Of a stretch of DNA of 64,000 nucleotides, positions 1-64,000 are shown piece by piece. A program made the translations under genes and the position numbers. The notes under the pieces were generated by a model, which saw only the letters and a list, made by a program, of their open reading frames with translations, was not told the DNA's origin and did not search any database. Source of the DNA: Oceaniovalibus sp. ACAM 378 (GTDB lineage: Bacteria > Pseudomonadota > Alphaproteobacteria > Rhodobacterales > Rhodobacteraceae); contig NZ_VSJK01000003.1 of the NCBI RefSeq assembly GCF_008085915.1, positions 1 to 64,000 of the forward strand, written 5' to 3'. The first letter of the stretch is position 1, and each line of letters starts with the position of its first letter.

Positions 1-126
1 GAGAATGCCGCGACGGCGCAGGCGATGACCAACCGGGCCAAAGGCCCCCCGGGACTGTCCGGGAATTACCGAAACGCGTGTCCGGGAATTACTGAAATCC
101 GTGTCCGGGAATTTGCGAAACCCGCA
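1..126. mobile_element. End of an IS21-like insertion sequence (partial)
   Basis: This stretch ends in a block of direct repeats of the kind found at the termini of IS21-family elements, and the coding sequence of a tctA-type permease resumes directly after it (in frame from about base 126). The outermost bases read ...CGCA, compatible with the terminal CA of IS21 ends. No istA or istB reading frame is visible because the window starts inside the element. The family assignment is inference from repeat style and position; the interruption of the permease gene is seen directly. Confidence 0.55.
56..124. repeat. Three tandem 23-base terminal repeats
   Basis: Three adjacent 23-base units (56-78, 79-101, 102-124) share the core TGTCCGGGAATT and a GAAA block near the 3' side. 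Units 1 and 2 differ at few positions and unit 3 is more diverged (TTGCGAAA in place of TACYGAAA). Repeated short motifs like these are the transposase-binding sites at IS21-type ends. Confidence 0.75.
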
Positions 127-1367
127 GTGCGATGGTTACGACGCTTGATGGTTATCCCATGGCGCGCAAAGGGCAGGCGGGAAGGGCCCTCGGCTGGGCA
201 TTGGTTGGCTCAGTTGTAGGGGGCATCACCGGCTGGATCGCACTGGTCACATTCGCACCGGTTCTCGCGAAGCTTGCCTTGAAGCTTGGCTCAGCAGAAT
301 ACGCGGCACTGGCATTCTTTGGTTTGACGATCGTCGTGTCCCTCTCGGGAGGCATGCTTGTGCGGGGCATCCTCTGCGCATTCATCGGAATTGCCATTTC
401 AATCGTTGGCCTCGACCCCACCACCGGTGCGGATCGGTGGACATTCGGTACCATCAACTTGTTCCAGGGAATTAGCATCCTCCCAGCTCTGATCGGGCTC
501 TTCGCTATCCCCGAGATCGTCTTTGCCATGGCAGGACCCCAAATGAGGGTTGCCGGATCATCTAACCTGAAGGGCATGCTTCCACCCTGGTCTGAGATCG
601 TCTCCCGTAAATGGCAGCTCTTGCGCTCATCGGTCATCGGTGTGGGGGTCGGAATTGTGCCAGCACTCGGTGGAAACATCGGCTCGCTCCTTGCTTACGA
701 TCAGGAAAGGCGGATCGACCCGGAGGGTAAGAACTATGGGAAGGGTGAGGTCGGTGGCGTGATTGCCTCCGAGGCGGCCAATAACGGCGTGACCGGCGGG
801 GCGCTTATCCCCCTGCTGACCGTGGGCATCCCAGGGGACTCGGTCACCGCGATGCTGATCGGGGGATTGATGATCCACGGATTGCAGCCAGGCCCGCAGC
901 TCTTCGCTTCCTCGAGTGGCGTGATCTATGCCGTACTCGCAGCGTTCTTGCTGGCGAACCTGATGATGTTCTTCATTTCGATCGTGGGCTACCGCTATGT
1001 GGTGCGCATCCTGAATGTGCCCAAGCACCTTCTCTATCCAGCGTTACTTTTGACTACGGTTGTGGGTACCTATGCTCTGAACAAGCAAATCTTCGACGTG
1101 GGTGTCATGCTCGTCCTGGGTGTCGTCGGGGTGATCGCAACTCTGGCTCGCTTCCCGGTCTATCCGATCGTTCTGGGCTTGGTGCTTGGTCCGATCCTCG
1201 AGAGCGAGGCGCGGCGCGCACTCCTGATCAGCGGTGGTGACTGGTCAGTCTTCCTCAGCAGACCCGTATCAGCACTTCTGATTGGCCTCGCGGTTGTGGC
1301 ACTTTTTGGACCGGTGGTTATGAAATTCCTCAAGCGCCGCACCAAAGTGGCTGAGTCAGTCTCGTAG
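126..1367 (+). pseudogene. tctA: TctA-type tricarboxylate transporter membrane subunit, 5'-truncated
   Basis: The encoded 411 residues match the central and C-terminal parts of the large membrane subunit of tripartite tricarboxylate transporters, which import carboxylates together with a periplasmic binding protein and a small membrane subunit. The family hallmark DGYPMARKGQAG lies at the very N-terminus (about residues 7-18) although it normally sits 100 or so residues in. Later come VPALGGNIGS and LIPLLTVGIPGDSVTAM, plus many hydrophobic segments. The family is usually near 500 residues, so roughly the first quarter is lost to the IS21-like end. The ATG at 132 is fortuitous. The next gene downstream is a dehydrogenase that may have been its operon partner. 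Function is probably abolished. Confidence 0.85.
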
Positions 1368-1422
1368 CTCATGCGCCGGGACTGAACATACAGGCACCTC
1401 GAGCAAACACAGGATTATCGCA

Positions 1423-2382
1423 ATGGCGGAAGAAGTAGTTTTATTGACGAACCCGATCCATGGGGATGGGGTAGCAATTCTAGAACGCCATGCAAGACTG
1501 ATTGTCGCTCCTGATACCAAAGCTGACACCCTGCGCCAATTGGCGCGGGGTGTGAGCGGCATTATTGTGCGCGCCCAGCTCCCCGATGACATTGCCGACC
1601 ATGCCCCTGGCTTGAAGGGCATTGTTCGTCACGGGGTCGGATTGGACTTCATTCCTGTCCCTCAGGCCACGGCCAAAGGGATTGTTGTCGCCAACCTCCC
1701 CGGGAGCAACACCAATGCTGTGGCGGAATATGTTTTCGCTGCCATTCTTGACCTGCGCCGGGGGGCCGCCGTTTTCGATCGAGATCTACGGGACGCGGGC
1801 TGGGATAGATCGCGGAGCAGGGCGGAGAAGACCACAGAAATCAGTCCCGACACTCTCGGGATAATCGGAGTTGGCGCTATTGGATCTCGCGTGGCGCAGA
1901 TCGCGGGGAATGGCTTCGGGATGCGGGTGATCGGCACGTCGCGCCGCACCGGGAATTTGCCCGCCGGTGTCCAGGAAGTGGAGCTGGACCGGATCTTCGA
2001 GGAGGCCGATGTGGTCGTGTTGAGCTGTACCTTGACCGATGAGACGCGCGGCCTTGTGGATGCAAGGCGCCTCGCCCTGATGAAGCCGACGGCCGTACTG
2101 ATCAACGTCTCCCGTGGCGCGGTCATCGAGACATCTTCCTTGAGGGATGCCCTCATTACTGGTCAGATTGCCGGCGCGGCACTGGATGTTCATGATCTTC
2201 ATCCGCTGCCCCAGGATGATCCAATATATTCCTGCCCGAACTTGATGCTCTCACCCCATGTGGCAGCCATTACGGCCACAAGCTCAAGAGTGATGAGCAC
2301 TGGCGCAGCGGAAGAAATGTGCCGGATCCTCGCCGGTGAGCCCCCTCTGAATTGCGTGAACCCGGAAGTTCTCGGAAGCTAA
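1423..2382 (+). CDS. D-isomer 2-hydroxyacid dehydrogenase (SerA/phosphoglycerate dehydrogenase-like)
   Basis: A 319-residue NAD(P)-dependent 2-hydroxyacid dehydrogenase. The cofactor-binding Rossmann motif GIIGVGAIGSRVAQ is near residues 146-159. The signature INVSRGAVIE follows near 225, and SPHVAAIT near 282 contains the catalytic His. It lacks the C-terminal ACT regulatory domain of housekeeping SerA, so a catabolic 2-keto/2-hydroxyacid role fits better than serine synthesis. It lies 55 bases after the broken tctA-type gene in the same direction, suggesting a former operon for uptake and reduction or oxidation of an organic acid. The substrate cannot be told from sequence. The ATG at 1423 is the only start that keeps the full N-terminal domain. 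Confidence 0.85.
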   Translation: MAEEVVLLTNPIHGDGVAILERHARLIVAPDTKADTLRQLARGVSGIIVRAQLPDDIADHAPGLKGIVRHGVGLDFIPVPQATAKGIVVANLPGSNTNAVAEYVFAAILDLRRGAAVFDRDLRDAGWDRSRSRAEKTTEISPDTLGIIGVGAIGSRVAQIAGNGFGMRVIGTSRRTGNLPAGVQEVELDRIFEEADVVVLSCTLTDETRGLVDARRLALMKPTAVLINVSRGAVIETSSLRDALITGQIAGAALDVHDLHPLPQDDPIYSCPNLMLSPHVAAITATSSRVMSTGAAEEMCRILAGEPPLNCVNPEVLGS

Positions 2383-2406
2383 TTCGTAGGCTCCAGATTC
2401 GTTGAT

Positions 2407-2628
2407 TTACAACCAGAACAAGACGGATGCTGCGAGGGCGATCGCAGATAGGAATACCTTCGGACTACGATCGTATCGGGTTGCGATCCGTCGCCAGTCT
2501 TTCAGTCGGCCGAACATGATTTCGATCCGGTTCCGTCGTTTGTAGCGACGCTTGTCGTATTTGATTGGCTTATCGCGTGATTTACGCCCAGGGATGCAGG
2601 GCGTTATTCCCTTATTGGTGACGAGCAT
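2407..2628 (-). pseudogene. IS5-family transposase, C-terminal fragment
   Basis: The 73 codons end in RRNRIEIMFGRLKDWRRIAT and then VFLSAIALAASVLFWL, the conserved C-terminus of IS5-type DDE transposases, including the Glu of the catalytic triad within the RIE..FGRLKDWRR motif. The upstream two thirds of the gene are missing. Sequence further right does not continue the transposase, so this is a decayed remnant between the dehydrogenase and the sdh region. Confidence 0.8.
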
Positions 2629-3306
2629 AGGTTACCTCGCGGCAATTGAGGCCATGGCCAAGAAGAAGCTCATCAGCGACAGCGAGGTCGCCGATGAGGC
2701 GTTACCGGAGATCAAGTTGTGATCTGGCGCGAACGAATCTCGGCGCACCCCTCCAACGTCAAGCGAATCCCTTGGGGCGTGTTCAACGTAAGCATTCGGC
2801 GAAGGCCGTGGGCGCGCCGTATTGATCAGAGGCGTTTGGGTGCGGCTTTTGGTTTACGCGGCTCCGGGGCCCATTTTTTGGCAAGATGCTCGAAGTTATC
2901 GAGGATGCGGCCGATCGTATGCGTCCGGTCTGACTGCCCTGCCTGCGTGATAGAGTGGGTGATAGTGTCCATTATGGATAGATGGGATGGTTGCCGCCCT
3001 CCCCGACGGCATCGCAATGTGCCAACATGTCGGTAGTGAAACCACATATGAAGCGGAGAGGACGGCAAAATGAATGATATGATAATCGGCGTGGCCAATA
3101 GAACGGCTGCAACCGTAGCACACCAGATCGATTTGGCGTCGGCTCCACAGTCAATCACCTGCCGCAATCAAGCGCCAGACCTCCGACGAAAAAGTGTTAT
3201 GTAAATGCTGAAGAGGCGCGGCCCAGTTCCGCCACGGGGGTGCGTCAATGCGAAAGCGCAGCGCGCGCATGACGGCACCACGCGCCAAGGAATTAGGAGG
3301 CAACCG
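2629..3306. other. Gap of about 680 bases with no recognised gene
   Basis: No reading frame here has convincing coding character. A 22-codon frame from the ATG at 2654 on the plus strand (starting MAKKKLISDSEVADE) runs to a stop near 2722 and could be the tail of a lost gene. On the minus strand a frame ending near 2826 has a basic tail (PRKPKAAPKRL) that might be the end of another vanished ORF. The position next to a transposase fragment suggests rearranged debris. Confidence 0.4.
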
Positions 3307-3645
3307 ATGCTAAGAATTACACTTCCCGCCGATAGATTTGAGCCCGATATGGCTGCCATAGCCTCCGCATTTGGCATCAGCATCGAGGAGATGTATGACG
3401 GCATAGAAATAGGCACGATCAGCCGGTGGTTTGAGGTGGGGGAAGGTGACGCGGATGACAAGCCTCATCAGATTTTCGCCTCTGTGTCGTTTGGGATTAG
3501 GGTCGATGTGGACGAACACGGCACCGTGCAGTCGACCAGTAAATACGATGCGGAGAGCGCCGTTTTGCAAACGTGCAGCGAGGCAGGCAGCGATAAAGGT
3601 TCGATGCCAGAACGCGCCCCCACCCGATTTGCAGGAAGACCCTGA
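3307..3645 (+). CDS. DUF6522-like small protein
   Basis: From the ATG at 3307, preceded by AGGAGG-like TTAGGAGGCAACC, the frame encodes 112 residues. The first 75 or so resemble the DUF6522 family: an alternating pattern with FEPDMAAIASAFG, then GTISRWFEVGEGD, and a beta-rich FGIRVDVDEHG segment. Members are small proteins of unknown function often found near redox or copper genes in alphaproteobacteria. The last 30 residues look unlike the family, so the true C-terminus may be altered. It lies upstream of the sdhBCD-like genes. The family call is from memory of sequence pattern, not a search. Confidence 0.55.
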   Translation: MLRITLPADRFEPDMAAIASAFGISIEEMYDGIEIGTISRWFEVGEGDADDKPHQIFASVSFGIRVDVDEHGTVQSTSKYDAESAVLQTCSEAGSDKGSMPERAPTRFAGRP

Positions 3646-3766
3646 TACCACCCGCAAAGCCCACCTTGATGCACTTCTTGACGAGGCGCTGAACGAGAGC
3701 TTCTTCGCCAGCGATCCTATGGCCATCAGCGTGCCTCGTTCGCGGGCGAGGTCTGACGATGAATGA
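3604..3766 (+). CDS. Small protein with LDEAL..SF.ASDP motif, probably frameshifted
   Basis: In the frame ending at 3766 the residues KAHLDALLDEALNESFFASDPMAIS match a common short motif of small alphaproteobacterial proteins (LDEALEESFPASDP). A plausible start, ATG at 3604 (MPERAP...), is in the frame one base off. The two frames would join if the C-run at about 3615-3619 (GCGCCCCCACCC) had gained or lost one base. So either this small gene is frameshifted or it starts elsewhere, inside the preceding gene. Function unknown. Confidence 0.35.
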
Positions 3767-3808
3767 TGGTTTGATTTCGGGCACCCGGCAAACGCTTGAG
3801 GGTATGTG

Positions 3809-4654
3809 ATGGTTGACCATTCTGATGAAGTGGATGAAGTCCCCCGCCTGAAATGGCCGCGCCACTTTCCGGTGCCGCGCGATTTTGGGGTGGCGAAAGG
3901 CGCGCGCATTGCCGAGGGAAAATCCTGGCCCACGCCCGAAGGGGCGACCCGGATCGCGACCTTGCGCATTTACCGCTTCGATCCGGATGGCGACGAGGGC
4001 CCGCGGATGGACACCTTCCGCGTCGATCTTGACGATTGCGGGCCGATGCTGCTGGATGCGCTGATCTGGATCAAGTCGAAGGTCGACGCGACGCTGACCT
4101 TTCGGCGGTCCTGCCGCGAGGGCGTCTGTGGCTCCTGCGCGATGACCATCGACGGCACCAATTGGACGGCCTGCACGCGCGCCATGAATGAGCTGTCCGA
4201 ACCTGCCACAATCTACCCGCTGGCCAATCTGCCAGTGATCAAGGATTTGGTGCCCGATCAAACCCATCTTTTCGCACAGCACGCCCTGACCGAGCCTTGG
4301 CTGAAAACCGAAACGCCCGCGCCCGAGCGTGAACGCCTGCAATCGGTCGAACAACGCGCAGTCCTCGATGGCTATTACGAATGCATCATGTGCTTTTGCT
4401 GCACCTCGGGGTGCCCCAGCCATTGGTGGAACGGTGACCGGTTCTTGGGGCCCGCCGCCCTGCTGACCGCTTGGCGCTGGCTGGCCGACAGCCGCGACGA
4501 GGGGCGCGGCGAGCGGCTCGAGGCGCTGGACGATCCGTTCCGGCTTTATCGCTGTCACACGATCCTGAACTGCACCCGCACCTGCCCGCGCGGCCTGAAT
4601 CCCGGCAAGGCCATCGCCGAGATCAAGCGAATGATGCTGGAGCGCGGCGGCTGA
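3809..4654 (+). CDS. sdhB: Succinate dehydrogenase / fumarate reductase iron-sulfur subunit
   Basis: This is the electron-transfer subunit of complex II, carrying electrons from flavin to quinone at the inner membrane. Cluster ligands are visible: CREGVCGSC plus a later Cys (WTAC) for the 2Fe-2S centre near residues 98-122; [13 protein letters not shown] near 195-207; and [20 protein letters not shown] near 250-270 for the 4Fe-4S and 3Fe-4S centres. At 281 residues it carries about 20-30 extra N-terminal residues compared with ordinary SdhB. GTG at 3806 and ATG at 3809 are both possible starts. It heads an sdhB-sdhC-sdhD set that lacks sdhA, an unusual order for this group, where sdhC-D-A-B is normal. 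It is likely a second, accessory copy. Confidence 0.88.
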
Positions 4655-4671
4655 ATAGGAAGGAGCACGCC

Positions 4672-5049
4672 ATGAGTTATCCCCGTCCAAAATCCCCGAA
4701 CATGCAAAATTACCGGCCACAGCTGACCTCGGTCATGTCCTTTGGGCATCGGCTGTCCGGTGTGGCCTTGGCGCTATTCGCCTTCGGCCTTGCCGCCTGG
4801 CTGGTTGCAGGTGCGATGGGACCGGCAGCGTTCGACTGCGCGCAGGCGGTCGTGCTGTCAATTCCGGGGCGTGCCGTGCTGTTCCTGCTGACGCTGGCCG
4901 TCTTTTATCACCTCTGCAACGGCTTCCGTCACCTGATCTGGGACAGCGTGCGCGCCTTTGAGTTGCGCGCGATTTACACTGGCGGTTGGGCCGTCGTGGC
5001 GGCAAGCTTGGTCTTGACCTCAGCGCTGTGGCTCTGGGTGCTGACATGA
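4672..5049 (+). CDS. sdhC: Succinate dehydrogenase cytochrome b556 subunit
   Basis: A 125-residue membrane anchor of complex II with three hydrophobic segments. It keeps the family motif SVMSFGHRLSG near residue 25 (Ser and Arg near the quinone) and HLCNGFRHLIWD near residue 82, whose first His is the expected haem b ligand. The start at 4672 follows a good AAGGAG site in AATAGGAAGGAGCACGCC, 17 bases after sdhB. Its stop overlaps the next ATG (ATGA), so sdhC and sdhD are translationally coupled. Confidence 0.88.
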   Translation: MSYPRPKSPNMQNYRPQLTSVMSFGHRLSGVALALFAFGLAAWLVAGAMGPAAFDCAQAVVLSIPGRAVLFLLTLAVFYHLCNGFRHLIWDSVRAFELRAIYTGGWAVVAASLVLTSALWLWVLT

Positions 5050-5429
5050 CCCGGCCCCGCATTACGCCCTATTCCGCCGCGCATGGCCTTGGGGCTGCCG
5101 GGCACGCCGCACGCCATTGGTGGGCGCAGCGCGTTTCGGCCATCGCATTGGTGCCGTTGGTATTGTGGCTTGTGTGGGCGCTGGCGAACGGTGGCGCGAC
5201 TGACTACGCGGCGCTCTCAGATTGGCTGAAATCGCCGATCAACACGATCCTGATGATCCTGTTGCTGATTGCAGCCTTCCACCATGCAGCCCTTGGGCTT
5301 CAGACCATTGCGGAGGATTACATTCATTCGCGCGCACGCTTTGCCGTGATCGCCCTTGTCCAACTTGCCTGCGCGGCTGGCGGAGCGGCGGGCATCGTGG
5401 CAACCTTGCTGATCGCAATAACCAGTTAG
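5046..5429 (+). CDS. sdhD: Succinate dehydrogenase hydrophobic membrane anchor
   Basis: A 127-residue second anchor of complex II with three membrane helices. HHAALGLQTIAEDYIH near residue 80 is the typical SdhD segment, and HWWAQRVSAIALVPL leads into helix 1. ATG at 5046 overlaps the sdhC stop by four bases. No sdhA follows; a CBS-domain gene does. The catalytic flavoprotein would have to come from another locus, or this set has lost it. Confidence 0.85.
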   Translation: MTRPRITPYSAAHGLGAAGHAARHWWAQRVSAIALVPLVLWLVWALANGGATDYAALSDWLKSPINTILMILLLIAAFHHAALGLQTIAEDYIHSRARFAVIALVQLACAAGGAAGIVATLLIAITS

Positions 5430-5442
5430 AACGGGGCATCAC

Positions 5443-5883
5443 ATGTTTATCGAGAAATTCCTGCCGACGGCCCGCAAGCGGATGCACTGCATCGCATCCG
5501 ACGCCAGCCTTTTGCAGGCGGCAAGGCTGCTGGAGCGGGATCATGACATTCTGTTGGTCTGCGACCACGATGGCCGGATGGTCGGCGTCCTGACCAAAAC
5601 CGACGCCGTGCGCCAGATCGGCATCTGCACAGGAGCCAGCTGTACAGCACCGGTGACCCAGGCCATGACCCGTGAGGTCAAGACAGAAACACCCAGGGGC
5701 CAGTTGAAAGACGTCTGGGAAATGATGAAAAAACACCGACTCAAAAATATCCCGGTTGTCGATCCCGACAGCAAACCTCTCGGTGTGTTGAACGCCCGCG
5801 ATGTCCTTCAGAACCTCTGGCATGAAGTCCAGCATGAAGAGGATCTGCTGTTCAACTATGTGATGAACGTCGGCTATCGCTGA
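5443..5883 (+). CDS. CBS-domain pair protein
   Basis: A soluble protein of 146 residues made of two CBS motifs. The first is about residues 8-60 (DILLVCDHDGRMVGVLTKTD) and the second about 72-130 (LKNIPVVDPDSKPLGVLNARD). Such modules bind adenosyl nucleotides and act as small energy sensors. It sits 13 bases after sdhD in the same direction, so it is probably cotranscribed with the complex II genes and may sense the cell's AMP/ATP state. The partner it would regulate is unknown. A Cys pair in GICTGASCTAP between the two motifs is unusual. Confidence 0.8.
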   Translation: MFIEKFLPTARKRMHCIASDASLLQAARLLERDHDILLVCDHDGRMVGVLTKTDAVRQIGICTGASCTAPVTQAMTREVKTETPRGQLKDVWEMMKKHRLKNIPVVDPDSKPLGVLNARDVLQNLWHEVQHEEDLLFNYVMNVGYR

Positions 5884-5934
5884 TCTGACTGTGTCGATGG
5901 GACGGTGACAGAAACTTAATCCGGAAAGCCAACG

Positions 5935-5960
5935 GCGAGGGCCAGCCTCGCATTTGTTTC
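5935..5960 (+). terminator. Likely terminator of the sdhBCD-CBS operon
   Basis: A GCGAGG / CCTCGC stem (5935-5940 with 5946-5951) closes a five-base loop and is followed by ATTTGTTTC. It lies 50 bases after the CBS gene. The stem is short and the T-tract interrupted, so termination strength is uncertain. Confidence 0.45.
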
Positions 5961-6021
5961 GATACCTAACGCGTGTTTTCCTTTCGACCTTTAACCATCA
6001 TAAGCATGAAAGGAGGACAAA

Positions 6022-6333
6022 ATGTTCAGCACATGGAAGCAAGGATCGGCACAAGCGACAGCGAAGAACTGCGACATGCCCAGCGCAATTCAGGCCGATG
6101 AGCGCATTTGCGTTTCTCGTGCTTATCGCGGCAAAACTTATTGCAAAAACGGTCTTACTGAGTTTCAGCTTGCACCAATTCGATACACCCGTCCCCTTCC
6201 CTCTTCCTTCGAAGACGTCACGACCAGCCCCCTTTTCTTACCCAAAGCACCTGACATAAACCCTCGCGCGCTGTGTGCCTGCCAGTCAGTGGCGGCGATA
6301 ATCGCCTCCATCGTGGAGCCTTCGTCCGCTTGA
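6022..6333 (+). CDS. Possible small protein of unknown function
   Basis: The ATG at 6022 has an excellent ribosome-binding site (AAAGGAGGACAAA), which is the main reason to list it. The first 55 or so residues (MFSTWKQGSAQATAK..., with CVSRAYRGKTYC) look coding-like. The rest runs antisense to the DUF3489 remnant and is probably not native. It may be the start of a gene whose 3' part was replaced when the DUF3489 pseudogene was juxtaposed. No family recognised. Confidence 0.3.
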   Translation: MFSTWKQGSAQATAKNCDMPSAIQADERICVSRAYRGKTYCKNGLTEFQLAPIRYTRPLPSSFEDVTTSPLFLPKAPDINPRALCACQSVAAIIASIVEPSSA

Positions 6334-6704
6334 AGCATCGCGATCGGTAGCGCCTGTTTGGTGCCCGCACGCTGGGTCGGCGGTTTTGGCACGAGCGTTT
6401 CAGCCGCCTGTTCGCTGATCGCGACCTCCGCCTGAAGCACCACCGGTTCGATCCCAATCGCTAACAGCCCGACATCCGCGACCACCAACGTAGTCCCATG
6501 CCCATCGCCGGTTTCACGCCAGAGCGGTTAGCCCCGGCGCTGGTTGGCGTCGACTTCCTGCAGCCATCCACGCTCGATCATCTTGCTAATGACCATCTTC
6601 GCCGCCGCACCGTGCAGCCTCTTTGGCAGCGGCAGAGCACTATTGTCGGGGCGCTGGGCACCGGCGCTGAGGATGACGGTTTGGGTTTCAGTCAGTTTCT
6701 TCAT
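6165..6704 (-). pseudogene. DUF3489 family gene with an in-frame stop
   Basis: Reading from the ATG at 6704 gives MKKLTETQTVILSAGAQRP..., the usual N-terminus of DUF3489 proteins, up to an in-frame TAA at 6530-6528 (codon 59). The same frame then continues PLWRETGDG... and a complete C-terminal DUF3489 domain: RAGTKQALPIAMLQADEG, ATDWQAHSARGFMSGALGKK and EGRGRVYRI. Only one base change would restore a 179-residue protein. The family is small, widespread in proteobacterial accessory regions, and of unknown function, with a winged-helix-like pattern. With the stop, the C-terminal domain could be made alone only from an internal start. Confidence 0.8.
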
Positions 6705-6747
6705 GGTGGGTTCCTCTTACTGGTCGTGGATAACAAGGAAAGTTGCG

Positions 6748-7218
6748 ATGCGGCACAGCAGATCATTGTGGCCATACTCGTCAGCCCCAAGGATCACATC
6801 GTCGTCGGTTTCCATATCTGCGGCGATGGTTCTCGCTTTGACTGATGCTGCAGATGCCGAGGTTCGGGACGGGCGCGACCTCTATGTCGAACATTGCGCA
6901 TCCTGCCACGGCGCAGAATTGCAGGGCCAACCGGAATGGCGCAGCCCGGATAAAGGCGGCCTCTACCTTGCCCCGCCGCATGACGAATCCGGCCATACCT
7001 GGCAACATGACGATTCGATGTTGACCGACTACATCACGCGTGGCGGGCAGGCGGTGGTGGACGATATGAACGTGTCCTTCACCTCGGGCATGCCGGACTT
7101 TGGAATGGTGCTGACCGACAGCGAGATCACGGCCATTCTTGACTACATCAAGTCGACCTGGCCCGACCGCATTCGCGCGACGCAGGCGCAGCGGTCGCAG
7201 GATGCGTGGGTCGATTGA
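6748..7218 (+). CDS. Exported monohaem c-type cytochrome
   Basis: A 156-residue periplasmic cytochrome c with one CASCH haem site near residue 49 and a distal Met candidate in the SGMPDFG segment near residue 114, as in small class I cytochromes. The start at 6748 is chosen because it has AAGGAA seven bases upstream. It also creates a normal signal peptide: basic MRHSRSLWPYSSAPR, a hydrophobic stretch, and a cut after AADA. Starting at the later ATG (6826) would lose that export signal. Its 5' end overlaps the start region of the divergent DUF3489 pseudogene only slightly upstream. Redox partner unknown; copper and cytochrome genes nearby suggest a role in respiration under changing oxygen. 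Confidence 0.8.
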   Translation: MRHSRSLWPYSSAPRITSSSVSISAAMVLALTDAADAEVRDGRDLYVEHCASCHGAELQGQPEWRSPDKGGLYLAPPHDESGHTWQHDDSMLTDYITRGGQAVVDDMNVSFTSGMPDFGMVLTDSEITAILDYIKSTWPDRIRATQAQRSQDAWVD

Positions 7219-7234
7219 CGAATGGGCGGGGTGT

Positions 7235-7846
7235 TCAAACCTTCCTGAACAGGCCGAAATGGAACTGCTGGACGGCACCCCACGGCGTGCGGTGATTATG
7301 GTAGATTGACGTCACCCACCGGTAACCCGGCCCCAACCTTTCCGCCAGCAGGGCAGCGTCATAGCGCGCGACCGGCAGGCCGCTGCATTTTTCCGGACCG
7401 TCGGGTGCGAATGTGCCGATGATCGCGTGGCCACCAGATGCCAAGGCACGGTCCATTACGCGCAGGTAGGCTTCCTGATCGGCCGGTTCAGTCAGGAAAT
7501 GGAACGCTGCCCGATCATGCCAGACGTCGAAGTGCCCGGACGACTGCCAATCCAGAACGTTTCCTACGACCCAAGTGACAGGCATATCGTCAGGCAGACG
7601 CGCTCGGGTCTTTGCCAGTGCCGTTTCCGAAAGATCGAGCGCCGTGATCTGGCGGAACCCCAAGTCGAGCAGGCAATCCACAAGCCGTGACGATCCTGCC
7701 CCGATATCGACGATGGCCGCATCGGGTGTCGCCCCGGTCGAAGCGATCAGATCGAGCGATACTTGAGGGCGGTCCTCGAACCAACTCGTTTCGGCCTCCG
7801 CCTTGGTCCGATAGACGCCTTCCCATCTGTCCGGCTTGTCACCCAC
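7235..7846 (-). CDS. Class I SAM-dependent methyltransferase
   Basis: 203 residues with the Rossmann-like methyltransferase fold. Motif I is VDIGAGSSRLVDCLL near residue 46, the acidic loop ending strand 2 is ALDLSE near 69, and DVWHDRAAFHFLT near 105 is the motif IV region. Proteins of this type (WEGVY...KAEAETSWF at the N-terminus) are annotated as thiopurine- or ubiquinone-like methyltransferases, but the substrate is not evident. It faces the cytochrome gene convergently with 16 bases between stops. Just upstream lies a remnant of a metal ATPase gene, suggesting the original neighbourhood was a metal-resistance cluster. Confidence 0.8.
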   Translation of the reverse strand: MGDKPDRWEGVYRTKAEAETSWFEDRPQVSLDLIASTGATPDAAIVDIGAGSSRLVDCLLDLGFRQITALDLSETALAKTRARLPDDMPVTWVVGNVLDWQSSGHFDVWHDRAAFHFLTEPADQEAYLRVMDRALASGGHAIIGTFAPDGPEKCSGLPVARYDAALLAERLGPGYRWVTSIYHNHRTPWGAVQQFHFGLFRKV

Positions 7847-7858
7847 CTTCGTGCCCTT

Positions 7859-7981
7859 TCACAGACCGACCCGCCGCATCCGCAGCGTCTTGCTGATAAT
7901 CGAAACCGGCGAGAGGCTCACCGCCGCCGCGATCTTCGGCGACAGCAGAAACCCAGTGACGGGATAAAGCAACCCCGCCGA
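7859..7981 (-). pseudogene. C-terminal remnant of a metal-transporting P-type ATPase
   Basis: In one frame this short piece reads SAGLLYPVTGFLLSPKIAAA... and ends ...VSIISKTLRMRRVGL. This matches the last membrane helices and tail of P1B copper/silver ATPases (compare AAGVL...P.IAA..M..S...V..NA.RL). Nothing upstream continues the gene, which has been replaced by the glucoamylase-like gene. It is too short for an ordinary gene call but the resemblance over 40 residues is clear. Confidence 0.6.
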
Positions 7982-8041
7982 CTTGGACGGCAGGTTTGGT
8001 GGCGCAGAATATCTGCGTCGCATCAGCTCCCCGGTCAGCCG

Positions 8042-9352
8042 TCAAAGCCAACCGCCGGTGAATCCTGCGCGTCGCAGTCCGTTGACCACGTAAGGACAGG
8101 CCTGCATCAGCCGCCACAAAAAATCTGATCGGTAATTCTCATACATGAGTATCACGGGACCGAGATTGATCCCGAAGTGATAGGGCGACGTCCAACCTGA
8201 ACCGGCGTCTGCTTCGTTCTGAAAGCTCAGATTGAAGCTGCACCGAAAGCAGTATTCGCCGGTAACTTGCGGATACACATCCTGAAAATGCATGATCGTC
8301 GGCAAGACAATTTCTGGGGCGAACGGCAGCGACGCCACCACGGCCCACGGCGCCACCGTGCCATCGTCAGGGCCGTAGGGTGCGCCGCGGGCGACATAGT
8401 CGAAGAAGTTGCGTTCGATGCCATCGATGCGGCGCGTCGTCCAGCCGGGCCCGTCGCTCGCGGTCAACCCCCAGAAGTTTTCTCCGTAGCCCGCAAATTC
8501 AAGCGGATTGCGGATCGCATACTCTCGCTGGACATAGGTAGCGCGACGGCTGTTCTCGAAATAGTCGATGTCCTTGTTTCGGGTGTATGCATCCTGGATT
8601 CGGCGGAAGTCGATCCAGATGTGCGAGTACTGGTGGATGAACAGTGGGCCGCCATAGATGAATTCGTAGCCGTAGATTTCCTTCCATTGGTAGGTCGAGA
8701 CCCATGCCGCGTAGCTCTCCGCAGCGAGGGGAAAGGTTGGCGAGCCCAAGCCGAGGACGTAGAGAAGGGCAGCCTCGTCATAACCTTCCCATCGGTAAGG
8801 CAGAAATCCGCGTTCGGGAGTCCACCCGTGGGTGATCGTCGCACCACCGTTGCACGCCCATTGCCAGTCGGCCCGGAGGTAGAGAGCGTCGGCCAGCGTC
8901 CGGATCTCGTGTTCGTCTTCGCTGTCCTGATCGAAATACCTCGCGGCGGCGAGCATACCGGCCAGCAGAAAGCCGGTATCGACGGTTGACAGCTCGCAAT
9001 CGCCTGCACGCCGCCCGGTCGTCATGTCAAGAAAGTGATAGTAGAAGCCCTTGTGCCCAGTCATGTCAGAGCCCGTGCCCTGCGGGCTGTTCCAGAAGAA
9101 CCGCAACGCTGCCAAAGTCCGCTCGATTGCGTTGGCACGCGAGATCCACGCGCGCTCGACACCGACGGGATAGGCCGCGAGCGCGAAAGCCACAGCCGCG
9201 ATGCTCGAGGGGGAGTCCGCCTGCGATTTGTCGGCCACGAGGCCATTCGCGGGATTGGTTTCGTTCAGGAAGTAGTCGAATGCATGACGCTGCAACGCAT
9301 CCAGTCTCTCGTCCCCCGAATCTGCTGGGCTGGCATGCGGTTGCCGCTTCAT
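8042..9352 (-). CDS. Glucoamylase-like protein (Glycoamylase domain)
   Basis: 436 residues resembling the alpha/alpha-barrel glycoamylase family (PF10091-type), whose members act on beta- or alpha-glucans or remodel cyclic glucans. Recognisable pieces are HAFDYFLNETNP near the N-terminus, TVDTGFLLAGML near residue 120, FIHQYSHIWIDFR near 230, and FWGLTASDGP near 300. No signal peptide is seen, so the enzyme appears cytoplasmic. It lies 55 bases downstream of the 6-phosphogluconate dehydrogenase gene, pointing in the same direction, and is probably the last gene of the phosphoketolase transcript. That links glucan breakdown to sugar-phosphate metabolism. Exact substrate unknown. Confidence 0.75.
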   Translation of the reverse strand: MKRQPHASPADSGDERLDALQRHAFDYFLNETNPANGLVADKSQADSPSSIAAVAFALAAYPVGVERAWISRANAIERTLAALRFFWNSPQGTGSDMTGHKGFYYHFLDMTTGRRAGDCELSTVDTGFLLAGMLAAARYFDQDSEDEHEIRTLADALYLRADWQWACNGGATITHGWTPERGFLPYRWEGYDEAALLYVLGLGSPTFPLAAESYAAWVSTYQWKEIYGYEFIYGGPLFIHQYSHIWIDFRRIQDAYTRNKDIDYFENSRRATYVQREYAIRNPLEFAGYGENFWGLTASDGPGWTTRRIDGIERNFFDYVARGAPYGPDDGTVAPWAVVASLPFAPEIVLPTIMHFQDVYPQVTGEYCFRCSFNLSFQNEADAGSGWTSPYHFGINLGPVILMYENYRSDFLWRLMQACPYVVNGLRRAGFTGGWL

Positions 9353-9406
9353 GATGGTCCTCCGTTTGGAAACGCCGACAGAACGCGTCTCTCCCCTGTC
9401 GCAGCC

Positions 9407-10426
9407 CTACCGATCGGTTGACTTTTCGAGATGTCCGCCGAACTCAAATCGCATCGAGGACGTAAGCCTGTCGGCAAAATCCGCCTCGCCGCGCGAGCTG
9501 AAACGCGCGTATAGCGCCGTGCTGAGCACCGGAGCTGGGACATTTTCATCGATCGCCGCCTTGATCGTCCATCGGCCTTCTCCGGAATCCGACACACTTC
9601 CCCCAAACGCTGCGAGCGTTGGATCCTTGCTCAGGGAGGTCGCCGTCAAGTCCAGCAACCACGAGGAAATGACGCTGCCCCGCCGCCAGACTTCCGCGAT
9701 ATCACCAAGATCGAGATCGAACTGGAACGCCTCGGGATTGCGGAGCGGGGTTGTCTCTGCATCGGCGATCCGGTCGCTATTGCCTACATTGGCGTGCTTC
9801 AAAATGTTCATGCCCTCGGCATACGATGCCATCAGGCCATGTTCGATACCGTTATGCACCATCTTTACAAAGTGACCCGCACCGCTTGGGCCACAGTGCA
9901 AATAGCCATGTTCCGCTGTGCCGCCCAGCTTCTCCCGTCCTGGAGTGCGGGGGATGTCGCCTATTCCCGGCGCCAGCGTCTTGAACACCGGATCAAGGTG
10001 TTTCACCGCGTCGCTTGGCCCGCCGATCATCAGACAATAGCCGCGCTCCAACCCCATGATGCCGCCGCTGGTGCCGCAATCGAGGTAGTGAACCCCCTTG
10101 GCCGCAAGTTCAGTGGCACGCCGCATGTCGTCGACGTAGTAAGAATTCCCACCGTCGACGAGAATGTCACCAGGATCGAGCAGTGGCAGAATGTCCGCGA
10201 TAAGTTGCTCGACCAACGCAGCCGGAACCATCATCCAGATTACCCTCGGTTTGTGCGGCTTTTCAACGAAATCCGCTAGCGACGAAGTCCCGATAGCGCC
10301 TTCCTGTGTCAGCAACCCCACCGTTTCGGATGACTTGTCGAAAACCACACATTGGTGATCTTCCTTGAGCAGGCGCCGCACCATGTTTGCCCCCATCCGT
10401 CCAAGACCGATCATTCCGATTTGCAT
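9407..10426 (-). CDS. gnd: 6-phosphogluconate dehydrogenase, short decarboxylating type
   Basis: A 339-residue enzyme converting 6-phosphogluconate to ribulose 5-phosphate and CO2, making NAD(P)H. The N-terminal nucleotide motif GLGRMGANMVRRL is followed by VDGGNSYYVDDMRR near residue 90, GTSGGIMGLERG near 120 and the catalytic loop GHFVKMVHNGIEHG near 185. The length (about 300-340) and the Asp/Lys context after strand 2 match the NAD-preferring GndA/YqeC-like class rather than the 470-residue Gnd. It makes pentose phosphates, the substrates of the phosphoketolase encoded 0.8 kb upstream. It precedes the glucoamylase-like gene. Confidence 0.9.
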   Translation of the reverse strand: MQIGMIGLGRMGANMVRRLLKEDHQCVVFDKSSETVGLLTQEGAIGTSSLADFVEKPHKPRVIWMMVPAALVEQLIADILPLLDPGDILVDGGNSYYVDDMRRATELAAKGVHYLDCGTSGGIMGLERGYCLMIGGPSDAVKHLDPVFKTLAPGIGDIPRTPGREKLGGTAEHGYLHCGPSGAGHFVKMVHNGIEHGLMASYAEGMNILKHANVGNSDRIADAETTPLRNPEAFQFDLDLGDIAEVWRRGSVISSWLLDLTATSLSKDPTLAAFGGSVSDSGEGRWTIKAAIDENVPAPVLSTALYARFSSRGEADFADRLTSSMRFEFGGHLEKSTDR

Positions 10427-10586
10427 GTTACTTTCCTTTTTCAGAGCGGATTGTCAGATGGGCGCGTTTTATTCCCGGGTGAGGGGGGCGTGCGTGAATT
10501 CCGGTTCAGGGACGCCGGACAACATCGACTTCGACGCCAGGACTCCTGCAAAAACCCGGATGGCTTGCTCACCTGGAACCGACTGG

Positions 10587-11189
10587 TTAACGAACGTTGC
10601 GTCGTTGGCCTTCGTTCCAAAGACGAATAACCGGCTCTTCCAGGTTGTGGTGATACCCCAGAATACTGTGTGTGGCGGTGTCGAGATAGAGATGGCGGGC
10701 GTCTGCCGCAGGAATGCCGAGCCAGCGGACCGCGAGGACGCGCAGGAGGTCGCGATGGGCGAAGACGAGCACGTTGCCGTCGAGCATCCGGGTCCGGGCA
10801 ATCACATTGTCCGCGCGATCACTGACGGCTTGCAGTGTTTCTCCGTCCGGGCAACCGTCCTTGAACAAGCTCCATCCTGGTCGCTCGGCCTGGATCTCCG
10901 CCGTGCGCCTGCCTTCGTTTGCGCCATAATCCCATTCCATCAGATCGGGATCGAGTTCCGCCCGATCGCCGAAACCCGCCAACACCGCCGTCTGCCGGGC
11001 GCGTTGCAACGGGCTGGTAAGAACCTTGAGGAAGCTCTGCCCTTGTAATAGCCCCCCCAGTTTCTGCGCATCCCGTTCACCGCGATCGGTCAGCGGAATA
11101 TCCGTGCGACCGGTCGCCTGCCCGGTAAGGCTCCAGGCGGTCTCGCCATGCCGGACAAGATGGATCTGTGGAAGGACGCCGCCGCTCAT
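10587..11189 (-). CDS. Histidine phosphatase family protein (phosphoglycerate mutase-like)
   Basis: 200 residues with the RHG motif LVRHGETAW near residue 11, giving the phosphohistidine nucleophile. [11 protein letters not shown] near 58 and the second catalytic His in [14 protein letters not shown] near 144 complete the pocket. Such proteins are small sugar-phosphate phosphatases or cofactor-dependent mutases. The ATG overlaps the phosphoketolase stop (ATGA), implying coupled translation and a role in the same pathway, perhaps acting on a sugar phosphate or acetyl phosphate. Between its stop and the 6PGDH start lie 160 bases without a gene. Confidence 0.85.
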
Positions 11190-13570
11190 GTGCGCACGGG
11201 GCTTTTGGGCCCTGCACCATTCGACCCCCATTTCCAATTGCGGATCTCAGGCATATCCTCGCCGTGTTGCCGGATGTAGCGCGCGTGCTCAACGAGCTTG
11301 TCGTCGATGAATTGAGCGAAATCGGCGGTGCTTGCACCCAATCCGGGCACGCGGTCAACAGCGGCCTTGGCCAGATGGAAGCGGTCGAGTTCGTTGAGCA
11401 CCACCATGTCGAAGGGTGTCGTGGTGGTTCCCTCTTCCTTGAATCCATGAACGTGCAGATTGTGATGGTTGGTTCGATTATAGGTCAGCTTGTGAATCAG
11501 CGCGGGGTAGCCGTGGTAGGCAAAGATGACGGGTTTGTCCCTGGTGAACAGGGTGTCGAAATCCTCGTCGCTAAGGCCGTGCGGATGCTGGCTCTGTGAC
11601 TGCAACGTCATCAGGTCCACCACATTGATGACCCGAATTTTCAGCACGGGGAAATGCTGTCGCAAGATATCGACCGCAGCCAGGGCTTCCATGGTCGGCA
11701 CATCCCCGGCGCAGGCCATCACGAAATCCGGCTCGCCGCCTTCGTCATTGCTGGCCCAATCCCAGACGCCCAGCCCGGCGGTGCAGTGCTGGATGGCTGC
11801 ATCCATATCGAGCCACTGCGGCGATGGCTGTTTCCCGGCAACGATGACATTCACGTAATTCCGGCTGCGCAGGCAATGATCTGTGACCGACAGCAGGGTA
11901 TTGGCATCGGGCGGAAGATAGACGCGGACGACCTCTGCCTTCTTGTTTATGACATGGTCAATAAAGCCCGGATCCTGATGGCTGAAACCGTTGTGATCTT
12001 GCCGCCACACGTGTGAAGAGAGCAGGTAGTTGAGCGACGCAATTGGTCGCCGCCATGGAATCTGGTTGGCGACGTCGAGCCATTTGGCATGCTGGTTGAA
12101 CATCGAGTCGATGATGTGGATGAAGGCCTCATAGCATGAGAAAAAGCCATGTCTGCCGGTGAGCAGATAGCCTTCGAGCCAGCCTTCGCACTGGTGTTCG
12201 CTTAAAACTTCCATCACCCGGCCGTCCGGTGCGACGTGATCGTCGCCAGGGATAATCTCTGCGGTCGAGCAACGGTTCGTCACCTCGAACACCGCGCCCC
12301 AGCGGTTCGACGCCGTTTCGTCCGGACTGAATACACGGAACGTCTCCGGGTTCAATTTAACCACGTCGCGGATCATCTGGCCCTGGATGCGCGTCGCTTC
12401 GGCGCTCACGCTGCCAGGTTTCGGTATCTCCACCGCGTAGTCGCGAAAATCCGGCAGGGTCAGCTCACGCAACAGCAGACCGCCGTTGGCGTGCGGATTG
12501 GCGCCCATCCGCCGTGTCCCGCGCGGAGCCATTTCAGCAAGTTCGGGTTTGAGCCTGCCGGTCTCGTCAAAAAGTTCGCGCGGGCGATAACTCTCCAGCC
12601 ACTCCTCCAGTATTTTCACATGCCCCGGGTGGCTCATGTCGCCCATCGGCACCTGGTGCGAGCGATATGTGCCCTCGGTCTGTTTGCCGTCCACCTCCTT
12701 CGGGCCGGTCCATCCCTTCAGCGAGCGCAGGATGATCATCGGCCAGAGCGGCCGCACCTTGAACCCATTCGCACGTGCCTCTGTCTGGATCTCCCGAATG
12801 CTTGCGATCACCGTATCGAGGGTCGCGGCCATCAGCTGATGCATCTCCATTGGATCGTCGCCTTCGACGAAATGCGGGGTGTAGCCGTAGCCGCGGAACA
12901 GGGATTCAAGCTCGTCACGGGGAATACGGGCAAGTACGGTGGGGCCCGCAATCTTGTAGCCGTTCAGGTGCAGGATCGGCAGGACCGCACCGTCATGCAC
13001 CGGATTGAGAAACTTGTTCGAGTGCCAGCTGGTGGCGAGTGGACCAGTTTCCGCCTCACCGTCGCCAACAACGCACGCGACCAAAAGGTCTGGGTTATCG
13101 AAGGCGGCACCATAGGCATGTGACAGGCAATAGCCGAGCTCCCCGCCCTCATTGATGGAGCCCGGTGTTTCTGCTGCGACGTGACTGGGGATGCCACCGG
13201 GAAAGGAAAACTGCTTGAACAGCTTTTTCATCCCTGCTTCATCCTGCGTGATGTCCGGGTAGAACTCGCTGTAACTCCCTTCAAGATAGGTATTGGCCAC
13301 GAGGGCCGGGCCACCGTGCCCGGGGCCGGTGACATACAGCACGTTCAGGTCATGGTTGTTGATAATACGGTTCAAATGGACATAGACGAAGTTCAACCCA
13401 GGGGTGGTTCCCCAGTGGCCAAGCAGTCGCGGCTTCACATGCTCAAGGCTCAGGGGAATTTCGAGCAAAGGGTTGTCGTGCAAATAGATCTGGCCAACGG
13501 AGAGATAGTTGGCTGCGCGCCAATAGGCGTCCATCGTTTGTATCAGGTCGGGCGACAGCGGCTTGTTCAT
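11186..13570 (-). CDS. xfp: Phosphoketolase (xylulose 5-phosphate/fructose 6-phosphate)
   Basis: A 794-residue thiamine-diphosphate enzyme that splits xylulose 5-phosphate or fructose 6-phosphate with phosphate into acetyl phosphate plus glyceraldehyde 3-phosphate or erythrose 4-phosphate. Hallmarks are [15 protein letters not shown] near residue 68, [15 protein letters not shown] near 152, and [11 protein letters not shown] near 180. The length matches the family. The start at 13570 ([11 protein letters not shown]) is preferred to the upstream ATG at 13654 because of a GAGGAA site 7 bases before it and alignment with the family. Acetate kinase or phosphotransacetylase is not adjacent; instead a histidine phosphatase and 6PGDH follow. 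Confidence 0.95.
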
Positions 13571-13696
13571 GGTGCTATTCCTCGCAATGGGTGTACCGGG
13601 GTAAAACGTGTCGAATTGGATGGAGAAACAATGGTAAGCGCGAGAGTGCCGCACGCCGCGCCTATTTCCGAATGCGGCGTGTGGATCTCGACCGGA

Positions 13697-14824
13697 TCAA
13701 GGTCGGTAAGTGATGCCACTTGCTCCTTTACCGACGGGAATGTTGGCAAGAACCGTTTGGCTTGCAACGTCGATCACCGAGACGGTCCCATCGAACATGT
13801 TGGCCACAAACACATCTTTACCGTCGCCGCTGACCGCTACGCCATGCGCGCCGCTTCCGGTGCGGATTGTTGCCGTGACACTATTTGTAGCAACATCGAT
13901 GACTGACACCGTATCGTCAGGAATGGCTTCGGTTCCCTGATTGGCGACATAAACGAAGCGCCCATCCGGTGTGGCATTGAGCTGGATCGGGCCGCGTCCG
14001 ACTTCAACGGTCGCAATAACCGTTTGCGTCTTCGTATCGATCACCGCCACGCTGTTCTTGTCGCGCAGCGAGACATAGACGCGGCTGCCGTCAGGGAGGA
14101 AACCAACCTGCACCGGGGTGACGCCGACATCGATCCGGGCCACTTCCTTCAGCGTGCTGGTGTCGACGACCGATACGTTGCCGCTATTCACGTTCGCCAC
14201 CCAGATCACGCGCCCATCGGGGCTTGTCCGCTGACCGTGCGGATAATCCCCCGTGGCTACCGTCGCGATGACCTCTCGCGAGGCCAGGTCGATGACGCTC
14301 AACGTGTCATCTTCGGCATTGGTCACGAAGGCGCGTTTGCCGTCGATGTCAGTGATGACATGCGCAGGATGCATTCCCACCGGGATGTGCGCCATCGGAC
14401 CTGCGGCAAGGTCTTGGGGATCGAACAGGACCAGTTCGCCTGCGCCCTCCATGCCCTCCATGGAGCCGGGGGTCTGTTCTCCGCCATGTTCATCGCCGCC
14501 ACCAGCTGCAAGACCAACGGCAAGCAGCAGGCTGCCATCGGGGCTGATCTGCACATTGTGAGGCACGATCGTGGCCGGAGCGGTGGTGACATCGCCGCTC
14601 GCCAGATCAATCCGGCTGAGGGTGCTGCTATATTCGTCCGCGGTGAAAACCATGCCGCCTGCCGGGAGGGCCGCCACGGTCTGGGCAATTCCGGCGCTGC
14701 CCCAGGCGATCGTGGCGGCGGTCACCGCCACGATCAGACTACGCCGACGCATCTTGCCAGCATGAGGATGAATGGATCCGAGGATCCGGTCTGCGCCCCG
14801 AAGGGCCCGATTTTCGTGTATCAT
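13697..14824 (-). CDS. Exported YVTN-type beta-propeller protein
   Basis: 375 residues dominated by repeated propeller blades with the pattern (N/D)(D/N)-TVSVIDVAT..V.ATI.VG..P.G...(S/T)PDG..V(F/Y)VAN, about seven copies from residue 60 to the end. A signal region around MRRRSLIVAVTAATIAWGSA begins about residue 25. The upstream ATG at 14824 has an AAAGGAAA-like site; the inner ATG at 14752 would give a shorter, more typical signal peptide. An acidic/His/Met-rich loop (GGGDEHGGEQTPGSMEGMEG) near residue 120 interrupts a blade and could bind metal. Propellers of this kind often accompany cytochromes, quinoproteins or copper proteins. It lies between the copper ATPase and phosphoketolase genes. 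Confidence 0.82.
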   Translation of the reverse strand: MIHENRALRGADRILGSIHPHAGKMRRRSLIVAVTAATIAWGSAGIAQTVAALPAGGMVFTADEYSSTLSRIDLASGDVTTAPATIVPHNVQISPDGSLLLAVGLAAGGGDEHGGEQTPGSMEGMEGAGELVLFDPQDLAAGPMAHIPVGMHPAHVITDIDGKRAFVTNAEDDTLSVIDLASREVIATVATGDYPHGQRTSPDGRVIWVANVNSGNVSVVDTSTLKEVARIDVGVTPVQVGFLPDGSRVYVSLRDKNSVAVIDTKTQTVIATVEVGRGPIQLNATPDGRFVYVANQGTEAIPDDTVSVIDVATNSVTATIRTGSGAHGVAVSGDGKDVFVANMFDGTVSVIDVASQTVLANIPVGKGASGITYRP

Positions 14825-14906
14825 TTTGGCTTTTCCTTTAAGATCTGATTCCCGACCGATTGAGGCCGGGGTCCAACGAATTGGCATCCCTGAGGAGGCC
14901 ACGGCA

Positions 14907-15464
14907 TCACGCAGTTGAGATGATCTTGGGTGGAAATGGGTCGGGTGCTGCGTTTCGACCCAGCGTCATGGCAAAGTCTCGCTTAAAGATATCTGAGCCA
15001 GTGGCGCGGGGCACGGCCTGCTCGAAGGAGTGCGGGGTCGGCGCGCAGAAGGCACAAGCGATATGCATCCCTGACCCGCTATGATGCGTCTTCTGACTGG
15101 GTTGATCGCAACACGGAACGGGATGCGCCGTCACTGCCGCAACTTTCTGCGCGTTCGCTGATCCCGACGCGATTGCTGGTACACCGCCGACAACTACGCC
15201 GCTCACCAGCAACAGAGCGACAAACAACAAGGGATAAGCGTTCGACATCTTGAAGTGGGTGTAGGCGCTGAATGCGGTGGCAATTGCGCCCGCGATGAAG
15301 GAAAGCTGAAACAGCGGTCCCGCCAGCTCGGCGATCTGACCGCTCAGCCCGAAGATGCCTGCGCCAATCATCATGCTGGTACCAATCGCAACGGTGCCGT
15401 GCAGGGCGATGCTGTTGACCAAATCCACGGCTTTCAAGTGAGGTTGGCCTGCAGACGCGTTCAT
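14907..15464 (-). pseudogene. Chimeric ORF: amino-acid permease N-terminus fused to a Cys-rich exported protein
   Basis: The ATG at 15464 overlaps the copper ATPase stop (ATGA). Residues 1-75 match the start of APC-type amino-acid permeases, including IGTSMMIGAGIFGLSGQIAE, up to FKMSNAYP, where the real permease should continue for 350 more residues. Instead the frame passes into a different protein: a hydrophobic stretch (LLFVALLLVSGVVVGG), a Cys/His cluster (PCCDQP...HIACAFCAP) and a C-terminal PPK...SA tail, resembling DUF2946-like small secreted proteins. The junction is near 15,235. It reads as the product of a deletion that joined two genes in frame. Whether it is expressed is unknown. 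Confidence 0.65.
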
Positions 15465-17890
15465 AGCCTGACCCGCTTCAACAGCTGCGCATTGATCGCC
15501 ACCACGATTGTGCTCGCCGACATTAGCACCGCGCCGATCGCGGGGGTAAGCACGATGCCCCACGGTGCCAAAACGCCTGCAGCAAGGGGTATAGCGAAGA
15601 TGTTATAACCTGCCGCCCACCAGAGATTCTGCATCATCTTTCGGTATGTGGCTTGGCTCAGGGTGATGATCCGGGGGATGTCACGCGGATCGGACCGCAC
15701 CAGCACAATGTGGCCGGCCTCGACGGCGACGTCCGCGCCCGCCCCGATCGCGATCCCGATATCGGCGGTGGCCAGGGCCGGGGCGTCGTTGACGCCGTCG
15801 CCGATCATGGCGACTTTCTTGCCTTGGGCCTGAAGTTCCCGGACCTTCGAGGCTTTCTCCTCTGGCAACACTTCCGCGAACACGGTGTCGATGCCAAGTT
15901 CCTTGGCGACGGCATCGGCCACGGCTTGCGCGTCGCCGGTCAGCATGGCGACTTCGATCCCCCGGTCATGCAGCGCTGCGATGGCTTCGCGGCTTTCTTC
16001 GCGGATCGCGTCCGCCACAGCGTAGACGGCAAGCGCTTTGCCTTCGCGAACCAGATATATCGCCGCCTGCCCACGGTCGGCCGCAGCCCCGGCGGCCTCC
16101 AAAAGCGCTGGCGGCACTTGGACATTCTCGGCCTTGAGGAGCGCCGGGCCGCCCATGTGGTATTCTGCGCCGTCGATCGTTGCTGCCACACCCTTTCCGG
16201 TGATCGAGCGGAAGCCGTCGGCTGATGGGACCGCAATGCCTTTGTCTTCCGCAGTCTTCACGATCCCTCGGGCAATCGGATGTTGGGACTCGGCTTCAAT
16301 ACCGGACGCGATCCGAAGCGCTTCATTCTCTGAAAGGCCGTCCGCGACGGACATTGCGACAACCCGGAACTCGCCCAGCGTCAACGTGCCCGTCTTGTCG
16401 AAGATTACGGTGTCGAGATTGCGGGCCTCCTCCAAGCCACGCCGGTCCCGCACAAGCAGCCCGTTCTGCGCCCCCAGCGTCGTGGATATGGCCACCACGA
16501 GCGGCACCGCCAGCCCCAATGCGTGTGGGCAGGCAATCACCAGAACCGTCACCATCCGCACCACGGAAAAGTCTATCTCTGCCCCGGCCAGTTGCCACGC
16601 GGCGAAAGTCAAGACGGCAGCGACGATCGCGGCAACCGTCAGAAGCCGGGCTGCGCGGTCGGCAAGATGCTGCGCTCTGGATTTGGACGTCTGCGCATCG
16701 GCCACCAGCCGCATGATGCCGGACAGCTTTGTCTTGTCGCCCGTTCCGGTGACTTCGATGCGCAGAGAACCTTCGCCGTTGATCGTCGCGGCGATCACTT
16801 CGTCGCCTTCGCCTTTTCTCACGGGTCGCGATTCGCCAGTGATCATCGCCTCGTCGATGTCGCTTGTTCCCTTGCGAACCACCCCATCCGCGGGAACACT
16901 TTCACCCGGGCGCACGAGAAGCAGGTCGCCGTTCTGCAAGGCGCTTATGGCGACCTCTTCCTCGCCTGCATCGGTGATCCTCGTTGCGGTATCCGGCAAA
17001 AGCTTTGCCAGTTCCTTCAGGGCGCCCTCGGCCTGATTTATGGACCGCATCTCGATCCAGTGGCCGAGCAGCATGATCGTGACCAGCGTTGCCAGTTCCC
17101 ACCACAGCGCACTCGCGTCAATAAATCCAAGCTGAACAACCCATGAGAACACGAAGGCAACCGTGATGGCGAGCGAGATCAGGGTCATCATCCCCGGCAG
17201 CCGGTCTTTCAACTCTCGCCACGCGCCTTGCAGGAAGACCAGACCGCCGTAGAGGAATACGGCCGTGGACAAGACAGCCGGCATCCAGTCTGATCCGGGG
17301 AACGCCGGGGCTTGGTAGCCCAGCAAATCCTCGATGTGGGCAGACCAGATGACCACCGGAACAGTGACAGCCAGCGACAGCCAGAAGCGGTCCCGGAACA
17401 TCGCGGGAGAATGGCCCTGGTGTTTGTCGTGGTTTTCGTGGCCCGCATGGCCGGATGGTTGTTTCGGCCTGTCGGTCTGCTTGTCAGTTGAGGGTGTCGA
17501 TGCATCCGACACCCTGTCGTCGTGTCGGTCATTGCCTGCGTGTGCGCCCAGCGTGGCGGCAGGGATATCGGTCTTTGACTTCGGCCCGGTCGACACGACC
17601 GCGGCATCCGGTTCGCCCTTGTCTAAGTGGCCTTTGTGCTTGTCGGTGTGCAGATCTTCGGCAACGGGCACATCTTTCGCCTGTTTGGCGCGTTGCAGGC
17701 CAAGCTCACGTACAGTCGATTTAATATCGGCAACCGCAACGCGGGTTTCGTCATAGCGAACCGTGGCGCTTTCCGCTGCGAAATTCACCGTAACACTTTC
17801 AACGTCAGGCACCTCGCCAATCCGGCTTTCCACTTCGTCGAGGCTCCACACCGACAACATGTCGCCCACTTTGATTACGCTCGTTTTCAT
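15461..17890 (-). CDS. copB: CopB-type copper-exporting P-type ATPase
   Basis: An 809-residue P1B ATPase. Domains in order: a degenerate heavy-metal-associated domain (residues 1-65) in which the usual CxxC is replaced by MLSVWS; a His-rich linker (GHAGHENHDKHQGHS near 150); membrane helices; actuator motif TGESRPV near 335; the metal-site motif CPHALG in helix 6; phosphorylation site DKTGTLT near 485; HP motif SQHPIARG; and GDGVNDAPAL near 705. CPH in place of CPC marks the CopB/P1B-3 group, linked to export of Cu2+ or Cu+ to the periplasm. The downstream chimeric ORF is translationally coupled. Confidence 0.9.
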   Translation of the reverse strand: MKTSVIKVGDMLSVWSLDEVESRIGEVPDVESVTVNFAAESATVRYDETRVAVADIKSTVRELGLQRAKQAKDVPVAEDLHTDKHKGHLDKGEPDAAVVSTGPKSKTDIPAATLGAHAGNDRHDDRVSDASTPSTDKQTDRPKQPSGHAGHENHDKHQGHSPAMFRDRFWLSLAVTVPVVIWSAHIEDLLGYQAPAFPGSDWMPAVLSTAVFLYGGLVFLQGAWRELKDRLPGMMTLISLAITVAFVFSWVVQLGFIDASALWWELATLVTIMLLGHWIEMRSINQAEGALKELAKLLPDTATRITDAGEEEVAISALQNGDLLLVRPGESVPADGVVRKGTSDIDEAMITGESRPVRKGEGDEVIAATINGEGSLRIEVTGTGDKTKLSGIMRLVADAQTSKSRAQHLADRAARLLTVAAIVAAVLTFAAWQLAGAEIDFSVVRMVTVLVIACPHALGLAVPLVVAISTTLGAQNGLLVRDRRGLEEARNLDTVIFDKTGTLTLGEFRVVAMSVADGLSENEALRIASGIEAESQHPIARGIVKTAEDKGIAVPSADGFRSITGKGVAATIDGAEYHMGGPALLKAENVQVPPALLEAAGAAADRGQAAIYLVREGKALAVYAVADAIREESREAIAALHDRGIEVAMLTGDAQAVADAVAKELGIDTVFAEVLPEEKASKVRELQAQGKKVAMIGDGVNDAPALATADIGIAIGAGADVAVEAGHIVLVRSDPRDIPRIITLSQATYRKMMQNLWWAAGYNIFAIPLAAGVLAPWGIVLTPAIGAVLMSASTIVVAINAQLLKRVRL

Positions 17891-18181
17891 TCTGTCATCC
17901 TTCGTGTGGGCACCAAGTGCGGCATCAGTTCTCTCAGCGTCGGTCGATCGAGAGCGGCTCTCATTGCGGATCGCGCTTGCACGACCTGCCGTTCATTGCG
18001 CGATTGACCCAGACCCCACCCGCGGAGTTTGCTTATGCCAACGCCGTTTCTACGTGTCTATTTGCCGGACCAGACCTGATAGCGGTCGAAGACGCTCGCT
18101 GCTGGTCGGGGTGGGTATCGCCGTGGCAGGCCGATACGATATCAGCAGCAGGGGAAGCCGCGCTGGGAATAGCGCGCGGGC
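17891..18181. other. Intergenic region upstream of the copper ATPase
   Basis: About 290 bases between the ATPase start and the 3' end of a small Cys-containing gene. No reading frame has family resemblance. Presumably it holds the ATPase promoter. I could not identify a clear CueR- or CsoR-type operator by eye. Confidence 0.4.
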
Positions 18182-18586
18182 TCAGACGTTCGCGGAGAGA
18201 CTCGGGGGACGGAAACCGGGCGACGGCGCGAGGCCGGGATGAACCTCATCGAGCAGCACCACAACAACATCAGCAACCGCTGCCCTTGCAATGGCCGCCG
18301 TTGAGATCAGCGGCGTGCAAAACGAACATACGCTGGTGTTGCAGCAGAGGGTGCCATGGGCTTCATCCGCATCATCGGCACAATGCTGCTCTATGGTCAA
18401 CGCGTGTTCCACAGTTGCGAGCTTAAACGAAAGTGATGCTGCGGATGCGGCGTGGTCGCCCATATTGGCATGGACGAGGCCTGACGTTGAAAAGGCAAAC
18501 ACCAGCAGCAAAACAAGACAGCGCCGCAAGCCCCACGTCGCAAAAAGCGGATCCTTTCTGCGCAGCCATGTACGGGGTTGCCACAT
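18182..18586 (-). CDS. Small membrane-anchored/exported Cys-rich protein (DUF2946-like)
   Basis: 134 residues with an N-terminal basic region and hydrophobic stretch CLVLLLVFAFSTSGLVHA (a signal peptide or anchor). A Cys cluster follows: HCADDADE, then LCCNTSVCSFC near residue 82. The tail is proline-rich (GFRPPSLSANV). The layout of signal, Cys/His cluster and PP tail matches small DUF2946-like proteins found beside copper genes. It recalls the C-terminal half of the chimeric ORF at 14,907 and the gene at 25,759. It lies upstream of the CopB-type ATPase in the same direction. Metal binding is inferred. Confidence 0.6.
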   Translation of the reverse strand: MWQPRTWLRRKDPLFATWGLRRCLVLLLVFAFSTSGLVHANMGDHAASAASLSFKLATVEHALTIEQHCADDADEAHGTLCCNTSVCSFCTPLISTAAIARAAVADVVVVLLDEVHPGLAPSPGFRPPSLSANV

Positions 18587-18654
18587 GCGGTATTCTGCCT
18601 ATCCCAAATGAATCCGGATCAATTGTAACATAGAATACCCGTCCCAGTTACACA

Positions 18655-18668
18655 CTGATCTAGATCAA
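18655..18668. promoter_or_regulatory. Near-consensus FNR-type anaerobox
   Basis: The sequence CTGATCTAGATCAA differs at one position from the FNR/FnrL consensus TTGAT-N4-ATCAA. It lies between the divergent Cys-rich gene (about 75 bases from its ATG) and the DMT exporter gene (about 86 bases). This placement would allow oxygen-dependent control of one or both, but it is seen only by eye. Confidence 0.5.
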
Positions 18669-18747
18669 CTCAGCAATGACCGGTGAGACTACATTCTGAC
18701 TTCACCTTCTAAATCCCAGCAAGGGGCCGAAGCATGATACTTGAGAA

Positions 18748-19701
18748 ATGACCATCGGTGCCGCCCTGCGCCTCCTTGCGGTCATGGTGCTTTGGGCCTC
18801 CTGCTTTCCGCTCATCACCATAGGCCTGGATCTGGCGCCGCATCTCGCCTTCGCGACCTTGCGGGCCGCGCTGGCCGGGGTTTGCCTGATTGCCCTCGGA
18901 TTGCTTCTTCATCGTCCGATACCTGTCGGTGGTCGTTCCTGGATCCTGATCGTATCGGTTGGGCTCGGGGCAACGAGCATGGGCTTTTTCGGTATGTTCC
19001 ACGCGGCAGAGTTCGTTTCGCCAGGACTCGCGACTGTCATCGTGAACGTGCAGCCGATCATTGCGGCGGTTCTCGCGCATGTCTTCCTGGGTGAACGTCT
19101 CAATGCAATTGGAAAGATCGGGCTGGCGGTCGGCTTGGCTGGTATCGTCGTCATCGCCTCGCCGGGCCTCGGCGCTGGCCACACCCAAGGCTACTCCCTC
19201 GGTATCGCCTATGTCGTCGTCGCGGCAACCGGTGTTTCCGTGGGCAATGTTGCCATCAAGCGCCTCACTGGTCAGGTTGACCCGATCATGGCAATGGGCT
19301 TTCAGTTCCTCGTCGGTGCGGTACCCTTGGCACTCATATCCATGATGACAGAAGATGTTTCATCGCTGACGTGGTCAACGAAATTTGTCCTGATCCTCGT
19401 GGCTCTCGCGGTCTTCGGATCAGCGCTTGCATTCTGGCTTTGGTTCGAGGCGTTGAAGCAAGTGAAGCTCAATCGGGCAAATGCCTTCACATTTCTGGTG
19501 CCGATCTTCGGTCTCATGATCGGCGCTGCCTTTTTCGGTGAGAGACTCGAGGTGATCCAGATCGCGGGTGTCATCCTGGTGCTGGGCGGTATTATGCTGG
19601 TGCAGCGGGACAGCGGTGTAGCCCTGCGGCGCCAAGTTCCATCCACGCATTCGTCGACCAAAAAAATCGAACCGTTGTGCGAGGATGTACGCCGAAGGTG
19701 A
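18748..19701 (+). CDS. DMT-superfamily (EamA) exporter
   Basis: 317 residues with about ten membrane segments arranged as two EamA repeats (residues 5-135 and 150-290). The repeat signatures are visible: LWASCFPLITIG at the start, NVQPIIAAVLAHVFLGERL closing repeat 1, and FTFLVPIFGLMIGAAFFGERL closing repeat 2. These proteins export amino acids or small metabolites; the substrate is unknown. The tail after the last helix is charged and soluble. It is divergent from the Cys-rich gene and 106 bases before the GAPDH gene. Confidence 0.85.
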   Translation: MTIGAALRLLAVMVLWASCFPLITIGLDLAPHLAFATLRAALAGVCLIALGLLLHRPIPVGGRSWILIVSVGLGATSMGFFGMFHAAEFVSPGLATVIVNVQPIIAAVLAHVFLGERLNAIGKIGLAVGLAGIVVIASPGLGAGHTQGYSLGIAYVVVAATGVSVGNVAIKRLTGQVDPIMAMGFQFLVGAVPLALISMMTEDVSSLTWSTKFVLILVALAVFGSALAFWLWFEALKQVKLNRANAFTFLVPIFGLMIGAAFFGERLEVIQIAGVILVLGGIMLVQRDSGVALRRQVPSTHSSTKKIEPLCEDVRRR

Positions 19702-19807
19702 TTGTCGATGAGCCCTAACTGACCCAGTTTAACGCAGTACTTGCCGGATTACCGCATATCAACAGCGACACCTCAAAGCGGTGTGTATCCGGCGCAAGGA
19801 GAAACCG

Positions 19808-20860
19808 ATGAATGCAGCGAAAAAGATCCGGGTCGCCGTCAATGGCTATGGCGTGATCGGAAAGCGTGTCGCCGACGCCGTGGCCCAACAGGACGATATG
19901 GAACTTGCAGGGGTGGCGGATATCAGTGTCGACTGGCGCCCGCGGATGGCAATGCAGAAAGGGTTTCGCCTCTGCGGCGCCACCGGGGACCATGCAGAGG
20001 CGATGCGGAACGCCGGTCTCGATGTCGCCGGGAACCTCGATGATCTGCTCGCGGCGAGTGATCTGGTGGTTGACTGCACGCCAAAGCGAATCGCGGCGGT
20101 CAATGTCGACATCTATCGACAAAGAGGCATCAAATTCATTGTGCAGGGGGGCGAAAAGCACGAGGTGACCGGACATTCCTTTGTCGCCGAGACCAGCTAT
20201 GCCAGCGCGTTGAACCGGGACAGCACGCGCGTCGTCTCTTGTAATACAACATCGATCGTCAGGACCCTTACAGCGCTGAAGCACACGGGTCTGCTACATC
20301 GCGCACGCGGGACGCTGCTGCGCCGGGCGACGGATCCATGGGAAAGCCACCTTGGCGGTATCATGAACACACTTGTCCCCGAGCCCGAGATTCCCAGCCA
20401 TCAAGGGCCGGATGCGCAGAGCGTGGACCCTGACCTCGATGTGATCACAATGGCGGTCAAGGTGCCAGAGACCCTGGCGCATTTGCATTACTGGTCGGTG
20501 CAGTTGACCCGACCAGCCTCCAAGGAGGAGGTGCTCGCTGCCTTTTCCGCCTCATCACGGATCGCTTTAATCCGCATGGATGCCGGATTGACGGCACTTA
20601 ACACGGTCAAGGAACTGATGGCCGACCTCGGCCGCCCGCATGACAGCCTTTACGAAGTGGCGCTTTGGTCGGATATGCTGAAAGTGGAAGGCGACGAGTT
20701 GTTCTACGCCTACATGGTTGATAATCAGGCCATCGTCATTCCCGAGACCATCGACGCGATCCGGGCATTGACTGGAACGATCAGCAAAGCCGAAGAGTCG
20801 ATCGCCAAAACCAACGCAACGCTCGGGATCGGCTTGCTGACCGAGGCGCTGGGGCAATGA
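19808..20860 (+). CDS. gap2: Type II (archaeal-type) glyceraldehyde-3-phosphate dehydrogenase
   Basis: 350 residues of the archaeal phosphorylating GAPDH family, which oxidises glyceraldehyde 3-phosphate to 1,3-bisphosphoglycerate with NAD(P). The N-terminal KIRVAVNGYGVIGKRVADAV is the nucleotide fold. The catalytic Cys is in SCNTTSIVRT (Cys145), as in archaeal enzymes, not the SCTTN of bacterial Gap. GVADIS and VQGGEKHEV also match. Start at 19808 has GCAAGGAG upstream. Bacterial examples are uncommon. Glyceraldehyde 3-phosphate is a phosphoketolase product, so a link to the xfp gene 6 kb away is attractive but inferred. The ATP-grasp gene follows by 76 bases. Confidence 0.88.
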   Translation: MNAAKKIRVAVNGYGVIGKRVADAVAQQDDMELAGVADISVDWRPRMAMQKGFRLCGATGDHAEAMRNAGLDVAGNLDDLLAASDLVVDCTPKRIAAVNVDIYRQRGIKFIVQGGEKHEVTGHSFVAETSYASALNRDSTRVVSCNTTSIVRTLTALKHTGLLHRARGTLLRRATDPWESHLGGIMNTLVPEPEIPSHQGPDAQSVDPDLDVITMAVKVPETLAHLHYWSVQLTRPASKEEVLAAFSASSRIALIRMDAGLTALNTVKELMADLGRPHDSLYEVALWSDMLKVEGDELFYAYMVDNQAIVIPETIDAIRALTGTISKAEESIAKTNATLGIGLLTEALGQ

Positions 20861-20936
20861 GGAACGTCAGAATATTCCTCGCCCCTCTCGGAATTGAAGC
20901 CCGCCTGCACTGGGCGCAGCAACAGAGGCGCGGTCG

Positions 20937-22214
20937 ATGAGCGATCCAGACGCCACTTCCTCCAGTGCGGATCACACCCTTTCGGAGCGGCTGAACCAGA
21001 ACTGTTTCTGTGTCACACTCGACCGTCAGTTACTTTGCGAGGCGTTGGAGCACGAGGCCGCTGACCCGGAGTTCTGCGAGGCGTACATCCGCCCCAAGGC
21101 CCACTTGTTCGCGAACGTCCCGGTGTTCCTTTCGGCCAGCCAGGTGGCCGACATGCAGGCGGTGGTCGTTGCGATCGAAGCGACGACCCGGCTCGCTTCA
21201 TACAAGGCTGCGGTTCTGTCATGGGCCCCCGAAATCTCATGCGAAGATCACGGTCCGATCGGTGCGTTGATGGGCTACGACTTCCATCTTGGCGTGGACG
21301 GGCCGCGGTTGATCGAGATCAATACCAATGCCGGCGGAGCATTCCTCAATGCCCTTCTCGCCAGGGCGCAGCGCGCGTGCTGTGCCGAAATGGACATGCC
21401 GTTGGTGCCGCAAACCTTTGGGTACGCGGCGGTTCGCATGTTTCAGGAAGAATGGGTGCGCCAACGCGGAACCGGCACACCACATCGGATCGCCATCGTC
21501 GACGACAATCCGGAGGAACAATACCTCTATCCCGAGTTTGTGCTCGTGCGGCAGGTTCTGGCTGCGCGCGGTATCGACGCGGTTATCGCGGACGCCAGCA
21601 ACCTCCGCTATGAGGGTGGCCAGCTCAGCGTCGAGGGAAAACCAATCGATCTCGTTTACAACCGGGTCACCGATTTCGCGTTTGAGCAGCCAGAGTACCG
21701 GGCGCTACGTGAGGCCTACCGTGATGGCGCGGTGGTCGTGACGCCAAATCCGCACAACCACGCCCTTCTCGCCGACAAGCGCAACCTTTCACTTCTCTCC
21801 GATCCGACGGTGCTCGAAGATTGGGGTCTGGATCCGACACATCTGGCCCGGCTCAGATCGATCCCCCGCACTGTCCTCGTCACTCCTGAAAACGCCGATG
21901 ACATGTGGAAGTCGCGTAAGGGCCTGTTCTTCAAGCCGATGGGTGGACATGGCGGCAAGGCGGTGTACCGTGGCGACAAGGTGACGAAAGGCGTCTGGGC
22001 AGAAATCGAACGGGGCGGCTACGTCGCCCAGACCTTGGTTCGGCCCAGCGAACGCATGATCAAGATCGACGACGTACCTCAGGTGCGGAAGATGGATGTC
22101 CGGCTCTATACCTATGACAGCCGCGTGCTTCTGGTGGCTGCGCGTCTCTATCAGGGCCAGACCACAAATTTCAGGACGCCAGGAGGCGGGTTCGCTCCAG
22201 TATTCGTGGTCTGA
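20937..22214 (+). CDS. ATP-grasp family protein (glutathione-synthase-like)
   Basis: 425 residues. The central DGPRLIEINTNAGGAFLNALL near residue 120 and GLFFKPMGGHGGKAVYRGDKV near 330 resemble the Mg/ATP-binding and glycine-rich loops of ATP-grasp ligases. The C-terminal MDVRLYTYDSRVLLVAARLYQGQTTNFRTPGGGFAP holds acidic and Asn ligands. Such enzymes join a carboxylate to an amine or thiol through an acyl phosphate. Residues 1-110 are all-helical with Cys residues (NQNCFCVTLD) and are not recognised. The gene follows gap2 closely and is probably cotranscribed. Substrate unknown; a peptide-like or redox cofactor product is one possibility. Confidence 0.75.
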   Translation: MSDPDATSSSADHTLSERLNQNCFCVTLDRQLLCEALEHEAADPEFCEAYIRPKAHLFANVPVFLSASQVADMQAVVVAIEATTRLASYKAAVLSWAPEISCEDHGPIGALMGYDFHLGVDGPRLIEINTNAGGAFLNALLARAQRACCAEMDMPLVPQTFGYAAVRMFQEEWVRQRGTGTPHRIAIVDDNPEEQYLYPEFVLVRQVLAARGIDAVIADASNLRYEGGQLSVEGKPIDLVYNRVTDFAFEQPEYRALREAYRDGAVVVTPNPHNHALLADKRNLSLLSDPTVLEDWGLDPTHLARLRSIPRTVLVTPENADDMWKSRKGLFFKPMGGHGGKAVYRGDKVTKGVWAEIERGGYVAQTLVRPSERMIKIDDVPQVRKMDVRLYTYDSRVLLVAARLYQGQTTNFRTPGGGFAPVFVV

Positions 22215-22293
22215 AAAGCGACCGTGCCAAGGGTGGATTCTGGCCGATCGGCGCAGGCCCCGACGAGTAGTGATCTTTGATATTAGGGACATT

Positions 22294-23049
22294 TCACGGT
22301 CCGAGTGGCGCTTGGATCGTCCCTGCGCTGCCACGGACTGCACGGCCCTTGGCGCGTACGGTCGCGATGTAGGCAATCCATCGTAAAAGCAAAACCATGA
22401 CGACCAGACCGGCAAACCATGGCCGAAGTGGGTTGGGGTCAGGTACAGCACGGTGGAAACTCAGGAAATGGATGAACAGAAAATAGCCGGCATGCGCCAC
22501 CGTCAACCACCACAACGGCAGCACACCCATCTGCAAGAACTTCCAGCCCGACACTCCAAGCCGACGCATTGCGAGGTTGCTGGATGTTGCAGCCAGCAGG
22601 ATCACCAGCAACAGTGCCGAAAGCCCGACGGCATTTGCCAACGAGAAACCTTGCTGAAACATGACGTAGGCCTGCAACTCCGGGTGCCATTCGAACCCGA
22701 ACAGTCGCATCAGATCGTACTCCACCCAGCCGACAAGAACGATGGCGGTGTGGACCACGGCATAGAGACACGCCCATATGCCGAGCTCTCGCCGGAGCGC
22801 CAGAAGTCGTGTTGCAGACCGGAGCAGCCGCGCGAGGGGGCCGATGCCGACGGACAGAGCCACGAGAACCATCGCCGCGTCTCCAAAGGAGCGGTTCCAG
22901 CGGTGCATCGGGCTCCAGGTCGAATGGACGGCGGCAAAAACGCCAAGCAGACTTAAGCCGAGGGCCGCGACCAGTAAGTGCCGGACGGCGGTGTTTCGCG
23001 TGCCAATATGGATTTGGATTGGCACCAATAGCTTCTTGACGAAAGTCAT
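22294..23049 (-). CDS. YedZ/ferric-reductase-like haem membrane protein
   Basis: 251 residues with six or seven membrane helices of the ferric-reductase-like type. Candidate haem b ligands are paired His residues in CLYAVVHTAIVLVGW (near residue 107) and WWLTVAHAGYFLFIHFLSFH (near 190-205). MsrQ-type proteins of this fold pass quinol or flavin electrons to a periplasmic partner. No msrP gene is next to it. It is the last gene of a five-gene minus-strand set with cytochromes and a CPTC-motif protein; its ATG follows the previous stop with no gap. It could feed electrons between the quinone pool and the cytochromes encoded upstream. Confidence 0.75.
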   Translation of the reverse strand: MTFVKKLLVPIQIHIGTRNTAVRHLLVAALGLSLLGVFAAVHSTWSPMHRWNRSFGDAAMVLVALSVGIGPLARLLRSATRLLALRRELGIWACLYAVVHTAIVLVGWVEYDLMRLFGFEWHPELQAYVMFQQGFSLANAVGLSALLLVILLAATSSNLAMRRLGVSGWKFLQMGVLPLWWLTVAHAGYFLFIHFLSFHRAVPDPNPLRPWFAGLVVMVLLLRWIAYIATVRAKGRAVRGSAGTIQAPLGP

Positions 23050-23535
23050 TCAGCTTAGCTCCTCTGCAGAAATTTCAATCTTGGGCACTGGGGCGGCCAC
23101 CAGTTGGTCCCTGAACGCCTGCCATGACCGGAAGGCCGCGTAGCCCATTGCCAGTATCCCAAACACCGACAGCACCGGGCGGAACGGATCAAACCACGCG
23201 AGCAACGCAGGGCCACCAAAGATCAGCATCAGCACCTTGTTGCAGGTCGGGCACGCGATGCCGAGGAACCCGACGATGCCCCCACTTCCGGGCGCGCGCA
23301 TGCGGCATCGAGGAACCCAAAAGGCTGACGTGACACCCGCGAGTGCGGCGAGCATGGCTGTCGCCGCCAACTCCCAAGTTCCGACTGGTGTCATGCGCGT
23401 GAATAATGGATTGGCCCAGACCGCCGACACGGTCCCAATCACCACAAAGAGAGCAAGCGCAACAAGCGTTCCTCGCAAGCCCCGTTTCGAAAGTTCGGTC
23501 CTGTCGATCAGGATGGAATGACCCTTAGTCTGCAT
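23050..23535 (-). CDS. Membrane protein with a CPTC motif
   Basis: 161 residues with four hydrophobic segments (about residues 21-41, 53-73, 84-108, 122-142). A CPTCNK motif lies at residues 95-100 inside or next to helix 3, followed by VLMLIFGGPALLAWFDP. CxxC motifs in or near membrane helices act in disulfide exchange or metal binding. The start at 23535 overlaps the preceding stop by 11 bases, so the two are coupled. No family firmly recognised. The layout (cytochromes, then this, then a haem membrane protein) suggests a thiol or copper step in an electron-transfer chain. Confidence 0.65.
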   Translation of the reverse strand: MQTKGHSILIDRTELSKRGLRGTLVALALFVVIGTVSAVWANPLFTRMTPVGTWELAATAMLAALAGVTSAFWVPRCRMRAPGSGGIVGFLGIACPTCNKVLMLIFGGPALLAWFDPFRPVLSVFGILAMGYAAFRSWQAFRDQLVAAPVPKIEISAEELS

Positions 23536-23953
23536 TGAACTCGACCTCTGCAAATTCCTCGCCCATGCCGACGTTTACGACCCATCGCCCCGCCATCGGC
23601 AACTTGAAGCGCACCCTCCAGACACCGGCCGCGATCGGTTGCAAGGGCGGTTCGATCCCATCCATGTGCATCTGAACCATGGCAAAATTGACGCTCGGCC
23701 GCATGTCAGCCGTCTCAATTCCATCTGCTGCGTGCAAAAACTGAAGATCCAGCTGAATATCTCTGTTCCCGAGGGCGAAGACCTGCGCCTCGATGCGCCC
23801 GTCCGACAGGACTTCCGACAGCGTCGCAGTTGCCGCCGGAACCGCTGCCGGTGCTTCGCCTTGGGCTGACGGTCGGACCGTTGCCCAGATGAACGCTCCT
23901 GCAAACAGAACGAACCCGACAGCAAGAATCGCGGCGATAAACCTAGTTTTCAT
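23525..23953 (-). CDS. YtkA/FixH-like single-span periplasmic protein
   Basis: 142 residues: one N-terminal membrane anchor (residues 4-27), a linker rich in Ala/Pro, then a beta-sandwich-like domain. The pattern NFAMVQMHMDGIEPPLQPIAAG followed by VRFKLPMAGRWVVNVG matches YtkA/FixH-type domains, with Met and His residues (MVQMHMDG) that could bind copper, as in copper-delivery proteins for oxidases. Its ATG overlaps the stop of the upstream dihaem cytochrome gene by 11 bases. The assignment is by pattern; copper binding is inference. Confidence 0.65.
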   Translation of the reverse strand: MKTRFIAAILAVGFVLFAGAFIWATVRPSAQGEAPAAVPAATATLSEVLSDGRIEAQVFALGNRDIQLDLQFLHAADGIETADMRPSVNFAMVQMHMDGIEPPLQPIAAGVWRVRFKLPMAGRWVVNVGMGEEFAEVEFNAD

Positions 23954-24926
23954 TGGTCATAGCCATAGTTGAGTGGTCCATGATGGCGGCCATGGGCGTG
24001 GCAGCGACGGGAATGTCAGGTGGTGGCACGATCCCGGTTCCTTCGGGATCAAGGAGGTAACTGGCGATGGCCTCGCGGTCGTCCTCGGACAGGAACGCTG
24101 TGCCAAATTTCACCACCTCGGCCATACTTCCGCCGAAGGCGTCGCCGCTCGGCAGGATGCCGGACTTCAGAGCGTAGGAGAGATTGGCCACTGTCCAGCC
24201 ATTTGCGAGAAGATCGGCGATCTGGATCGATGGCGCTTTGCTCCCACCCGGAAGTTGAGCATTTCCGCCAAAGCGCTCGCTGTCGAGGCCCCCAGCCAGA
24301 TTGCGACCAGTGTGGCATGCCGCGCAGTGTGCAGCGCCCTCGACCAGAAGTCGACCGCGGTTCCAAGAGTTCGAGGTGCCCAATCGTGCATCTGTCGAAG
24401 GCGCATCAAGGTAGATTGCCCGCCAAAGCTTGAGGCCTGACCGAAAGCTGAACGGGAAACCGACGTTGTGGGCCGCTGCTTCGTTGGCCACTGGTGGCAC
24501 CGTCCGGAAGGCTTCCCACAAGTCGGCAATGTCCTGATCTGTGAATCCAGCATAGAATTCGTAGGTGAAGACCGGATAGTAGGGGTCCCCGTCTGGCGAT
24601 ACGCCTTGCCGTACGGCCTGTGCGAAGTTCTGGATCGTCCAGCTGCCGATACCATCCTGCAGGTGAGGCGTGATGTTTGGCGGAACGAAACTGCCGAAGG
24701 GCGTGTCAAGCGGCGCGCCGCCCGCAAGCGCCGGACCCGCCGTGACCGCGTCGGTATGGCAAGAAATGCAACCGCTGGCCCGTGCAAGATAAGCGCCGCG
24801 CTCGGCGTTTCCTGGCGGAAAAGCGGCAGGCTCCGTGGCGCCGATGGCCCAGAGCGATAGCACTATGGCTCCCGCACCAACCAGCACCGTTGGTAAAACG
24901 ATCCCTGCTCTAATGATGCCCCGCAT
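23943..24926 (-). CDS. Dihaem c-type cytochrome, membrane-anchored
   Basis: 327 residues with an uncleaved or cleaved N-terminal hydrophobic segment (residues 8-30) and two haem sites, CISCH at 53-57 and CAACH around residue 205. The intervening NITPHLQDGIGSWTIQNFAQAVRQGVSPDG segment is typical of the cytochrome subunits of membrane-bound alcohol, gluconate and sorbitol dehydrogenases, and LSEDDREAIASYLL is the usual tail helix. No dehydrogenase subunit is adjacent, so here the partner is likely the cytochrome c' made just upstream (ATGs 3-4 bases apart) or the YedZ-like protein. Confidence 0.85.
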   Translation of the reverse strand: MRGIIRAGIVLPTVLVGAGAIVLSLWAIGATEPAAFPPGNAERGAYLARASGCISCHTDAVTAGPALAGGAPLDTPFGSFVPPNITPHLQDGIGSWTIQNFAQAVRQGVSPDGDPYYPVFTYEFYAGFTDQDIADLWEAFRTVPPVANEAAAHNVGFPFSFRSGLKLWRAIYLDAPSTDARLGTSNSWNRGRLLVEGAAHCAACHTGRNLAGGLDSERFGGNAQLPGGSKAPSIQIADLLANGWTVANLSYALKSGILPSGDAFGGSMAEVVKFGTAFLSEDDREAIASYLLDPEGTGIVPPPDIPVAATPMAAIMDHSTMAMTNEN

Positions 24927-24929
24927 GGT

Positions 24930-25574
24930 TCAGCTCCGACCGGCGCGGAACTGCGCGTGGCAAGAAGAACAGGTCGCGGTGATCCGCTGAAACAGGTCAT
25001 CTGCCGCCAGGGACGCAAGATCAACTTCGAGTGTTGCTGAGTTGATGGTCGCCCGCGCAAAGGAAGCGGTGTCTGCGGGTCCGCCATAGCCCATCAGTTC
25101 CGCAACGGTAAAGGACTTTTCTGCCGGTGGGGTTGTGGCCATCGCCATGCCGGAGTGAACCATATCGGCCATAGCATTCGGTGGCGGCGTGGCGGGCTGC
25201 AGCCCGTTCGGCGCGGCTTTCGACAGGGCTTCGGCGTAAACACGAAGCTCTTGCGCCATCGCGGAAAAATCCCGCCACTTAACCCAGATTTCCGGTTTGG
25301 CGTAGGTCACGCCCTCAAGGCTGCCCTCGGGAAACAGTGCCATCATCGTATCACCCGCATGCCCTGCAATCACCGCGCCGCCATCTGAAACTACGAATGC
25401 ATTGTAGGGAACCGTGCCCTGCATCATGGGCGCGAGTTCGCTCACAATGTCACGCATCGCGGTCATGCCGGTCATGCGCTCGAGGCCAACCCCTGTTGCC
25501 CCCGAATGAGCCAGCGCCGCAACCGCGGCCAAAGAAATAAATGCAGCAAATATGCCCGTCGTGCCTGATGTCAT
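24930..25574 (-). CDS. Cytochrome c' family protein
   Basis: 214 residues with a signal peptide (TGIFAAFISLAAVAALAHS) and one haem site, CSSCH, within TATCSSCHAQFRAGRS at the extreme C-terminus. That is the class II (cytochrome c') arrangement of a four-helix bundle with C-terminal haem attachment. It is longer than typical cytochrome c' (about 130-150) because of a Pro/Met-rich insertion around residues 125-155 (GMAMATTPPAEKS). Cytochromes c' bind NO and may protect against it. It is the first gene of the five-gene operon. GTG at 25586 is an alternative start giving four more residues. Confidence 0.78.
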   Translation of the reverse strand: MTSGTTGIFAAFISLAAVAALAHSGATGVGLERMTGMTAMRDIVSELAPMMQGTVPYNAFVVSDGGAVIAGHAGDTMMALFPEGSLEGVTYAKPEIWVKWRDFSAMAQELRVYAEALSKAAPNGLQPATPPPNAMADMVHSGMAMATTPPAEKSFTVAELMGYGGPADTASFARATINSATLEVDLASLAADDLFQRITATCSSCHAQFRAGRS

Positions 25575-25758
25575 CAGCCTGTCCACCCAGTGCTTTTATT
25601 GTTGGAACTGCCTTCAAACCCGCGTGCGCGCATGAGGCGCAGCGGAAAGCAAGGCTCGTAAAGGTGGGATGTCCAGCTTTCCCGACCGCGCGCCCGGACG
25701 TTTCGGTGCGTACCGATAATCCCGTCCGCCGGGTCAATAAAGCAAACGATTCCCGCTT

Positions 25759-26124
25759 TCAGGCGGCGAAGCGTGGAGGCGGAAGATCGATTGCAGGACC
25801 AGCAATGTCGTGCGTAAGTTGCTCGCCGGATGGAGCCAAGGTCATAGTGGCAGTTTCAATCCGTACAGCGGCTGCATGTTCCAGAACCAGATAAGCCGAG
25901 CACGACAGGCCCTTGTCGCAGAGCATTGCATGTTCGGGGGAAGGTTCCGACGATGCGGTAATTGAGGTTTGATCGTCATGCCCCTGCTCGAACGCCAACG
26001 TGGCCACGGGAGCGAGGACGAGTACAGCGATCAGACACATTGTCAGCCAGCTTCGAAAAGCAATCAGGACCGCTTGCAGGCGGTCTCGAACAGAGGATGC
26101 AAGGGGCGATCTTGTCGTGCCCAC
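25759..26124 (-). CDS. Small exported Cys-containing protein (DUF2946-like)
   Basis: 121 residues with an N-terminal hydrophobic stretch (WLTMCLIAVLVLAPVATLA), then MLCDKGLSCSAYLV around residue 70, and a proline-rich tail DLPPPRFAA. The plan matches the protein at 18,182 and the second half of the chimeric ORF at 14,907. It lies upstream of the cytochrome c' operon with 172 bases between, same direction, and 12 bases after the next small gene. Role unknown; association with redox/metal genes is the only clue. Confidence 0.5.
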   Translation of the reverse strand: MGTTRSPLASSVRDRLQAVLIAFRSWLTMCLIAVLVLAPVATLAFEQGHDDQTSITASSEPSPEHAMLCDKGLSCSAYLVLEHAAAVRIETATMTLAPSGEQLTHDIAGPAIDLPPPRFAA

Positions 26125-26136
26125 GTCAGATCAGTT

Positions 26137-26496
26137 TCACTTGGGTTCCGATCGGGTCGGGGCCCAGCTTCGGTCGACGGGTTTTTCCACTACCTCGGTA
26201 TAGCCGCGGCGTGTCAGGTCATTGGTCAAGGGCACCGACGTCGAGGTCGAGGTCGAGGTCGAGAAAAGTCGCATCTTGCCGTCGCTGGTCCAGAACTGCA
26301 GCGCCCGGATAGCGGTGTCGCCAATGATGATCCCGCGACCGAGTGCGTCGGAATGGTCTTGCCAATCGCGCACCGGAGACGAAAAAATACTATTTCGGAC
26401 CGATGCTTCGGTGTTTTGCGAAGCCAGAACGCCTTGCGCCGATATCATGAACGCGGCCGACGCACCCACGAGAAGCCTTCGGCAACTGAATCGCAT
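26137..26496 (-). CDS. Exported protein of unknown function with a Ser-Thr repeat
   Basis: 119 residues from the ATG at 26496, chosen for its AAGGAG site in AAAAGAAGGAGCAGTCG. A signal peptide (RRLLVGASAAFMISAQGVLA) is clear. The mature part has HSDALGRGIIIGDTAIRALQFW, then STSTSTSTS (about residues 79-87) encoded by a hexanucleotide repeat, then RRGYTEVVEKPVDRSW. No family recognised. It directly precedes the Cys-containing gene (12 bases) and may share its transcript. Confidence 0.6.
   Translation of the reverse strand: MRFSCRRLLVGASAAFMISAQGVLASQNTEASVRNSIFSSPVRDWQDHSDALGRGIIIGDTAIRALQFWTSDGKMRLFSTSTSTSTSVPLTNDLTRRGYTEVVEKPVDRSWAPTRSEPK
26241..26263 (-). repeat. Hexanucleotide tandem repeat inside a gene
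   Basis: Nearly four copies of TCGAGG lie in the coding region of the exported protein and encode alternating Ser and Thr. Changes in copy number would add or remove two residues without shifting the frame. Confidence 0.85.
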
Positions 26497-26676
26497 CGAC
26501 TGCTCCTTCTTTTCTTTTTTATGCAGCCTTCCATTATGGGTGGTCAAACGGATTGCCGCTTCGCTAAGTCACAATCGGGTGAGCCCGTGTCTGGCGCGCT
26601 GCAGTTGTACCGGCATGTCCAAAATCACCGCGTTGTGATGACCGCATTAGTGGTGCCTGCCTGCTAGTATAACGGC

Positions 26677-26973
26677 ATGCGGGTTTTGTTACTCTTCTTC
26701 TGGTTTTTCATGGCCATCACGGCTGCTCCAAATGTCACGGAGCAGAACGACTTTGCGTCTGCGGTCGATCGCGCCGGGCAGATGGAACTTTCCTACGATC
26801 TTTTTTGTAGCAAGGGCGGAGTCCATGGATCTTGCCAGTGGGTCGGGAACTCCCCGCCAACGGTGTCGATCCCGAATGTCGGCCTGGCAGACGCCGCTTC
26901 CGTGATCGCCCCAATGCCCGTCACCAGACTGGTTTTTGGGCCTCAGCCACCCCCTCCACGACAGCTGTGCTGA
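26677..26973 (+). CDS. Small exported protein, unknown
   Basis: 98 residues with a strongly hydrophobic start (VLLLFFWFFMAITAAP), two Cys residues (LFCSKGGVHGSCQW) near 44-53, and a tail QPPPPRQLC. The plan again recalls the small Cys/PP-tail proteins in this region, here on the plus strand and directly upstream of an L,D-transpeptidase gene (41 bases). The start lacks an obvious Shine-Dalgarno site, so expression is uncertain. Confidence 0.4.
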   Translation: MRVLLLFFWFFMAITAAPNVTEQNDFASAVDRAGQMELSYDLFCSKGGVHGSCQWVGNSPPTVSIPNVGLADAASVIAPMPVTRLVFGPQPPPPRQLC

Positions 26974-27014
26974 ACGAACGCCTCTCCCACCACAGTTTGC
27001 CACTTGGAGACAGT

Positions 27015-27578
27015 ATGTTAACCCGACGTTCCGCCATCGGTTGCACGGCAGCCGCGTTCCTGACCACGCCCAGCCTTTTGCGCGCCCATACAGTAAAGCC
27101 CTTTCTCCTGGCTGACGAATTCCAGCCCCGCGAGGTCCGTGTCCGGGAACAATATGCTGCGGGTCAGATCCTTGTGAACCCGCGCCTGTTCTTTCTCTAC
27201 CACATCATTGAGAGCGAGCGCGCAATCCGCTACGGCGTCGGTGTCGGTCGCGCCGGTCTGGAGTTCAAGGGATCGGCAATCATCGAGCGCAAAGCAGAGT
27301 GGCCCTCCTGGCGGCCGACGAATGATATGATCCGGCGAAACCCTGACCGCTATGCCCAGTTTGCCGACGGGGTTCCCGGTGGTCCTGACAATCCTCTGGG
27401 TGCGCGCGCGCTCTACCTCTACAAGAACGGGATCGACACGTATTTTCGGATCCACGGCACGACAGAACCATGGTCCATCGGGACATCGGTCTCGAATGGT
27501 TGCATCCGGATGCTGAACGAACACGTCATCGATCTCTATCAGCAGGTTCCGGTCGGAACTCTGGTGACAGTGCTGTGA
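27015..27578 (+). CDS. L,D-transpeptidase (YkuD domain)
   Basis: 187 residues. An N-terminal export signal (MLTRRSAIGCTAAAFL) has a twin-arginine-like RR. The catalytic YkuD domain runs from about residue 50. RYGVGVGRAGLEFKG is the early beta sheet, RIHGTTEPWSIG near 150 holds the first catalytic His, and SVSNGCIRML near 166 contains the catalytic Cys. These enzymes form 3-3 peptidoglycan cross-links or attach proteins to the wall. Its stop overlaps a GTG (GTGA) that starts the broken DsbA-like frame, so the two were coupled. A second L,D-transpeptidase lies 2 kb away on the other strand. Confidence 0.88.
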   Translation: MLTRRSAIGCTAAAFLTTPSLLRAHTVKPFLLADEFQPREVRVREQYAAGQILVNPRLFFLYHIIESERAIRYGVGVGRAGLEFKGSAIIERKAEWPSWRPTNDMIRRNPDRYAQFADGVPGGPDNPLGARALYLYKNGIDTYFRIHGTTEPWSIGTSVSNGCIRMLNEHVIDLYQQVPVGTLVTVL

Positions 27579-28341
27579 GGGCCAAACCCCGGTATCTTCT
27601 TATCATCGGGGCGACGATCAGAGCCATCTACGGTCTTCGCGCTATGCTCTGGGAGCGGTTTTCTGATCAAAGTCCAACGTATTCGGCTATCGACGGGTTG
27701 CCACCTTTGCGAACCTTGAAGACAGACGGAAAGGTATCAGAAGCATCCGTAGCCCTCATTGGCCTTCATGTTCCGGACGAGGATGCCCCGGCACGTCGCG
27801 CACGCATGGGCGCGGTCAAGGCCAATCTCTGCGGGGCGCTGTTCGGCAAGAACCCGTCTTCGGGCATTGTTTCGATCGCGTATTGCAGCGCGTTCCTCTG
27901 CCCATATTGCCGAGCCCTCGAGCGCGCCCCTGACGAAATCCCTGCTGAAGAGTCTGGCACCGTCCAGCTTGCTCAGCACGAGTTGCCGTTCTTTGCGCCC
28001 CTTCGGAGCTTGCAGCGCGCGCGTAATTGGCTGCGGCGCGACAAGGTTTACAGCAACCCAACCGGCAGCGAGTCATACGCACTTTACTTGTCGCCGACCG
28101 GCGCGCGCTCCTCGTCGATGCTGCCGACGTCGGGCTCGACTTCGCCCGACTCGCACTGGACATGAACTCTGCAGCGGTTCAGGCTGAACTTGATCGCATC
28201 CGCGCCCTGACTGACGTGTTCGGCTTTGCCGGAACACAGGGCTTGGTTGTCGGACACACGGTTATACAAGGGGCAGTGCCTGGTTCGCGTCTGAGGCGCA
28301 ACATTGCCGACGAGCTTTCGTTGCCATCCCTCGCATGCTGA
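27575..28341 (+). pseudogene. DsbA-like thioredoxin-fold oxidoreductase, frameshifted
   Basis: The first frame (from GTG 27575) carries VSIAYCSAFLCPYCRALERA near residue 110, a DsbA-type CPYC active site, then QLAQHELPFFAPLRSL. From about base 28,027 the family resemblance moves to the frame one base earlier: AAARQGLQQP..., ADVGLDFARLALDMNS, then FGFAGTQGLVVGHTVIQGAVPG, which holds the region of the cis-Pro loop but reads GTQ in place of the usual GTP. The break lies around 28,018-28,028. With the shift removed it would be a roughly 255-residue exported disulfide oxidoreductase coupled to the L,D-transpeptidase. A sequencing error cannot be excluded. Confidence 0.75.
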
Positions 28342-28345
28342 AGAC

Positions 28346-28933
28346 ATGAACACACCATCCCACATACTTATCGGCGCCGCCGTCTTTTCGCGCCCCATGG
28401 CTTCGTCAATCCTGTTCTCAGCCCTGTTTGGCGGTCTTGCGCCCGATCTCCCCATACTGATGATGGTTCTGTGGAGCACGCGCCTTCTCGGAATTCCCGA
28501 GCATGAGGTGTTCGGGCAACTCTATTTTTCAGATACTTGGCAAGCCGTTTTTGCCATCGACCACGGGTTCCTGGTCTGGGGGAGTCTGTTTGGGCTGGCG
28601 GCCTGGCGCGGGTCGGTCATCCTGCGCGCCTTCGCGGGCTCAGGGCTGCTGCACGCCTCCGCCGATTTCCTGACCCACCACGACGACGCACGCCGACAGT
28701 TCTGGCCTGTCAGCGACTGGGTTTTTCAGAGCCCAGTCAGCTATTGGGACGGCCGCTTTTACGGCGACATCTTCGCACCCTTGGAATTAGGTCTGGTGAT
28801 TGCGCTGGCCGCTTTCCTACTCTGGCGCTTGGAGAAATGGCGCGACCGGCTTGCAGTCTTGGCCGTTGCAGCCGTTGTCGTGGTGCCCGCGCTCTGGACC
28901 GGAAGCCTGCACGGGTTGCATGGCATGGGATGA
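28346..28933 (+). CDS. Membrane protein of the YdjM/DUF457-like family
   Basis: 195 residues with the N-terminal MNTPSHILIGAAVF and FGGLAPDLPILMM, the His and Asp arrangement of membrane-bound metal-dependent hydrolase-like proteins (YdjM/DUF457). DHGFLVWGSLFG near residue 73 and GLLHASADFLTHHDDARR near 98 supply further His/Asp ligands, and HGLHGMG closes the chain. About four membrane helices. Homologues in this bacterial group are sometimes labelled cobalamin-biosynthesis CobQ-like without evidence. Start at 28346 rather than an upstream codon because the family begins with this motif. Substrate unknown. Confidence 0.72.
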   Translation: MNTPSHILIGAAVFSRPMASSILFSALFGGLAPDLPILMMVLWSTRLLGIPEHEVFGQLYFSDTWQAVFAIDHGFLVWGSLFGLAAWRGSVILRAFAGSGLLHASADFLTHHDDARRQFWPVSDWVFQSPVSYWDGRFYGDIFAPLELGLVIALAAFLLWRLEKWRDRLAVLAVAAVVVVPALWTGSLHGLHGMG

Positions 28934-29148
28934 ATCCTGGCGGTCGCGTTGCCGCGCCTGCTTTCATGTATGCTGCGGCGGTGCTACCCATCGTAAGATC
29001 CACACAGCGCTTGGCCAAAGCCGCACCATCCGAATTTCGAATGGGACATCACAAGAATCGAGGATATTCAATGCTTCCATTGAAACATCACGCGCCAACG
29101 ATCTCAAATCTGGAGGCAGCTTGTATGGGCATCGTCTCGCCTGATGCC

Positions 29149-29445
29149 ATGAAGCAATATCAGCCGATCTTGATTTTAATCGCACTTCTGGCACTCGGCG
29201 CCTGTACCATACCTCTTAGTCAGACAACTGACGAGTCGACGGGGTTTATCAGAGAATTGCCGGAAGGAGTGTCCATGATCGCAGCGCCCTATCAGAACCT
29301 TCAAGAGGTGATCCTGCAGCCCGAAGACGGGTGCTATTGGTACCGCCACGCTGGTCCGGTTGAAATAACGATGTTGCCGCTACGGACGGTCGACGGAAGA
29401 CCAATCTGCACGCAGGCTGCGGTCGAACCACAGGTTACAAGCTGA
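29149..29445 (+). CDS. Small lipoprotein
   Basis: 98 residues from the ATG at 29149: MKQYQPILILIALLALGACT has a lipobox LGAC with Cys19 as lipidation site. The mature part contains one PEDGCYWYRHAGPVE segment and TVDGRPICTQ, which could form a disulfide. The segment from NLQEVILQPEDGCYWY is typical of small Rhodobacteraceae outer-membrane lipoproteins of unknown role. Earlier in-frame ATGs at 29125 and further up would place the lipobox too far inside. Confidence 0.65.
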   Translation: MKQYQPILILIALLALGACTIPLSQTTDESTGFIRELPEGVSMIAAPYQNLQEVILQPEDGCYWYRHAGPVEITMLPLRTVDGRPICTQAAVEPQVTS

Positions 29446-29569
29446 CGGAAAAGCTGCTTTTGCAGCACGCTGTTGGCCAAGAATTCTGACGAAGTTAACT
29501 CATTTTCGCTATCCACAGCCACACCGCGCGCCCTCAACTAAGGTGACCGCGCGGGCTTTCGGAGAGGCG

Positions 29570-30235
29570 TCAGCTGGTTGTAGCCACGTTACCCTCTTCT
29601 GCAGGGTAGAGGTGGGCGGTCGCACCTGTTTCGACCTGATCAAATAGGTCGTTGATATGTGGCATAACCATGCGCACGCACCCGGAACTAGCGCGGCTGC
29701 CGATTGAACGCGGAAGTGGTGTGCCATGAATGCGCAAATAGGTGTCACGCTCCCCGACGAAGAGATAGAGCGCACGCGATCCCAGTGCGTTTTCCGGTCC
29801 GGGTTCCATCCCGTCCGCGTACTTGGCATAGATTTCAGGCTCGCGGCTAATCATGTTCGGCGTGGGCGTCCAACTCGGCCACTTTGCCTTGCGCCGGATC
29901 GTATATGTGCCGGGCTCGTACAGACCGTCACGACCGATGGCTACACCGTAGCGCATGGCTGTTCCATCACCTTGAATATGGTACAGATATCGCGCGATTG
30001 CATCGACATGAATATCGCCCGGTACAAGCCCCTCACGTGCTTTGACCAAACGTGGCAGCAACCGCGGATGCAAGCCCCAAATGTTGGTTGTTTCACTGTC
30101 GTAGCCACGCGGAGTTACCTGAGCATCCCACGCGAACCACTGGTCTTGCAGATGGGTTGATGCGAAAACCGGGGCTGCAAAGGGCGGAGAAAGCAGAGCT
30201 GCTGCCGATATGATGAAATGGCGCCTGGTGAACAT
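29570..30235 (-). CDS. L,D-transpeptidase (YkuD domain)
   Basis: 221 residues. The export signal MFTRRHFIISAAALLSPPFA is twin-arginine-like. YGVAIGRDGLYEPGTYTIRRKAKWPSW and PNMISREPEIYAKYADGMEPGPENALGSRALYL are the conserved YkuD core. RIHGTPLPRSIG near 172 carries the catalytic His and SRASSGCVRM near 187 the Cys. It resembles the transpeptidase at 27,015 but has an additional 40 residues before the domain. Role: peptidoglycan 3-3 cross-linking or lipoprotein attachment. Confidence 0.9.
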   Translation of the reverse strand: MFTRRHFIISAAALLSPPFAAPVFASTHLQDQWFAWDAQVTPRGYDSETTNIWGLHPRLLPRLVKAREGLVPGDIHVDAIARYLYHIQGDGTAMRYGVAIGRDGLYEPGTYTIRRKAKWPSWTPTPNMISREPEIYAKYADGMEPGPENALGSRALYLFVGERDTYLRIHGTPLPRSIGSRASSGCVRMVMPHINDLFDQVETGATAHLYPAEEGNVATTS

Positions 30236-30462
30236 GTGCGTCTTTCTTTTGCGTTTCGTTGCGACGGAGCCCTTCTCAGCAGGTATCTACTGATAACTGA
30301 TGGGCGGGATTTCAGTTCCAATGTAAGGTGTTTGATCCGACGGTTTGATAGTGCGATCCGTTCTCAGGAATGTGAAGTGGTCCCCGAAGACTGGGCACGG
30401 GCGTAAGCTCCGATTTGCTGTCTGCAGATCTTCACCACGAACTAGATCGAAGATTTTGGACC

Positions 30463-30554
30463 TGTCCCGTTTTAGTTCCGCCCCAAGTGCTCGTTTAGGC
30501 CACCTTGCGCTCGAATGCGACAGGACTTTTCCAGCCCAGTGCTGAGTGGCGGGT
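30463..30554 (-). mobile_element. Remnant of an IS3-family element (transposase tail plus inverted repeat)
   Basis: On the minus strand the residues SALGWKSPVAFERKVA followed by a stop at 30497-30495 are the common C-terminus of IS3-type OrfB transposases. About 15 bases beyond the stop lies GGGGCGGAACTAAAACGGGACA, of which the outer part reads as a terminal inverted repeat. The rest of the element is absent; the prophage lysis remnant begins only 20 bases to the right, so a deletion between them is likely. Confidence 0.65.
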
Positions 30555-30575
30555 TTTTATTTGCAGGAGACCACG

Positions 30576-30684
30576 ATGACCACGACCCTTTACGGCCATT
30601 GGCGGGATGTGCCCAAGGACGCTTGGCGCTGGCGCAATTTCTCACGCGCCGAAATCGCCTGCCGCGGCACTGGCAAAATTCTGA
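30576..30684 (+). pseudogene. Endolysin-like peptidase M15 gene, N-terminal fragment
   Basis: MTTTLYGHWRDVPKDAWRW followed by NFSRAEIACRGTGKILI matches the N-terminus of phage/prophage M15-type peptidases (D-Ala-D-Ala carboxypeptidase-like endolysins), starting from an ATG with a GCAGGAG site. After about 37 residues the family match stops and the frame runs into the spanin gene out of phase. The catalytic domain with its zinc ligands is deleted. This is the first of three overlapping pieces of a lysis cassette. Confidence 0.6.
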
Positions 30685-30870
30685 TCAGGCACCGTCATCC
30701 TGTTCCTGCTCAACCTGCGCCGCGCTGGTGAACGCGCTGGGCGGCTGGCGAAACGGCTTCAGGCGTCGGAGACAAAGCATGGCATTCAACGCCAGATGCT
30801 GGACGCCGCCTGCCGCCGCCCTCATGATCGCGATGCTCTCGCTGAGCGCCTCCTCGACGGGCAGTTATGA
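30685..30870 (+). pseudogene. Rz-like inner-membrane spanin, 5'-truncated
   Basis: Directly after the deletion junction (a TGA at 30682-30684 in this frame) the sequence encodes SGTVILFLLNLRRAGERAGRL, a membrane helix followed by a charged helix. The 61 codons end in RRPHDRDALAERLLDGQL. This is the layout of small phage i-spanins: one N-terminal helix, then a coiled coil. No start codon remains in frame, so it is probably not translated. Confidence 0.55.
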
Positions 30871-31414
30871 TCGGTCAGGACGCGTTTGCCCACCTGTGGT
30901 TGAGTACAGCACCACAGTCCAGGCCCGAGGCGTTGCCGAGAGTGAGGCGCTGCCGGAAGGTGCGGTCGTTGTTCGAATGGTCAGCAACTATGCCGTGATG
31001 CGCGAGCCTGCAGGGGAAAACCGGGCCGGGGCGATGCCCCGTGAAATCAGTTCAAAGGGCTTCGATTGTACAGATCAACGATCAACTTGCTTCAAACTCT
31101 TACAGTTTCAATGGACTGCGAATAACTCTCCAGCGTCCGAACATGGCACAGGTTCGCAGCGCAACCGTACAGCCACTAATGAGGCGATCACGTTTCGAGG
31201 ACCTCACACAGCCAGTAAATACGACGGGAAAGCGGAGATACACAGCACGCCCGAAAAGTCCAAACACATGAATAAAACCGGACATTTTCTGCCGTCGTCG
31301 ACGGAACTTGAGCCAGAAAACGAGCTTGTAATCGACCTTACTGAGTCAGGTCGATTACATCGGGTTTCGCTTGAACTTACTGAGCTGGATACAGAATCGA
31401 AAAACTGCCGCTGA
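30779..31414 (+). pseudogene. Rz1-like outer-membrane spanin overlapping the Rz-like gene, run-on 3' end
   Basis: The ATG at 30779 lies inside the Rz-like gene in another frame, the classical Rz/Rz1 nesting. The product has a hydrophobic start, then RVCPPVVEYSTTVQARG and AVVVRMVSNYAVMREPAG, which matches prophage proteins of Rhodobacteraceae (CPPVV.Y..., LPEG..V..ML.DYAVMR.QAR). The native protein should end soon after residue 75, but here the frame runs on for over 130 further residues with no family resemblance, so the 3' end is scrambled. A decayed prophage piece. Confidence 0.5.
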
Positions 31415-31898
31415 CAGTTCGGATTTCGCCAATTTTCTCATAATCTGCCATTTTCATGCTCCGTAGGTCAGGGGTGCCTGAAAAGGTACCTTCAACCAAC
31501 ACGCCAGCATCCGAACTTTCATAGGTGGTGACGGTGATGATCGGATCTTCGTCGCGGTCCGATGTATCCCATGCACCTGGCGTGCCGCGCTCGAGTATCA
31601 TTATGCTCGGCTCGATGATCCGCTGATCACTGCCCGACCCATAGACACTAAAGAAGAGATTGACTTGCAGTTCGGCGTTGGTGGCCTCCCCAAGAAACCC
31701 ATCGATGTTCATTGTTCCCCACTCTGGGGCCGACGCTTCCCATTTCGATATGACCTGCGGATCGATGAGTGAAATGTTAAGCTGCTGCTCCACCCCATCC
31801 ATCTTCAGAAACATCGTGTCGGTGCGGGACTGGGCCGAACAGTCAGCGGCAATCAAAATGGCAGTCGCGGTTAAGAATGATTGGATTACGTAGGGCAT
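31377..31898 (-). CDS. Exported protein of unknown function
   Basis: 173 residues with an N-terminal hydrophobic region (YVIQSFLTATAILIAADCSA) and a mature domain rich in beta strands. FLKMDGVEQQLNISLIDPQ, the acidic TSDRDEDPIITVTTYESSDAG and GTFSGTPDLRS alternate polar and hydrophobic residues. No family recognised. It is convergent with the run-on end of the Rz1-like frame (38 bases overlap), which supports this gene rather than that frame being real in the overlap. A short lipoprotein-like Cys20 (ADCSA) is possible but not a good lipobox. Confidence 0.6.
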   Translation of the reverse strand: MPYVIQSFLTATAILIAADCSAQSRTDTMFLKMDGVEQQLNISLIDPQVISKWEASAPEWGTMNIDGFLGEATNAELQVNLFFSVYGSGSDQRIIEPSIMILERGTPGAWDTSDRDEDPIITVTTYESSDAGVLVEGTFSGTPDLRSMKMADYEKIGEIRTVSGSFSILYPAQ

Positions 31899-32158
31899 TG
31901 CAACGTCTCCTCTGAATTTAGAATTCCAGTTCTTCAGGCAATCACTAATGGGAAAGCATTAGCATCTTCTGGTTTCACAAAGCCCATAAAAATCAAAAAT
32001 CATTTTGCCAAGTGTCGAGCGCGGTGGCTGTGGGCTGAGCACGATAGAATTTAGATACACACAGACGATCTTCGGCAAAGCCGGTGTGCTGGCGATGTTT
32101 CCGGACAAAATCAATCACTCGACGACACCTCCGCTGGCGATCTCTTTCTCGCAGGTAT

Positions 32159-32818
32159 TCAGTCGAAGTAGCGTACCAGCTGGCTGGCAGGGCGAAAGAT
32201 CTCGATCAGCAGATCAATCACCCCGTCGTCGAGCAGGGCCGCGTCCGATAAGTCTTTGCGACATCCGAGACCGAACATTTTCAGATAGGGTGCCGCAGGA
32301 TGGCTATTTTCATAGCCGTCTGGCAGTGCGCTCAACGCCTTTCGGGTGACCAATCCGTCTGGGAAAGTCTTCTTGAAATCACGATCGGCCAATACCTCTG
32401 TCAGGCCCTGCGGATCATCGGTCAGACGGTTGCGCGACCGCGCGAGCGCCTCTTTGGATGGTTGGAAAAGCCCGGCACCTGCGTGGCAGTTTCCCGGTTC
32501 GATATGCAGGTAGTATCCGAAGTCTTCTGCGGGATGACCGGCATTGGCAAAAACATCCACATCTGAACGGTAAAGCGCCCGTCCGATGCGGTCTCGCGGC
32601 TCTTGAAAGAACTTGGTGAAGCTCTGTTTGGGTTTGATCCTCGCCCCAGCCACGAAAGGATCAAAGCGATCTGCATAGTCGTGCAATGTCATCGCGATGC
32701 CGGTAAAATTGCGCAGGGCGTCATCGCGCTCAGCGCGGTGCGCGTCCATCCAGGCTTTGCGGTTGTTCTTTGCGAGAACTGTCAGGAACGCAAATGTTTC
32801 TGGTTCTACCATGGGCAT
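32159..32818 (-). CDS. DUF2461 family protein
   Basis: 219 residues matching the DUF2461/TIGR02453 family: EPETFAFLTVLAKNNRKAWMDAH at the start, FVAGARIKPKQSFTKFFQEPRD near 55 (typically RPKRDTRFSKDKSPY), and GYYLHIEPGNCHAGAGLFQPSKEAL near 100. Ends with YLKMFGLGCRKDLSD and a helical tail. Widespread bacterial proteins without assigned activity. Start either at 32818 or at 32812 two codons later. Flanked by regions without genes. Confidence 0.85.
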   Translation of the reverse strand: MPMVEPETFAFLTVLAKNNRKAWMDAHRAERDDALRNFTGIAMTLHDYADRFDPFVAGARIKPKQSFTKFFQEPRDRIGRALYRSDVDVFANAGHPAEDFGYYLHIEPGNCHAGAGLFQPSKEALARSRNRLTDDPQGLTEVLADRDFKKTFPDGLVTRKALSALPDGYENSHPAAPYLKMFGLGCRKDLSDAALLDDGVIDLLIEIFRPASQLVRYFD

Positions 32819-33180
32819 GGCTCCTGTTTCGGAGCGCCGACGAGGCGGGTCTGGATTCCGATTATCGTCTTGTAAGACTTATTCAGCGCATCTGCCATGG
32901 GCTTGTTGCGCGACACACGAAGGTCATCTGATCAAACAGGCGCAGATTTCCTACCCCAGTGAACGGCCTGTCAGCCTGAGTTTTCGTACACGGGTCAGCA
33001 ATTCCGCCCGCAGCAAGGGCGAATGCGCGAGGTCGGGATGGTCATCGGTGAGGGTGCGAAACTCGATCATACCGTGATGCTTCCACAGGATTCTCTCGCG
33101 ACCAGCGCCTATTGTATTCTGCTCTTCAAATGCGACTCGCCAAACGTTGACATGGCGTTGACACGTTTTGCAAAAGCAAA
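32819..33180. other. Gap of 360 bases with one possible 39-residue frame
   Basis: No recognised gene. On the minus strand an ATG at 33070 opens a 40-codon frame to 32951 (MIEFRTLTDDHPDLAHSPLL..., basic Arg/Lys-rich tail) with coding-like composition but no visible ribosome site. It may be the end of a lost gene. The remainder shows nothing I can interpret. Confidence 0.35.
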
Positions 33181-33203
33181 AGCCCGACTGATTAGGTCGG
33201 GCT
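33181..33203 (-). terminator. Terminator downstream of the tRNA fragment
   Basis: An 8-base perfect stem AGCCCGAC / GTCGGGCT closes a 7-base loop; on the minus strand it is followed by TTTTGCTTTTG. It sits 28 bases beyond the tRNA 3' end, where a tRNA-fMet terminator would be expected, and marks the left side of the fragment as the native downstream flank. Confidence 0.75.
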
Positions 33204-33230
33204 TTAAGAATTTGATTTAACGCTGTTTTT

Positions 33231-33280
33231 TGGTTGCGGGAGTAGGATTTGAACCTACGACCTTCAGGTTATGAGCCTGA
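33231..33280 (-). pseudogene. 3' fragment of initiator tRNA-Met (attachment-site scar)
   Basis: Read on the minus strand, the 50 bases carry the anticodon stem-loop (TCAGG-CTCATAA-CCTGA, anticodon CAT), the variable loop, the T arm with GGTTCAAATCC and the acceptor 3' strand ending CCCGCAACCA. This is the fMet type. The D arm and 5' acceptor strand are missing: sequence to the right departs exactly at the anticodon stem. Fragments from anticodon loop to CCA are what tyrosine integrases leave at a tRNA attachment site. No integrase is nearby. Confidence 0.8.
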
Positions 33281-33322
33281 TGTGCTGCTTTTTTCGAAAG
33301 CAACTTTTAACCCGTAGCCAAG

Positions 33323-33342
33323 ACGTAGATATCAACGTAGAT
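33323..33342. repeat. Two ACGTAGAT direct repeats next to the tRNA scar
   Basis: ACGTAGAT occurs at 33323-33330 and 33335-33342 (start-to-start distance 12 bases), 43 bases from the tRNA fragment. Short direct repeats flanking a core site can be integrase arm sites, but this is only suggestive. Confidence 0.4.
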
Positions 33343-33485
33343 CAGATAACTTATACCACTACAATGGCACTGAAAAATAGCCGCTTCTCCACTTGACAAT
33401 ACTCCCGCCGGAGGCAGCCCGGATTCGTCGCGCACCTCGCTGATCAGGCTCGCATCCTCACGCCAGCATGGTTAGGCCAGCAGGA

Positions 33486-33962
33486 TCAGGTCCCCATAAT
33501 CAGACAGGTCGTCGACCCCGTGGCAAATAGTCGCCCGTCATCCGTCCCGCGCATTTCGCCATGGGCCACGCCGGTCGAGCGGCCCACATGGTCGGTCCAT
33601 CCGGTCGCCAGTATCTCGACCCCGGGCGGGATCGCGCGCGTGATGTTGATCTTGTATTCCAGCGTCGTATAGACCGCGCCCTTTGGCACTTTCGTCATCA
33701 CCGCGCAGGCCATGCAACTGTCCAGCAAAGCGCCGTACCAGCCGCCATGTACGCCGCCCATGGGGTTCATGTGGTCGAACGACGGCGTGCCGCGAAACAC
33801 GACGCGGCCCGGCGCAACCTCATCTAATTGAAAGTTCAACAGCCGCGCGATTGGCGGCTGCGGGAGGGTGCCGTCGTGAACCCGCTGCATGAACTCAAGA
33901 CCCGACATCGACCGAACCGTCGCAGGATCGGGCAATTCGTCGGTCGATTCGGAAAAGTACAT
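33486..33962 (-). CDS. PaaI-type hotdog-fold thioesterase
   Basis: 158 residues with the hotdog fold. FDHMNPMGGVHGGWYGALLDSCMACAV near residue 82 is the PaaI-type active-site helix (NxxGxxHGG with catalytic Asp/Asn), and TTLEYKINITRAIPPGVEIL forms the following strands. Members hydrolyse aryl- or acyl-CoA thioesters; the substrate here is open. A 35-residue N-terminal extension precedes the fold. It is separated by 37 bases from metF, same direction, and is the first intact gene right of the tRNA scar. Confidence 0.85.
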   Translation of the reverse strand: MYFSESTDELPDPATVRSMSGLEFMQRVHDGTLPQPPIARLLNFQLDEVAPGRVVFRGTPSFDHMNPMGGVHGGWYGALLDSCMACAVMTKVPKGAVYTTLEYKINITRAIPPGVEILATGWTDHVGRSTGVAHGEMRGTDDGRLFATGSTTCLIMGT

Positions 33963-33999
33963 TGCGGGCTCCTGTCAGTGCCCGCGCAGGGTGCCGCGA

Positions 34000-34866
34000 T
34001 CAGGCGACCTTCTCAAGCCCGACGTGCGGCGTCACTCCAAGGGCATGGCACACGTTGCGGGTCAGGTGCGGCTTGTTCAAAGTGTAAAAGTGCAGATCGT
34101 TCACCCCTTCGTTCAGCAGCCCGGAGCAGAGTTCGGTGCAGATCGCGGTGGCCAGCAGTTCTTCGCGTCCGTCGCGAACCGCGGTGGTGAACGCATCGTC
34201 CAGCCACTGGGGCACTGACGTACCACAGCGCGCGGCGAACCGTTTCACGCCGCCCCAGTTCTCGATCGGCAGAATGCCCGGAATGATCGGCGCTTCAATT
34301 CCGGCGGCAGCACAGGCATCGCGGAACCGCAGGAAGGTATCCGCCTCGAAAAAGAACTGGGTGATCGCCGATGTGGCGCCTGCGTCGATCTTGCGTTTGA
34401 GGAAATCCACGTCGGCGGTGTCGTTGGCCGCTTCGGGGTGGCGGTCGGGATAAGCACCAACGCGAATCTCGAAGTCGCCCGTTTCGGCCAGCGCGCTGAT
34501 CAGATCGACGGAGCTGACGAAACCTTCGGGATGGGCGGTGAACGTGCCACTGCCCTTGGGTGGATCGCCGCGCAGGGCAACGATCTGGCTTACGCCAGCG
34601 TCCTTGTAAGACTGTGCAATCGCAAGGGTTTCTTCACGCGATGCATCGACACAGGTCAGATGTGCGGCCACGGTCAGGCCATAATTCTTGTGCAAAAGGC
34701 CCACAGCCTCGTGCGTCAGGGTGCGGGTGGTGCCGCCTGCGCCGTAAGTAACGGAAACGAAACCGGGATTCAGCGGCGCCAGAATGTTTGCCGTGTCCCA
34801 CAAACGAAATGACGCCTCAAGCGATTGTGGCGGGAAAAACTCGAACGAGACATTTGGCGTCGTCAT
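34000..34866 (-). CDS. metF: Methylenetetrahydrofolate reductase
   Basis: 288 residues, the usual length of bacterial MetF, a TIM-barrel FAD enzyme reducing 5,10-methylene-THF to 5-methyl-THF for methionine synthesis. SFEFFPPQS at residue 7 and TYGAGGTTRTLTHEAV near 42 are conserved. So are HLTCVDASREET near 66, ALRGDPPKG near 91 and the FFFEADTFLRFRD region near 170. The start at 34866 is favoured over 34905, since the family begins just before EFFPP. It is divergent from a LysR gene over 77 bases containing a MetR-like box, the classical met arrangement. Confidence 0.93.
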   Translation of the reverse strand: MTTPNVSFEFFPPQSLEASFRLWDTANILAPLNPGFVSVTYGAGGTTRTLTHEAVGLLHKNYGLTVAAHLTCVDASREETLAIAQSYKDAGVSQIVALRGDPPKGSGTFTAHPEGFVSSVDLISALAETGDFEIRVGAYPDRHPEAANDTADVDFLKRKIDAGATSAITQFFFEADTFLRFRDACAAAGIEAPIIPGILPIENWGGVKRFAARCGTSVPQWLDDAFTTAVRDGREELLATAICTELCSGLLNEGVNDLHFYTLNKPHLTRNVCHALGVTPHVGLEKVA

Positions 34867-34913
34867 GGTGGAATCCTCTCGGGGGTTGGACACTTGTTTC
34901 AGCATCCGGTCTG

Positions 34914-34926
34914 TGAGACAAATTCA
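34914..34926. promoter_or_regulatory. MetR-like operator
   Basis: TGAG-ACAAA-TTCA matches the MetR consensus TGAA-N5-TTCA with one mismatch. It lies in the 77-base divergent region between metF and the LysR-type gene, as expected for homocysteine-responsive control of both. Confidence 0.6.
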
Positions 34927-34943
34927 TAATTCTCATCAACATC

Positions 34944-35879
34944 ATGAGTCCCGCCGTGCATATCGAATTTCGCCACCTGCGTACAATCAAGGCGATCCAT
35001 GACGCGGGCGGCGTGGCCCGGGCGGCGGATCAGCTGAATATAACCCAAAGTGCGCTGTCCCATCAGGTAAAGGGGCTTGAAGATCAGGCCGGGGTAGAGC
35101 TTTTCGTGCGCCGTTCGAAACCGCTGAAACTTTCGGCTGCGGGGATGAAGCTGTTGCGTCTGGCCGAACGGATACTGCCCGAGATCGAGGCGACGCAAGA
35201 GGAATTCGCCGGATTGGTCAGTGGCAAGGCGGGCCGGCTGCACATCGCCATCGAATGCCACGCCTGTTTTGAATGGCTGTTTCCGGTGCTTGAGAAATTC
35301 CGCCATGCCTGGCCCGATGTCGATGTGGATATCCGCCCCGGTCTGGCCTTCGATGCGCTACCCGCGTTGCAGAAGGAAACCGTGGATCTGGTGGTGTCTG
35401 CGGACCCTGAAAAGATTTCCGGCGTCGATTTCACGCCGCTGTTCGATTATGAACCGGTGTTCGTCGCGTCGGCCGGGCATCCGCTGGCGGCGAAACCGTT
35501 TATCGAGGCGGAAGATTTCCGCGATCAAACGCTGATCACCTATCCGGTCGAGCGGGCGCGGCTGGATGTCTTCACTGAACTGCTGACCCCCGCCAAGGTC
35601 GAGCCGCGCGGCGTGCGACAGGTTGAATTGACTGCCGTCATACTTTTGCTGGTCGCGTCGGGCCGCGGGGTCGCCGTGCTGCCCGATTGGGTGCTGCGCG
35701 AGGTGCGGTACCACTCTGACTACATCACCCGCCCGCTGACCGAAAAGGGGCTGACCAAACGGCTTTTCGCCGCGACGAGATCCGAGGATACGACAGTGCC
35801 CTGGATGTCGCATTTCCTGCGTCTCGCACGCAGCGAGCCGGTGAAATTGCAACGGGAAGGCCGGCGCGCCGCGGTTTGA
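34944..35879 (+). CDS. metR: LysR-type regulator, MetR-like
   Basis: 311 residues. The N-terminal winged helix-turn-helix (residues 5-65) includes HDAGGVARAADQLNITQSALSHQVKGLE, and the C-terminal effector domain starts near 95 with GRLHIAIECHACFEWLFPVL. The DNA-binding segment and the ECHACFEWL motif are typical of MetR, which senses homocysteine and controls met genes. Its divergent position to metF and the MetR-like box between them support the name. Confidence 0.88.
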   Translation: MSPAVHIEFRHLRTIKAIHDAGGVARAADQLNITQSALSHQVKGLEDQAGVELFVRRSKPLKLSAAGMKLLRLAERILPEIEATQEEFAGLVSGKAGRLHIAIECHACFEWLFPVLEKFRHAWPDVDVDIRPGLAFDALPALQKETVDLVVSADPEKISGVDFTPLFDYEPVFVASAGHPLAAKPFIEAEDFRDQTLITYPVERARLDVFTELLTPAKVEPRGVRQVELTAVILLLVASGRGVAVLPDWVLREVRYHSDYITRPLTEKGLTKRLFAATRSEDTTVPWMSHFLRLARSEPVKLQREGRRAAV

Positions 35880-35982
35880 CGCGACGGGGTGTTTGTAAAC
35901 CGGTGCCGCACTTTGGCGCGGCCCTTGGCAAAGCTCGTCCCTTCCCCTAAGACGCAGGCTTCAACCGGGGCCGGAGAAGACC

Positions 35983-36768
35983 ATGCAGGGCAGTGCCAAT
36001 CTGAACGTGATGATCAAGGCCGCGCGCCGCGCCGGACGGGCCCTGATCAAGGACTTCCGCGAGGTCGAGAACCTTCAGGTGTCGGTCAAGGGTGCGGGCG
36101 ATTTTGTCTCAAGGGCCGATATCGCCGCCGAAAACATCATCCGCGATGACCTGATGAACGCCCGCCCGAATTATGGCTGGCTTGGTGAAGAAAGCGCGCC
36201 TGTCGAAGGCAAGGATCCAACCCGCCGCTGGATCGTCGATCCGCTGGACGGGACGACGAATTTCCTCCACGGCATGCCGCATTGGTGCGTTTCCATCGCT
36301 TTGGAGCATAAGGGCGAAATCGTTTCGGCGGTGATCTTCGACGCTGCGAAGGACGAAATGTTCGTGGCGGAAAAAGGTGGCGGAGCCTGGATGAACGAAA
36401 GTCGGATCCGCGTGTCGGGGCGTCGTTCGCTGATCGAAGGCGTCTTTGCGACGTCGATCCCGCATTCCGGCGATGCGGGTCTTCCCGGTGCGATTACCGA
36501 AATCGCCCGTGTGGCCCCTGCCACCGCCGCATTGCATGTGTGGGGGGCCGCAGCGCTGAACCTCGCATGGGTCGCGGCAGGCCGGTTTGACGGATATTGG
36601 GAGCAGCGGTTGAAGCCCTGGGATATTGCAGCGGGTGCTCTGATCTGCCGCGAGGCAGGTGCCCTGATGGCGCCGCTGCGGGTCGGACAATCAATCGTCG
36701 AAGATGGCAGTATCGTTGTCGCAAACGATGCGCTGTTTGATCCGTTCCTGAAACTCGTTCGCGGCTGA
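35983..36768 (+). CDS. suhB: Inositol monophosphatase family protein
   Basis: 261 residues with the lithium-sensitive phosphatase signatures. GEESAPVEG near residue 67 provides the metal-binding Glu, WIVDPLDGTTNFLHGMPH near 82 is the DPLDGT metal loop, and WDIAAGALICREAGA near 210 carries the second Asp. SuhB proteins also act in rRNA antitermination. It follows the LysR gene by 103 bases, same direction; not clearly an operon. Confidence 0.92.
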   Translation: MQGSANLNVMIKAARRAGRALIKDFREVENLQVSVKGAGDFVSRADIAAENIIRDDLMNARPNYGWLGEESAPVEGKDPTRRWIVDPLDGTTNFLHGMPHWCVSIALEHKGEIVSAVIFDAAKDEMFVAEKGGGAWMNESRIRVSGRRSLIEGVFATSIPHSGDAGLPGAITEIARVAPATAALHVWGAAALNLAWVAAGRFDGYWEQRLKPWDIAAGALICREAGALMAPLRVGQSIVEDGSIVVANDALFDPFLKLVRG

Positions 36769-37140
36769 TCAGGACCTCTTGTCGGATGGGTGGTTGCGCC
36801 CGTCGCTCCATGGGATTGGATCGAGATCGGGCAGGTATACGCCGTCAAGGCAGGCGGCGTTGATCCCCACCTCTTTGGGGTTGGACCGTCGGTTGTGGTG
36901 GGTATAGATTCCGCAGGTCTTGCAGAAATAGTGCACAGCCGTTTTCGTGCCAAATTGATAGCGGCTCAGGTTGTCGCTACCTTGCACAATTTCGACATTT
37001 TCGCGCAGCGCTGTCACTGCTGCGGCGCCCCGCCTTACACAAAACGAACAATCGCAGCGTCTGATGCTGTTCAGGCCATCGCTCAGCGTGACGCGCAGTT
37101 GCACAGCGCCGCAATGACATGTGGCCCGCAATCCTGTCAC
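36769..37140 (-). CDS. GFA (glutathione-dependent formaldehyde-activating) family protein
   Basis: 123 residues of the zinc-binding GFA fold. ATCHCGAVQL near residue 6 and RRCDCSFCVRRGA near 29 and HYFCKTCGIYTHHN near 70 supply the zinc ligands. The GTG at 37140 overlaps the rhomboid stop (GTGA), so translation is coupled. Family members include Gfa but many bind other thiols, so the substrate is open. The gene ends facing the inositol monophosphatase gene: stops adjoin with no gap. Confidence 0.82.
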   Translation of the reverse strand: MTGLRATCHCGAVQLRVTLSDGLNSIRRCDCSFCVRRGAAAVTALRENVEIVQGSDNLSRYQFGTKTAVHYFCKTCGIYTHHNRRSNPKEVGINAACLDGVYLPDLDPIPWSDGRNHPSDKRS

Positions 37141-37871
37141 CGGCGTCGCCCTACGCGTGGCACCGATGAGGCGGAATATCGGTACTGCGCATCCGGATGC
37201 GGCGGGCGACCGGCAGTGCGGCTCCAATAGCCTGTGCCACCGCGTCTTCGCCACAGAGGCAGGGCCATCATCACTCCGGCCGCGAATCCTCCCGCATGGG
37301 CCCAATAGGCCACACCGCCCATGTCTGTGGTGCTGTTCAGGCTGGAAAACATCTGCAACCCGAACCACACACCCAGAACGATCCAGGCCGGCATCGCAAA
37401 GATGCGGAAAAACACTATGAAAATGATCATCACATCCACCCGGGCCTTGGGGAACATCAACAGATAGCCGCCCATCACTGCCGCGATTGCGCCCGACGCG
37501 CCGACCATCGGTATGGTCGATCCGGGGGCCGAGAGAGTTTGCGCCAACCCTGCAGCGATGCCGCCCGCCAAATAGAATATCAGAAACGGCCCATGGCCCA
37601 TCTCTTCTTCCAGGTTGTCGCCAAAGATCCACAAGAACAGCATGTTGCCCGCCAAGTGCAGGAACCCGCCATGCATGAACTGTGAGGTGATATAGGTGAC
37701 GGGATCGGATTTTTGAGGGATCAGCGCCCAGTTGAAGTAAAGCTCGGACAGTGCCCGCTGGTCGTCGCCGATGGCGAGGGTCAGCAGGAACACTGCAACA
37801 TTGGCCACGATCAGCGCCCAAGTAACAAAGGGCGTGCGCAGGGATGGGTTGTGGTCGCGGATTGGAAACAT
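37137..37871 (-). CDS. Rhomboid family intramembrane serine protease
   Basis: 244 residues with six membrane helices. The catalytic Ser is in VGASGAIAAVMGGY near residue 128 and the His in YWAHAGGFAAGVMM near 193. The L1 region HGGFLHLAGNMLFLWIFGDNLEEEMGH near 70 is characteristic. It cleaves membrane proteins within the bilayer; substrates are unknown. The tail is long and basic (about 35 residues after the last helix). It is coupled to the GFA gene by GTGA overlap. Confidence 0.9.
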   Translation of the reverse strand: MFPIRDHNPSLRTPFVTWALIVANVAVFLLTLAIGDDQRALSELYFNWALIPQKSDPVTYITSQFMHGGFLHLAGNMLFLWIFGDNLEEEMGHGPFLIFYLAGGIAAGLAQTLSAPGSTIPMVGASGAIAAVMGGYLLMFPKARVDVMIIFIVFFRIFAMPAWIVLGVWFGLQMFSSLNSTTDMGGVAYWAHAGGFAAGVMMALPLWRRRGGTGYWSRTAGRPPHPDAQYRYSASSVPRVGRRR

Positions 37872-37917
37872 GGGCGGAAGATGTGCCCATGTTTCCCGGC
37901 TTCGTCAAGGTTTCCCC

Positions 37918-40900
37918 TCAGGCAGTGGCGGCCTCGGCCAGCAAGGCAGCGTTGCCGCCTGACGCGGTGGTGTCGATGCAGATGTGGCGTTCATAGGTCA
38001 CGTCATTTTGCGTGACCGTCCCGGTGATCAGCGGCACGATCGGCCCGTCGCGCCGCGACAAGGCAAGGCCGATGGCCCGGGACGTGTCGCTGTCACCCCA
38101 CCAGACTGTGCCGCCGAAGATCGGAAGAGTTTCCAGCGTTTCGGTGTCGAGACGCGCAAGGATGGCAGTGCCGCCCAAGGCTTCGACGGCTTGTTTCTGA
38201 GCCGCGCGCAGATTGTCTGATGGCCCGAGACACAGCAGGGGCAGGCGCGGATGGATCGAGAGCCGGTTCGATTCACCCGTTGGGCCCGGCAGGTCTTTCG
38301 GATTTTGTTTCATGGGCTTGAGTGGTAAACTTAATGTACGCGACAGGGTGGAAGTATCGCTTTGCGGCAGGCTGTCCTCGCCTGCCTGCCCGCGATCCTT
38401 TGGTAGCTCGGCGGTGAAACGCGGTAGATAGGATGGGCCACCCGCCTTTGGGCCGGTGCCCGACAGGCCCTCGCCGCCGAAGGGTTGCGAGCCGACAACC
38501 GCGCCAATCTGGTTGCGATTGACATAGATGTTGCCCGCCGCAATGGCATCCGTCACCTCTTGCACCCTCGTGTCGATGCGGGTGTGCAGCCCGAAGGTAA
38601 GCCCGTATCCCGTCGCGTTGATATCGGCGATCACCCGGTCGATCTCTCCGGCGCGGAAGGTGGCGATGTGCAGAACCGGCCCGAATATTTCTCGTTTCAG
38701 TGCCGCAATACCCGGAATTTCAATCACGGTGGGGGCGATGAAATGGCCCTGTTTCGGCGCGCTCAACTGTTTGTCCAGCCGACCCTCGGCTCGGGCCTGA
38801 CCTATGTGATCCGCGATCTGCGCGCGGGCGGTTGCATCGATCAGCGGACCAGTGTCGGTGGCCAGATCCCACGGATCGCCCAGCGAAAGCTCATCCATCG
38901 CACCAAACAGCATCCTTTTGAAATCGCTGGCGATATCTTCTTGCACATAAAGACAGCGCAGGGCCGAGCAGCGTTGCCCCGCCGACTGGAACGCCGACAT
39001 CACCACATCCCGCACCGCCTGTTCCAGCAGCGCAGTGGAGTCGATGATCATCGCGTTCAACCCTCCGGTTTCGGCGATCAGTGGCGCGCCGGGGGCCATA
39101 TGCGCGGCCATTCCGGCGCGGATCTTCAACGCCGTCGCGGTTGATCCAGTAAAGGCCACGCCCGCGATCCGCGCGTCCGAGGTCAGCGCCGCGCCGACCG
39201 TGCCGTCTCCGGGCAACAGTTGCAAAGATGCGCGGGGCACGCCCGCAGCATGGAGCAGGGTGACGGCAAGATGGGCGACCAGCGGAGTTTGTGGCGCGGG
39301 TTTGGCGAGTACACCGTTACCTGACGCCAGCGCCCCTGCGATCTGACCGGTGAAAATGGCCAGCGGAAAATTCCAAGGTGAAATGCAGGTGAACACGCCG
39401 CAGGCAGGGTGGGTCAGATGCGCGGATTGGGCGGCATAGTAGCGCAGGAAATCCACTGCCTCGCGCAATTCGCCGACACAATCGGTCAGCGTCTTGCCCG
39501 CCTCACGCGCCAGAAGGGTGAAGAATGCGCCAAAGTTCTGTTCGTAAAGATCGGCGGCGCGGTTCAGGATTGCCGCGCGTTCCGATTGTGCCACATCCCA
39601 CGGGGCAGCGGCGGACAGCGCGGTTTCCACATCCTCAGGGGAAGCATTCTGGACCTTGCCGATCTGGGTGCCGTCCGTCGGGCTGTGCACCGGCTTGGGC
39701 TCGCCGGGTGCCACCGGCCCGGCCAGAATCGGCGCGGCGTCGAAACTGGCGGATATATCACGCGCCGCCGCGATTTTTGCCAGAGTTGCCGCGCTGGACA
39801 GATCGAAGCCTTTGGAATTGTCCCGCTCGGGGGCGAACAACTCGGTACCCCGGCGCACCGGTGCCTTGCGGTGGATCTGATCGAAGGGGTCGGCGGCGAC
39901 CTGTTCGGGGGTTACGTCTTCATCGACGATCTGGTTGACGAAGGATGAATTGGCACCGTTCTCCAGCAACCGGCGCACCAGATAGGCCAGCAGATCGCGG
40001 TGCGCGCCCACGGGGGCATAGATGCGGCAGTGGGTGTTTTCCTGCTCCAGAACGATATCGTGCAACCGTTCACCCATGCCATGCAACCGTTGGAATTCGA
40101 ACGAGGATTTGTCATCGGCCATATGCAGGATCGCGGCGACCGTATGGGCGTTGTGGGTGGCTAGCTGGGGATAAATTCGGTCGGTCATGGCCAGCAGTTT
40201 GCGCGCATTGGCGATATAGCTGACGTCGGTGGCGGGTTTGGCGGTGAACACCGGGAAAGACGGCATGCCAAGGGTCTGGGCGTGTTTGATTTCGGTGTCC
40301 CAATAGGCGCCTTTTACCAGTCGTACCATGATCTTGCGATCCAGCCGTGTGGCAAGGGCGTGCAGCCAGTCGATGGTTGGCGCACAGCGCAACCCATAGG
40401 CCTGCACCACCACACCAAAGCCATCCCACCCGGCCAGTTCGCGGTCGGCCAGCACCTGTTCGATAACCTGAAGCGACAGGGTCAGGCGGTCGGCCTCTTC
40501 TGCGTCGACGTTGAACCCGATGCCGAGGCGCGCCGCCTGCCGGGCCAGCGTCGTGACGCGCGGCACCAGTTCTTCCAGCACGCGGTCGGTCTGGGCCACC
40601 TCATAACGGGGATGCAGCGCCGAGAATTTCACGCTGATCCCCGGGTTGGCGCGAATGTCGCCGTGGATGGCAGCCGGGGCCATGGCATCGATCGCCCGCG
40701 CATAGGCGGTGGTATAGCGCGCGGCATCGGCGGCAGTGCGTGCCGCTTCGCCCAGCATGTCGTAACTATAGGTATAGCCGCGCTTTTCCATGTTGGCAGC
40801 GCGTGCCATCGCCGCTTTCATATCCTCGCCCAGCACGAATTGGCGGCCCATTTCCCGCATTGCCCGGGCCACCGCAGTGCGGATCACCGGTTCGCCCAGC

Positions 40901-41349
40901 CGCTTGACCGCGCCGCGCAGGGTGCCGACCAGACCGGGTTTTTCCCCCTCGAGCACCTTGCCCGTCAGCATCAAAGCCCATGTCGAGGCATTGACCAGCG
41001 ATGACGACGAGCGTCCCAGATGCGTACCCCAGTCTGACGGCGCGATCTTGTCTTCGATCAGATCGTCGATGGTGGCAGAGTCAGGCACCCGTAACAGGGC
41101 CTCGGCCAGACACATCAGCGCAACGCCTTCGCCGGTGGAAAGGCCGTATTCGGCAAGAAACACCTCCATCAAGCCGGGTTTTGCGCTCGACCGGATGCCG
41201 CTTACAAGGGTCGCGGCCCGGGCGGATATGGCGGCGCGGTCACTGGGCGACAGTGCGGCTGTGTCGATCAGACCGGCCAACACGCTGTCGGCATCGCCGT
41301 ATTTGTCGGCGGTAAAGGGCAGGGCGGGTGAAGTAGAAGTCTCACGCAT
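37918..41349 (-). CDS. putA: Bifunctional proline dehydrogenase / pyrroline-5-carboxylate dehydrogenase
   Basis: 1143 residues oxidising proline to glutamate in two steps. The FAD barrel spans about residues 150-480, with VRLVKGAYWDTEIKHAQ and the LATHNAHTVAA segment. The aldehyde dehydrogenase domain spans about 560-1030, with CGVFTCISPWNFPLAIFTGQ, the catalytic Glu in IAETGGLNA and the Cys in QSAGQRCSALR. No N-terminal ribbon-helix-helix domain is present, so it does not repress itself; an Lrp-type gene upstream on the other strand takes that role. Start 41349 (MRETSTSP) chosen; 41385 is possible. About 80 residues at the C-terminus form a conserved lid-like extension. Confidence 0.94.
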   Translation of the reverse strand: MRETSTSPALPFTADKYGDADSVLAGLIDTAALSPSDRAAISARAATLVSGIRSSAKPGLMEVFLAEYGLSTGEGVALMCLAEALLRVPDSATIDDLIEDKIAPSDWGTHLGRSSSSLVNASTWALMLTGKVLEGEKPGLVGTLRGAVKRLGEPVIRTAVARAMREMGRQFVLGEDMKAAMARAANMEKRGYTYSYDMLGEAARTAADAARYTTAYARAIDAMAPAAIHGDIRANPGISVKFSALHPRYEVAQTDRVLEELVPRVTTLARQAARLGIGFNVDAEEADRLTLSLQVIEQVLADRELAGWDGFGVVVQAYGLRCAPTIDWLHALATRLDRKIMVRLVKGAYWDTEIKHAQTLGMPSFPVFTAKPATDVSYIANARKLLAMTDRIYPQLATHNAHTVAAILHMADDKSSFEFQRLHGMGERLHDIVLEQENTHCRIYAPVGAHRDLLAYLVRRLLENGANSSFVNQIVDEDVTPEQVAADPFDQIHRKAPVRRGTELFAPERDNSKGFDLSSAATLAKIAAARDISASFDAAPILAGPVAPGEPKPVHSPTDGTQIGKVQNASPEDVETALSAAAPWDVAQSERAAILNRAADLYEQNFGAFFTLLAREAGKTLTDCVGELREAVDFLRYYAAQSAHLTHPACGVFTCISPWNFPLAIFTGQIAGALASGNGVLAKPAPQTPLVAHLAVTLLHAAGVPRASLQLLPGDGTVGAALTSDARIAGVAFTGSTATALKIRAGMAAHMAPGAPLIAETGGLNAMIIDSTALLEQAVRDVVMSAFQSAGQRCSALRCLYVQEDIASDFKRMLFGAMDELSLGDPWDLATDTGPLIDATARAQIADHIGQARAEGRLDKQLSAPKQGHFIAPTVIEIPGIAALKREIFGPVLHIATFRAGEIDRVIADINATGYGLTFGLHTRIDTRVQEVTDAIAAGNIYVNRNQIGAVVGSQPFGGEGLSGTGPKAGGPSYLPRFTAELPKDRGQAGEDSLPQSDTSTLSRTLSLPLKPMKQNPKDLPGPTGESNRLSIHPRLPLLCLGPSDNLRAAQKQAVEALGGTAILARLDTETLETLPIFGGTVWWGDSDTSRAIGLALSRRDGPIVPLITGTVTQNDVTYERHICIDTTASGGNAALLAEAATA

Positions 41350-41464
41350 GTGGCAGGTTCCCCAAACCGGAATGAATTTACCCACTGTAGCGCCGATTTG
41401 GCGTGACTGTTGCCCGGATATCGGGAAAAGTCAGGTGAATGGCCTGATTTAAGCGAGGATTTCG

Positions 41465-41929
41465 ATGCAAACGGACAGTGGCGATTTGGATCGATTCGAC
41501 CGCGCGATCCTGACTGTTCTGGCGGTCGAGGGCCGGATCAGCGTGACCGATCTGGCCAAACGGATCGGGCTGAGCAAATCGCCCACCCAGACCCGCCTGA
41601 AGCGTCTTGAAACCGATGGGGTGATCGCCGGATATCGCGCGTTGATTGATCCGGTGCGCGTGAAGCGTGAACATGTCGCCTTTGTCGAGGTCAAGCTGAC
41701 CGACACGCGCGAATCGGCGCTGGCCGCCTTTAACGCCGCCGTTCTGGCCGTGCCCGAGGTGGAACAGTGCCACATGATCGCCGGTTCGTTCGACTATCTG
41801 CTCAAGGTGCGCACGGCTGATATGGTCAGCTATCGCGCGGTTCTGGGCGAACGGATTTCGTCACTGCCCCATGTGGCGCAGACCTCCACCTATGTGGCGA
41901 TGCAGTCGGTCAAGGATGTCGCGCTGTAG
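41465..41929 (+). CDS. putR: Lrp/AsnC-type regulator of putA
   Basis: 154 residues: helix-turn-helix at about residues 18-62 (ISVTDLAKRIGLSKSPTQTRLKRLETDGVI) and a RAM effector domain (VAFVEVKLTDTRESALAAF, then PEVEQCHMIAGSFDYLLKVRT). In alphaproteobacteria the Lrp-family gene divergent from putA is its proline-dependent activator. The 115-base intergenic space would hold the shared control region. Name by position and family. Confidence 0.88.
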   Translation: MQTDSGDLDRFDRAILTVLAVEGRISVTDLAKRIGLSKSPTQTRLKRLETDGVIAGYRALIDPVRVKREHVAFVEVKLTDTRESALAAFNAAVLAVPEVEQCHMIAGSFDYLLKVRTADMVSYRAVLGERISSLPHVAQTSTYVAMQSVKDVAL

Positions 41930-41970
41930 GTGCCCGAGTTTTAAGCGCCTGCGCCTTGGATTTCCGGGCG

Positions 41971-42426
41971 TCAGGTCTCGGCGTCGCCGCCTTCAACCCT
42001 TGTCTTGAAGCGGTCGAAGAATTCGTCCGACAGCTTGCGCGACACCCCGTCGATCAGCCGGCTGCCCAGCTGCGCCAGCTTGCCGCCGATCGACACGTCG
42101 GCGACATAGGAGAGTTCGGTGCCGCCCTCGACCTCGGTCAGCACGACATTGGCGCCGCCCTTGGCAAATCCGGCCACGCCACCCTTGCCCTCGCCCGAGA
42201 TGCGATAGCTTTCGGGGGCGTTCACGTCGGACAGGGTGACCGCGCCTTTGAACGTCGCTTTGACCGGACCGATCTTTTGTTTGACCACCGCTGCGAACCC
42301 CTCGTCGGCGTTGCCGGTCAGTTCTTCGCAGCCGGGGATGCAGGCCTTCAGGGTTTCGGGATCGTTCAGATGTTTCCAGACCGTGGCTCGGTCGGCTGAA
42401 ATGATGCGGCTTCCGGTCAGTTCCAT
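41971..42426 (-). CDS. CoxG-like (SRPBCC fold) protein
   Basis: 151 residues: MELTGSRIISADRATVWKHLNDPETLKACIPGCEEL is the hallmark start of carbon monoxide dehydrogenase subunit G proteins, followed by the SRPBCC barrel (FKGAVTLSDVNAPESYRISGEGKGG). CoxG recruits or matures CO dehydrogenase at the membrane, but many homologues accompany other molybdenum hydroxylases. No cox genes are here. The nearest molybdenum hydroxylase is 11 kb away. Start 42426 has GGGAGAAATTC upstream. Confidence 0.85.
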   Translation of the reverse strand: MELTGSRIISADRATVWKHLNDPETLKACIPGCEELTGNADEGFAAVVKQKIGPVKATFKGAVTLSDVNAPESYRISGEGKGGVAGFAKGGANVVLTEVEGGTELSYVADVSIGGKLAQLGSRLIDGVSRKLSDEFFDRFKTRVEGGDAET

Positions 42427-42481
42427 GAATTTCTCCCTGTATAGGTCCAGCGATACCGGGCAGTTACGGGCGGGTAAAGCA

Positions 42482-43117
42482 TCATTCTGCGGCGGCCTTG
42501 ATGGGCTGCTCGACGGGTATGGTCGGCGGCAGGCCCAGATCACGGCGGTTCAGTTCGGTTTCCAGCGGCACCTGCTGCTCTTTGAAATTGATCAGCCAGG
42601 CCTCATGGGCGCGGTCGGATTGTTCCTTGCCCGCGCGCATCGACGCGCCCCACATGGTTGCAAAAACCGTGGACAGCATCAGGGCCAGCACAGCGGAAAA
42701 TACCAGCCGCGTGGCATAACGTATCTTTTCCGCCTGCGCGCTTTCCCGACTGCCGCCTGCCAAAGGTGCAATCTCGGCGTTGGTGTCAGTGACGGGGGCA
42801 AAGGCCGTCAGCCAGCGGTCCTGGCCCAGGGATTCCCGACGCAGCGTCCAGCCGAGATAGCCGGTGATCAGCGTGATCAAAGCCGGGATGACCGCCTGAA
42901 CCACCGGTTCGCGACTGGCACCAAGAATTAGCCCGATGGTCGCACCAACGGTGGCAAACAAGAGCGCAATACGACGCGAATGGCCGTCGGTGGTCGCAAA
43001 ACATGCGATGACAAAGATCACCAGCGCGATCAGAACGACGGGCAGCACCCCGGTGAACAATGCAGCGATCAGGTGCTCGAAGAACACGACGAAATGGCCG
43101 GAGATCAGATCGATCAT
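42482..43117 (-). CDS. Membrane protein of unknown function
   Basis: 211 residues with four hydrophobic segments (about 12-40, 50-68, 75-92, 140-160). A charged loop (RRESLGQDRWLTAFAP) lies around 95-110 and a soluble C-terminus rich in Glu follows. No family recognised. The start at 43117 was chosen because the ATG overlaps the stop of a 56-residue ORF upstream (ATGA), a sign of coupled translation. The pair may form a membrane unit. Confidence 0.6.
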   Translation of the reverse strand: MIDLISGHFVVFFEHLIAALFTGVLPVVLIALVIFVIACFATTDGHSRRIALLFATVGATIGLILGASREPVVQAVIPALITLITGYLGWTLRRESLGQDRWLTAFAPVTDTNAEIAPLAGGSRESAQAEKIRYATRLVFSAVLALMLSTVFATMWGASMRAGKEQSDRAHEAWLINFKEQQVPLETELNRRDLGLPPTIPVEQPIKAAAE

Positions 43118-43284
43118 TGCTCGAAAGTGACCGGTGTGGCGTCTTTTGTGACGGGGTTGCCGGGGCGAGGTGAGGGCATCGGATCGCACATCAATGCGCC
43201 ATCAAGCACACGGCATCCGGCAGCATCGGCCTGCCCACTTAGCAGGGCCAGCATCAGCGCGGCAATTGCGCTCTGGGTCATCAT
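43114..43284 (-). CDS. Small exported protein coupled to the downstream membrane protein
   Basis: 56 residues: MMTQSAIAALMLALLSGQADAAG is a complete signal peptide with an ADA-type cut, leaving a mature peptide of about 33 residues with two Cys (GCRVLDGALMC) and a Pro-rich middle (DPMPSPRPGNP). Its TGA overlaps the next ATG. The clean signal peptide and coupling make a real gene likely despite its length. Function unknown. Confidence 0.6.
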   Translation of the reverse strand: MMTQSAIAALMLALLSGQADAAGCRVLDGALMCDPMPSPRPGNPVTKDATPVTFEQ

Positions 43285-43537
43285 TCGGTCCTTCGATCTG
43301 TCGGTTCCGGGTAACGCTAGGGGGCGGCGCGCTTTCTGGCAAGCGCCGACAAAGCGCCAACAGGAAAACTGTGTCTGTCCGTCCCGGATGTGGCAGGGCA
43401 GGAAGCCGGTCCGTGCTTTGTCGATGCGCTTTGTATCAGCGACGGACGGATGCGCAGATCGGATCGCTCTGAACCGTCACCGGGTTTCTGCATCGCCAGT
43501 GCGACGCGGTCGCGCTGGCTTTTGCAAAGCCTTGCTG

Positions 43538-44752
43538 TCAAGTGGCAACCACCCGTTCTCGCCGGACCGTATAGATGGCACAGACCATCGACAGCGCCGC
43601 GGTCACGACCATCAGATACAGCAGCGGCAATGCGCCGTCGCCGCGCTCCAGCATGCGACCGGCCAGAACCGACAACGCAGCTCCGCCGCCGATCGCGATC
43701 GCACCGCCCAAACCGCTGGCGGTGCCCGCCAGATGTGGGCGAACCGACAACATTCCTGCGGTGGCATTGGGCAGGACAAGCCCGTTGCCGATCCCGACGA
43801 AAACCATGAACCCGAAGAACACCCAGACCGAGTCGTATCCCGCCAGAAACAGCAGCATTGCGATCAGCAATCCTCCGGCAGACAGGGCCGCGCCCCAGAT
43901 GATCATTGCATTGATGCCAAAGCGGACGGAATATCGCCCGGTCACGAAGTTTCCCGCCATATACCCGATGGCGGGCGAACCGAAAAACAACCCAAGGCTG
44001 GCGGGCGTCAAGTTGAACACATTGGTACCGACATAGGGCGCGCCACCGAGATAGGCAAAGAACGCGCCCGATGTGAACGCCGCCGAAAGCGCGTAGCCCC
44101 AGAACCTGCGCGACCTGAGAAGTTCGGGATATTCGCGGATCTGCGCCGTCAACGTCATCGGACGCGGCACGGCGGTTTCACCCAGATCGCGCCAGGTCAG
44201 CCACCAGATTGCCGCCCCTAGCCCGGTTAAAAGCCAGAACGACGCTTGCCAACCGAACACGTCATCCAGCGCGCCACCCACGGCGGGAGCCAGCATCGGT
44301 GCCACCGCCATGCCCATGGTGACATAGCCGATCACCGATGCCGCCTGATCTTGGGGCACCATGTCGCGCACCGCCGCCCGGCTTAGGACAATTCCGGTTA
44401 TAACGATGGACTGGATCACACGCAGAAGCAGAAATATCTCGATCGTCGGCGCGAAAATACAGCCCAGCGACGCCGCGACGAATACGCCAAGCCCGAAAAG
44501 GATCACGGGACGACGACCATATCTGTCGGACACCGGGCCAACCACAAGTTGCAGCAGCGCATTGCCCGCAAGATAAAGTGAGACCGCCAATTGCATTGTC
44601 GAATATTCAGTATCGAAATAAACGGTCATTCCCGGCAGCGACGGTAGGAACATGTTCATAGCAAGCGTCGATATGCCGGCCAGCAAAATCAGCGTGAAAA
44701 TTGTCGGAGGGGTGGTGCGGTCTAGAAATCGCACGGGGATCGCGTTGTTCAT
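43538..44752 (-). CDS. MFS drug exporter, Bcr/CflA type
   Basis: 404 residues with twelve membrane segments. FLPSLPGMTVYFDT in helix 1 and LVVGPVSDRYGRRPVILFG (MFS motif A) near residue 70, plus RAAVRDMVPQDQAASVIG near 120 typical of Bcr/CflA proteins, which expel drugs or metabolites by proton antiport. Start 44752 (MNNAIPVRF) fits the family better than 44761. Substrate unknown. The other MFS gene upstream is unrelated in type. Confidence 0.85.
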   Translation of the reverse strand: MNNAIPVRFLDRTTPPTIFTLILLAGISTLAMNMFLPSLPGMTVYFDTEYSTMQLAVSLYLAGNALLQLVVGPVSDRYGRRPVILFGLGVFVAASLGCIFAPTIEIFLLLRVIQSIVITGIVLSRAAVRDMVPQDQAASVIGYVTMGMAVAPMLAPAVGGALDDVFGWQASFWLLTGLGAAIWWLTWRDLGETAVPRPMTLTAQIREYPELLRSRRFWGYALSAAFTSGAFFAYLGGAPYVGTNVFNLTPASLGLFFGSPAIGYMAGNFVTGRYSVRFGINAMIIWGAALSAGGLLIAMLLFLAGYDSVWVFFGFMVFVGIGNGLVLPNATAGMLSVRPHLAGTASGLGGAIAIGGGAALSVLAGRMLERGDGALPLLYLMVVTAALSMVCAIYTVRRERVVAT

Positions 44753-44971
44753 GGCGCGCAAGCTAGGCCAGCGCAGAGGGCGCGTCCAGAGCCCGCGTTG
44801 CCGATCAGGGATAAGCTCAAGGATGCTGGTCGCCGAGCGCTGACCAAAGCGCCCGGCGCGATGCGCAGGGGCGCTGACCCAAGGCTTGAACAGCGCGTTG
44901 TTGACCCGGCGACAGCTATTTCAGTCCGGCCGACGGGCCAGTTCCTCGTCGCGTTCGAGAGGGATTTCTGC

Positions 44972-46171
44972 TTAATTTCCAACGTCGTTGTCAATCCGGG
45001 GCAGGAACCATGCCAGCAGCCCCGCAAGCGGCAGGAAAGAACAGATCTGATAAACTGTTTCGACGCCATAGCTGTCTGCCAACACGCCAAGAAACGCCGC
45101 TGCGACACCGCCAAGTCCGAAATTCAGCCCATAGAACAGACCGCCGATCAACCCGATCCGGTTGGGCAGAAGATCCATCGCATAAATCAGGATCGAGGCA
45201 AAGGCGCTGGCCATGATCAGATTGATCATGATCGTCAGTGCGCCGGTCCAGAACAAGTCTGCGTATGGCAGGATCAGCGTCAAGGGCAGGGGCCCCAAAA
45301 CCGAGATCCAGATGATCCGGTAACGACCGATCCGGTCGCCGACGATTCCGCCGATCAATACTCCGAACGCCGCAGCGAGCAGAAAGACAAAAAGCATCAA
45401 TTGTGAGGCAGGAATGGAAAGTCCGAAGCGTTCGATCAGATAGAAGGTGTAAAAAGACCGGAAACTCTCGCCATAGGCGTTTTTGGTAAACATCAGAAAG
45501 GTTAGCACGACAAGTCCGACGCCGATTGTCCGCGGAGAGTATCGGACAGTCTCGACGTCAGTTTTTCTGCGCGCCCGCATCGCCGCGAATTCGGCGCTGA
45601 TCTGGCGTTGTTTGCTGCCGATCCACATCAGCAGAATCATCGCCATAAGTGCGCTGACAGCGAACCAGGCAAGGGTCGGCTGGCCCCATGGCACGATAAT
45701 CAGTGCGGCAAACACCGGCCCAAGCGCCCCGCCAGCCTGTCCTCCGACCTGAAAAATACCCTGGGCAAGCCCCTGCCGGCCGCCGGCCGCATAGCGGGCC
45801 ATTCGCGTCGCTTCGGGGTGAAAAATCGACGAGCCGATGCCGATCAGCGCCACAGATACCAGAATTGTCGGATACCCTTGGGCGAACGCGAGGCTGACCA
45901 GACCGGACAGAGTGAACATCATCCCGACCACCGGCGAATAGGGTGCGGGATGGCGGTCGGTGACCATACCGATCACCGGTTGCAGCAAGGCACCGGCGAT
46001 TTGGAATGTGAGGGTAATCATACCGATCTGGACGAAATCCAGATCATAGGTCTCTTTCAGGATCGGATAGGCCGCCGGAATCAACGATTGCATCAGATCG
46101 TTCAGAAGATGTGTCACACCCAGAACCATCAGTACGACCAAATGGGTTCCAGAACGGGTCGCAATCTTCAT
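44972..46171 (-). CDS. MFS exporter of the fosmidomycin-resistance (Fsr) type
   Basis: 399 residues with twelve helices: HLLNDLMQSLIPAAYPILKETYDL at the start and FQIAGALLQPVIGMVTDRHP then GIGSSIFHPEATRMARYAAGGRQGLAQGIFQVGGQ near 110-150 are signatures of Fsr. Fsr exports fosmidomycin and possibly toxic metabolites. The downstream gap (44762-44971) contains no gene. Transcription of both MFS genes runs the same way but a 210-base gap separates them. Confidence 0.87.
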   Translation of the reverse strand: MKIATRSGTHLVVLMVLGVTHLLNDLMQSLIPAAYPILKETYDLDFVQIGMITLTFQIAGALLQPVIGMVTDRHPAPYSPVVGMMFTLSGLVSLAFAQGYPTILVSVALIGIGSSIFHPEATRMARYAAGGRQGLAQGIFQVGGQAGGALGPVFAALIIVPWGQPTLAWFAVSALMAMILLMWIGSKQRQISAEFAAMRARRKTDVETVRYSPRTIGVGLVVLTFLMFTKNAYGESFRSFYTFYLIERFGLSIPASQLMLFVFLLAAAFGVLIGGIVGDRIGRYRIIWISVLGPLPLTLILPYADLFWTGALTIMINLIMASAFASILIYAMDLLPNRIGLIGGLFYGLNFGLGGVAAAFLGVLADSYGVETVYQICSFLPLAGLLAWFLPRIDNDVGN

Positions 46172-46504
46172 GTCAATCGTCTTCCACTTGCGGGGGCGGG
46201 GGGTAATATGGCCAATTACTCACACCGCGCCGGGAGCCGCAAGGCGCGCTATTTTGAAACCGTGTCAACGCCCCCATAAAGCCAGGGCTTTGTCGCGCTG
46301 TTCAGTTCAATTGAAAGACTGTTATTTCAGGAAAATGCTCATATACAGAGCGGTATCCACCGTCTTCGCGTATTCGGCCAAAGGCAGGTGGCAGGAGTGC
46401 GGGGCAAAACTCTCAATCAAAATCAATTGAGTTTCGCCCCGCTCCGAGCCGCATCGGGCCCTTTGGCAACAGATATTGCCTTGATACGCGAGGAATGACG
46501 TTAC
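46172..46504. other. Intergenic region with a strong inverted repeat
   Basis: No gene is recognisable in these 330 bases between the Fsr-type gene and a small ORF. A 14-base inverted repeat, GCGGGGCAAAACTC at 46400-46413 and GAGTTTCGCCCCGC at 46430-46443 (one mismatch, 16-base loop), could be a bidirectional terminator stem or a regulator site. Confidence 0.5.
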
Positions 46505-46690
46505 TCAGACAGGTACATTGTCGAATAACAGGTCATCGTCACAGTTTGATGCACTGAATGCGGGTTTCAACTCAGTGGCGTTTATCAAACTGTACAGGCG
46601 GCGCGCAGCGCGCTTCTTCTCAGTGGTGCTGGCACTGGCGATGAGACGTTCCAACGCGACTATTTTGTCTTCGAGCTTCAACATTGTCAT
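46505..46690 (-). CDS. Small helical protein
   Basis: 61 residues from the ATG at 46690: MTMLKLEDKIVALERLIASAST followed by TEKKRAARRLYSLINATEL. A basic amphipathic helix pair with an acidic tail (NCDDDLLFDNVPV). Length, strong helical heptad pattern and codon use suggest a real gene, but no family is recognised. It lies between MFS and flagellar genes and could be a small regulator. Confidence 0.45.
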   Translation of the reverse strand: MTMLKLEDKIVALERLIASASTTEKKRAARRLYSLINATELKPAFSASNCDDDLLFDNVPV

Positions 46691-47178
46691 GGCAGCCTCA
46701 ATCTGGACAACAGGTGACTTGCGGGAACATTTCGGGAAAATGTGCCCTGCCGGAAGTACCGAGGGTGCCCTTGTTTCAAACTGGTGAAGGATCACAATTT
46801 GCTTGCAAGAGCCCTGTCGGATGAAATCGCGCGCAGACCTCTCCCCCGAAGTTCGACGTGCAGGTTCAATATCCTCTGTCCGGGCGGGACGGGCACTGAC
46901 ACAAGTTAGGATTGAGTAAGGGTGCGGTGCACTCGGCTGGAAGTTGCCGAAGGTTCTTTGTCAAGACGGAGGAATGACTTGCAGCATGTTCGCCTTGGCC
47001 GGGACTGACTATCTTTAAAATGAAAACAAACCCTTATACTCGGAAAAATGGCGGTAGTCGCGCCACCCGATCTTCGCTCCCTCAATTGCGAGCCCCCTGA
47101 GCCGCGAGCACCGAAGAATTTGGGTGGCGATAGATGCATGGTAACATCACCCCGTGACTTGATCGGAGACCGCAAAGT
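46691..47178. other. Gap of about 490 bases
   Basis: No gene recognised. Short frames on both strands (for example plus 47048-47281, overlapping flgI) look like chance or old insertion debris. The left part must contain the promoter of the small helical protein. Nothing resembling a terminator of flgI is obvious. Confidence 0.35.
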
Positions 47179-48282
47179 TCAGCGCACGATAAATTCGGCG
47201 TGTAGCGCACCCGCAGCCTTGATGCTTTTCAGTATGTCGATCATGTCGCGGGGCGATACTCCCAGTGCATTCAAGCCTTGAATGACTTGCGACAGCGACG
47301 TGCCGCCAGGCACTTCGGCAAGGCCGATCCCGGGTTCTTCCTCAATTCCGGCTGCGGTGCGGGGCAGTACAACCGTTGTGCCGGGGGAAAACGGATTGGG
47401 CTGCACCGCTTGCGGCGCTTCTTCAATCCGAAGCGTGATGTTGCCCTGACTGACGGCCACCCTGCTGATCCGGACGTCTTCGCCCATGACGATCGTTCCC
47501 GAGCTTTGATCGACCACGACGCGCGCCTTGCGTTGAGGCGAGATTTCGATGTTTTCGATCCGTCCCAGCGCATGGGCCGGCGAAGGCAAACGGGTTGCGG
47601 CAATGTCGATCAGAACTGTGCCCGCATCCAGCATTACCGCGACCGACCGATTGAGGTTGCGGTTGATCGCCTGTTCGATCCGTCCAGCAGTGGTGAAATC
47701 GGGTGTGCGCAGGGCCAGACGGATTGAGGTGAGCCCCGAAAAATCGAAGTCGATTTCGCGCTCTACCCGGGCGCCGGAGGGTATAATGCCCGACGTCGGA
47801 ACGCCTTGGGTGACCGATGCGGCATCGCCCTTAGCCACCACGCCCCCCGCAAGGATCGTACCCTGTGCCACGGCATAGATCTGCCCGTCGGCGGCATTCA
47901 GCGGTGTCATGACAAGCGTTCCGCCCATCAGGCTGCCTGCGTCACCGATTGCAGAGACCGTTACGTCGATCTGTGCTCCGGCGCGGGCGAACGGCGGAAG
48001 CGCGGCGGTAACCAGCACCGCCGCCACGTTTTTCGGGCGGAACTGTTCGCCGGTCACGTTGACCCCCAGCCGTTCAAGAATTGTTGCCATGATGTCTTCG
48101 GTGAACGGCGCGTTGCGCATGCCGTCGCCTGTGCCGTTCAGCCCTACGACAAGGCCGTAACCGACCAGATCGTTGCCCCGCACCCCGTCGAATTCCACCA
48201 AATCCTTGATCCTGACCTGTGCGGGCGCGAGCTGTGGCGCCAGAAACAGAACCAGTACAATCAATGCGCGCAGGGCGATCAA
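47179..48282 (-). CDS. flgI: Flagellar P-ring protein
   Basis: 367 residues, the normal FlgI length, with a cleavable signal peptide (ALIVLVLFLAPQLAPAQ). RIKDLVEFDGVRGNDLVGYGLVVGLNGTGD near residue 24 and LVTAALPPFARAGAQIDVTVSAIGDAGSLMGGTLVMTPL near 110 are the conserved core. It forms the periplasmic ring around the rod. The start overlaps the flgL stop (ATGA), and it is the last gene of the motB-flgE-flgK-flgL-flgI run. Confidence 0.96.
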   Translation of the reverse strand: MIALRALIVLVLFLAPQLAPAQVRIKDLVEFDGVRGNDLVGYGLVVGLNGTGDGMRNAPFTEDIMATILERLGVNVTGEQFRPKNVAAVLVTAALPPFARAGAQIDVTVSAIGDAGSLMGGTLVMTPLNAADGQIYAVAQGTILAGGVVAKGDAASVTQGVPTSGIIPSGARVEREIDFDFSGLTSIRLALRTPDFTTAGRIEQAINRNLNRSVAVMLDAGTVLIDIAATRLPSPAHALGRIENIEISPQRKARVVVDQSSGTIVMGEDVRISRVAVSQGNITLRIEEAPQAVQPNPFSPGTTVVLPRTAAGIEEEPGIGLAEVPGGTSLSQVIQGLNALGVSPRDMIDILKSIKAAGALHAEFIVR

Positions 48283-49283
48283 CGCAAATATCCTGTCAGG
48301 TTCAGCTGCGATAGCCGGGCGGTCACCGTGTAAAAGGTATCAAGTTGCGACTGGACGGCCTGCAACCGGGTCGCCGTATCATAGGGGTCGGCGGTGACCA
48401 GTTTGGCCAGGGAATGTTGCAGGCTGGCGGTTTCGGCGCCATTTCGGCTGCGCGCCGCATCGATCCGCGCCTCGGCGGTGCCGACCGACGCCGACAGCGC
48501 CACGATGCCCGCCGTCGCGCCCAATAGATCGTCCCGGGCGATGGAAATAAGGTTCGACTGGTTTTGGATGTCACCGGATAATGCACCCCGCGCCAAAAGC
48601 GCACCTTTGGCCGTCGCGGCCAGCATGGCGCGCAATTCGGACTGTCGCGCGTCGATCCCGGGGGAAACCGTGTCTTCGGGTGTAAGCCTGAAGGGGGCGA
48701 GAGGGTCCGTGCTGCCAAGATAGCGCGCGGTTTCAAATGTGCCGCCGGGCGCGAAATATGCGTCAACCACCGCCGAGACATCTTCGGCGGTGGCGGTGCC
48801 GGGGAGCAGTGCTGCAAGATCGTTAAGGATCAGTTTGGGATCGGCGACAGCGCGGGATTCGGTATCATCACCGGAAAACAGCGACCGGCCTGCGACAGTG
48901 GTGTTTAAAGTGCCAACCAGGGCCTCGAACCGGCTGCTGGCTTCTTCGCCGAAGTTATGGATCAACGCCGGGCTCGTGGTGTTCTCCATGGCAAGCGCGG
49001 CTTCTGTCAGACCTTCGATCTGGGTTTTGACCCGTTCAAGCGATTGCTGCAGTGTGTTGGTAAAGAGATCGGCCTCGGCGGTGACAGTGTCGAATGCCCT
49101 GAGGCGCGACAGGCTGCGTTCCAGCGCGGCGACCGGAGCCATGTCGCCCGACAGCGCGCTGCGCAGATCGGACTTGCGTCCGCTGGTCAGTTCCTGCGCC
49201 AGCGTATTCAGGTCTGTGCGGATCCGGGCGTTGAAAATACGGTTCGAGTAGCTGGCGGAAAGCGTTCCGATGGATTGCAACAT
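48279..49283 (-). CDS. flgL: Flagellar hook-associated protein 3
   Basis: 334 residues. The flagellin-like N-terminal helix (SASYSNRIFNARIRTDLNTLAQELTSGRKSDLRSAL) and C-terminal helix (RLQAVQSQLDTFYTVTARLSQLNLTGYLR) pair as in FlgL, the junction protein between hook and filament. The middle domain is divergent. It starts 3 bases after flgK and overlaps flgI by four bases. Confidence 0.88.
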   Translation of the reverse strand: MLQSIGTLSASYSNRIFNARIRTDLNTLAQELTSGRKSDLRSALSGDMAPVAALERSLSRLRAFDTVTAEADLFTNTLQQSLERVKTQIEGLTEAALAMENTTSPALIHNFGEEASSRFEALVGTLNTTVAGRSLFSGDDTESRAVADPKLILNDLAALLPGTATAEDVSAVVDAYFAPGGTFETARYLGSTDPLAPFRLTPEDTVSPGIDARQSELRAMLAATAKGALLARGALSGDIQNQSNLISIARDDLLGATAGIVALSASVGTAEARIDAARSRNGAETASLQHSLAKLVTADPYDTATRLQAVQSQLDTFYTVTARLSQLNLTGYLR

Positions 49284-49286
49284 GGT

Positions 49287-50714
49287 TCAGATCTCCAAAA
49301 GGCGGCGCATCATTTCGTCGACCGCCTGGATTACCCGGGCGTTGGCACCATAGTTTTGTTCGATCAGCAGCAGCTTTTGCATTTCCTGATCCATGTCCAC
49401 ACCGCCCATAAATTCTTGTTGGCGCAGGGTATCGGCGCGGGATTGGGCAAAGGTCTGGGTTTCCTCCGCACGAAACAGGCTGCCGTTGACTTGCGCCATG
49501 AATTCCGAGGCAAAAGTGGCGGCCGATTGTGCACCGCCCAACGCGGTGGCGCGTGGCGCATTCAGGGCGTCAGTGAGCGCGTGCAGCATGCCGGCCTGTC
49601 CGACCGCTCCGGAGGTCGCCGCGCCCAACCCATCCCGCAGCCGCCAAACGGCACCGCCCTGTTCGGGATCTGCCAGCGCGTTCAGGCTCAGCCGCTGGGC
49701 AAGTCCTTCGGTGGGAGAGACGGTCAGGGCATTGCCGCTGTCGGTGAACAGTCCGGGCGCGCCGGGCGCACGTGTGGTGTCGATCGAAGGATCTTCGAAA
49801 CGCTGGATCAGGTCCCGGGCGAAGGCGTCAAGTTGCGCCTGGGCCTCGGGTCCCGAGGAGTCGCGGATCACGAACAGACCCTCAAGCCGCCCACCATCCA
49901 TCCGTCCGTCGCCCCCCGGCGTGACCGCACGCCCGTCGATCGTCAGCCCCGACAACTGCCCCCCGGCGAGAGACATGCCCGGGGTGACCGCATTGGCCGG
50001 CGTGAATTCGATGGTCGCGACACGGCTGTCAAGCAGCACCTGCCCGCCGGTGGTGACCAGTGCGACCACATCGCGATCCCGGGGAATCTGACGAATGGGG
50101 ACAATTTGCGCGATCCGGTCGATCAGTTGCTGGCGCTGGTCCAACAAGGGATTCATATCGGTTTTACCGGCATTGCGGGCGATGTCGGCGTTCAGTTTGG
50201 CAACCTGTGCCAGCGTGGTGTTCAGGGTTTCGATATCCCGCGCAATGGCGGCATCGGCGGCGTGCCGCTCCGCCTGAATCCCTTGGCCCGCCTGATTGAT
50301 CTGGTTGGCCAGTGACCGGGCCGCAGCGGCGACGCCTTCAAGGCGGGTGGTGGAGTCTGGTCGGCTTGCCGCCTCGATCAGGCGGCCCTCAAGCGTGGCA
50401 AGCCGCCCGGTCAGCGAGTTGCTGCTGTCGGCGCTGCCCAAAAGGGCGGCGAACCGGTCGAGAAAGCCGGTGCGGGCGCTGTCACGCTCAAGCCCGGCAT
50501 CGGCGATCCGGCGGTCAAACAGAACCGCCGGGTCGACGACCCGGACGATCCCGTTGACCTGAACGCCGCCCAAGCTGGCTGCGGAAAGCGACACTTCGCG
50601 CCGTCCGTATCCTTCGGTCAGGGCGTTGGCGATGTTTGCGGACACCACCTGTGCGGACCGTTGGACTGCGGACAACCCGCTGAGCGCGTTGGACAATGTG
50701 GCGGACATGCTCAT
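49287..50714 (-). CDS. flgK: Flagellar hook-associated protein 1
   Basis: 475 residues: N-terminal SATLSNALSGLSAVQRSAQVVSANIANALTEGYGRREV is the rod/hook-type motif, and the C-terminal MGGVDMDQEMQKLLLIEQNYGANARVIQAVDEMMRRLLEI is the matching FlgK helix. FlgK joins hook to filament with FlgL. Start at 50714 (MSMSATL) or two codons later. 31 bases downstream of flgE. Confidence 0.93.
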   Translation of the reverse strand: MSMSATLSNALSGLSAVQRSAQVVSANIANALTEGYGRREVSLSAASLGGVQVNGIVRVVDPAVLFDRRIADAGLERDSARTGFLDRFAALLGSADSSNSLTGRLATLEGRLIEAASRPDSTTRLEGVAAAARSLANQINQAGQGIQAERHAADAAIARDIETLNTTLAQVAKLNADIARNAGKTDMNPLLDQRQQLIDRIAQIVPIRQIPRDRDVVALVTTGGQVLLDSRVATIEFTPANAVTPGMSLAGGQLSGLTIDGRAVTPGGDGRMDGGRLEGLFVIRDSSGPEAQAQLDAFARDLIQRFEDPSIDTTRAPGAPGLFTDSGNALTVSPTEGLAQRLSLNALADPEQGGAVWRLRDGLGAATSGAVGQAGMLHALTDALNAPRATALGGAQSAATFASEFMAQVNGSLFRAEETQTFAQSRADTLRQQEFMGGVDMDQEMQKLLLIEQNYGANARVIQAVDEMMRRLLEI

Positions 50715-50745
50715 GTTCTACTCCTCGCAGACGGCAGGGGGATAT

Positions 50746-52053
50746 TCAGCGTTTGATATTCGTGGTTTCCTGCATCATCTCATCGACGGTCTGGATCACC
50801 TTGGCATTCGATGAATAGGCGCGCTGGGTCTGGATCAGGTTGGTCAATTCCAGTGCCACATCCGTTGTCGATGCCTCCAATGTATAGCCTTGGGTTTCGC
50901 CCGTGGGTCCATCACCGGCATTCCACAGGAACATCGGACCGCTTTCCATCGACAGGGAATAGGTCTGATCGCTCATCGCGTTCAGCCCGTTGGGATTGGG
51001 AACGTCAATCAGCGGCACCTGATAGATCGGTCGGTTGAAGCCGGTATCGAAGATTGCGCTTACAATGCCGTTCGGATCGATCTCGACCCCGACAAGGTTA
51101 CCGACGGGGGATCCGTTCTTGGTCAACTCGGTCGGGGCAAAGCTGGCGGCAAGCTGGGTCAGGCCGTTGGGGGTACCGGGCAGGCCGATGTTCAGGTCGA
51201 TATCGCCGCCGCCGAGTGTCAGCGTCACCTTGCCGGTGGCCGGGTCATAGGCGCCGCCTGTGGTCTCGGTGATCGTGGCAAGGGTGCCGCCGTTGGTCGG
51301 GCCGTCGTTGAACGTCACCTCATATTCGCCGACGGTGGCGCCGTTGGATGCGGAGTCGGTGATTGTCATTGTCCAGGTGTTGGACGATCCGACCGCGGGA
51401 ATCGTGGGTGTAAAGCTGACGTTCAGGGATTCAGCCTGACCGAGGTTGCCGAAATATTCGACCGACAGATCCCGCGCCGCGCCTGCCGCGCCGGCATTCG
51501 TGTCTGTGGATGGCAGGTTCGCCCCCATGGTGATCCGGGTCGTGGGGTTGGCTGCGAACTGATTTTTGGTGACGACAATGGGTTCCAGCGACGCGCTGGT
51601 GTCGCGCGCCACGGCAGGCAGGGTCCCGTTGGCGTTCAAACCCCAGCCCATCAGCACCTGCCCCGATGAATTGGTCAACACGCCCTCGGCATCCGGTCGG
51701 AACGATCCGGTCGTCATCAGAGCCAGCGGCAAGACACCCGGCTGGCCGACCGCGGTGCGGTTGGTGACTGGCAGAAAGCCGCGCCCGCCAATCGTGATGT
51801 CCATCGAATTGTTGGTGCCCTGAACCATACCGCGATCTTCGATCCTGCGCGCCGTCGTGGTGGATACACCACCTGCGGTATATGTCCCCTGCTGCCCCGC
51901 CCGGCCGCCGACGACCATCGAGTGAAAGTCGGTCACCACCCTTTTATAACCGAACGTCGACGAGTTCGCGATGTTGTCCGAAATGCCGGCCAACCGTTGC
52001 GCGTTGGCGTTCAGTCCTGCGACACTGGCCGCCAGGGAGGAGGAGATGGTCAT
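50746..52053 (-). CDS. flgE: Flagellar hook protein
   Basis: 435 residues, typical FlgE size. N-terminal SVAGLNANAQRLAGISDNIANSSTFGYKRVVTDF and C-terminal NLIQTQRAYSSNAKVIQTVDEMMQETTNIKR are the rod-type assembly helices, with ETQGYTLEASTTDVALEL just before. The middle domain carries the hook surface. It lies 94 bases after motB. The hook polymer connects basal body and filament. Confidence 0.93.
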   Translation of the reverse strand: MTISSSLAASVAGLNANAQRLAGISDNIANSSTFGYKRVVTDFHSMVVGGRAGQQGTYTAGGVSTTTARRIEDRGMVQGTNNSMDITIGGRGFLPVTNRTAVGQPGVLPLALMTTGSFRPDAEGVLTNSSGQVLMGWGLNANGTLPAVARDTSASLEPIVVTKNQFAANPTTRITMGANLPSTDTNAGAAGAARDLSVEYFGNLGQAESLNVSFTPTIPAVGSSNTWTMTITDSASNGATVGEYEVTFNDGPTNGGTLATITETTGGAYDPATGKVTLTLGGGDIDLNIGLPGTPNGLTQLAASFAPTELTKNGSPVGNLVGVEIDPNGIVSAIFDTGFNRPIYQVPLIDVPNPNGLNAMSDQTYSLSMESGPMFLWNAGDGPTGETQGYTLEASTTDVALELTNLIQTQRAYSSNAKVIQTVDEMMQETTNIKR

Positions 52054-52147
52054 GAAAGCGCCTTTCTGATGCGTTTTTCTCAGTCCTTTCCCTGTTAGGC
52101 GAGCAGCCTTAACATGACGCTAATACCTAAAATGGCGGCCATTGCGT

Positions 52148-52990
52148 TCAGCGCAGCAGGGTAAGCTCGATCCGGTTGTTGCGCACGGACATCGGGTTGT
52201 CGGTCACAAGATTCCGGTCGGCATGGCCGGTGACGCGTTGTACCCGGTTTTCAGGAATAAATGCGGGATTCAGCATGCCCCGCACCCGATGCGCCCGCTG
52301 GGTCGAGATGTCCCAGACCGGATTGTTCAGGCGCACGATGGGCTCTGAGTGGACATGCCCGCCGACGGCGATTTTGTTGCGCGCCAGCCCAAAGACCGAA
52401 GAGACGATCCCGGTCAGCTCGTTCAGCAGTGGCGTCGGAACGTCCGATTCGCCGTCGAAAAGCGGTTCATCGGGCAGGTCGAACAGCTCGACGATCAGAC
52501 CTTCGTCGGTCACGCGCGTCAGGATATGGCGGGAAAGCGCATCGTCGAGCATGCTTTCGCCGGACCGCGCCATCAGCAATTCGGCCAGTTCGGTCAACTG
52601 TTCGTCGTTTGTGGTGCCGTCCGTCGATTCTGCTTTGCTGATATCGGTTCCGGTTTCACCGCGGGATTTATCGCTGTCCGCATGATAGGTCTGCGTCGCG
52701 CCCACACCACTCTGCGCCAGGCGATCTTCGGAAAATACGGTGTCGCCGTTGAACGACCCTGTTCCGCCGCCCGACACGCGATTGATGGTGATCGTCGGGT
52801 TGAAATAATCGGCTATTCCCTTGCGCTGATTTTCGTTTGTCGCGCCGAGAAGCCACATCAAAAGGAAGAAAGCCATCATTGCGGTCACGAAATCCGCATA
52901 GGCCACTTTCCAGGCACCACCATGGTGCCCGCCACCGCCGACGATCTTCTTACGTTTGATGATCACCGGCGCATTTGCATGCGCAGTCAT
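52148..52990 (-). CDS. motB: Flagellar stator protein
   Basis: 280 residues. The single membrane helix with the proton-channel Asp is in AWKVAYADFVTAMMAFFLLMWLLGAT near residue 26-51 (Asp33). The C-terminal OmpA-like peptidoglycan-binding domain follows from about 160, with SVFGLARNKIAVGGHVHSEP and RAHRVRGML, ending RNNRIELTLLR. The PVIIKRKKI start is usual. motA is not adjacent. The ribosome site lies inside a long inverted repeat. Confidence 0.93.
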   Translation of the reverse strand: MTAHANAPVIIKRKKIVGGGGHHGGAWKVAYADFVTAMMAFFLLMWLLGATNENQRKGIADYFNPTITINRVSGGGTGSFNGDTVFSEDRLAQSGVGATQTYHADSDKSRGETGTDISKAESTDGTTNDEQLTELAELLMARSGESMLDDALSRHILTRVTDEGLIVELFDLPDEPLFDGESDVPTPLLNELTGIVSSVFGLARNKIAVGGHVHSEPIVRLNNPVWDISTQRAHRVRGMLNPAFIPENRVQRVTGHADRNLVTDNPMSVRNNRIELTLLR

Positions 52991-52999
52991 TAAAACTCA

Positions 53000-53046
53000 C
53001 CCCTTTACCCACCGCTGCCCGGTTTAACAGGGGTGGGTGAAAGGGG
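53000..53046 (-). promoter_or_regulatory. Inverted repeat covering the motB ribosome-binding site
   Basis: CCCCTTTACCCACC (53000-53013) and GGTGGGTGAAAGGGG (53032-53046) are near-perfect complements with an 18-base loop. On the minus strand the motB Shine-Dalgarno (AAGGGGTGAG, 8 bases before the ATG) is part of the stem, so the hairpin would hide it. Confidence 0.55.
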
Positions 53047-53266
53047 GCTTAACTTCTAAAAAGCGGCGCTTACGGTAGCGCAGGAGTGTCGCGCACGATC
53101 CTTTGGCGCTCACAGGCGTTGGGCGGCAGGTGAAGCGGGGAATGGACGCGATCGCGCAGGCCTTTGCGACGCAGGGTTATCCTACACGTTATTTTGCCTT
53201 TCGGCATGGCGGCGTTAGCTCTGTGGCAGTAGTCCTGAGTTCAGCAGGCGCAATCAGGGGGCGGCG

Positions 53267-53728
53267 ATGATCGATCTGACGGTTAACGGAACGCAGCACC
53301 GGGTTGATGTATCGCCCGATATGCCGCTTTTATGGGTTTTGCGCGATGAACTGGGACTGACCGGCACGAAATACGGCTGTGGTATCGCCCAATGTGGCGC
53401 CTGCACGGTGCATGTCGAAGGTCAGGCGGTGCGTTCCTGTCAACTGGCCATTGGCGATCTGTCCGGTGAGGTGACAACGATTGAAGGGCTGGGAACGCCT
53501 GAGGCGCTGCACGCCGTTCAGGCGGCCTGGATTGAACATCAGGTGGCGCAATGCGGATACTGCCAGTCGGGACAGATCATGCAGGCGGCAGCGCTTTTGT
53601 CGGTGAATCCGGCGCCTGACGACGACACCATTGATCACGCCATGTCGGCCAACCTGTGCCGCTGTGGCACCTATCCCCGCATCCGCGCAGCCATCCATGG
53701 GGCGGCTGCCAAACTTGGGGGGGCGTGA
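53267..53728 (+). CDS. iorA: Isoquinoline 1-oxidoreductase-like 2Fe-2S subunit
   Basis: 153 residues with two 2Fe-2S clusters: the plant-type set [24 protein letters not shown] near residues 38-61 and the second set [15 protein letters not shown] and [18 protein letters not shown] near 100 and 133. This is the small electron-transfer subunit of molybdenum hydroxylases of the IorAB type, which lack a separate FAD subunit. It is followed after 3 bases by the molybdenum subunit gene and then by a cytochrome gene, the likely electron acceptor. Confidence 0.92.
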
Positions 53729-53731
53729 TCC

Positions 53732-55969
53732 ATGGCCGTTGCCACCATTGCGCGCCGCGGTTTTCTGATCGCATCGGTTGCCATTGCCGGCGGGGTTGCC
53801 TTTGGCACGTGGACGGTGCGTCGTCCCGCCGACAATCCGCTGGCCAAGGGGCGCGAGCCCGGGCAGGCGACGTTCAACGCCTGGGTGCGGATCGGGCCCG
53901 ACGGGATCGTGCTGATCACACCCCATGTGGATCTGGGGCAGGGGACGACGGCGCTGCAATCCACACTGATTGCCGAGGAAATGGATCTGGACCCGGGCCA
54001 GTTCACCACTGATCCCGGCCGCCCCGATGGCGCCTATTGGAATACCGCGCTGGCGGCCGACGCCGTGCCGTTTCGATATACCGATGACAGCATCCCCGCA
54101 GAAGCCCTGCGTGACATGGCGCGCAGCGCGTTCAAACTGATCGGCGCGCAGGTGACAGGCGGGTCCAGCACCGCCTCCGACAGTTTTGACAAGCTGCGCC
54201 ATGCCGGCGCGGTGGCGCGTGAAACGCTGAAGGCGGCGGCAGCGCAAAAGACCGGGACGGATGTGGCCGATCTGCGCACCGAAAGTGGCGCGGTCGTGCT
54301 GAAGGACGGAACGCGCATTGCCTATACCGATCTGGCCGGGATCGCCGCCGGGATCGACCCGGTCAAGGTGACAAAGCTGCGCGATCCGTCAGAATGGCGG
54401 CTGATCGGCCATGATGTGCCACGGCTCGACATTCCCGCGAAATCCACCGGCGCTCTGACCTATGGCATTGATCTGACGATGGAGGGCATGGTTCACGCGA
54501 CCTGCCGGGTGAACCCGCGCAAGGGTGCGGGGATGCGAGGCTTTGATGCATCAAGGGCCGAGGGCATGCCGGGCGTCCTGCACATTGTGACGTTGGAAAA
54601 CGGTGTGGCCGTGGTGGCGACCAACACATGGTACGCGATGCAGGCGATGAAGGCGGTACGTATCGACTGGGATACTGCGCCATATCCAGCGGAACAGGCG
54701 GATCACTGGGCCGAGGTGGCGGCATCTTTCACCGAAGAACGGCTTGATTCCGTCTGGCGCGATGACGGGGATATTCCCGCCGCGCTGAACGGCGGTGCGG
54801 TGATCGAAACCGAATACCGCGCGCCCTATGTTGCGCATCAGCCACTGGAACCGCTCAGTGCTTTGGTCCGCGTGACCGGGGACCGCGCCGATCTGTGGGT
54901 CGGTCATCAGATGCCGCGTTTTGTGCAGCAACGGGTGGCCAAGTCGACCGGTCTGCCGGAAAGTTCGGTGCATTTTCACAATCAGTATGTCGGCGGCAGT
55001 TTCGGTCACCGGCTTGAGTTTGAGAACATCGACCGCGCGGTTGAGGTGGCGACGGCGTTGAAGGGTGTTCCGGTTAAGCTGACCTTCACCCGCGAGGAGG
55101 ATTTCGCACAGGATTTCCCCCGCCAGATCGCCATGGCCCGTGCCCGGGGGGTGGTGAAGGACGGCAAGGTTCACGCGCTGGATCTTGGCATCGCCGCCGC
55201 CTCTCCGTCCCGGTCACAGGCGGCGCGGCTGGGGCAGTCGATCCCCGGACCCGACAATCAGATCGTCGCGGGGGCGTGGGATGTGCCGTACAGATTGCCG
55301 CATCACCGGGTCACCGGATACGCGGTGCCGGGCCTGTCGCCGGTCAGTTCCTGGCGCTCGGTCGGGGCGTCCCATGCCGGGTTCTTTGCCGATTGCGCGC
55401 TGGACGAGTTGATCCATGCAGCGGGTGCCGACCCTTTGGCGGAACGCTTGCGCCTGATTGCCGATCCTGTGGCACGCAAGGTGCTTGAGGCTGTGGGCGA
55501 AATGTCGGATTGGGGCGCGCCGCTGGGTGCGGGGCAGGGGCGCGGTATCGCCTTTGTGGCGTCCTTTGGGGTGCCCGTGGCCGAGGTGGTTGAGGTGACG
55601 ATGACGGATCGCGGCATCCGGCTGGACCGGGTGTTCGTTGCTGCCGATGTCGGTCGGGTGATCGATCCGCTGAACTTTGAAAATCTCGTGCAGGGTGGCG
55701 TGATCTGGGGATTGGGCCATGCGATCAATTCAGAGATCACCTATTCCGACGGCGCGGCGCAGCAGACGAATTATCACATGGCCGAGGGTCTGCGCCTCTA
55801 TCAGACGCCCGAAATTATCGTGCGGGGGCTGGAAAATGGCACCTCGGTGCGCGGTATCGGCGAACCGCCCGTGCCCCCCGCTGCTCCGGCTCTGGCCAAC
55901 GCAATATTCGCCGCCACCGGGCAACGGATCCGGGAAATGCCGTTCAACCGGCACATCGCATTTATATGA
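53732..55969 (+). CDS. iorB: Isoquinoline 1-oxidoreductase-like molybdenum subunit
   Basis: 745 residues of the xanthine dehydrogenase superfamily, IorB type. A signal-like N-terminus (RRGFLIASVAIAGGVAFG with twin Arg) suggests Tat export, so the enzyme works in the periplasm. Pterin-cofactor motifs include LITPHVDLGQGTTALQSTLIAEEMDLD near 75, GGSFGHRLEFENIDRAVEVATAL near 425, and the C-terminal RGIGEPPVPPAAPALANAIFAATG with the catalytic Glu. It oxidises an N-heterocycle or aldehyde; substrate unknown. The next gene encodes a dihaem cytochrome. Confidence 0.9.
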   Translation: MAVATIARRGFLIASVAIAGGVAFGTWTVRRPADNPLAKGREPGQATFNAWVRIGPDGIVLITPHVDLGQGTTALQSTLIAEEMDLDPGQFTTDPGRPDGAYWNTALAADAVPFRYTDDSIPAEALRDMARSAFKLIGAQVTGGSSTASDSFDKLRHAGAVARETLKAAAAQKTGTDVADLRTESGAVVLKDGTRIAYTDLAGIAAGIDPVKVTKLRDPSEWRLIGHDVPRLDIPAKSTGALTYGIDLTMEGMVHATCRVNPRKGAGMRGFDASRAEGMPGVLHIVTLENGVAVVATNTWYAMQAMKAVRIDWDTAPYPAEQADHWAEVAASFTEERLDSVWRDDGDIPAALNGGAVIETEYRAPYVAHQPLEPLSALVRVTGDRADLWVGHQMPRFVQQRVAKSTGLPESSVHFHNQYVGGSFGHRLEFENIDRAVEVATALKGVPVKLTFTREEDFAQDFPRQIAMARARGVVKDGKVHALDLGIAAASPSRSQAARLGQSIPGPDNQIVAGAWDVPYRLPHHRVTGYAVPGLSPVSSWRSVGASHAGFFADCALDELIHAAGADPLAERLRLIADPVARKVLEAVGEMSDWGAPLGAGQGRGIAFVASFGVPVAEVVEVTMTDRGIRLDRVFVAADVGRVIDPLNFENLVQGGVIWGLGHAINSEITYSDGAAQQTNYHMAEGLRLYQTPEIIVRGLENGTSVRGIGEPPVPPAAPALANAIFAATGQRIREMPFNRHIAFI

Positions 55970-55977
55970 GGCGCCCT

Positions 55978-56607
55978 ATGAAACTCCGCCCCGCGCTGTT
56001 CCTTGGCACCATTCTGGGGCTTGCCAGCGTCGCGCTGGCCGACACTGGCGGGCTGACCGTAACCGTCCCGCCCGAGGGATCGGTGCCAATGGCCGAGGGG
56101 CTGGCCGCCTGGGACAGGATCAACGAGGTTTTCACCCATCCCCGCTGTATCAACTGCCATGTGGATGCGGATGCCGTGCCGCTCTGGACATTGATGGGCG
56201 AGACGGCAACCCGGCCCCACGGCATGAATATCATCGGCGGCGAAAGTCGGATCGGCGCGCAAACGCTGACCTGCTCCACCTGCCATGTCACATCCGAACG
56301 GCCCAACACCCTTCCCCACGCACCGCCCCATGCCAATATGGACTGGCAGTTGGCCCCGGTCGAGTTTGTCTGGACGGGCCGCACATCGTCCGAAATCTGC
56401 GCTCAGGTCAGAAATCCCGACACCAACGGCGACCGGGATCTGGCGGGGCTGATCGAACACATCACCCACGATGCCGAGGTCGGCGGTCTGATTTCATGGG
56501 GCTTCAATCCCGGTGGCGGGCGTGATGCCGCGCCCGGAACCCTGCAATCGCATCTGGACGACATCATCGCATGGGGCATCGCCGGCATGCCCTGCCCAGA
56601 GGAGTGA
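55978..56607 (+). CDS. Exported cytochrome-like protein with two CxxCH sites
   Basis: 209 residues, signal peptide KLRPALFLGTILGLASVALADT, then CINCH near residue 57 and CSTCH near 98, so two haem c. No usual cytochrome c fold motif beyond these. The first start ATG at 55966 overlaps the iorB stop (ATGA); 55978 makes a better signal peptide. Position directly after iorAB suggests that it takes electrons from the molybdenum enzyme in the periplasm. Possible distal ligands His in GRTSSEICAQVRN region are not certain. Confidence 0.8.
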   Translation: MKLRPALFLGTILGLASVALADTGGLTVTVPPEGSVPMAEGLAAWDRINEVFTHPRCINCHVDADAVPLWTLMGETATRPHGMNIIGGESRIGAQTLTCSTCHVTSERPNTLPHAPPHANMDWQLAPVEFVWTGRTSSEICAQVRNPDTNGDRDLAGLIEHITHDAEVGGLISWGFNPGGGRDAAPGTLQSHLDDIIAWGIAGMPCPEE

Positions 56608-56609
56608 CC

Positions 56610-56957
56610 ATGGATCGTGATGAAAGATTATACCTGTCTGCGGCGGTGTTCCTGCTGGTGTCGGGCGTACTGCATCTTGGAGTGCCACTGCTGGGAGGGT
56701 TTTCGACGTTCGGTCTTTTGTTGGCACTGGTTGCACCGTTCTATGGGCTGATCGCGCTGGGCCTGCTGCACAACTGGCGCTGGCTCGCATGGCTCGCTTT
56801 TGTGGTGCTGCTGATCGGCAGCGTCGGCGCTTTCACCGAAACTGCGGGGCCGATCACCGGTCCGGCGTGGATTTACTGGGTGATCCTGTTGGCAAATCTG
56901 GGCGCGCTGGTGACGCTGTTCACGATCCTTTGGCGCCCGGCGCGGCAGACATCCTAG
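56610..56957 (+). CDS. Small four-helix membrane protein
   Basis: 115 residues with four hydrophobic helices (about 8-30, 33-52, 56-76, 85-108). ATG two bases after the cytochrome stop, so likely in the ior operon. Similar tiny membrane proteins sit by many accessory operons without known role. It lacks charged residues in the helices except one Glu (AFTETAGP). Could anchor the cytochrome or be unrelated. Confidence 0.6.
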   Translation: MDRDERLYLSAAVFLLVSGVLHLGVPLLGGFSTFGLLLALVAPFYGLIALGLLHNWRWLAWLAFVVLLIGSVGAFTETAGPITGPAWIYWVILLANLGALVTLFTILWRPARQTS

Positions 56958-57005
56958 GGATGCATCTTGTGGCGTATTTGGTCAGCTCCGCCATATATTG
57001 ACAAT

Positions 57006-57020
57006 GTTCCCGTCTTGTTC
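57006..57020. promoter_or_regulatory. LexA (SOS) box, alphaproteobacterial type
   Basis: GTTC-CCGTCTT-GTTC matches exactly the GTTC-N7-GTTC box bound by LexA in Rhodobacter and relatives. It lies 34 bases before the ATG of the tandem-repeat protein gene. A second palindrome (CTTGTTC...GAACAAG) overlaps. Confidence 0.65.
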
Positions 57021-57053
57021 TATATGTTATGGAACAAGCGATGGAGCGGACCA

Positions 57054-57386
57054 ATGGACTCTGCAAGTCACGAAACTTCGGCAAGCCTGATCAGCAATGA
57101 TTATCACCGCCTGCCGGTCACGGAAAAACAGATCAGATATGCGCGTCAGATCGCGCAGGGCACCGGAGCAACCCTTCCGGGCGAGGTGCAGTCAGACCGG
57201 CGCGCATTGTCGAACTGGATCGATGAACACCGCGCTATTCTGGCGAAAAGCAAATTCTCGAACTACCCCAGTTCGAAACAGGTCGCCTTTGCTGAACGTA
57301 TCGCCCGCATCAAGCGGCGTGAGGTCCCCCCGGAATGCTTTCGCGACCGGGTGATGATGTCACGCTGGATCGACAGCAATATGTAG
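57054..57386 (+). CDS. Putative SOS-controlled tandem-repeat protein
   Basis: 110 residues made of two copies of a helical motif spaced exactly 50 residues apart. Copy 1 (about 21-58) reads TEKQIRYARQIAQGTG, then LPGEV...DRRALSNWID. Copy 2 (72-109) reads SSKQVAFAERIARIKR, then VPPEC..DRVMMSRWID. The pattern KQ..(Y/F)A..IA....LP/VP.E...DR...S.WID recalls helper repeats found at the C-terminus of some topoisomerases and replication proteins, which suggests nucleic-acid contact. A LexA-type box lies upstream. Function unknown. No signal peptide or membrane segment. Confidence 0.7.
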   Translation: MDSASHETSASLISNDYHRLPVTEKQIRYARQIAQGTGATLPGEVQSDRRALSNWIDEHRAILAKSKFSNYPSSKQVAFAERIARIKRREVPPECFRDRVMMSRWIDSNM

Positions 57387-57493
57387 CTGTGGCGTCCGGT
57401 AAAGAACGACGGTTTCCTATTGGTGATCATGTTGGACTTGTTGGCCTCAGGGGCTAACAATACCGGCAAGGCATGGTCGCGAAAGGACATCCG

Positions 57494-58849
57494 ATGGACA
57501 AGCCCCCTGCAAGGCTGCTCAGCGCGGCGACGCCGGTTGGAACGGTCGCCGGGTACATGCCCGGGTTTGGCAATGATTTCGAAACCGAGGCTTTGCCAGA
57601 CGCCCTGCCGCAAGGCATGAATTCGCCGCAAAAGGTGAATTATGGGCTTTACGGCGAACAGCTTTCGGGCACCGCCTTTACCGCGCCCAGCCATCAGAAC
57701 GAACGCACATGGTGTTACCGCATCCGACCTTCGGTCAAACACACGCACCGTTTCAAGCGTCTCGATCTGCCCTATTGGAAATCCGCCCCCCATGTTGATC
57801 CGGATGTCGTGTCGCTTGGCCAATACCGCTGGGATCCGGTGCCCCATTCCGACCAGCCGCTGACTTGGCTCAGTGGCATGCGCACGATGACCACGGCGGG
57901 CGACGTCAACATTCAGGTCGGCATGGCCAGCCATGTCTATCTGGTGACGGATTCGATGGTCGATGCCTATTTCTATTCGGCCGACAGCGAGCTTTTGATC
58001 GTCCCGCAAGAGGGGCGGTTACGGTTTTGCACCGAACTCGGCGTCATCACAATCGAACCGCAGGAAATCGCGATCATTCCCCGCGGGCTGGTTTACCGTG
58101 TCGAAGTGCTCGACGGCCCGTGTCGCGGTTTCGTCTGCGAGAATTACGGTCAGAAATTCGATTTGCCCGGGCGCGGACCGATCGGTGCCAACTGCATGGC
58201 GAACCGGCGCGATTTCAAGACACCGGTCGCGGCCTTTGAGGATCGTGGGACACCATCGTCCGTGACCGTCAAATGGGCCGGGCAATTTCATGTGACGCAT
58301 ATCGGCCACAGCCCGCTGGATGTGGTGGCATGGCATGGCAACTATGCGCCGTGTAAATACGATCTGCGCACCTATTGTCCGGTGGGCGCGGTGCTGTTCG
58401 ATCATCCGGACCCGTCGATCTTTACCGTTCTGACCGCGCCCTCGGGGGTGGAAGGCACGGCGAACATCGATTTCGTGCTGTTTCGCGACCGTTGGATGGT
58501 CGCCGAAGACACGTTTCGCCCGCCCTGGTACCATAAGAACGTGATGTCCGAACTGATGGGCAACATTCACGGCATATATGACGCCAAACCCAAAGGGTTT
58601 GTTCCCGGCGGGATGAGCCTGCACAACATGATGTTGCCCCATGGCCCCGACAAAGCAGCTTTTGAGCGCGCGTCGAATGCCGATCTGGAAGCCGAGAAAT
58701 TGAAAGACACCATGTCGTTCATGTTCGAGACCCGCTTTCCCCAACATCTAACCCACTTCGCCGCAAAAGAAGCCCCGTTGCAGGATGACTATATTGATTG
58801 CTGGGCCGATCTCGAAAAGAAATTCGACGGCACGCCCGGCAAGAAATAG
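57494..58849 (+). CDS. hmgA: Homogentisate 1,2-dioxygenase
   Basis: 451 residues, normal for Hmg[26 protein letters not shown] near residue 22 is the family start, and [15 protein letters not shown] near 280 and the [14 protein letters not shown] segment near 370 carry the iron-binding His and Glu residues. It opens the ring of homogentisate in tyrosine and phenylalanine breakdown. Start 57494 has GAAAGGACATCCG upstream, so is preferred to 57473. No maleylacetoacetate isomerase or FAH gene is in the window on this side. Confidence 0.94.
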
Positions 58850-59119
58850 CGTCAGGCTGAGAGGCTCGATGAAAGTCCGGGCAGGAAAAGCCGGATTGGC
58901 GCGTTATTACAAAGCTACGCTGGATCACCGTTTGACTCAAAGATCGCAGGCAAGGCGGCACTATGCGCCACGCCTTGCAATTTGCGATGTAAGTCCACCA
59001 ATATGGGCGCGTGCGGCGGAGGGGGCACCGTCACATGCTTTTTCAGTCGCGCCAAAAGGCCGGTGCGGCCATAGGGCGCTTTGATGCCAATAATGCGATG
59101 CCAATAAAAGGACGGACAC

Positions 59120-60100
59120 ATGCATATCATGATCATCGGCGCGGCCGGAATGGTCGGAACCAAGCTGACCCAAAGGCTGGTCGCCGATGGCGCGCTGGGC
59201 GGCAAGACCATTGACCGCCTGACGCTGGTCGACGTCAACGAACCCGCCGCGCCCTCTGGCATTCCGGCCACTTGTATGGCGGCGGATCTGACGACTGCGG
59301 GGGTCTCAGACCGTCTTGCGGGGCTGCGGGCGGATGTGATCTTTCATCTGGCCGCGATCGTGTCAGGCGAGGCCGAGGCGGATTTCGACAAAGGGTATCT
59401 GATTAACCTTGATGGCACCCGGTTCCTGTTTGAATCGATCCGGCAGGAAGGGCTGCGCGAGAGTTATTGCCCGCGTGTGGTCTTTACCTCGTCCATTGCA
59501 GTATTCGGCGCGCCATTTCCCGACAAGATCAGCGATACGTTCCACAATACGCCGCAAACATCCTATGGCACGCAAAAGGCGATTTGCGAATTGCTGCTGG
59601 CGGATTACTCCCGTCGTGGGTTTTTCGACGGAATCGGCATCCGTCTGCCGACGATCAACGTGCGTCCGGGCAAGCCGAACAAGGCGGCGTCGGGGTTCTT
59701 TTCCAACATCCTGCGCGAACCGCTTTCCGGGCAACCCGCCGTCCTGCCCGTTGCTGACACCGTGCGTCACTGGCACGCCAGCCCGCGTTCGGCTGTCGAG
59801 TTTCTGCTGCATGCGGCAACGCTCGACACTGCGCCTCTGGGGCAGCGCCGCACGCTCAACCTGCCGGGACTCAGCGCCACGGTGGCTGAACAGATCGAGG
59901 CGCTGCGCCGCGTTGCAGGCCAAAAGGCCGTGGATCTGATCAAGGTCGAGCCGGATGACACGATCACCCGCATCGTCGCTGGCTGGCCGCAGAATTTTGA
60001 TCCGCAGCGCGCCATTGAACTGGGCTTTCGTGCAGAGTCGAGCTTTGACGAGATTATCCAGATTCACATCGACGACGAATTGGGCGGCAAGTTGCCCTGA
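59120..60100 (+). CDS. denD: NAD-dependent epimerase/dehydrogenase, DenD-like
   Basis: 326 residues of the extended short-chain dehydrogenase class. MIIGAAGMVGTKLTQRL is the nucleotide fold, and SSIAVFGAPFPDKISDTF and TSYGTQKAICELLLADYSRR give the catalytic Ser, Tyr and Lys. The RLPTINVRPGKPNKAASGFFSNILREPLSGQ segment is typical of D-erythronate dehydrogenase (DenD) and its relatives. Four-carbon acid oxidation is the best guess. Intergenic space of 270 bases upstream holds no gene. Confidence 0.85.
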   Translation: MHIMIIGAAGMVGTKLTQRLVADGALGGKTIDRLTLVDVNEPAAPSGIPATCMAADLTTAGVSDRLAGLRADVIFHLAAIVSGEAEADFDKGYLINLDGTRFLFESIRQEGLRESYCPRVVFTSSIAVFGAPFPDKISDTFHNTPQTSYGTQKAICELLLADYSRRGFFDGIGIRLPTINVRPGKPNKAASGFFSNILREPLSGQPAVLPVADTVRHWHASPRSAVEFLLHAATLDTAPLGQRRTLNLPGLSATVAEQIEALRRVAGQKAVDLIKVEPDDTITRIVAGWPQNFDPQRAIELGFRAESSFDEIIQIHIDDELGGKLP

Positions 60101-60148
60101 ACCTGTGCGGCGGATCCGATTCCGCCGCCTTGCGCCCGCATCGGCGGA

Positions 60149-61102
60149 TCAGAGACAGTCGGCCATACCCTGCGCAAGATCACGCAGCAGCGCAGGGTAA
60201 AACCCCGGCCCAATCGGAATCGCGGTGCCCAGCGGATCGAGCACGGCGGTTTTCGTATCCGTTCCGCCGAACACAGCGGCGATCAGGCCGGGGTTGAACT
60301 GTGGTTCGGAAAAGGCGCAGACGACGTTCTGCCCTTTGGTTGCTGCGCGCATTGCGTCCAGCCGCGTCGGGCTGGGGTCCGACGCGTCAGACAGGTTGAT
60401 CGCGCCGATCGGGGCCAGGCCAAACCGGCGTTCAAAGTACTGATAGGCATCGTGGAATACCACATATCGCACGTCTGACAGGGCGGCGAGTGTGGGTTCT
60501 ATTTCGGCCACCACCGTGTCGATCTCGGCCTGTCCGGCGGCGGCATTTGCGACATAGATCGCGGCATTTTCCGGGTCGAGACCGGAGAGTGTGGAGGCGA
60601 TTTCACCCAGCCATAGCCGAGCATTGTCAGGTGACAGGAAGGCGTGTGGGTCGGTTCCGGACTGATCATGGTCGTGATCGTGGTCGTGATCCGGCGCGGT
60701 GCCGGGGGCGGGCGTGTCCGCGTCATGCCCGTGGTCATCAGGCCCGAAGGTCGCGCCCAGACGAAACGCCAAAGTCTCGGTGCCCGGCAGGTTCAGCAGT
60801 TGCACCGACACCGCCGATCCGGCGAGCGTTTCGATCCGGCTTTCCAGTTGCGGGGTCAGCGCCGTGCCGATCCAGAACACCGCATCCGCAGATTGCAGCG
60901 CGCCGGCATCCGAGGGACGCAGGTCATGATCGTGGGGCGATGCGCCCGGTCGGACGATAAGATGGGGCGTGCCCAGACCCTGCATCACCTTCGAGACCAA
61001 TCCGTGAACCGGAGCGATATCGGTGACCACCCTGGGCACATCGGCCATTGCGGGGGTGGCAAACAGCAGGGCGCAGAGGGCGGCGGCGCGGGGATTGAAC
61101 AT
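60149..61102 (-). CDS. znuA: Zinc ABC transporter substrate-binding protein
   Basis: 317 residues. Signal peptide NPRAAALCALLFATPAMA. Zinc ligands: His in VVTDIAPVHGLVSKVM near residue 35, the His-rich loop HGHDADTPAPGTAPDHDHDHDHDQ near 120-145, His in VVFHDAYQYFERRFGL near 205, and Asp in the C-terminal segment. It captures Zn2+ in the periplasm for ZnuBC. It is divergent from zur, with two Zur-like boxes between. Confidence 0.93.
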   Translation of the reverse strand: MFNPRAAALCALLFATPAMADVPRVVTDIAPVHGLVSKVMQGLGTPHLIVRPGASPHDHDLRPSDAGALQSADAVFWIGTALTPQLESRIETLAGSAVSVQLLNLPGTETLAFRLGATFGPDDHGHDADTPAPGTAPDHDHDHDHDQSGTDPHAFLSPDNARLWLGEIASTLSGLDPENAAIYVANAAAGQAEIDTVVAEIEPTLAALSDVRYVVFHDAYQYFERRFGLAPIGAINLSDASDPSPTRLDAMRAATKGQNVVCAFSEPQFNPGLIAAVFGGTDTKTAVLDPLGTAIPIGPGFYPALLRDLAQGMADCL

Positions 61103-61120
61103 TGGATTGATCCTGTGATC

Positions 61121-61166
61121 TTATAACATTGCAACCTCTGTATGATGGATGTTATAACATTGCAAT
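61121..61166. promoter_or_regulatory. Two Zur-like operators between znuA and zur
   Basis: TTATAACATTGCAA occurs twice (61121-61134 and 61152-61165, 31 bases apart); the second copy extends to the perfect palindrome ATGTTATAACAT (61149-61160). These resemble alphaproteobacterial Zur boxes. One probably serves znuA and the other zur-znuCB. Confidence 0.7.
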
Positions 61167-61182
61167 CCCATAGGAGGCCGCC

Positions 61183-61656
61183 ATGCGCCCCATTGCCTTT
61201 GAACGCCACGATCACGCCCGTTGCATCGACACCGCCGTCGCCCGCGCGGCCCGGCACTGCGCCGAAAAGGGTGTGCAGTTCACCCCGGTACGTCGCCGGG
61301 TGTTAGAGATTTTGCTGGAAGAACATCGCGCCTTCGGGGCCTATGACATCCTTGATCGCCTGCGGGCCGAAGGGCGCGGCGCACAGCCGCCCGTGGCGTA
61401 TCGGGCGCTCGAATTTCTGGTCAGGCACGGCTTTGCCCACCGGATCGAACGGCTCAGCGCGTTTGCTGCCTGTGCCTTTCCGGGCTCCGATCACGCACCC
61501 GCCTTTCTGATCTGTCGCGATTGCCGCGCGGTGGCCGAGGCGGAGCAGGGTCCGGGCCGGTCCCTGGATGCTGCGGCGGCGAAAAACGGGTTCACAATCG
61601 AACAGACCGTGGTCGAGGCCGAGGGCCTGTGCCCCAACTGCGTCGGGGCTGCGTGA
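61183..61656 (+). CDS. zur: Fur-family zinc regulator
   Basis: 157 residues. Winged helix about residues 30-90 (FTPVRRRVLEILLEEHRAFGAYDILDRLRAEG; AYRALEFLVRHGFAHRIERLSAFAAC), then the metal-binding half with ICRDCRAV and GLCPNC, the two CxxC of the structural zinc site. It represses zinc uptake when zinc binds. The stop overlaps the znuC GTG (GTGA). Confidence 0.92.
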   Translation: MRPIAFERHDHARCIDTAVARAARHCAEKGVQFTPVRRRVLEILLEEHRAFGAYDILDRLRAEGRGAQPPVAYRALEFLVRHGFAHRIERLSAFAACAFPGSDHAPAFLICRDCRAVAEAEQGPGRSLDAAAAKNGFTIEQTVVEAEGLCPNCVGAA

Positions 61657-62438
61657 GCCTGATCGCGCTGGAATCAGTCGATGTCCAGCTTGGCGGCGTA
61701 TCGGTGTTGCAAGGCGTGAGCCTGAACATCCGGCGGGGCGAAATCGTGACCGTGGTCGGGCCGAACGGATCGGGAAAATCGACATTGTTGCGGGTGATGA
61801 TCGGCGCGGTGAAACCAACTTCGGGCCGGGTGGTGCGGGCCGAGGGGCTGCGCATCGGATATGTGCCGCAAAAGCTGCATATCGATCCGACCCTGCCGAT
61901 CACGGTGACGCGGTTCCTGTCTTTGCCGCGTCCGGTTTCGGCCGTGCGTGCCCGCGATGCCTTGCACCGGGCAGGGGTGCCCGATCTTGGCGGGCGGCAG
62001 ATGGCGCAGCTGTCGGGCGGACAGTTCCAGCGAGTTCTGCTTGCCCGTGCCCTGCTTGACGCGCCGGATCTGCTGTTGCTGGATGAGGCGACCCAAGGGT
62101 TGGATCAGCCCGGGTCCGCCGCCTTCTATCGTCAGATCGAAGACGTGCGCCGCGACCTCGGATGTTCCGTTGTGATGGTCAGCCATGAATTGCATGTGGT
62201 GATGAGCGCGTCGGACCGGGTGATTTGTCTGAACGGTCATATCTGCTGCGAAGGTCACCCCGAGGTGGTGGCAAGCGCGCCGGAATACCGCGCGCTGTTT
62301 GGCACCGGCACCAAGGGTGCTCTGGCGCTGTACCGGCACGAACACGGGCATTTGCACGATCACACCCATGATCATGGGCACGAGTCCGGGGCCGAACATT
62401 CTCACCACATTTCCGACGACGACGGGGCAGGCCAGTGA
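61653..62438 (+). CDS. znuC: Zinc ABC transporter ATP-binding protein
   Basis: 261 residues with Walker A VGPNGSGKST near residue 38, signature LSGGQFQRVLLARALL near 134, Walker B LLLLDEATQGLD near 155 and the switch His in SHELHVV near 187. The C-terminal tail is His-rich (HEHGHLHDHTHDHGHE), which could bind zinc, common in ZnuC of this group. Starts with GTG over the zur stop and overlaps znuB by four bases (GTGA). Confidence 0.93.
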   Translation: MSLIALESVDVQLGGVSVLQGVSLNIRRGEIVTVVGPNGSGKSTLLRVMIGAVKPTSGRVVRAEGLRIGYVPQKLHIDPTLPITVTRFLSLPRPVSAVRARDALHRAGVPDLGGRQMAQLSGGQFQRVLLARALLDAPDLLLLDEATQGLDQPGSAAFYRQIEDVRRDLGCSVVMVSHELHVVMSASDRVICLNGHICCEGHPEVVASAPEYRALFGTGTKGALALYRHEHGHLHDHTHDHGHESGAEHSHHISDDDGAGQ

Positions 62439-63223
62439 TCCTTGATAGTTTTCTGGTGCGCGCCGCACTGGCGGGGGTTGGCGTGGGGCTGGCCGCCGCA
62501 CCATTGGGATGTTTTGTCGTCTGGCGGCGCATGGCCTATTTCGGCGATGCCACCGCCCATGCGGCGATTCTGGGGATCGCGCTCAGCATTGCGTTTTCAT
62601 TGCCGGTGTTTCTTGGTGCGCTGATCGTGGCGCTGGCGATGGCGGTGACCGTGTCGCTGCTGTCGGACCGGGGTTTTGCCATGGACACGCTTTTGGGGGT
62701 GCTGGCCCATTCGGCGCTTGCCTTTGGGTTGGTGGCCGCGTCGTTTCTCAGCGGTGTCAGGCTTGACCTGATGGCCTATCTGTTCGGCGATATACTGGCT
62801 GTGTCGCGGGGGGATCTGGCGGTGATCTGGGGCGGGGCGGTGCTTGTGCTGGGGCTGTTGACCTGGCGATGGTCGGCGCTTTTGATGGCGACGCTGAACG
62901 CCGATCTGGCGCAGGCCAGCGGTATTGATCCGCGGCGCGAGCAACTGGTGCTGACGCTGGCGCTGGCCTGTGTGGTGGCGGTATCGATCAAGGTGGTCGG
63001 CGTGCTGCTGATCGCGGCGATGCTGGTGGTCCCCGCCGCTGCCGCCCGCCCCCTTGCGCGGACACCCGAGGCGATGGCGTTGATTGCCGCGGTGATCGGC
63101 GCCGCCTCGGCGCTGGGCGGATTGTTGGCGTCTTACCGGTTCGATACTCCGACCGGTCCGACGATGGTCTGCGTGGCCGCTTTGTGCTTTGCGCTCACGG
63201 CGCTGGCGGGCGGAAGACGCTAG
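62435..63223 (+). CDS. znuB: Zinc ABC transporter permease
   Basis: 262 residues with seven or eight membrane helices. RRMAYFGDATAHAAILGIALS near residue 28 and GDILAVSRGDLAVIWG near 115 are the ZnuB/ABC-3 family segments. Starts at GTG 62435 within the znuC stop. Completes zur-znuC-znuB, so Zn2+ uptake and its repressor are in one transcript. Confidence 0.93.
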   Translation: MILDSFLVRAALAGVGVGLAAAPLGCFVVWRRMAYFGDATAHAAILGIALSIAFSLPVFLGALIVALAMAVTVSLLSDRGFAMDTLLGVLAHSALAFGLVAASFLSGVRLDLMAYLFGDILAVSRGDLAVIWGGAVLVLGLLTWRWSALLMATLNADLAQASGIDPRREQLVLTLALACVVAVSIKVVGVLLIAAMLVVPAAAARPLARTPEAMALIAAVIGAASALGGLLASYRFDTPTGPTMVCVAALCFALTALAGGRR

Positions 63224-63291
63224 TCCAATTGTGGCAAATGAACAATTTCAGGCTTCAGCGGTTGTGATCCTGCACCCGTGGGAGAAATCTT

Positions 63292-64000
63292 CTGGAACCC
63301 GTCAAGATTTTGATCGCCCATCTGACCGACATCGTCCGCGCATCCATCGTGCTGCTGCCGCAGATTGTCGTAGCGTTGTTCGTCATATTCATCACCTGGC
63401 TGCTGGCCAGATTGGCCCGCGGCGTGATGAATCGCGCCTTGAAAGGCACGCGTTTGCGGCCCAGCCTGAAAGAACTGCTGACGCTACTGCTGTCGATTCT
63501 GGTCTGGGTCGCGGGTGGCATGGTCGCAGCGGTGATTGTATTTCCGGGTTTGACACCAGCCAGCATGTTGGCGGGACTGGGCATTGGTTCCGTCGCCATC
63601 GGGTTCGCGTTCAAGGATATATTCGAGAACTTTCTGGCCGGGATCATCATTCTGTTCCGGCGCGAAATGCGGATCGGCGATCATATCGAATGTGAAGGGA
63701 TCGAGGGTCAGGTCGACCGGATCGCGATCCGCGAAAGCCATATCCGCCAGACCGACGGTCAGTTGGTCATCGTGCCGAATGCGATCCTTTTCAAGAACCC
63801 GGTGACGGTACGCACCGATCGCGATGTGCGGCGGGTCACCATCATCTGTGGCGTCGCCTATGACGAAGATCTGGATGCCGCCCGTCAGGTCATTGCCGAT
63901 GCGGTTGCTGCCTGTTCCACGGTGCGGCAGGGCGATCTGCCAATTCAGGTCTTTGCACAGGAGTTTGCCGACTCATCGATCAACTTCGAGGTGACATGGT
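63292..64000 (+). CDS. MscS-type mechanosensitive channel (partial, cut by window end)
   Basis: The open frame from 63268 to the window end encodes an MscS family protein: two or three N-terminal helices (LPQIVVALFVIFITWLLARLARG; LLSILVWVAGGMVAAVIVFPG), then the pore helix GLGIGSVAIGFAFKDIFENFLAGIIILFRREMRIGDHIE and the beta domain with VPNAILFKNPVTV. The only in-frame start candidates are CTG at 63292, preceded by GGGAGA at a good distance, and TTG at 63310 without such a site; no ATG or GTG exists before. It protects against osmotic downshock. Confidence 0.85.
   Translation, partial: MEPVKILIAHLTDIVRASIVLLPQIVVALFVIFITWLLARLARGVMNRALKGTRLRPSLKELLTLLLSILVWVAGGMVAAVIVFPGLTPASMLAGLGIGSVAIGFAFKDIFENFLAGIIILFRREMRIGDHIECEGIEGQVDRIAIRESHIRQTDGQLVIVPNAILFKNPVTVRTDRDVRRVTIICGVAYDEDLDAARQVIADAVAACSTVRQGDLPIQVFAQEFADSSINFEVTW

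Follow-up and report, generated by a model that had tools for sequence, protein, structure and literature searches.

Five adjoining genes in a 64,000-nucleotide stretch of DNA from Oceaniovalibus sp. ACAM 378 (the window) very probably constitute the redox core of a copper-resistance island that recurs in Rhodobacteraceae, with two modules joined in one unit. The first module is a c556-like class II cytochrome with a dihaem cytochrome, and the second comprises a CrdA/YtkA-like copper-site protein, a membrane protein with a CxxC motif (the CPTC protein), and a YedZ-like haem b protein. As judged from sequence, the composition, order, conservation, and motifs of the unit, its copper context, and the presence of a CueR-like dyad in relatives are established. 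The best overall explanation is that the unit acts as a redox arm for copper and thiols and would protect the envelope under copper, an explanation that we consider evenly poised between right and wrong. The island, which is often plasmid-borne, joins copper efflux genes, wall cross-linking enzymes, and an unstudied electron-transfer operon; if this link holds, it would open to testing the means by which bacteria preserve their wall and disulfides in the presence of copper, and would give the CPTC membrane family a first role.

Organization and recurrence of the five-gene unit

The five genes are open reading frames on the minus strand (Table 1) with junctions of +3, -11, -29, and 0 bases, which upholds the sequence-only reading of a tightly coupled five-gene redox operon; overlap or abutment, claimed for every junction, was found at three of four, the remaining one being a 3-base gap. 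The cytochrome c' frame (25586 to 24930) has an in-frame ATG at 25574, the coordinate given in that reading. For the 22 of 25 comparisons of the five frames in which dS could be estimated, dN was 0.17-0.40 and dS >1.4. Met/His-rich sequence, previously assigned to one component in the middle of the chain, is present, but as stretches in three of the five proteins. As also read earlier, the unit contains no MsrP, oxidase, or quinoprotein or flavoprotein dehydrogenase.

A genome scan listed 80 of 138 relatives, from which L090, without a CPTC frame, was dropped, leaving 79 loci. The scan used the pattern ACP[TV]CNK and a second pattern, and motif invariance among scanned loci is thus partly due to selection; loci L010-L015 came from tblastn, with no pattern used. 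The CPTC alignment had 54 rows after removal of close copies, the YtkA alignment included 41 of 45 YtkA references, and the conservation counts given below (41/41, 40/41, and 44/44) exclude L001-L009. The loci are not independent, most of them belonging to a single family.

The neighborhood search proposed earlier showed that the five families do co-occur elsewhere, as all five genes were found in the same order and on the same strand in 36 of the 79 listed CPTC loci, which exceeds what chance would give. Copper markers in 57 of the 79 loci bear out the suspected copper link of the operon, and an L,D-transpeptidase or PBP2 gene was present in 59. Among 198 sampled Rhodobacteraceae genomes, the source genome included, YtkA was found in 5 and CPTC in six (five strong matches and one weak), with both common to 4 genomes, the source genome among them. 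Within the 36 five-gene loci, an L,D-transpeptidase gene nearly always lies upstream, a predicted CueR-like dyad before this gene heads the unit in 33, the CPTC and haem genes overlap by four bases in 34, and a PBP2 gene lies downstream, overlapping the haem gene in 35. The earlier description is not so much mistaken as partial: relatives have a longer unit, and the chain that had been read as complete is not self-contained, given this PBP2 overlap and the separate occurrence of the two modules elsewhere.

The surrounding island carries genes for P-type ATPases, multicopper oxidase, DUF305, DUF411, and DsbA/ScsC-type proteins. The annotated relatives L007-L009 lie on plasmids with copper ATPase genes, DUF305, and DUF411, and with multicopper oxidase in two of the three stretches; the island DsbA protein of L009 has an ScsC N-terminal domain (PF18312). 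Copper islands as such are already known; among the papers listed in searches of the openly licensed literature, we found no description of this composition with the five-gene unit.

The window's copy of the island is partly broken: the dyad and PBP2 are missing, and neither LDT_b nor DsbA_a is whole. A search of the source genome did not find the island PBP2, the window holds no whole counterpart of the ScsC-type protein, and no dyad was found beside the window genes, the sole near match in the window (at 23118, inside the CPTC gene) being within chance. Because these elements are missing or broken, the window copy may be poorly expressed or decaying.

Table 1. Positions of the five-gene unit and of island-related features in the window
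Feature	Position	Strand	Remarks
YedZ/MsrQ-like ferric-reductase-domain haem b protein	22294..23049	-	R86, H100, H186, H199
CPTC membrane protein, four-helix	23050..23553	-	CPTCNK motif; TTG start as listed
YtkA/CrdA-like membrane-anchored beta-sandwich protein	23525..23953	-	NFAMVQMHM site
Dihaem cytochrome c	23943..24926	-	Resembles first two haem domains of ADH/FDH/GDH cytochrome subunits; Met-rich C-terminal tail
Class II cytochrome c (annotated c', c556-like)	24930..25586	-	Distal-site Met, Met-rich insert, C-terminal CSSCH
Counterpart of island gene h125	25759..26124	-	29% identity; before cytochrome c' gene
Remnant of L,D-transpeptidase LDT_b	26137..26547	-	Residues 2-113 of 189; catalytic part missing
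Intact L,D-transpeptidase LDT_a	26832..27578	+	80% to island gene, match from 27015
Broken DsbA_a gene	27815..28338	+	Readable in two frames only
Counterpart of island h209/'CobQ'	28304..28933	+	67% to Gemmobacter copy
Second intact L,D-transpeptidase	29570..30235	-	Type also near copper ATPases in control loci
Heavy-metal P-type ATPase	15461..17890	-	53% to island copper ATPase
Counterpart of island cytochrome c1	6850..7200	+	59% over residues 36-152; displaced from unit

The two modules

The class II cytochrome matches the Pfam cytochrome c' family (PF01322, E 3.2e-18), which favors the suggestion of NO detoxification made from the sequence alone, with a cytochrome c' that has a dedicated source of electrons. 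Yet the position aligned with Phe16 of 1jaf and Leu12 of 1a7v, which we take to be the distal haem site, is Met in 41 of 41 aligned relatives, and not the hydrophobic residue that, with a five-coordinate haem, marks the NO-binding cytochromes c'; cytochrome c556 has Met at this site. NO detoxification is not supported because Met occupies the distal site and, with the copper context and no NO genes annotated in L007-L009 also speaking against it, we regard it as extremely improbable. The C-terminal CxxCH motif is kept in 40 of 41 class II cytochromes.

Both cytochromes carry Met-rich stretches, and the dihaem protein, which has two CxxCH motifs only, aligns to the N-terminal part of the cytochrome c subunits of ADH/FDH/GDH (E ~4e-42), which feed ubiquinone. 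These features are consistent with respiratory Cu(I) oxidation, in which the Met-bearing cytochromes would be reduced by periplasmic Cu(I) and would in turn reduce the quinone pool or an oxidase, as multicopper oxidase backup at low oxygen, with the thiol pair secondary and the wall enzymes as cargo. This alternative, which gains from loci L141 and L144, where the cytochrome pair stands directly before multicopper oxidase and ScsC-type genes and CPTC, YtkA, and the haem protein are absent, is possible although on the unlikely side, as it leaves CPTC, the YedZ-like protein, and PBP2 unexplained, and as six loci have the second module without the cytochrome pair. Moreover, redox potentials suggest that the reduction of quinone by Met-bound Cu(I) may be energetically unfavorable.

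In the second module, the YtkA/FixH-like protein falls under both Pfam cut-offs (YtkA E 1.1e-3; FixH E 0.015, with 15.7 bits against a FixH cut-off of 23), and the best match of its predicted structure is the copper protein CrdA (E 2.1e-4). The CPTC protein was assigned no Pfam family, a search for a solved relative or fold found none, and it matches MerTP weakly (E 0.036). Its CPC-like motif lies in a membrane helix, and the membrane side that the motif faces is unsure because the model is weak there (block pLDDT 58-62, residues 81-110). CPTC relatives occur on plasmids of Alphaproteobacteria, Actinomycetota, and haloarchaea, and in other settings the gene adjoins thioredoxin and DsbA genes; a DsbA gene is followed by CPTC in L010, L012, L082, and L084, and an ScsB-like gene is ahead of CPTC in L010 and L084. 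The YedZ-like protein matches PF01794 (Ferric_reduct, E 1.3e-9), and has H100, H186, and H199 in 44/44 and R86 in 6/6. By its sequence it has the single-haem YedZ pattern, three His with an Arg replacing the first His, as this rule is outlined in PMC3591440. The haem protein is also found on copper plasmids without CPTC. In the 198 Rhodobacteraceae genomes it has strong matches in 14, 10 of these without CPTC; CPTC is missing from some versions of the unit and the haem protein from others.

These proteins could alternatively reduce Cu(II) and traffic the product: the ferric-reductase-like protein would act as the Cu(II) reductase, the YtkA-like protein would carry Cu(I), and the CPTC protein would bind copper or move it across the membrane by a MerT-like logic, for subsequent export by the ATPases. 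The modeled likeness to CrdA, the motif in a membrane helix, and the faint MerTP match fit this account, as do the yeast ferric-reductase-domain relatives that reduce Cu2+ according to PMC3591440; by contrast, the relevant passages of that source do not have short single-haem forms as known copper reductases, copper import is hard to justify in a resistance island, and CPTC keeps thioredoxin and DsbA neighbors elsewhere. We consider this account improbable, while the broader earlier suggestion that the unit reduces a periplasmic metal or matures a copper site is possible.

Copper, thiols, and the cell wall

L,D-transpeptidases, lipoprotein maturation, and periplasmic thiols are all targets of copper poisoning. 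Under the preferred copper and thiol explanation, the unit would, under copper load, control the redox state of copper and thiols on the periplasmic side and guard copper-poisoned envelope enzymes. Electrons from quinol would move outward via the YedZ-like haem to the CPTC pair, which would keep ScsC/DsbA-type proteins reduced, and these in turn would do the same for the catalytic cysteine of L,D-transpeptidases. The Met-bearing cytochromes and the YtkA-like protein would bind periplasmic Cu(I), whose electrons would enter the respiratory chain beside multicopper oxidase, and PBP2, a serine enzyme, would be a backup for wall cross-linking; in whole islands the unit runs from the dyad and L,D-transpeptidase gene to the spare PBP2. 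We infer the electron steps, their direction, and their targets, and hold this mechanism, including redox control, enzyme protection, and electron path, tentatively and at somewhat less than even confidence. In its favor, PMC8900818 describes ScsC as a Cu(I)-binding protein that ScsB maintains in the reduced state. In Vibrio cholerae, copper, alone among the metal salts tested, is described in PMC11390936 as inhibiting L,D-transpeptidase activity in vitro and in vivo.

L,D-transpeptidase genes were found in 35 of 46 full-length CPTC loci and in 9 of 20 copper-ATPase loci without CPTC (p 0.022), these controls being picked by hand from the top ATPase matches, with a single locus for each genome; L146, L147, L148, and L150 look nearly identical, L145 and L149 are short, and L153 is only 4,800 bases. 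Outside the five-gene class, full-length CPTC loci had such a gene in 7 of 18 cases (p 0.75 against the same controls), and a CPTC-specific link to L,D-transpeptidases thus failed outside that class. Copper-ATPase loci had an L,D-transpeptidase gene more often than arbitrary Rhodobacteraceae stretches did (9/20 vs 3/40, p 0.0013), the latter being drawn largely from other genomes, with at most two or three from each, and the HMMs having been built from copper-linked genes.

It may be that PBP2 and the transpeptidases are cargo. The whole could also be a set of copper-tolerant replacements (cytochromes, transpeptidases, and disulfide enzymes) that share no electron path, as suggested by the company of PBP2, L,D-transpeptidases, DsbA/ScsC proteins, and cytochromes in L007-L009, by an lgt gene adjoining the haem protein and copper ATPase genes in L131, by phosphoketolase in 3 of the 79 listed CPTC loci, and by copper inhibition of transpeptidases and lipoprotein maturation as reported in PMC9302775. 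The conserved overlaps of the haem gene with CPTC and with PBP2 nevertheless suggest a shared process, and we think a mere collection of replacements rather unlikely. A narrower form of the preferred explanation, a copper-proof cell-wall operon in which quinol- and haem-driven thiol repair would serve L,D-transpeptidases, co-expressed with a spare PBP2 and copper-binding cytochromes, is doubtful; if true, a haem protein would replace thioredoxin/DsbD as the periplasmic reducing source.

Relation to known systems

The class II protein shares the Cytochrom_C_2 family and C-terminal CxxCH with cytochromes c' and c556, while its distal Met, as in c556, and its Met-rich insert set it apart from cytochrome c'. 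In likeness to ADH/FDH/GDH complexes, the dihaem protein aligns to part of their cytochrome subunit, but it has two rather than three haem motifs and the unit has no dehydrogenase gene; a PQQ or flavin dehydrogenase complex was rejected on the latter ground. With Helicobacter pylori CrdA, YtkA, and FixH, the YtkA-like protein shares an N-terminal anchor and a beta sandwich, CrdA being the closest solved fold, whereas it scores under the Pfam cut-offs, has its own conserved site, and is coupled to CPTC and haem genes. FixGHIS/cbb3 oxidase assembly was rejected, given the sub-cut-off FixH score and the L007-L009 annotations, which list neither FixG nor an oxidase subunit. MsrPQ (YedYZ) likewise has a single-haem ferric-reductase-domain protein with the YedZ His/Arg pattern; here, however, the partners are CPTC, cytochromes, and copper proteins, and the NCBIfam MsrQ score is far under the cut-off (33.7 bits vs 130). 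This system was rejected because the L007-L009 annotations include no MsrP gene and a Pfam scan of 40 window proteins revealed none.

The island resembles ScsABCD in the ScsC-type DsbA protein with its ScsC_N domain (L009) and in the CPTC relatives of L010 and L084, which come after genes for ScsB-like and DsbA proteins, but ScsB was found in only one of the 36 five-gene loci (L047), and the unit has CPTC and the YedZ-like haem protein instead; tblastn with the L010 protein as query found ScsB, among the loci examined and the window, only in L010, L047, L084, and L094. Finally, copper ATPases, an HMA protein (CopZ-like), multicopper oxidase, DUF305, DUF411, and, in relatives, the CueR-like dyad are common to Cue/Cop-type islands, to which this island adds a coupled haem and thiol operon with PBP2 and L,D-transpeptidases.

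Recurrence of the five-gene unit and its partial versions

The five genes, which encode a c556-like cytochrome c', a dihaem cytochrome, a YtkA-like protein, a CPTC membrane protein, and a YedZ-like haem protein, occupy open minus-strand frames in the window with junctions of +3, -11, -29, and 0 bases, in that order, which bears out the coupled operon proposed in a sequence-only reading; 25574, the coordinate used in that reading, is an in-frame ATG within the c' gene. When plasmid records were searched by tblastn with the CPTC protein, 44 matched, those of Neotabrizicola, Tabrizicola, and Gemmobacter most closely. Annotation and blastp identified the same five genes in these three stretches. 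After them come PBP2 (mrdA) and genes for a cytochrome c, a DsbA, and a hypothetical protein, and their surroundings contain genes for P-type ATPases, an HMA protein, DUF305, a further DsbA, two L,D-transpeptidases, and DUF411; a multicopper oxidase is visible in two of the three annotated stretches. Of 138 relatives found by a genome scan, 80 were examined, and the 79 with a CPTC frame form the base of our locus counts. All five genes, in the same order and strand, were found by blastp in 36 of these 79 CPTC loci (37 by HMM), and the five families hence do co-occur elsewhere, which the sequence-only reading had proposed to check. PBP2 was present in 49 of the 79, 59 had L,D-transpeptidase or PBP2, and 57 had a copper marker. 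Of the 36 five-gene loci, 34 showed a 4-base overlap between the CPTC and haem genes and 35 an overlap between the haem gene and PBP2. The unit represents a copper-resistance island variant that recurs, and we did not find it described in the literature searched. Pseudogemmobacter bohemicus Cd-10 carries three island copies on a single contig (L046, L048, and L049; L-numbers denote individual loci).

Among 198 genomes sampled from the window's family, its own genome counted in, YtkA was found in 5, CPTC in 5 as strong matches and in one further as a weak match, and both together in 4, including the own genome; in the fifth YtkA genome, the gene lies at the end of a 3,130-base contig that also has both cytochromes and a match to LDT_b, one of two island L,D-transpeptidases. 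The haem protein was more widespread (14 strong matches, E <=6.3e-72, 10 of them without CPTC), with a P-type ATPase match nearby in 5 (L121, L122, L124, L125, and L127) of 8 stretches examined from the 10 CPTC-less genomes.

The unit comprises two modules, i.e., the cytochrome pair and YtkA-CPTC-haem. The pair stands apart from the rest in L141 and L144 (c', dihaem, multicopper oxidase, and ScsC-type DsbA), and YtkA-CPTC-haem occurs without it in L057, L058, L059, L065, L066, and L069, with an LDT_b match in all six and multicopper oxidase in four; in L067, a run of this type reaches CPTC, followed by the contig end. PBP2 is kept where the haem gene is absent (L060, L063, L064, and L079) and where YtkA and the haem gene are absent (L077, L078, and L081), and L120 has c'-dihaem-haem without CPTC. 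In Rhodospirillales (e.g., L010, L012, L082, and L084), CPTC lies directly 3' of a DsbA gene, with an ScsB-like DsbD gene also before it in L010 and L084. Conjugative plasmids of Phaeobacter, Martelella, and Roseovarius carry the haem protein alone, preceded, in this order, by copper ATPase, DUF2933, and isoprenylcysteine methyltransferase and followed by APC permease. A rival reading of the unit is a spare-parts island without a common electron path.

The conjugative copper plasmids with the haem protein alone have lgt (L131, Phaeobacter) or thymidine phosphorylase and ribose-phosphate diphosphokinase (L132 and L135) before the copper ATPase; on a Cytobacillus plasmid (L134), the haem protein adjoins lgt, MurE-type ligase, LTA synthase, and YdhK, which likewise belong to the envelope. 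On plasmids of haloarchaea and actinobacteria, CPTC relatives (L013, L014, and L015) have genes for thioredoxin-domain, CcdA, DUF302, DsrE, TlpA, or multicopper oxidase proteins in their vicinity.

State of the window copy

The window holds a degraded copy of the island unit. Its upstream side follows the island order, i.e., a counterpart of the island gene h125, LDT_b, and then, divergently, LDT_a (the other L,D-transpeptidase), DsbA_a (one of two island DsbA proteins), and the island gene h209; of LDT_b, an N-terminal part remains (residues 2-113 of 189), and DsbA_a can be read in two frames only. Beyond the haem gene, the place of PBP2 is taken by two adjoining genes, one for an ATP-grasp protein and one for type II GAPDH. 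A tblastn search of the window with island proteins found no whole PBP2, DsbA_b (the second DsbA), DUF411, or oxidase; elsewhere in the own genome, PBP2 is matched at best by a 51% copy, and another contig has an oxidase (66% identity). For the five genes, dN was 0.17-0.40 and dS >1.4 in 22 of 25 comparisons (dS not estimable in 3), which shows constraint across the whole divergence, not necessarily after truncation.

The sugar-metabolism genes around the copper ATPase are possibly, as a guess, a bypass of copper-sensitive glycolysis; phosphoketolase is also present in 3 of the 79 CPTC loci (L060, L063, and L092). The APC permease-like frame resembles an amino-acid (APC) permease that in L121 neighbors the haem protein and a copper ATPase.

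Features of the window
Feature	Coordinates	Strand	Basis or remark
c' gene, Cytochrom_C_2	25586-24930	-	Pfam E 3.2e-18
Dihaem cytochrome gene, Cytochrom_C	24926-23943	-	Pfam
YtkA-like gene	23953-23525	-	Pfam YtkA and FixH, both below cut-off
CPTC protein gene	23553-23050	-	without Pfam match
Haem protein gene, Ferric_reduct	23049-22294	-	Pfam E 1.3e-9
ATP-grasp-like protein	20937-22214		Pfam matches below cut-off
Cytochrome c1 counterpart	6850-7200		island tblastn match
6-phosphogluconate dehydrogenase, phosphoketolase, type II GAPDH	9407-20860		around copper ATPase
APC permease-like frame	14907-15563		apparently fragment
Copper ATPase	15461-17890		island tblastn match
L,D-transpeptidase genes	26832-27578, 29570-30235		near copper P-type ATPase

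Regulation and the L,D-transpeptidase link

An inverted repeat, TGACCTTCC-N6-GGAAGG, heads LDT_b with 0-2 changes in 33 of the 36 five-gene loci; L047 and L056 gave no LDT_b, and with the start used, L051 went undetected, yet the core is present there. The dyad resembles CueR promoters, the E. coli copA promoter used for comparison having a 7-base gap, and is a candidate operator. No such site was found beside the window's five genes, and 5 of the 36 stretches showed a MerR-type regulator (L034, L035, L052, L055, and L056).

As controls, we used 20 copper-ATPase loci that gave no CPTC match, one each from 20 of the 198 family genomes, and 40 arbitrary family windows. L,D-transpeptidase was present in 9 of the 20 (L141, L142, L146-L151, and L154, near copper P-type ATPase) as compared to 3 of the 40, a contrast inflated by near-identical control loci and by HMMs built from copper-linked genes; the link thus concerns copper loci as a whole rather than CPTC or the five genes specifically. 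None of the 20 or the 40 contained PBP2, CPTC, YtkA, or the haem gene, and c' and dihaem occurred in 2 and 0, respectively.

Protein features and a proposed redox role

In a profile alignment with solved cytochromes c', M41 of the window c' aligns with Phe16 of 1jaf and Leu12 of 1a7v, which we take to be the distal haem site, and all 41 distinct c' homologues have Met there. Met at this site is the c556 arrangement and disfavors NO binding, and we rejected the NO detoxification that the sequence-only reading had considered. A Met-rich stretch precedes the c' haem motif, in most rows of the MAGMDHSxMxM kind, and the tail of the dihaem cytochrome carries a comparable one. Among the YtkA-like proteins, M92 is kept in 38 of 38 rows and each MHM residue in 37 (a set without the distant forms of L057-L059, L066, L067, and L069). 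The predicted model of the window protein (mean pLDDT 82) was closest to CrdA, a copper protein of H. pylori (E 2.1e-4 and 9.1e-4; TM-scores 0.45-0.64), followed by DUF4426 and PmoD (E 5e-3 and 6e-3); sequence search alone gave only E 0.13 for CrdA. The C-P-x-C-N residues of the CPTC protein are invariant in 54 rows, and we read its hydropathy and charge profile as suggesting four membrane segments, N-terminus inside, the motif falling where the third is interrupted; the predicted model has low confidence around the motif and matched no solved structure at E 0.001.

We favor a reading of the unit as a copper and thiol redox arm, for which we infer every electron step: quinol electrons would pass to the YedZ-like haem protein, then to the CPTC protein, and then to ScsC/DsbA and transpeptidase thiols, while the Met-bearing cytochromes may take electrons from Cu(I). 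Rivals that also center on copper are respiratory Cu(I) oxidation and Cu(II) reduction and trafficking; the metal role suggested in the sequence-only reading is supported with regard to the metal, copper, and is not supported with regard to the chemistry.

With regard to known systems, the haem protein resembles YedZ/STEAP single-haem proteins, as H100, H186, and H199 (kept in 44 of 44) and R86 (6 of 6) fit the histidine/arginine rule in excerpts of PMC3591440. Excerpts of other reports describe copper as the sole inhibitor, among the tested metal salts, of V. cholerae L,D-transpeptidase activity, both in vitro and in vivo (PMC11390936), impairment of lipoprotein maturation and cross-linking of cysteines by copper (PMC9302775), and Cu(I) binding by ScsC, which is kept reduced by ScsB (PMC8900818). 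The copper and thiol redox arm is favored because of this copper damage, as these excerpts describe it, and because, in comparison with the Scs system, a ScsC-type protein is present in the island (PF18312 in L009), but ScsB was matched in just one of the 36 five-gene stretches.
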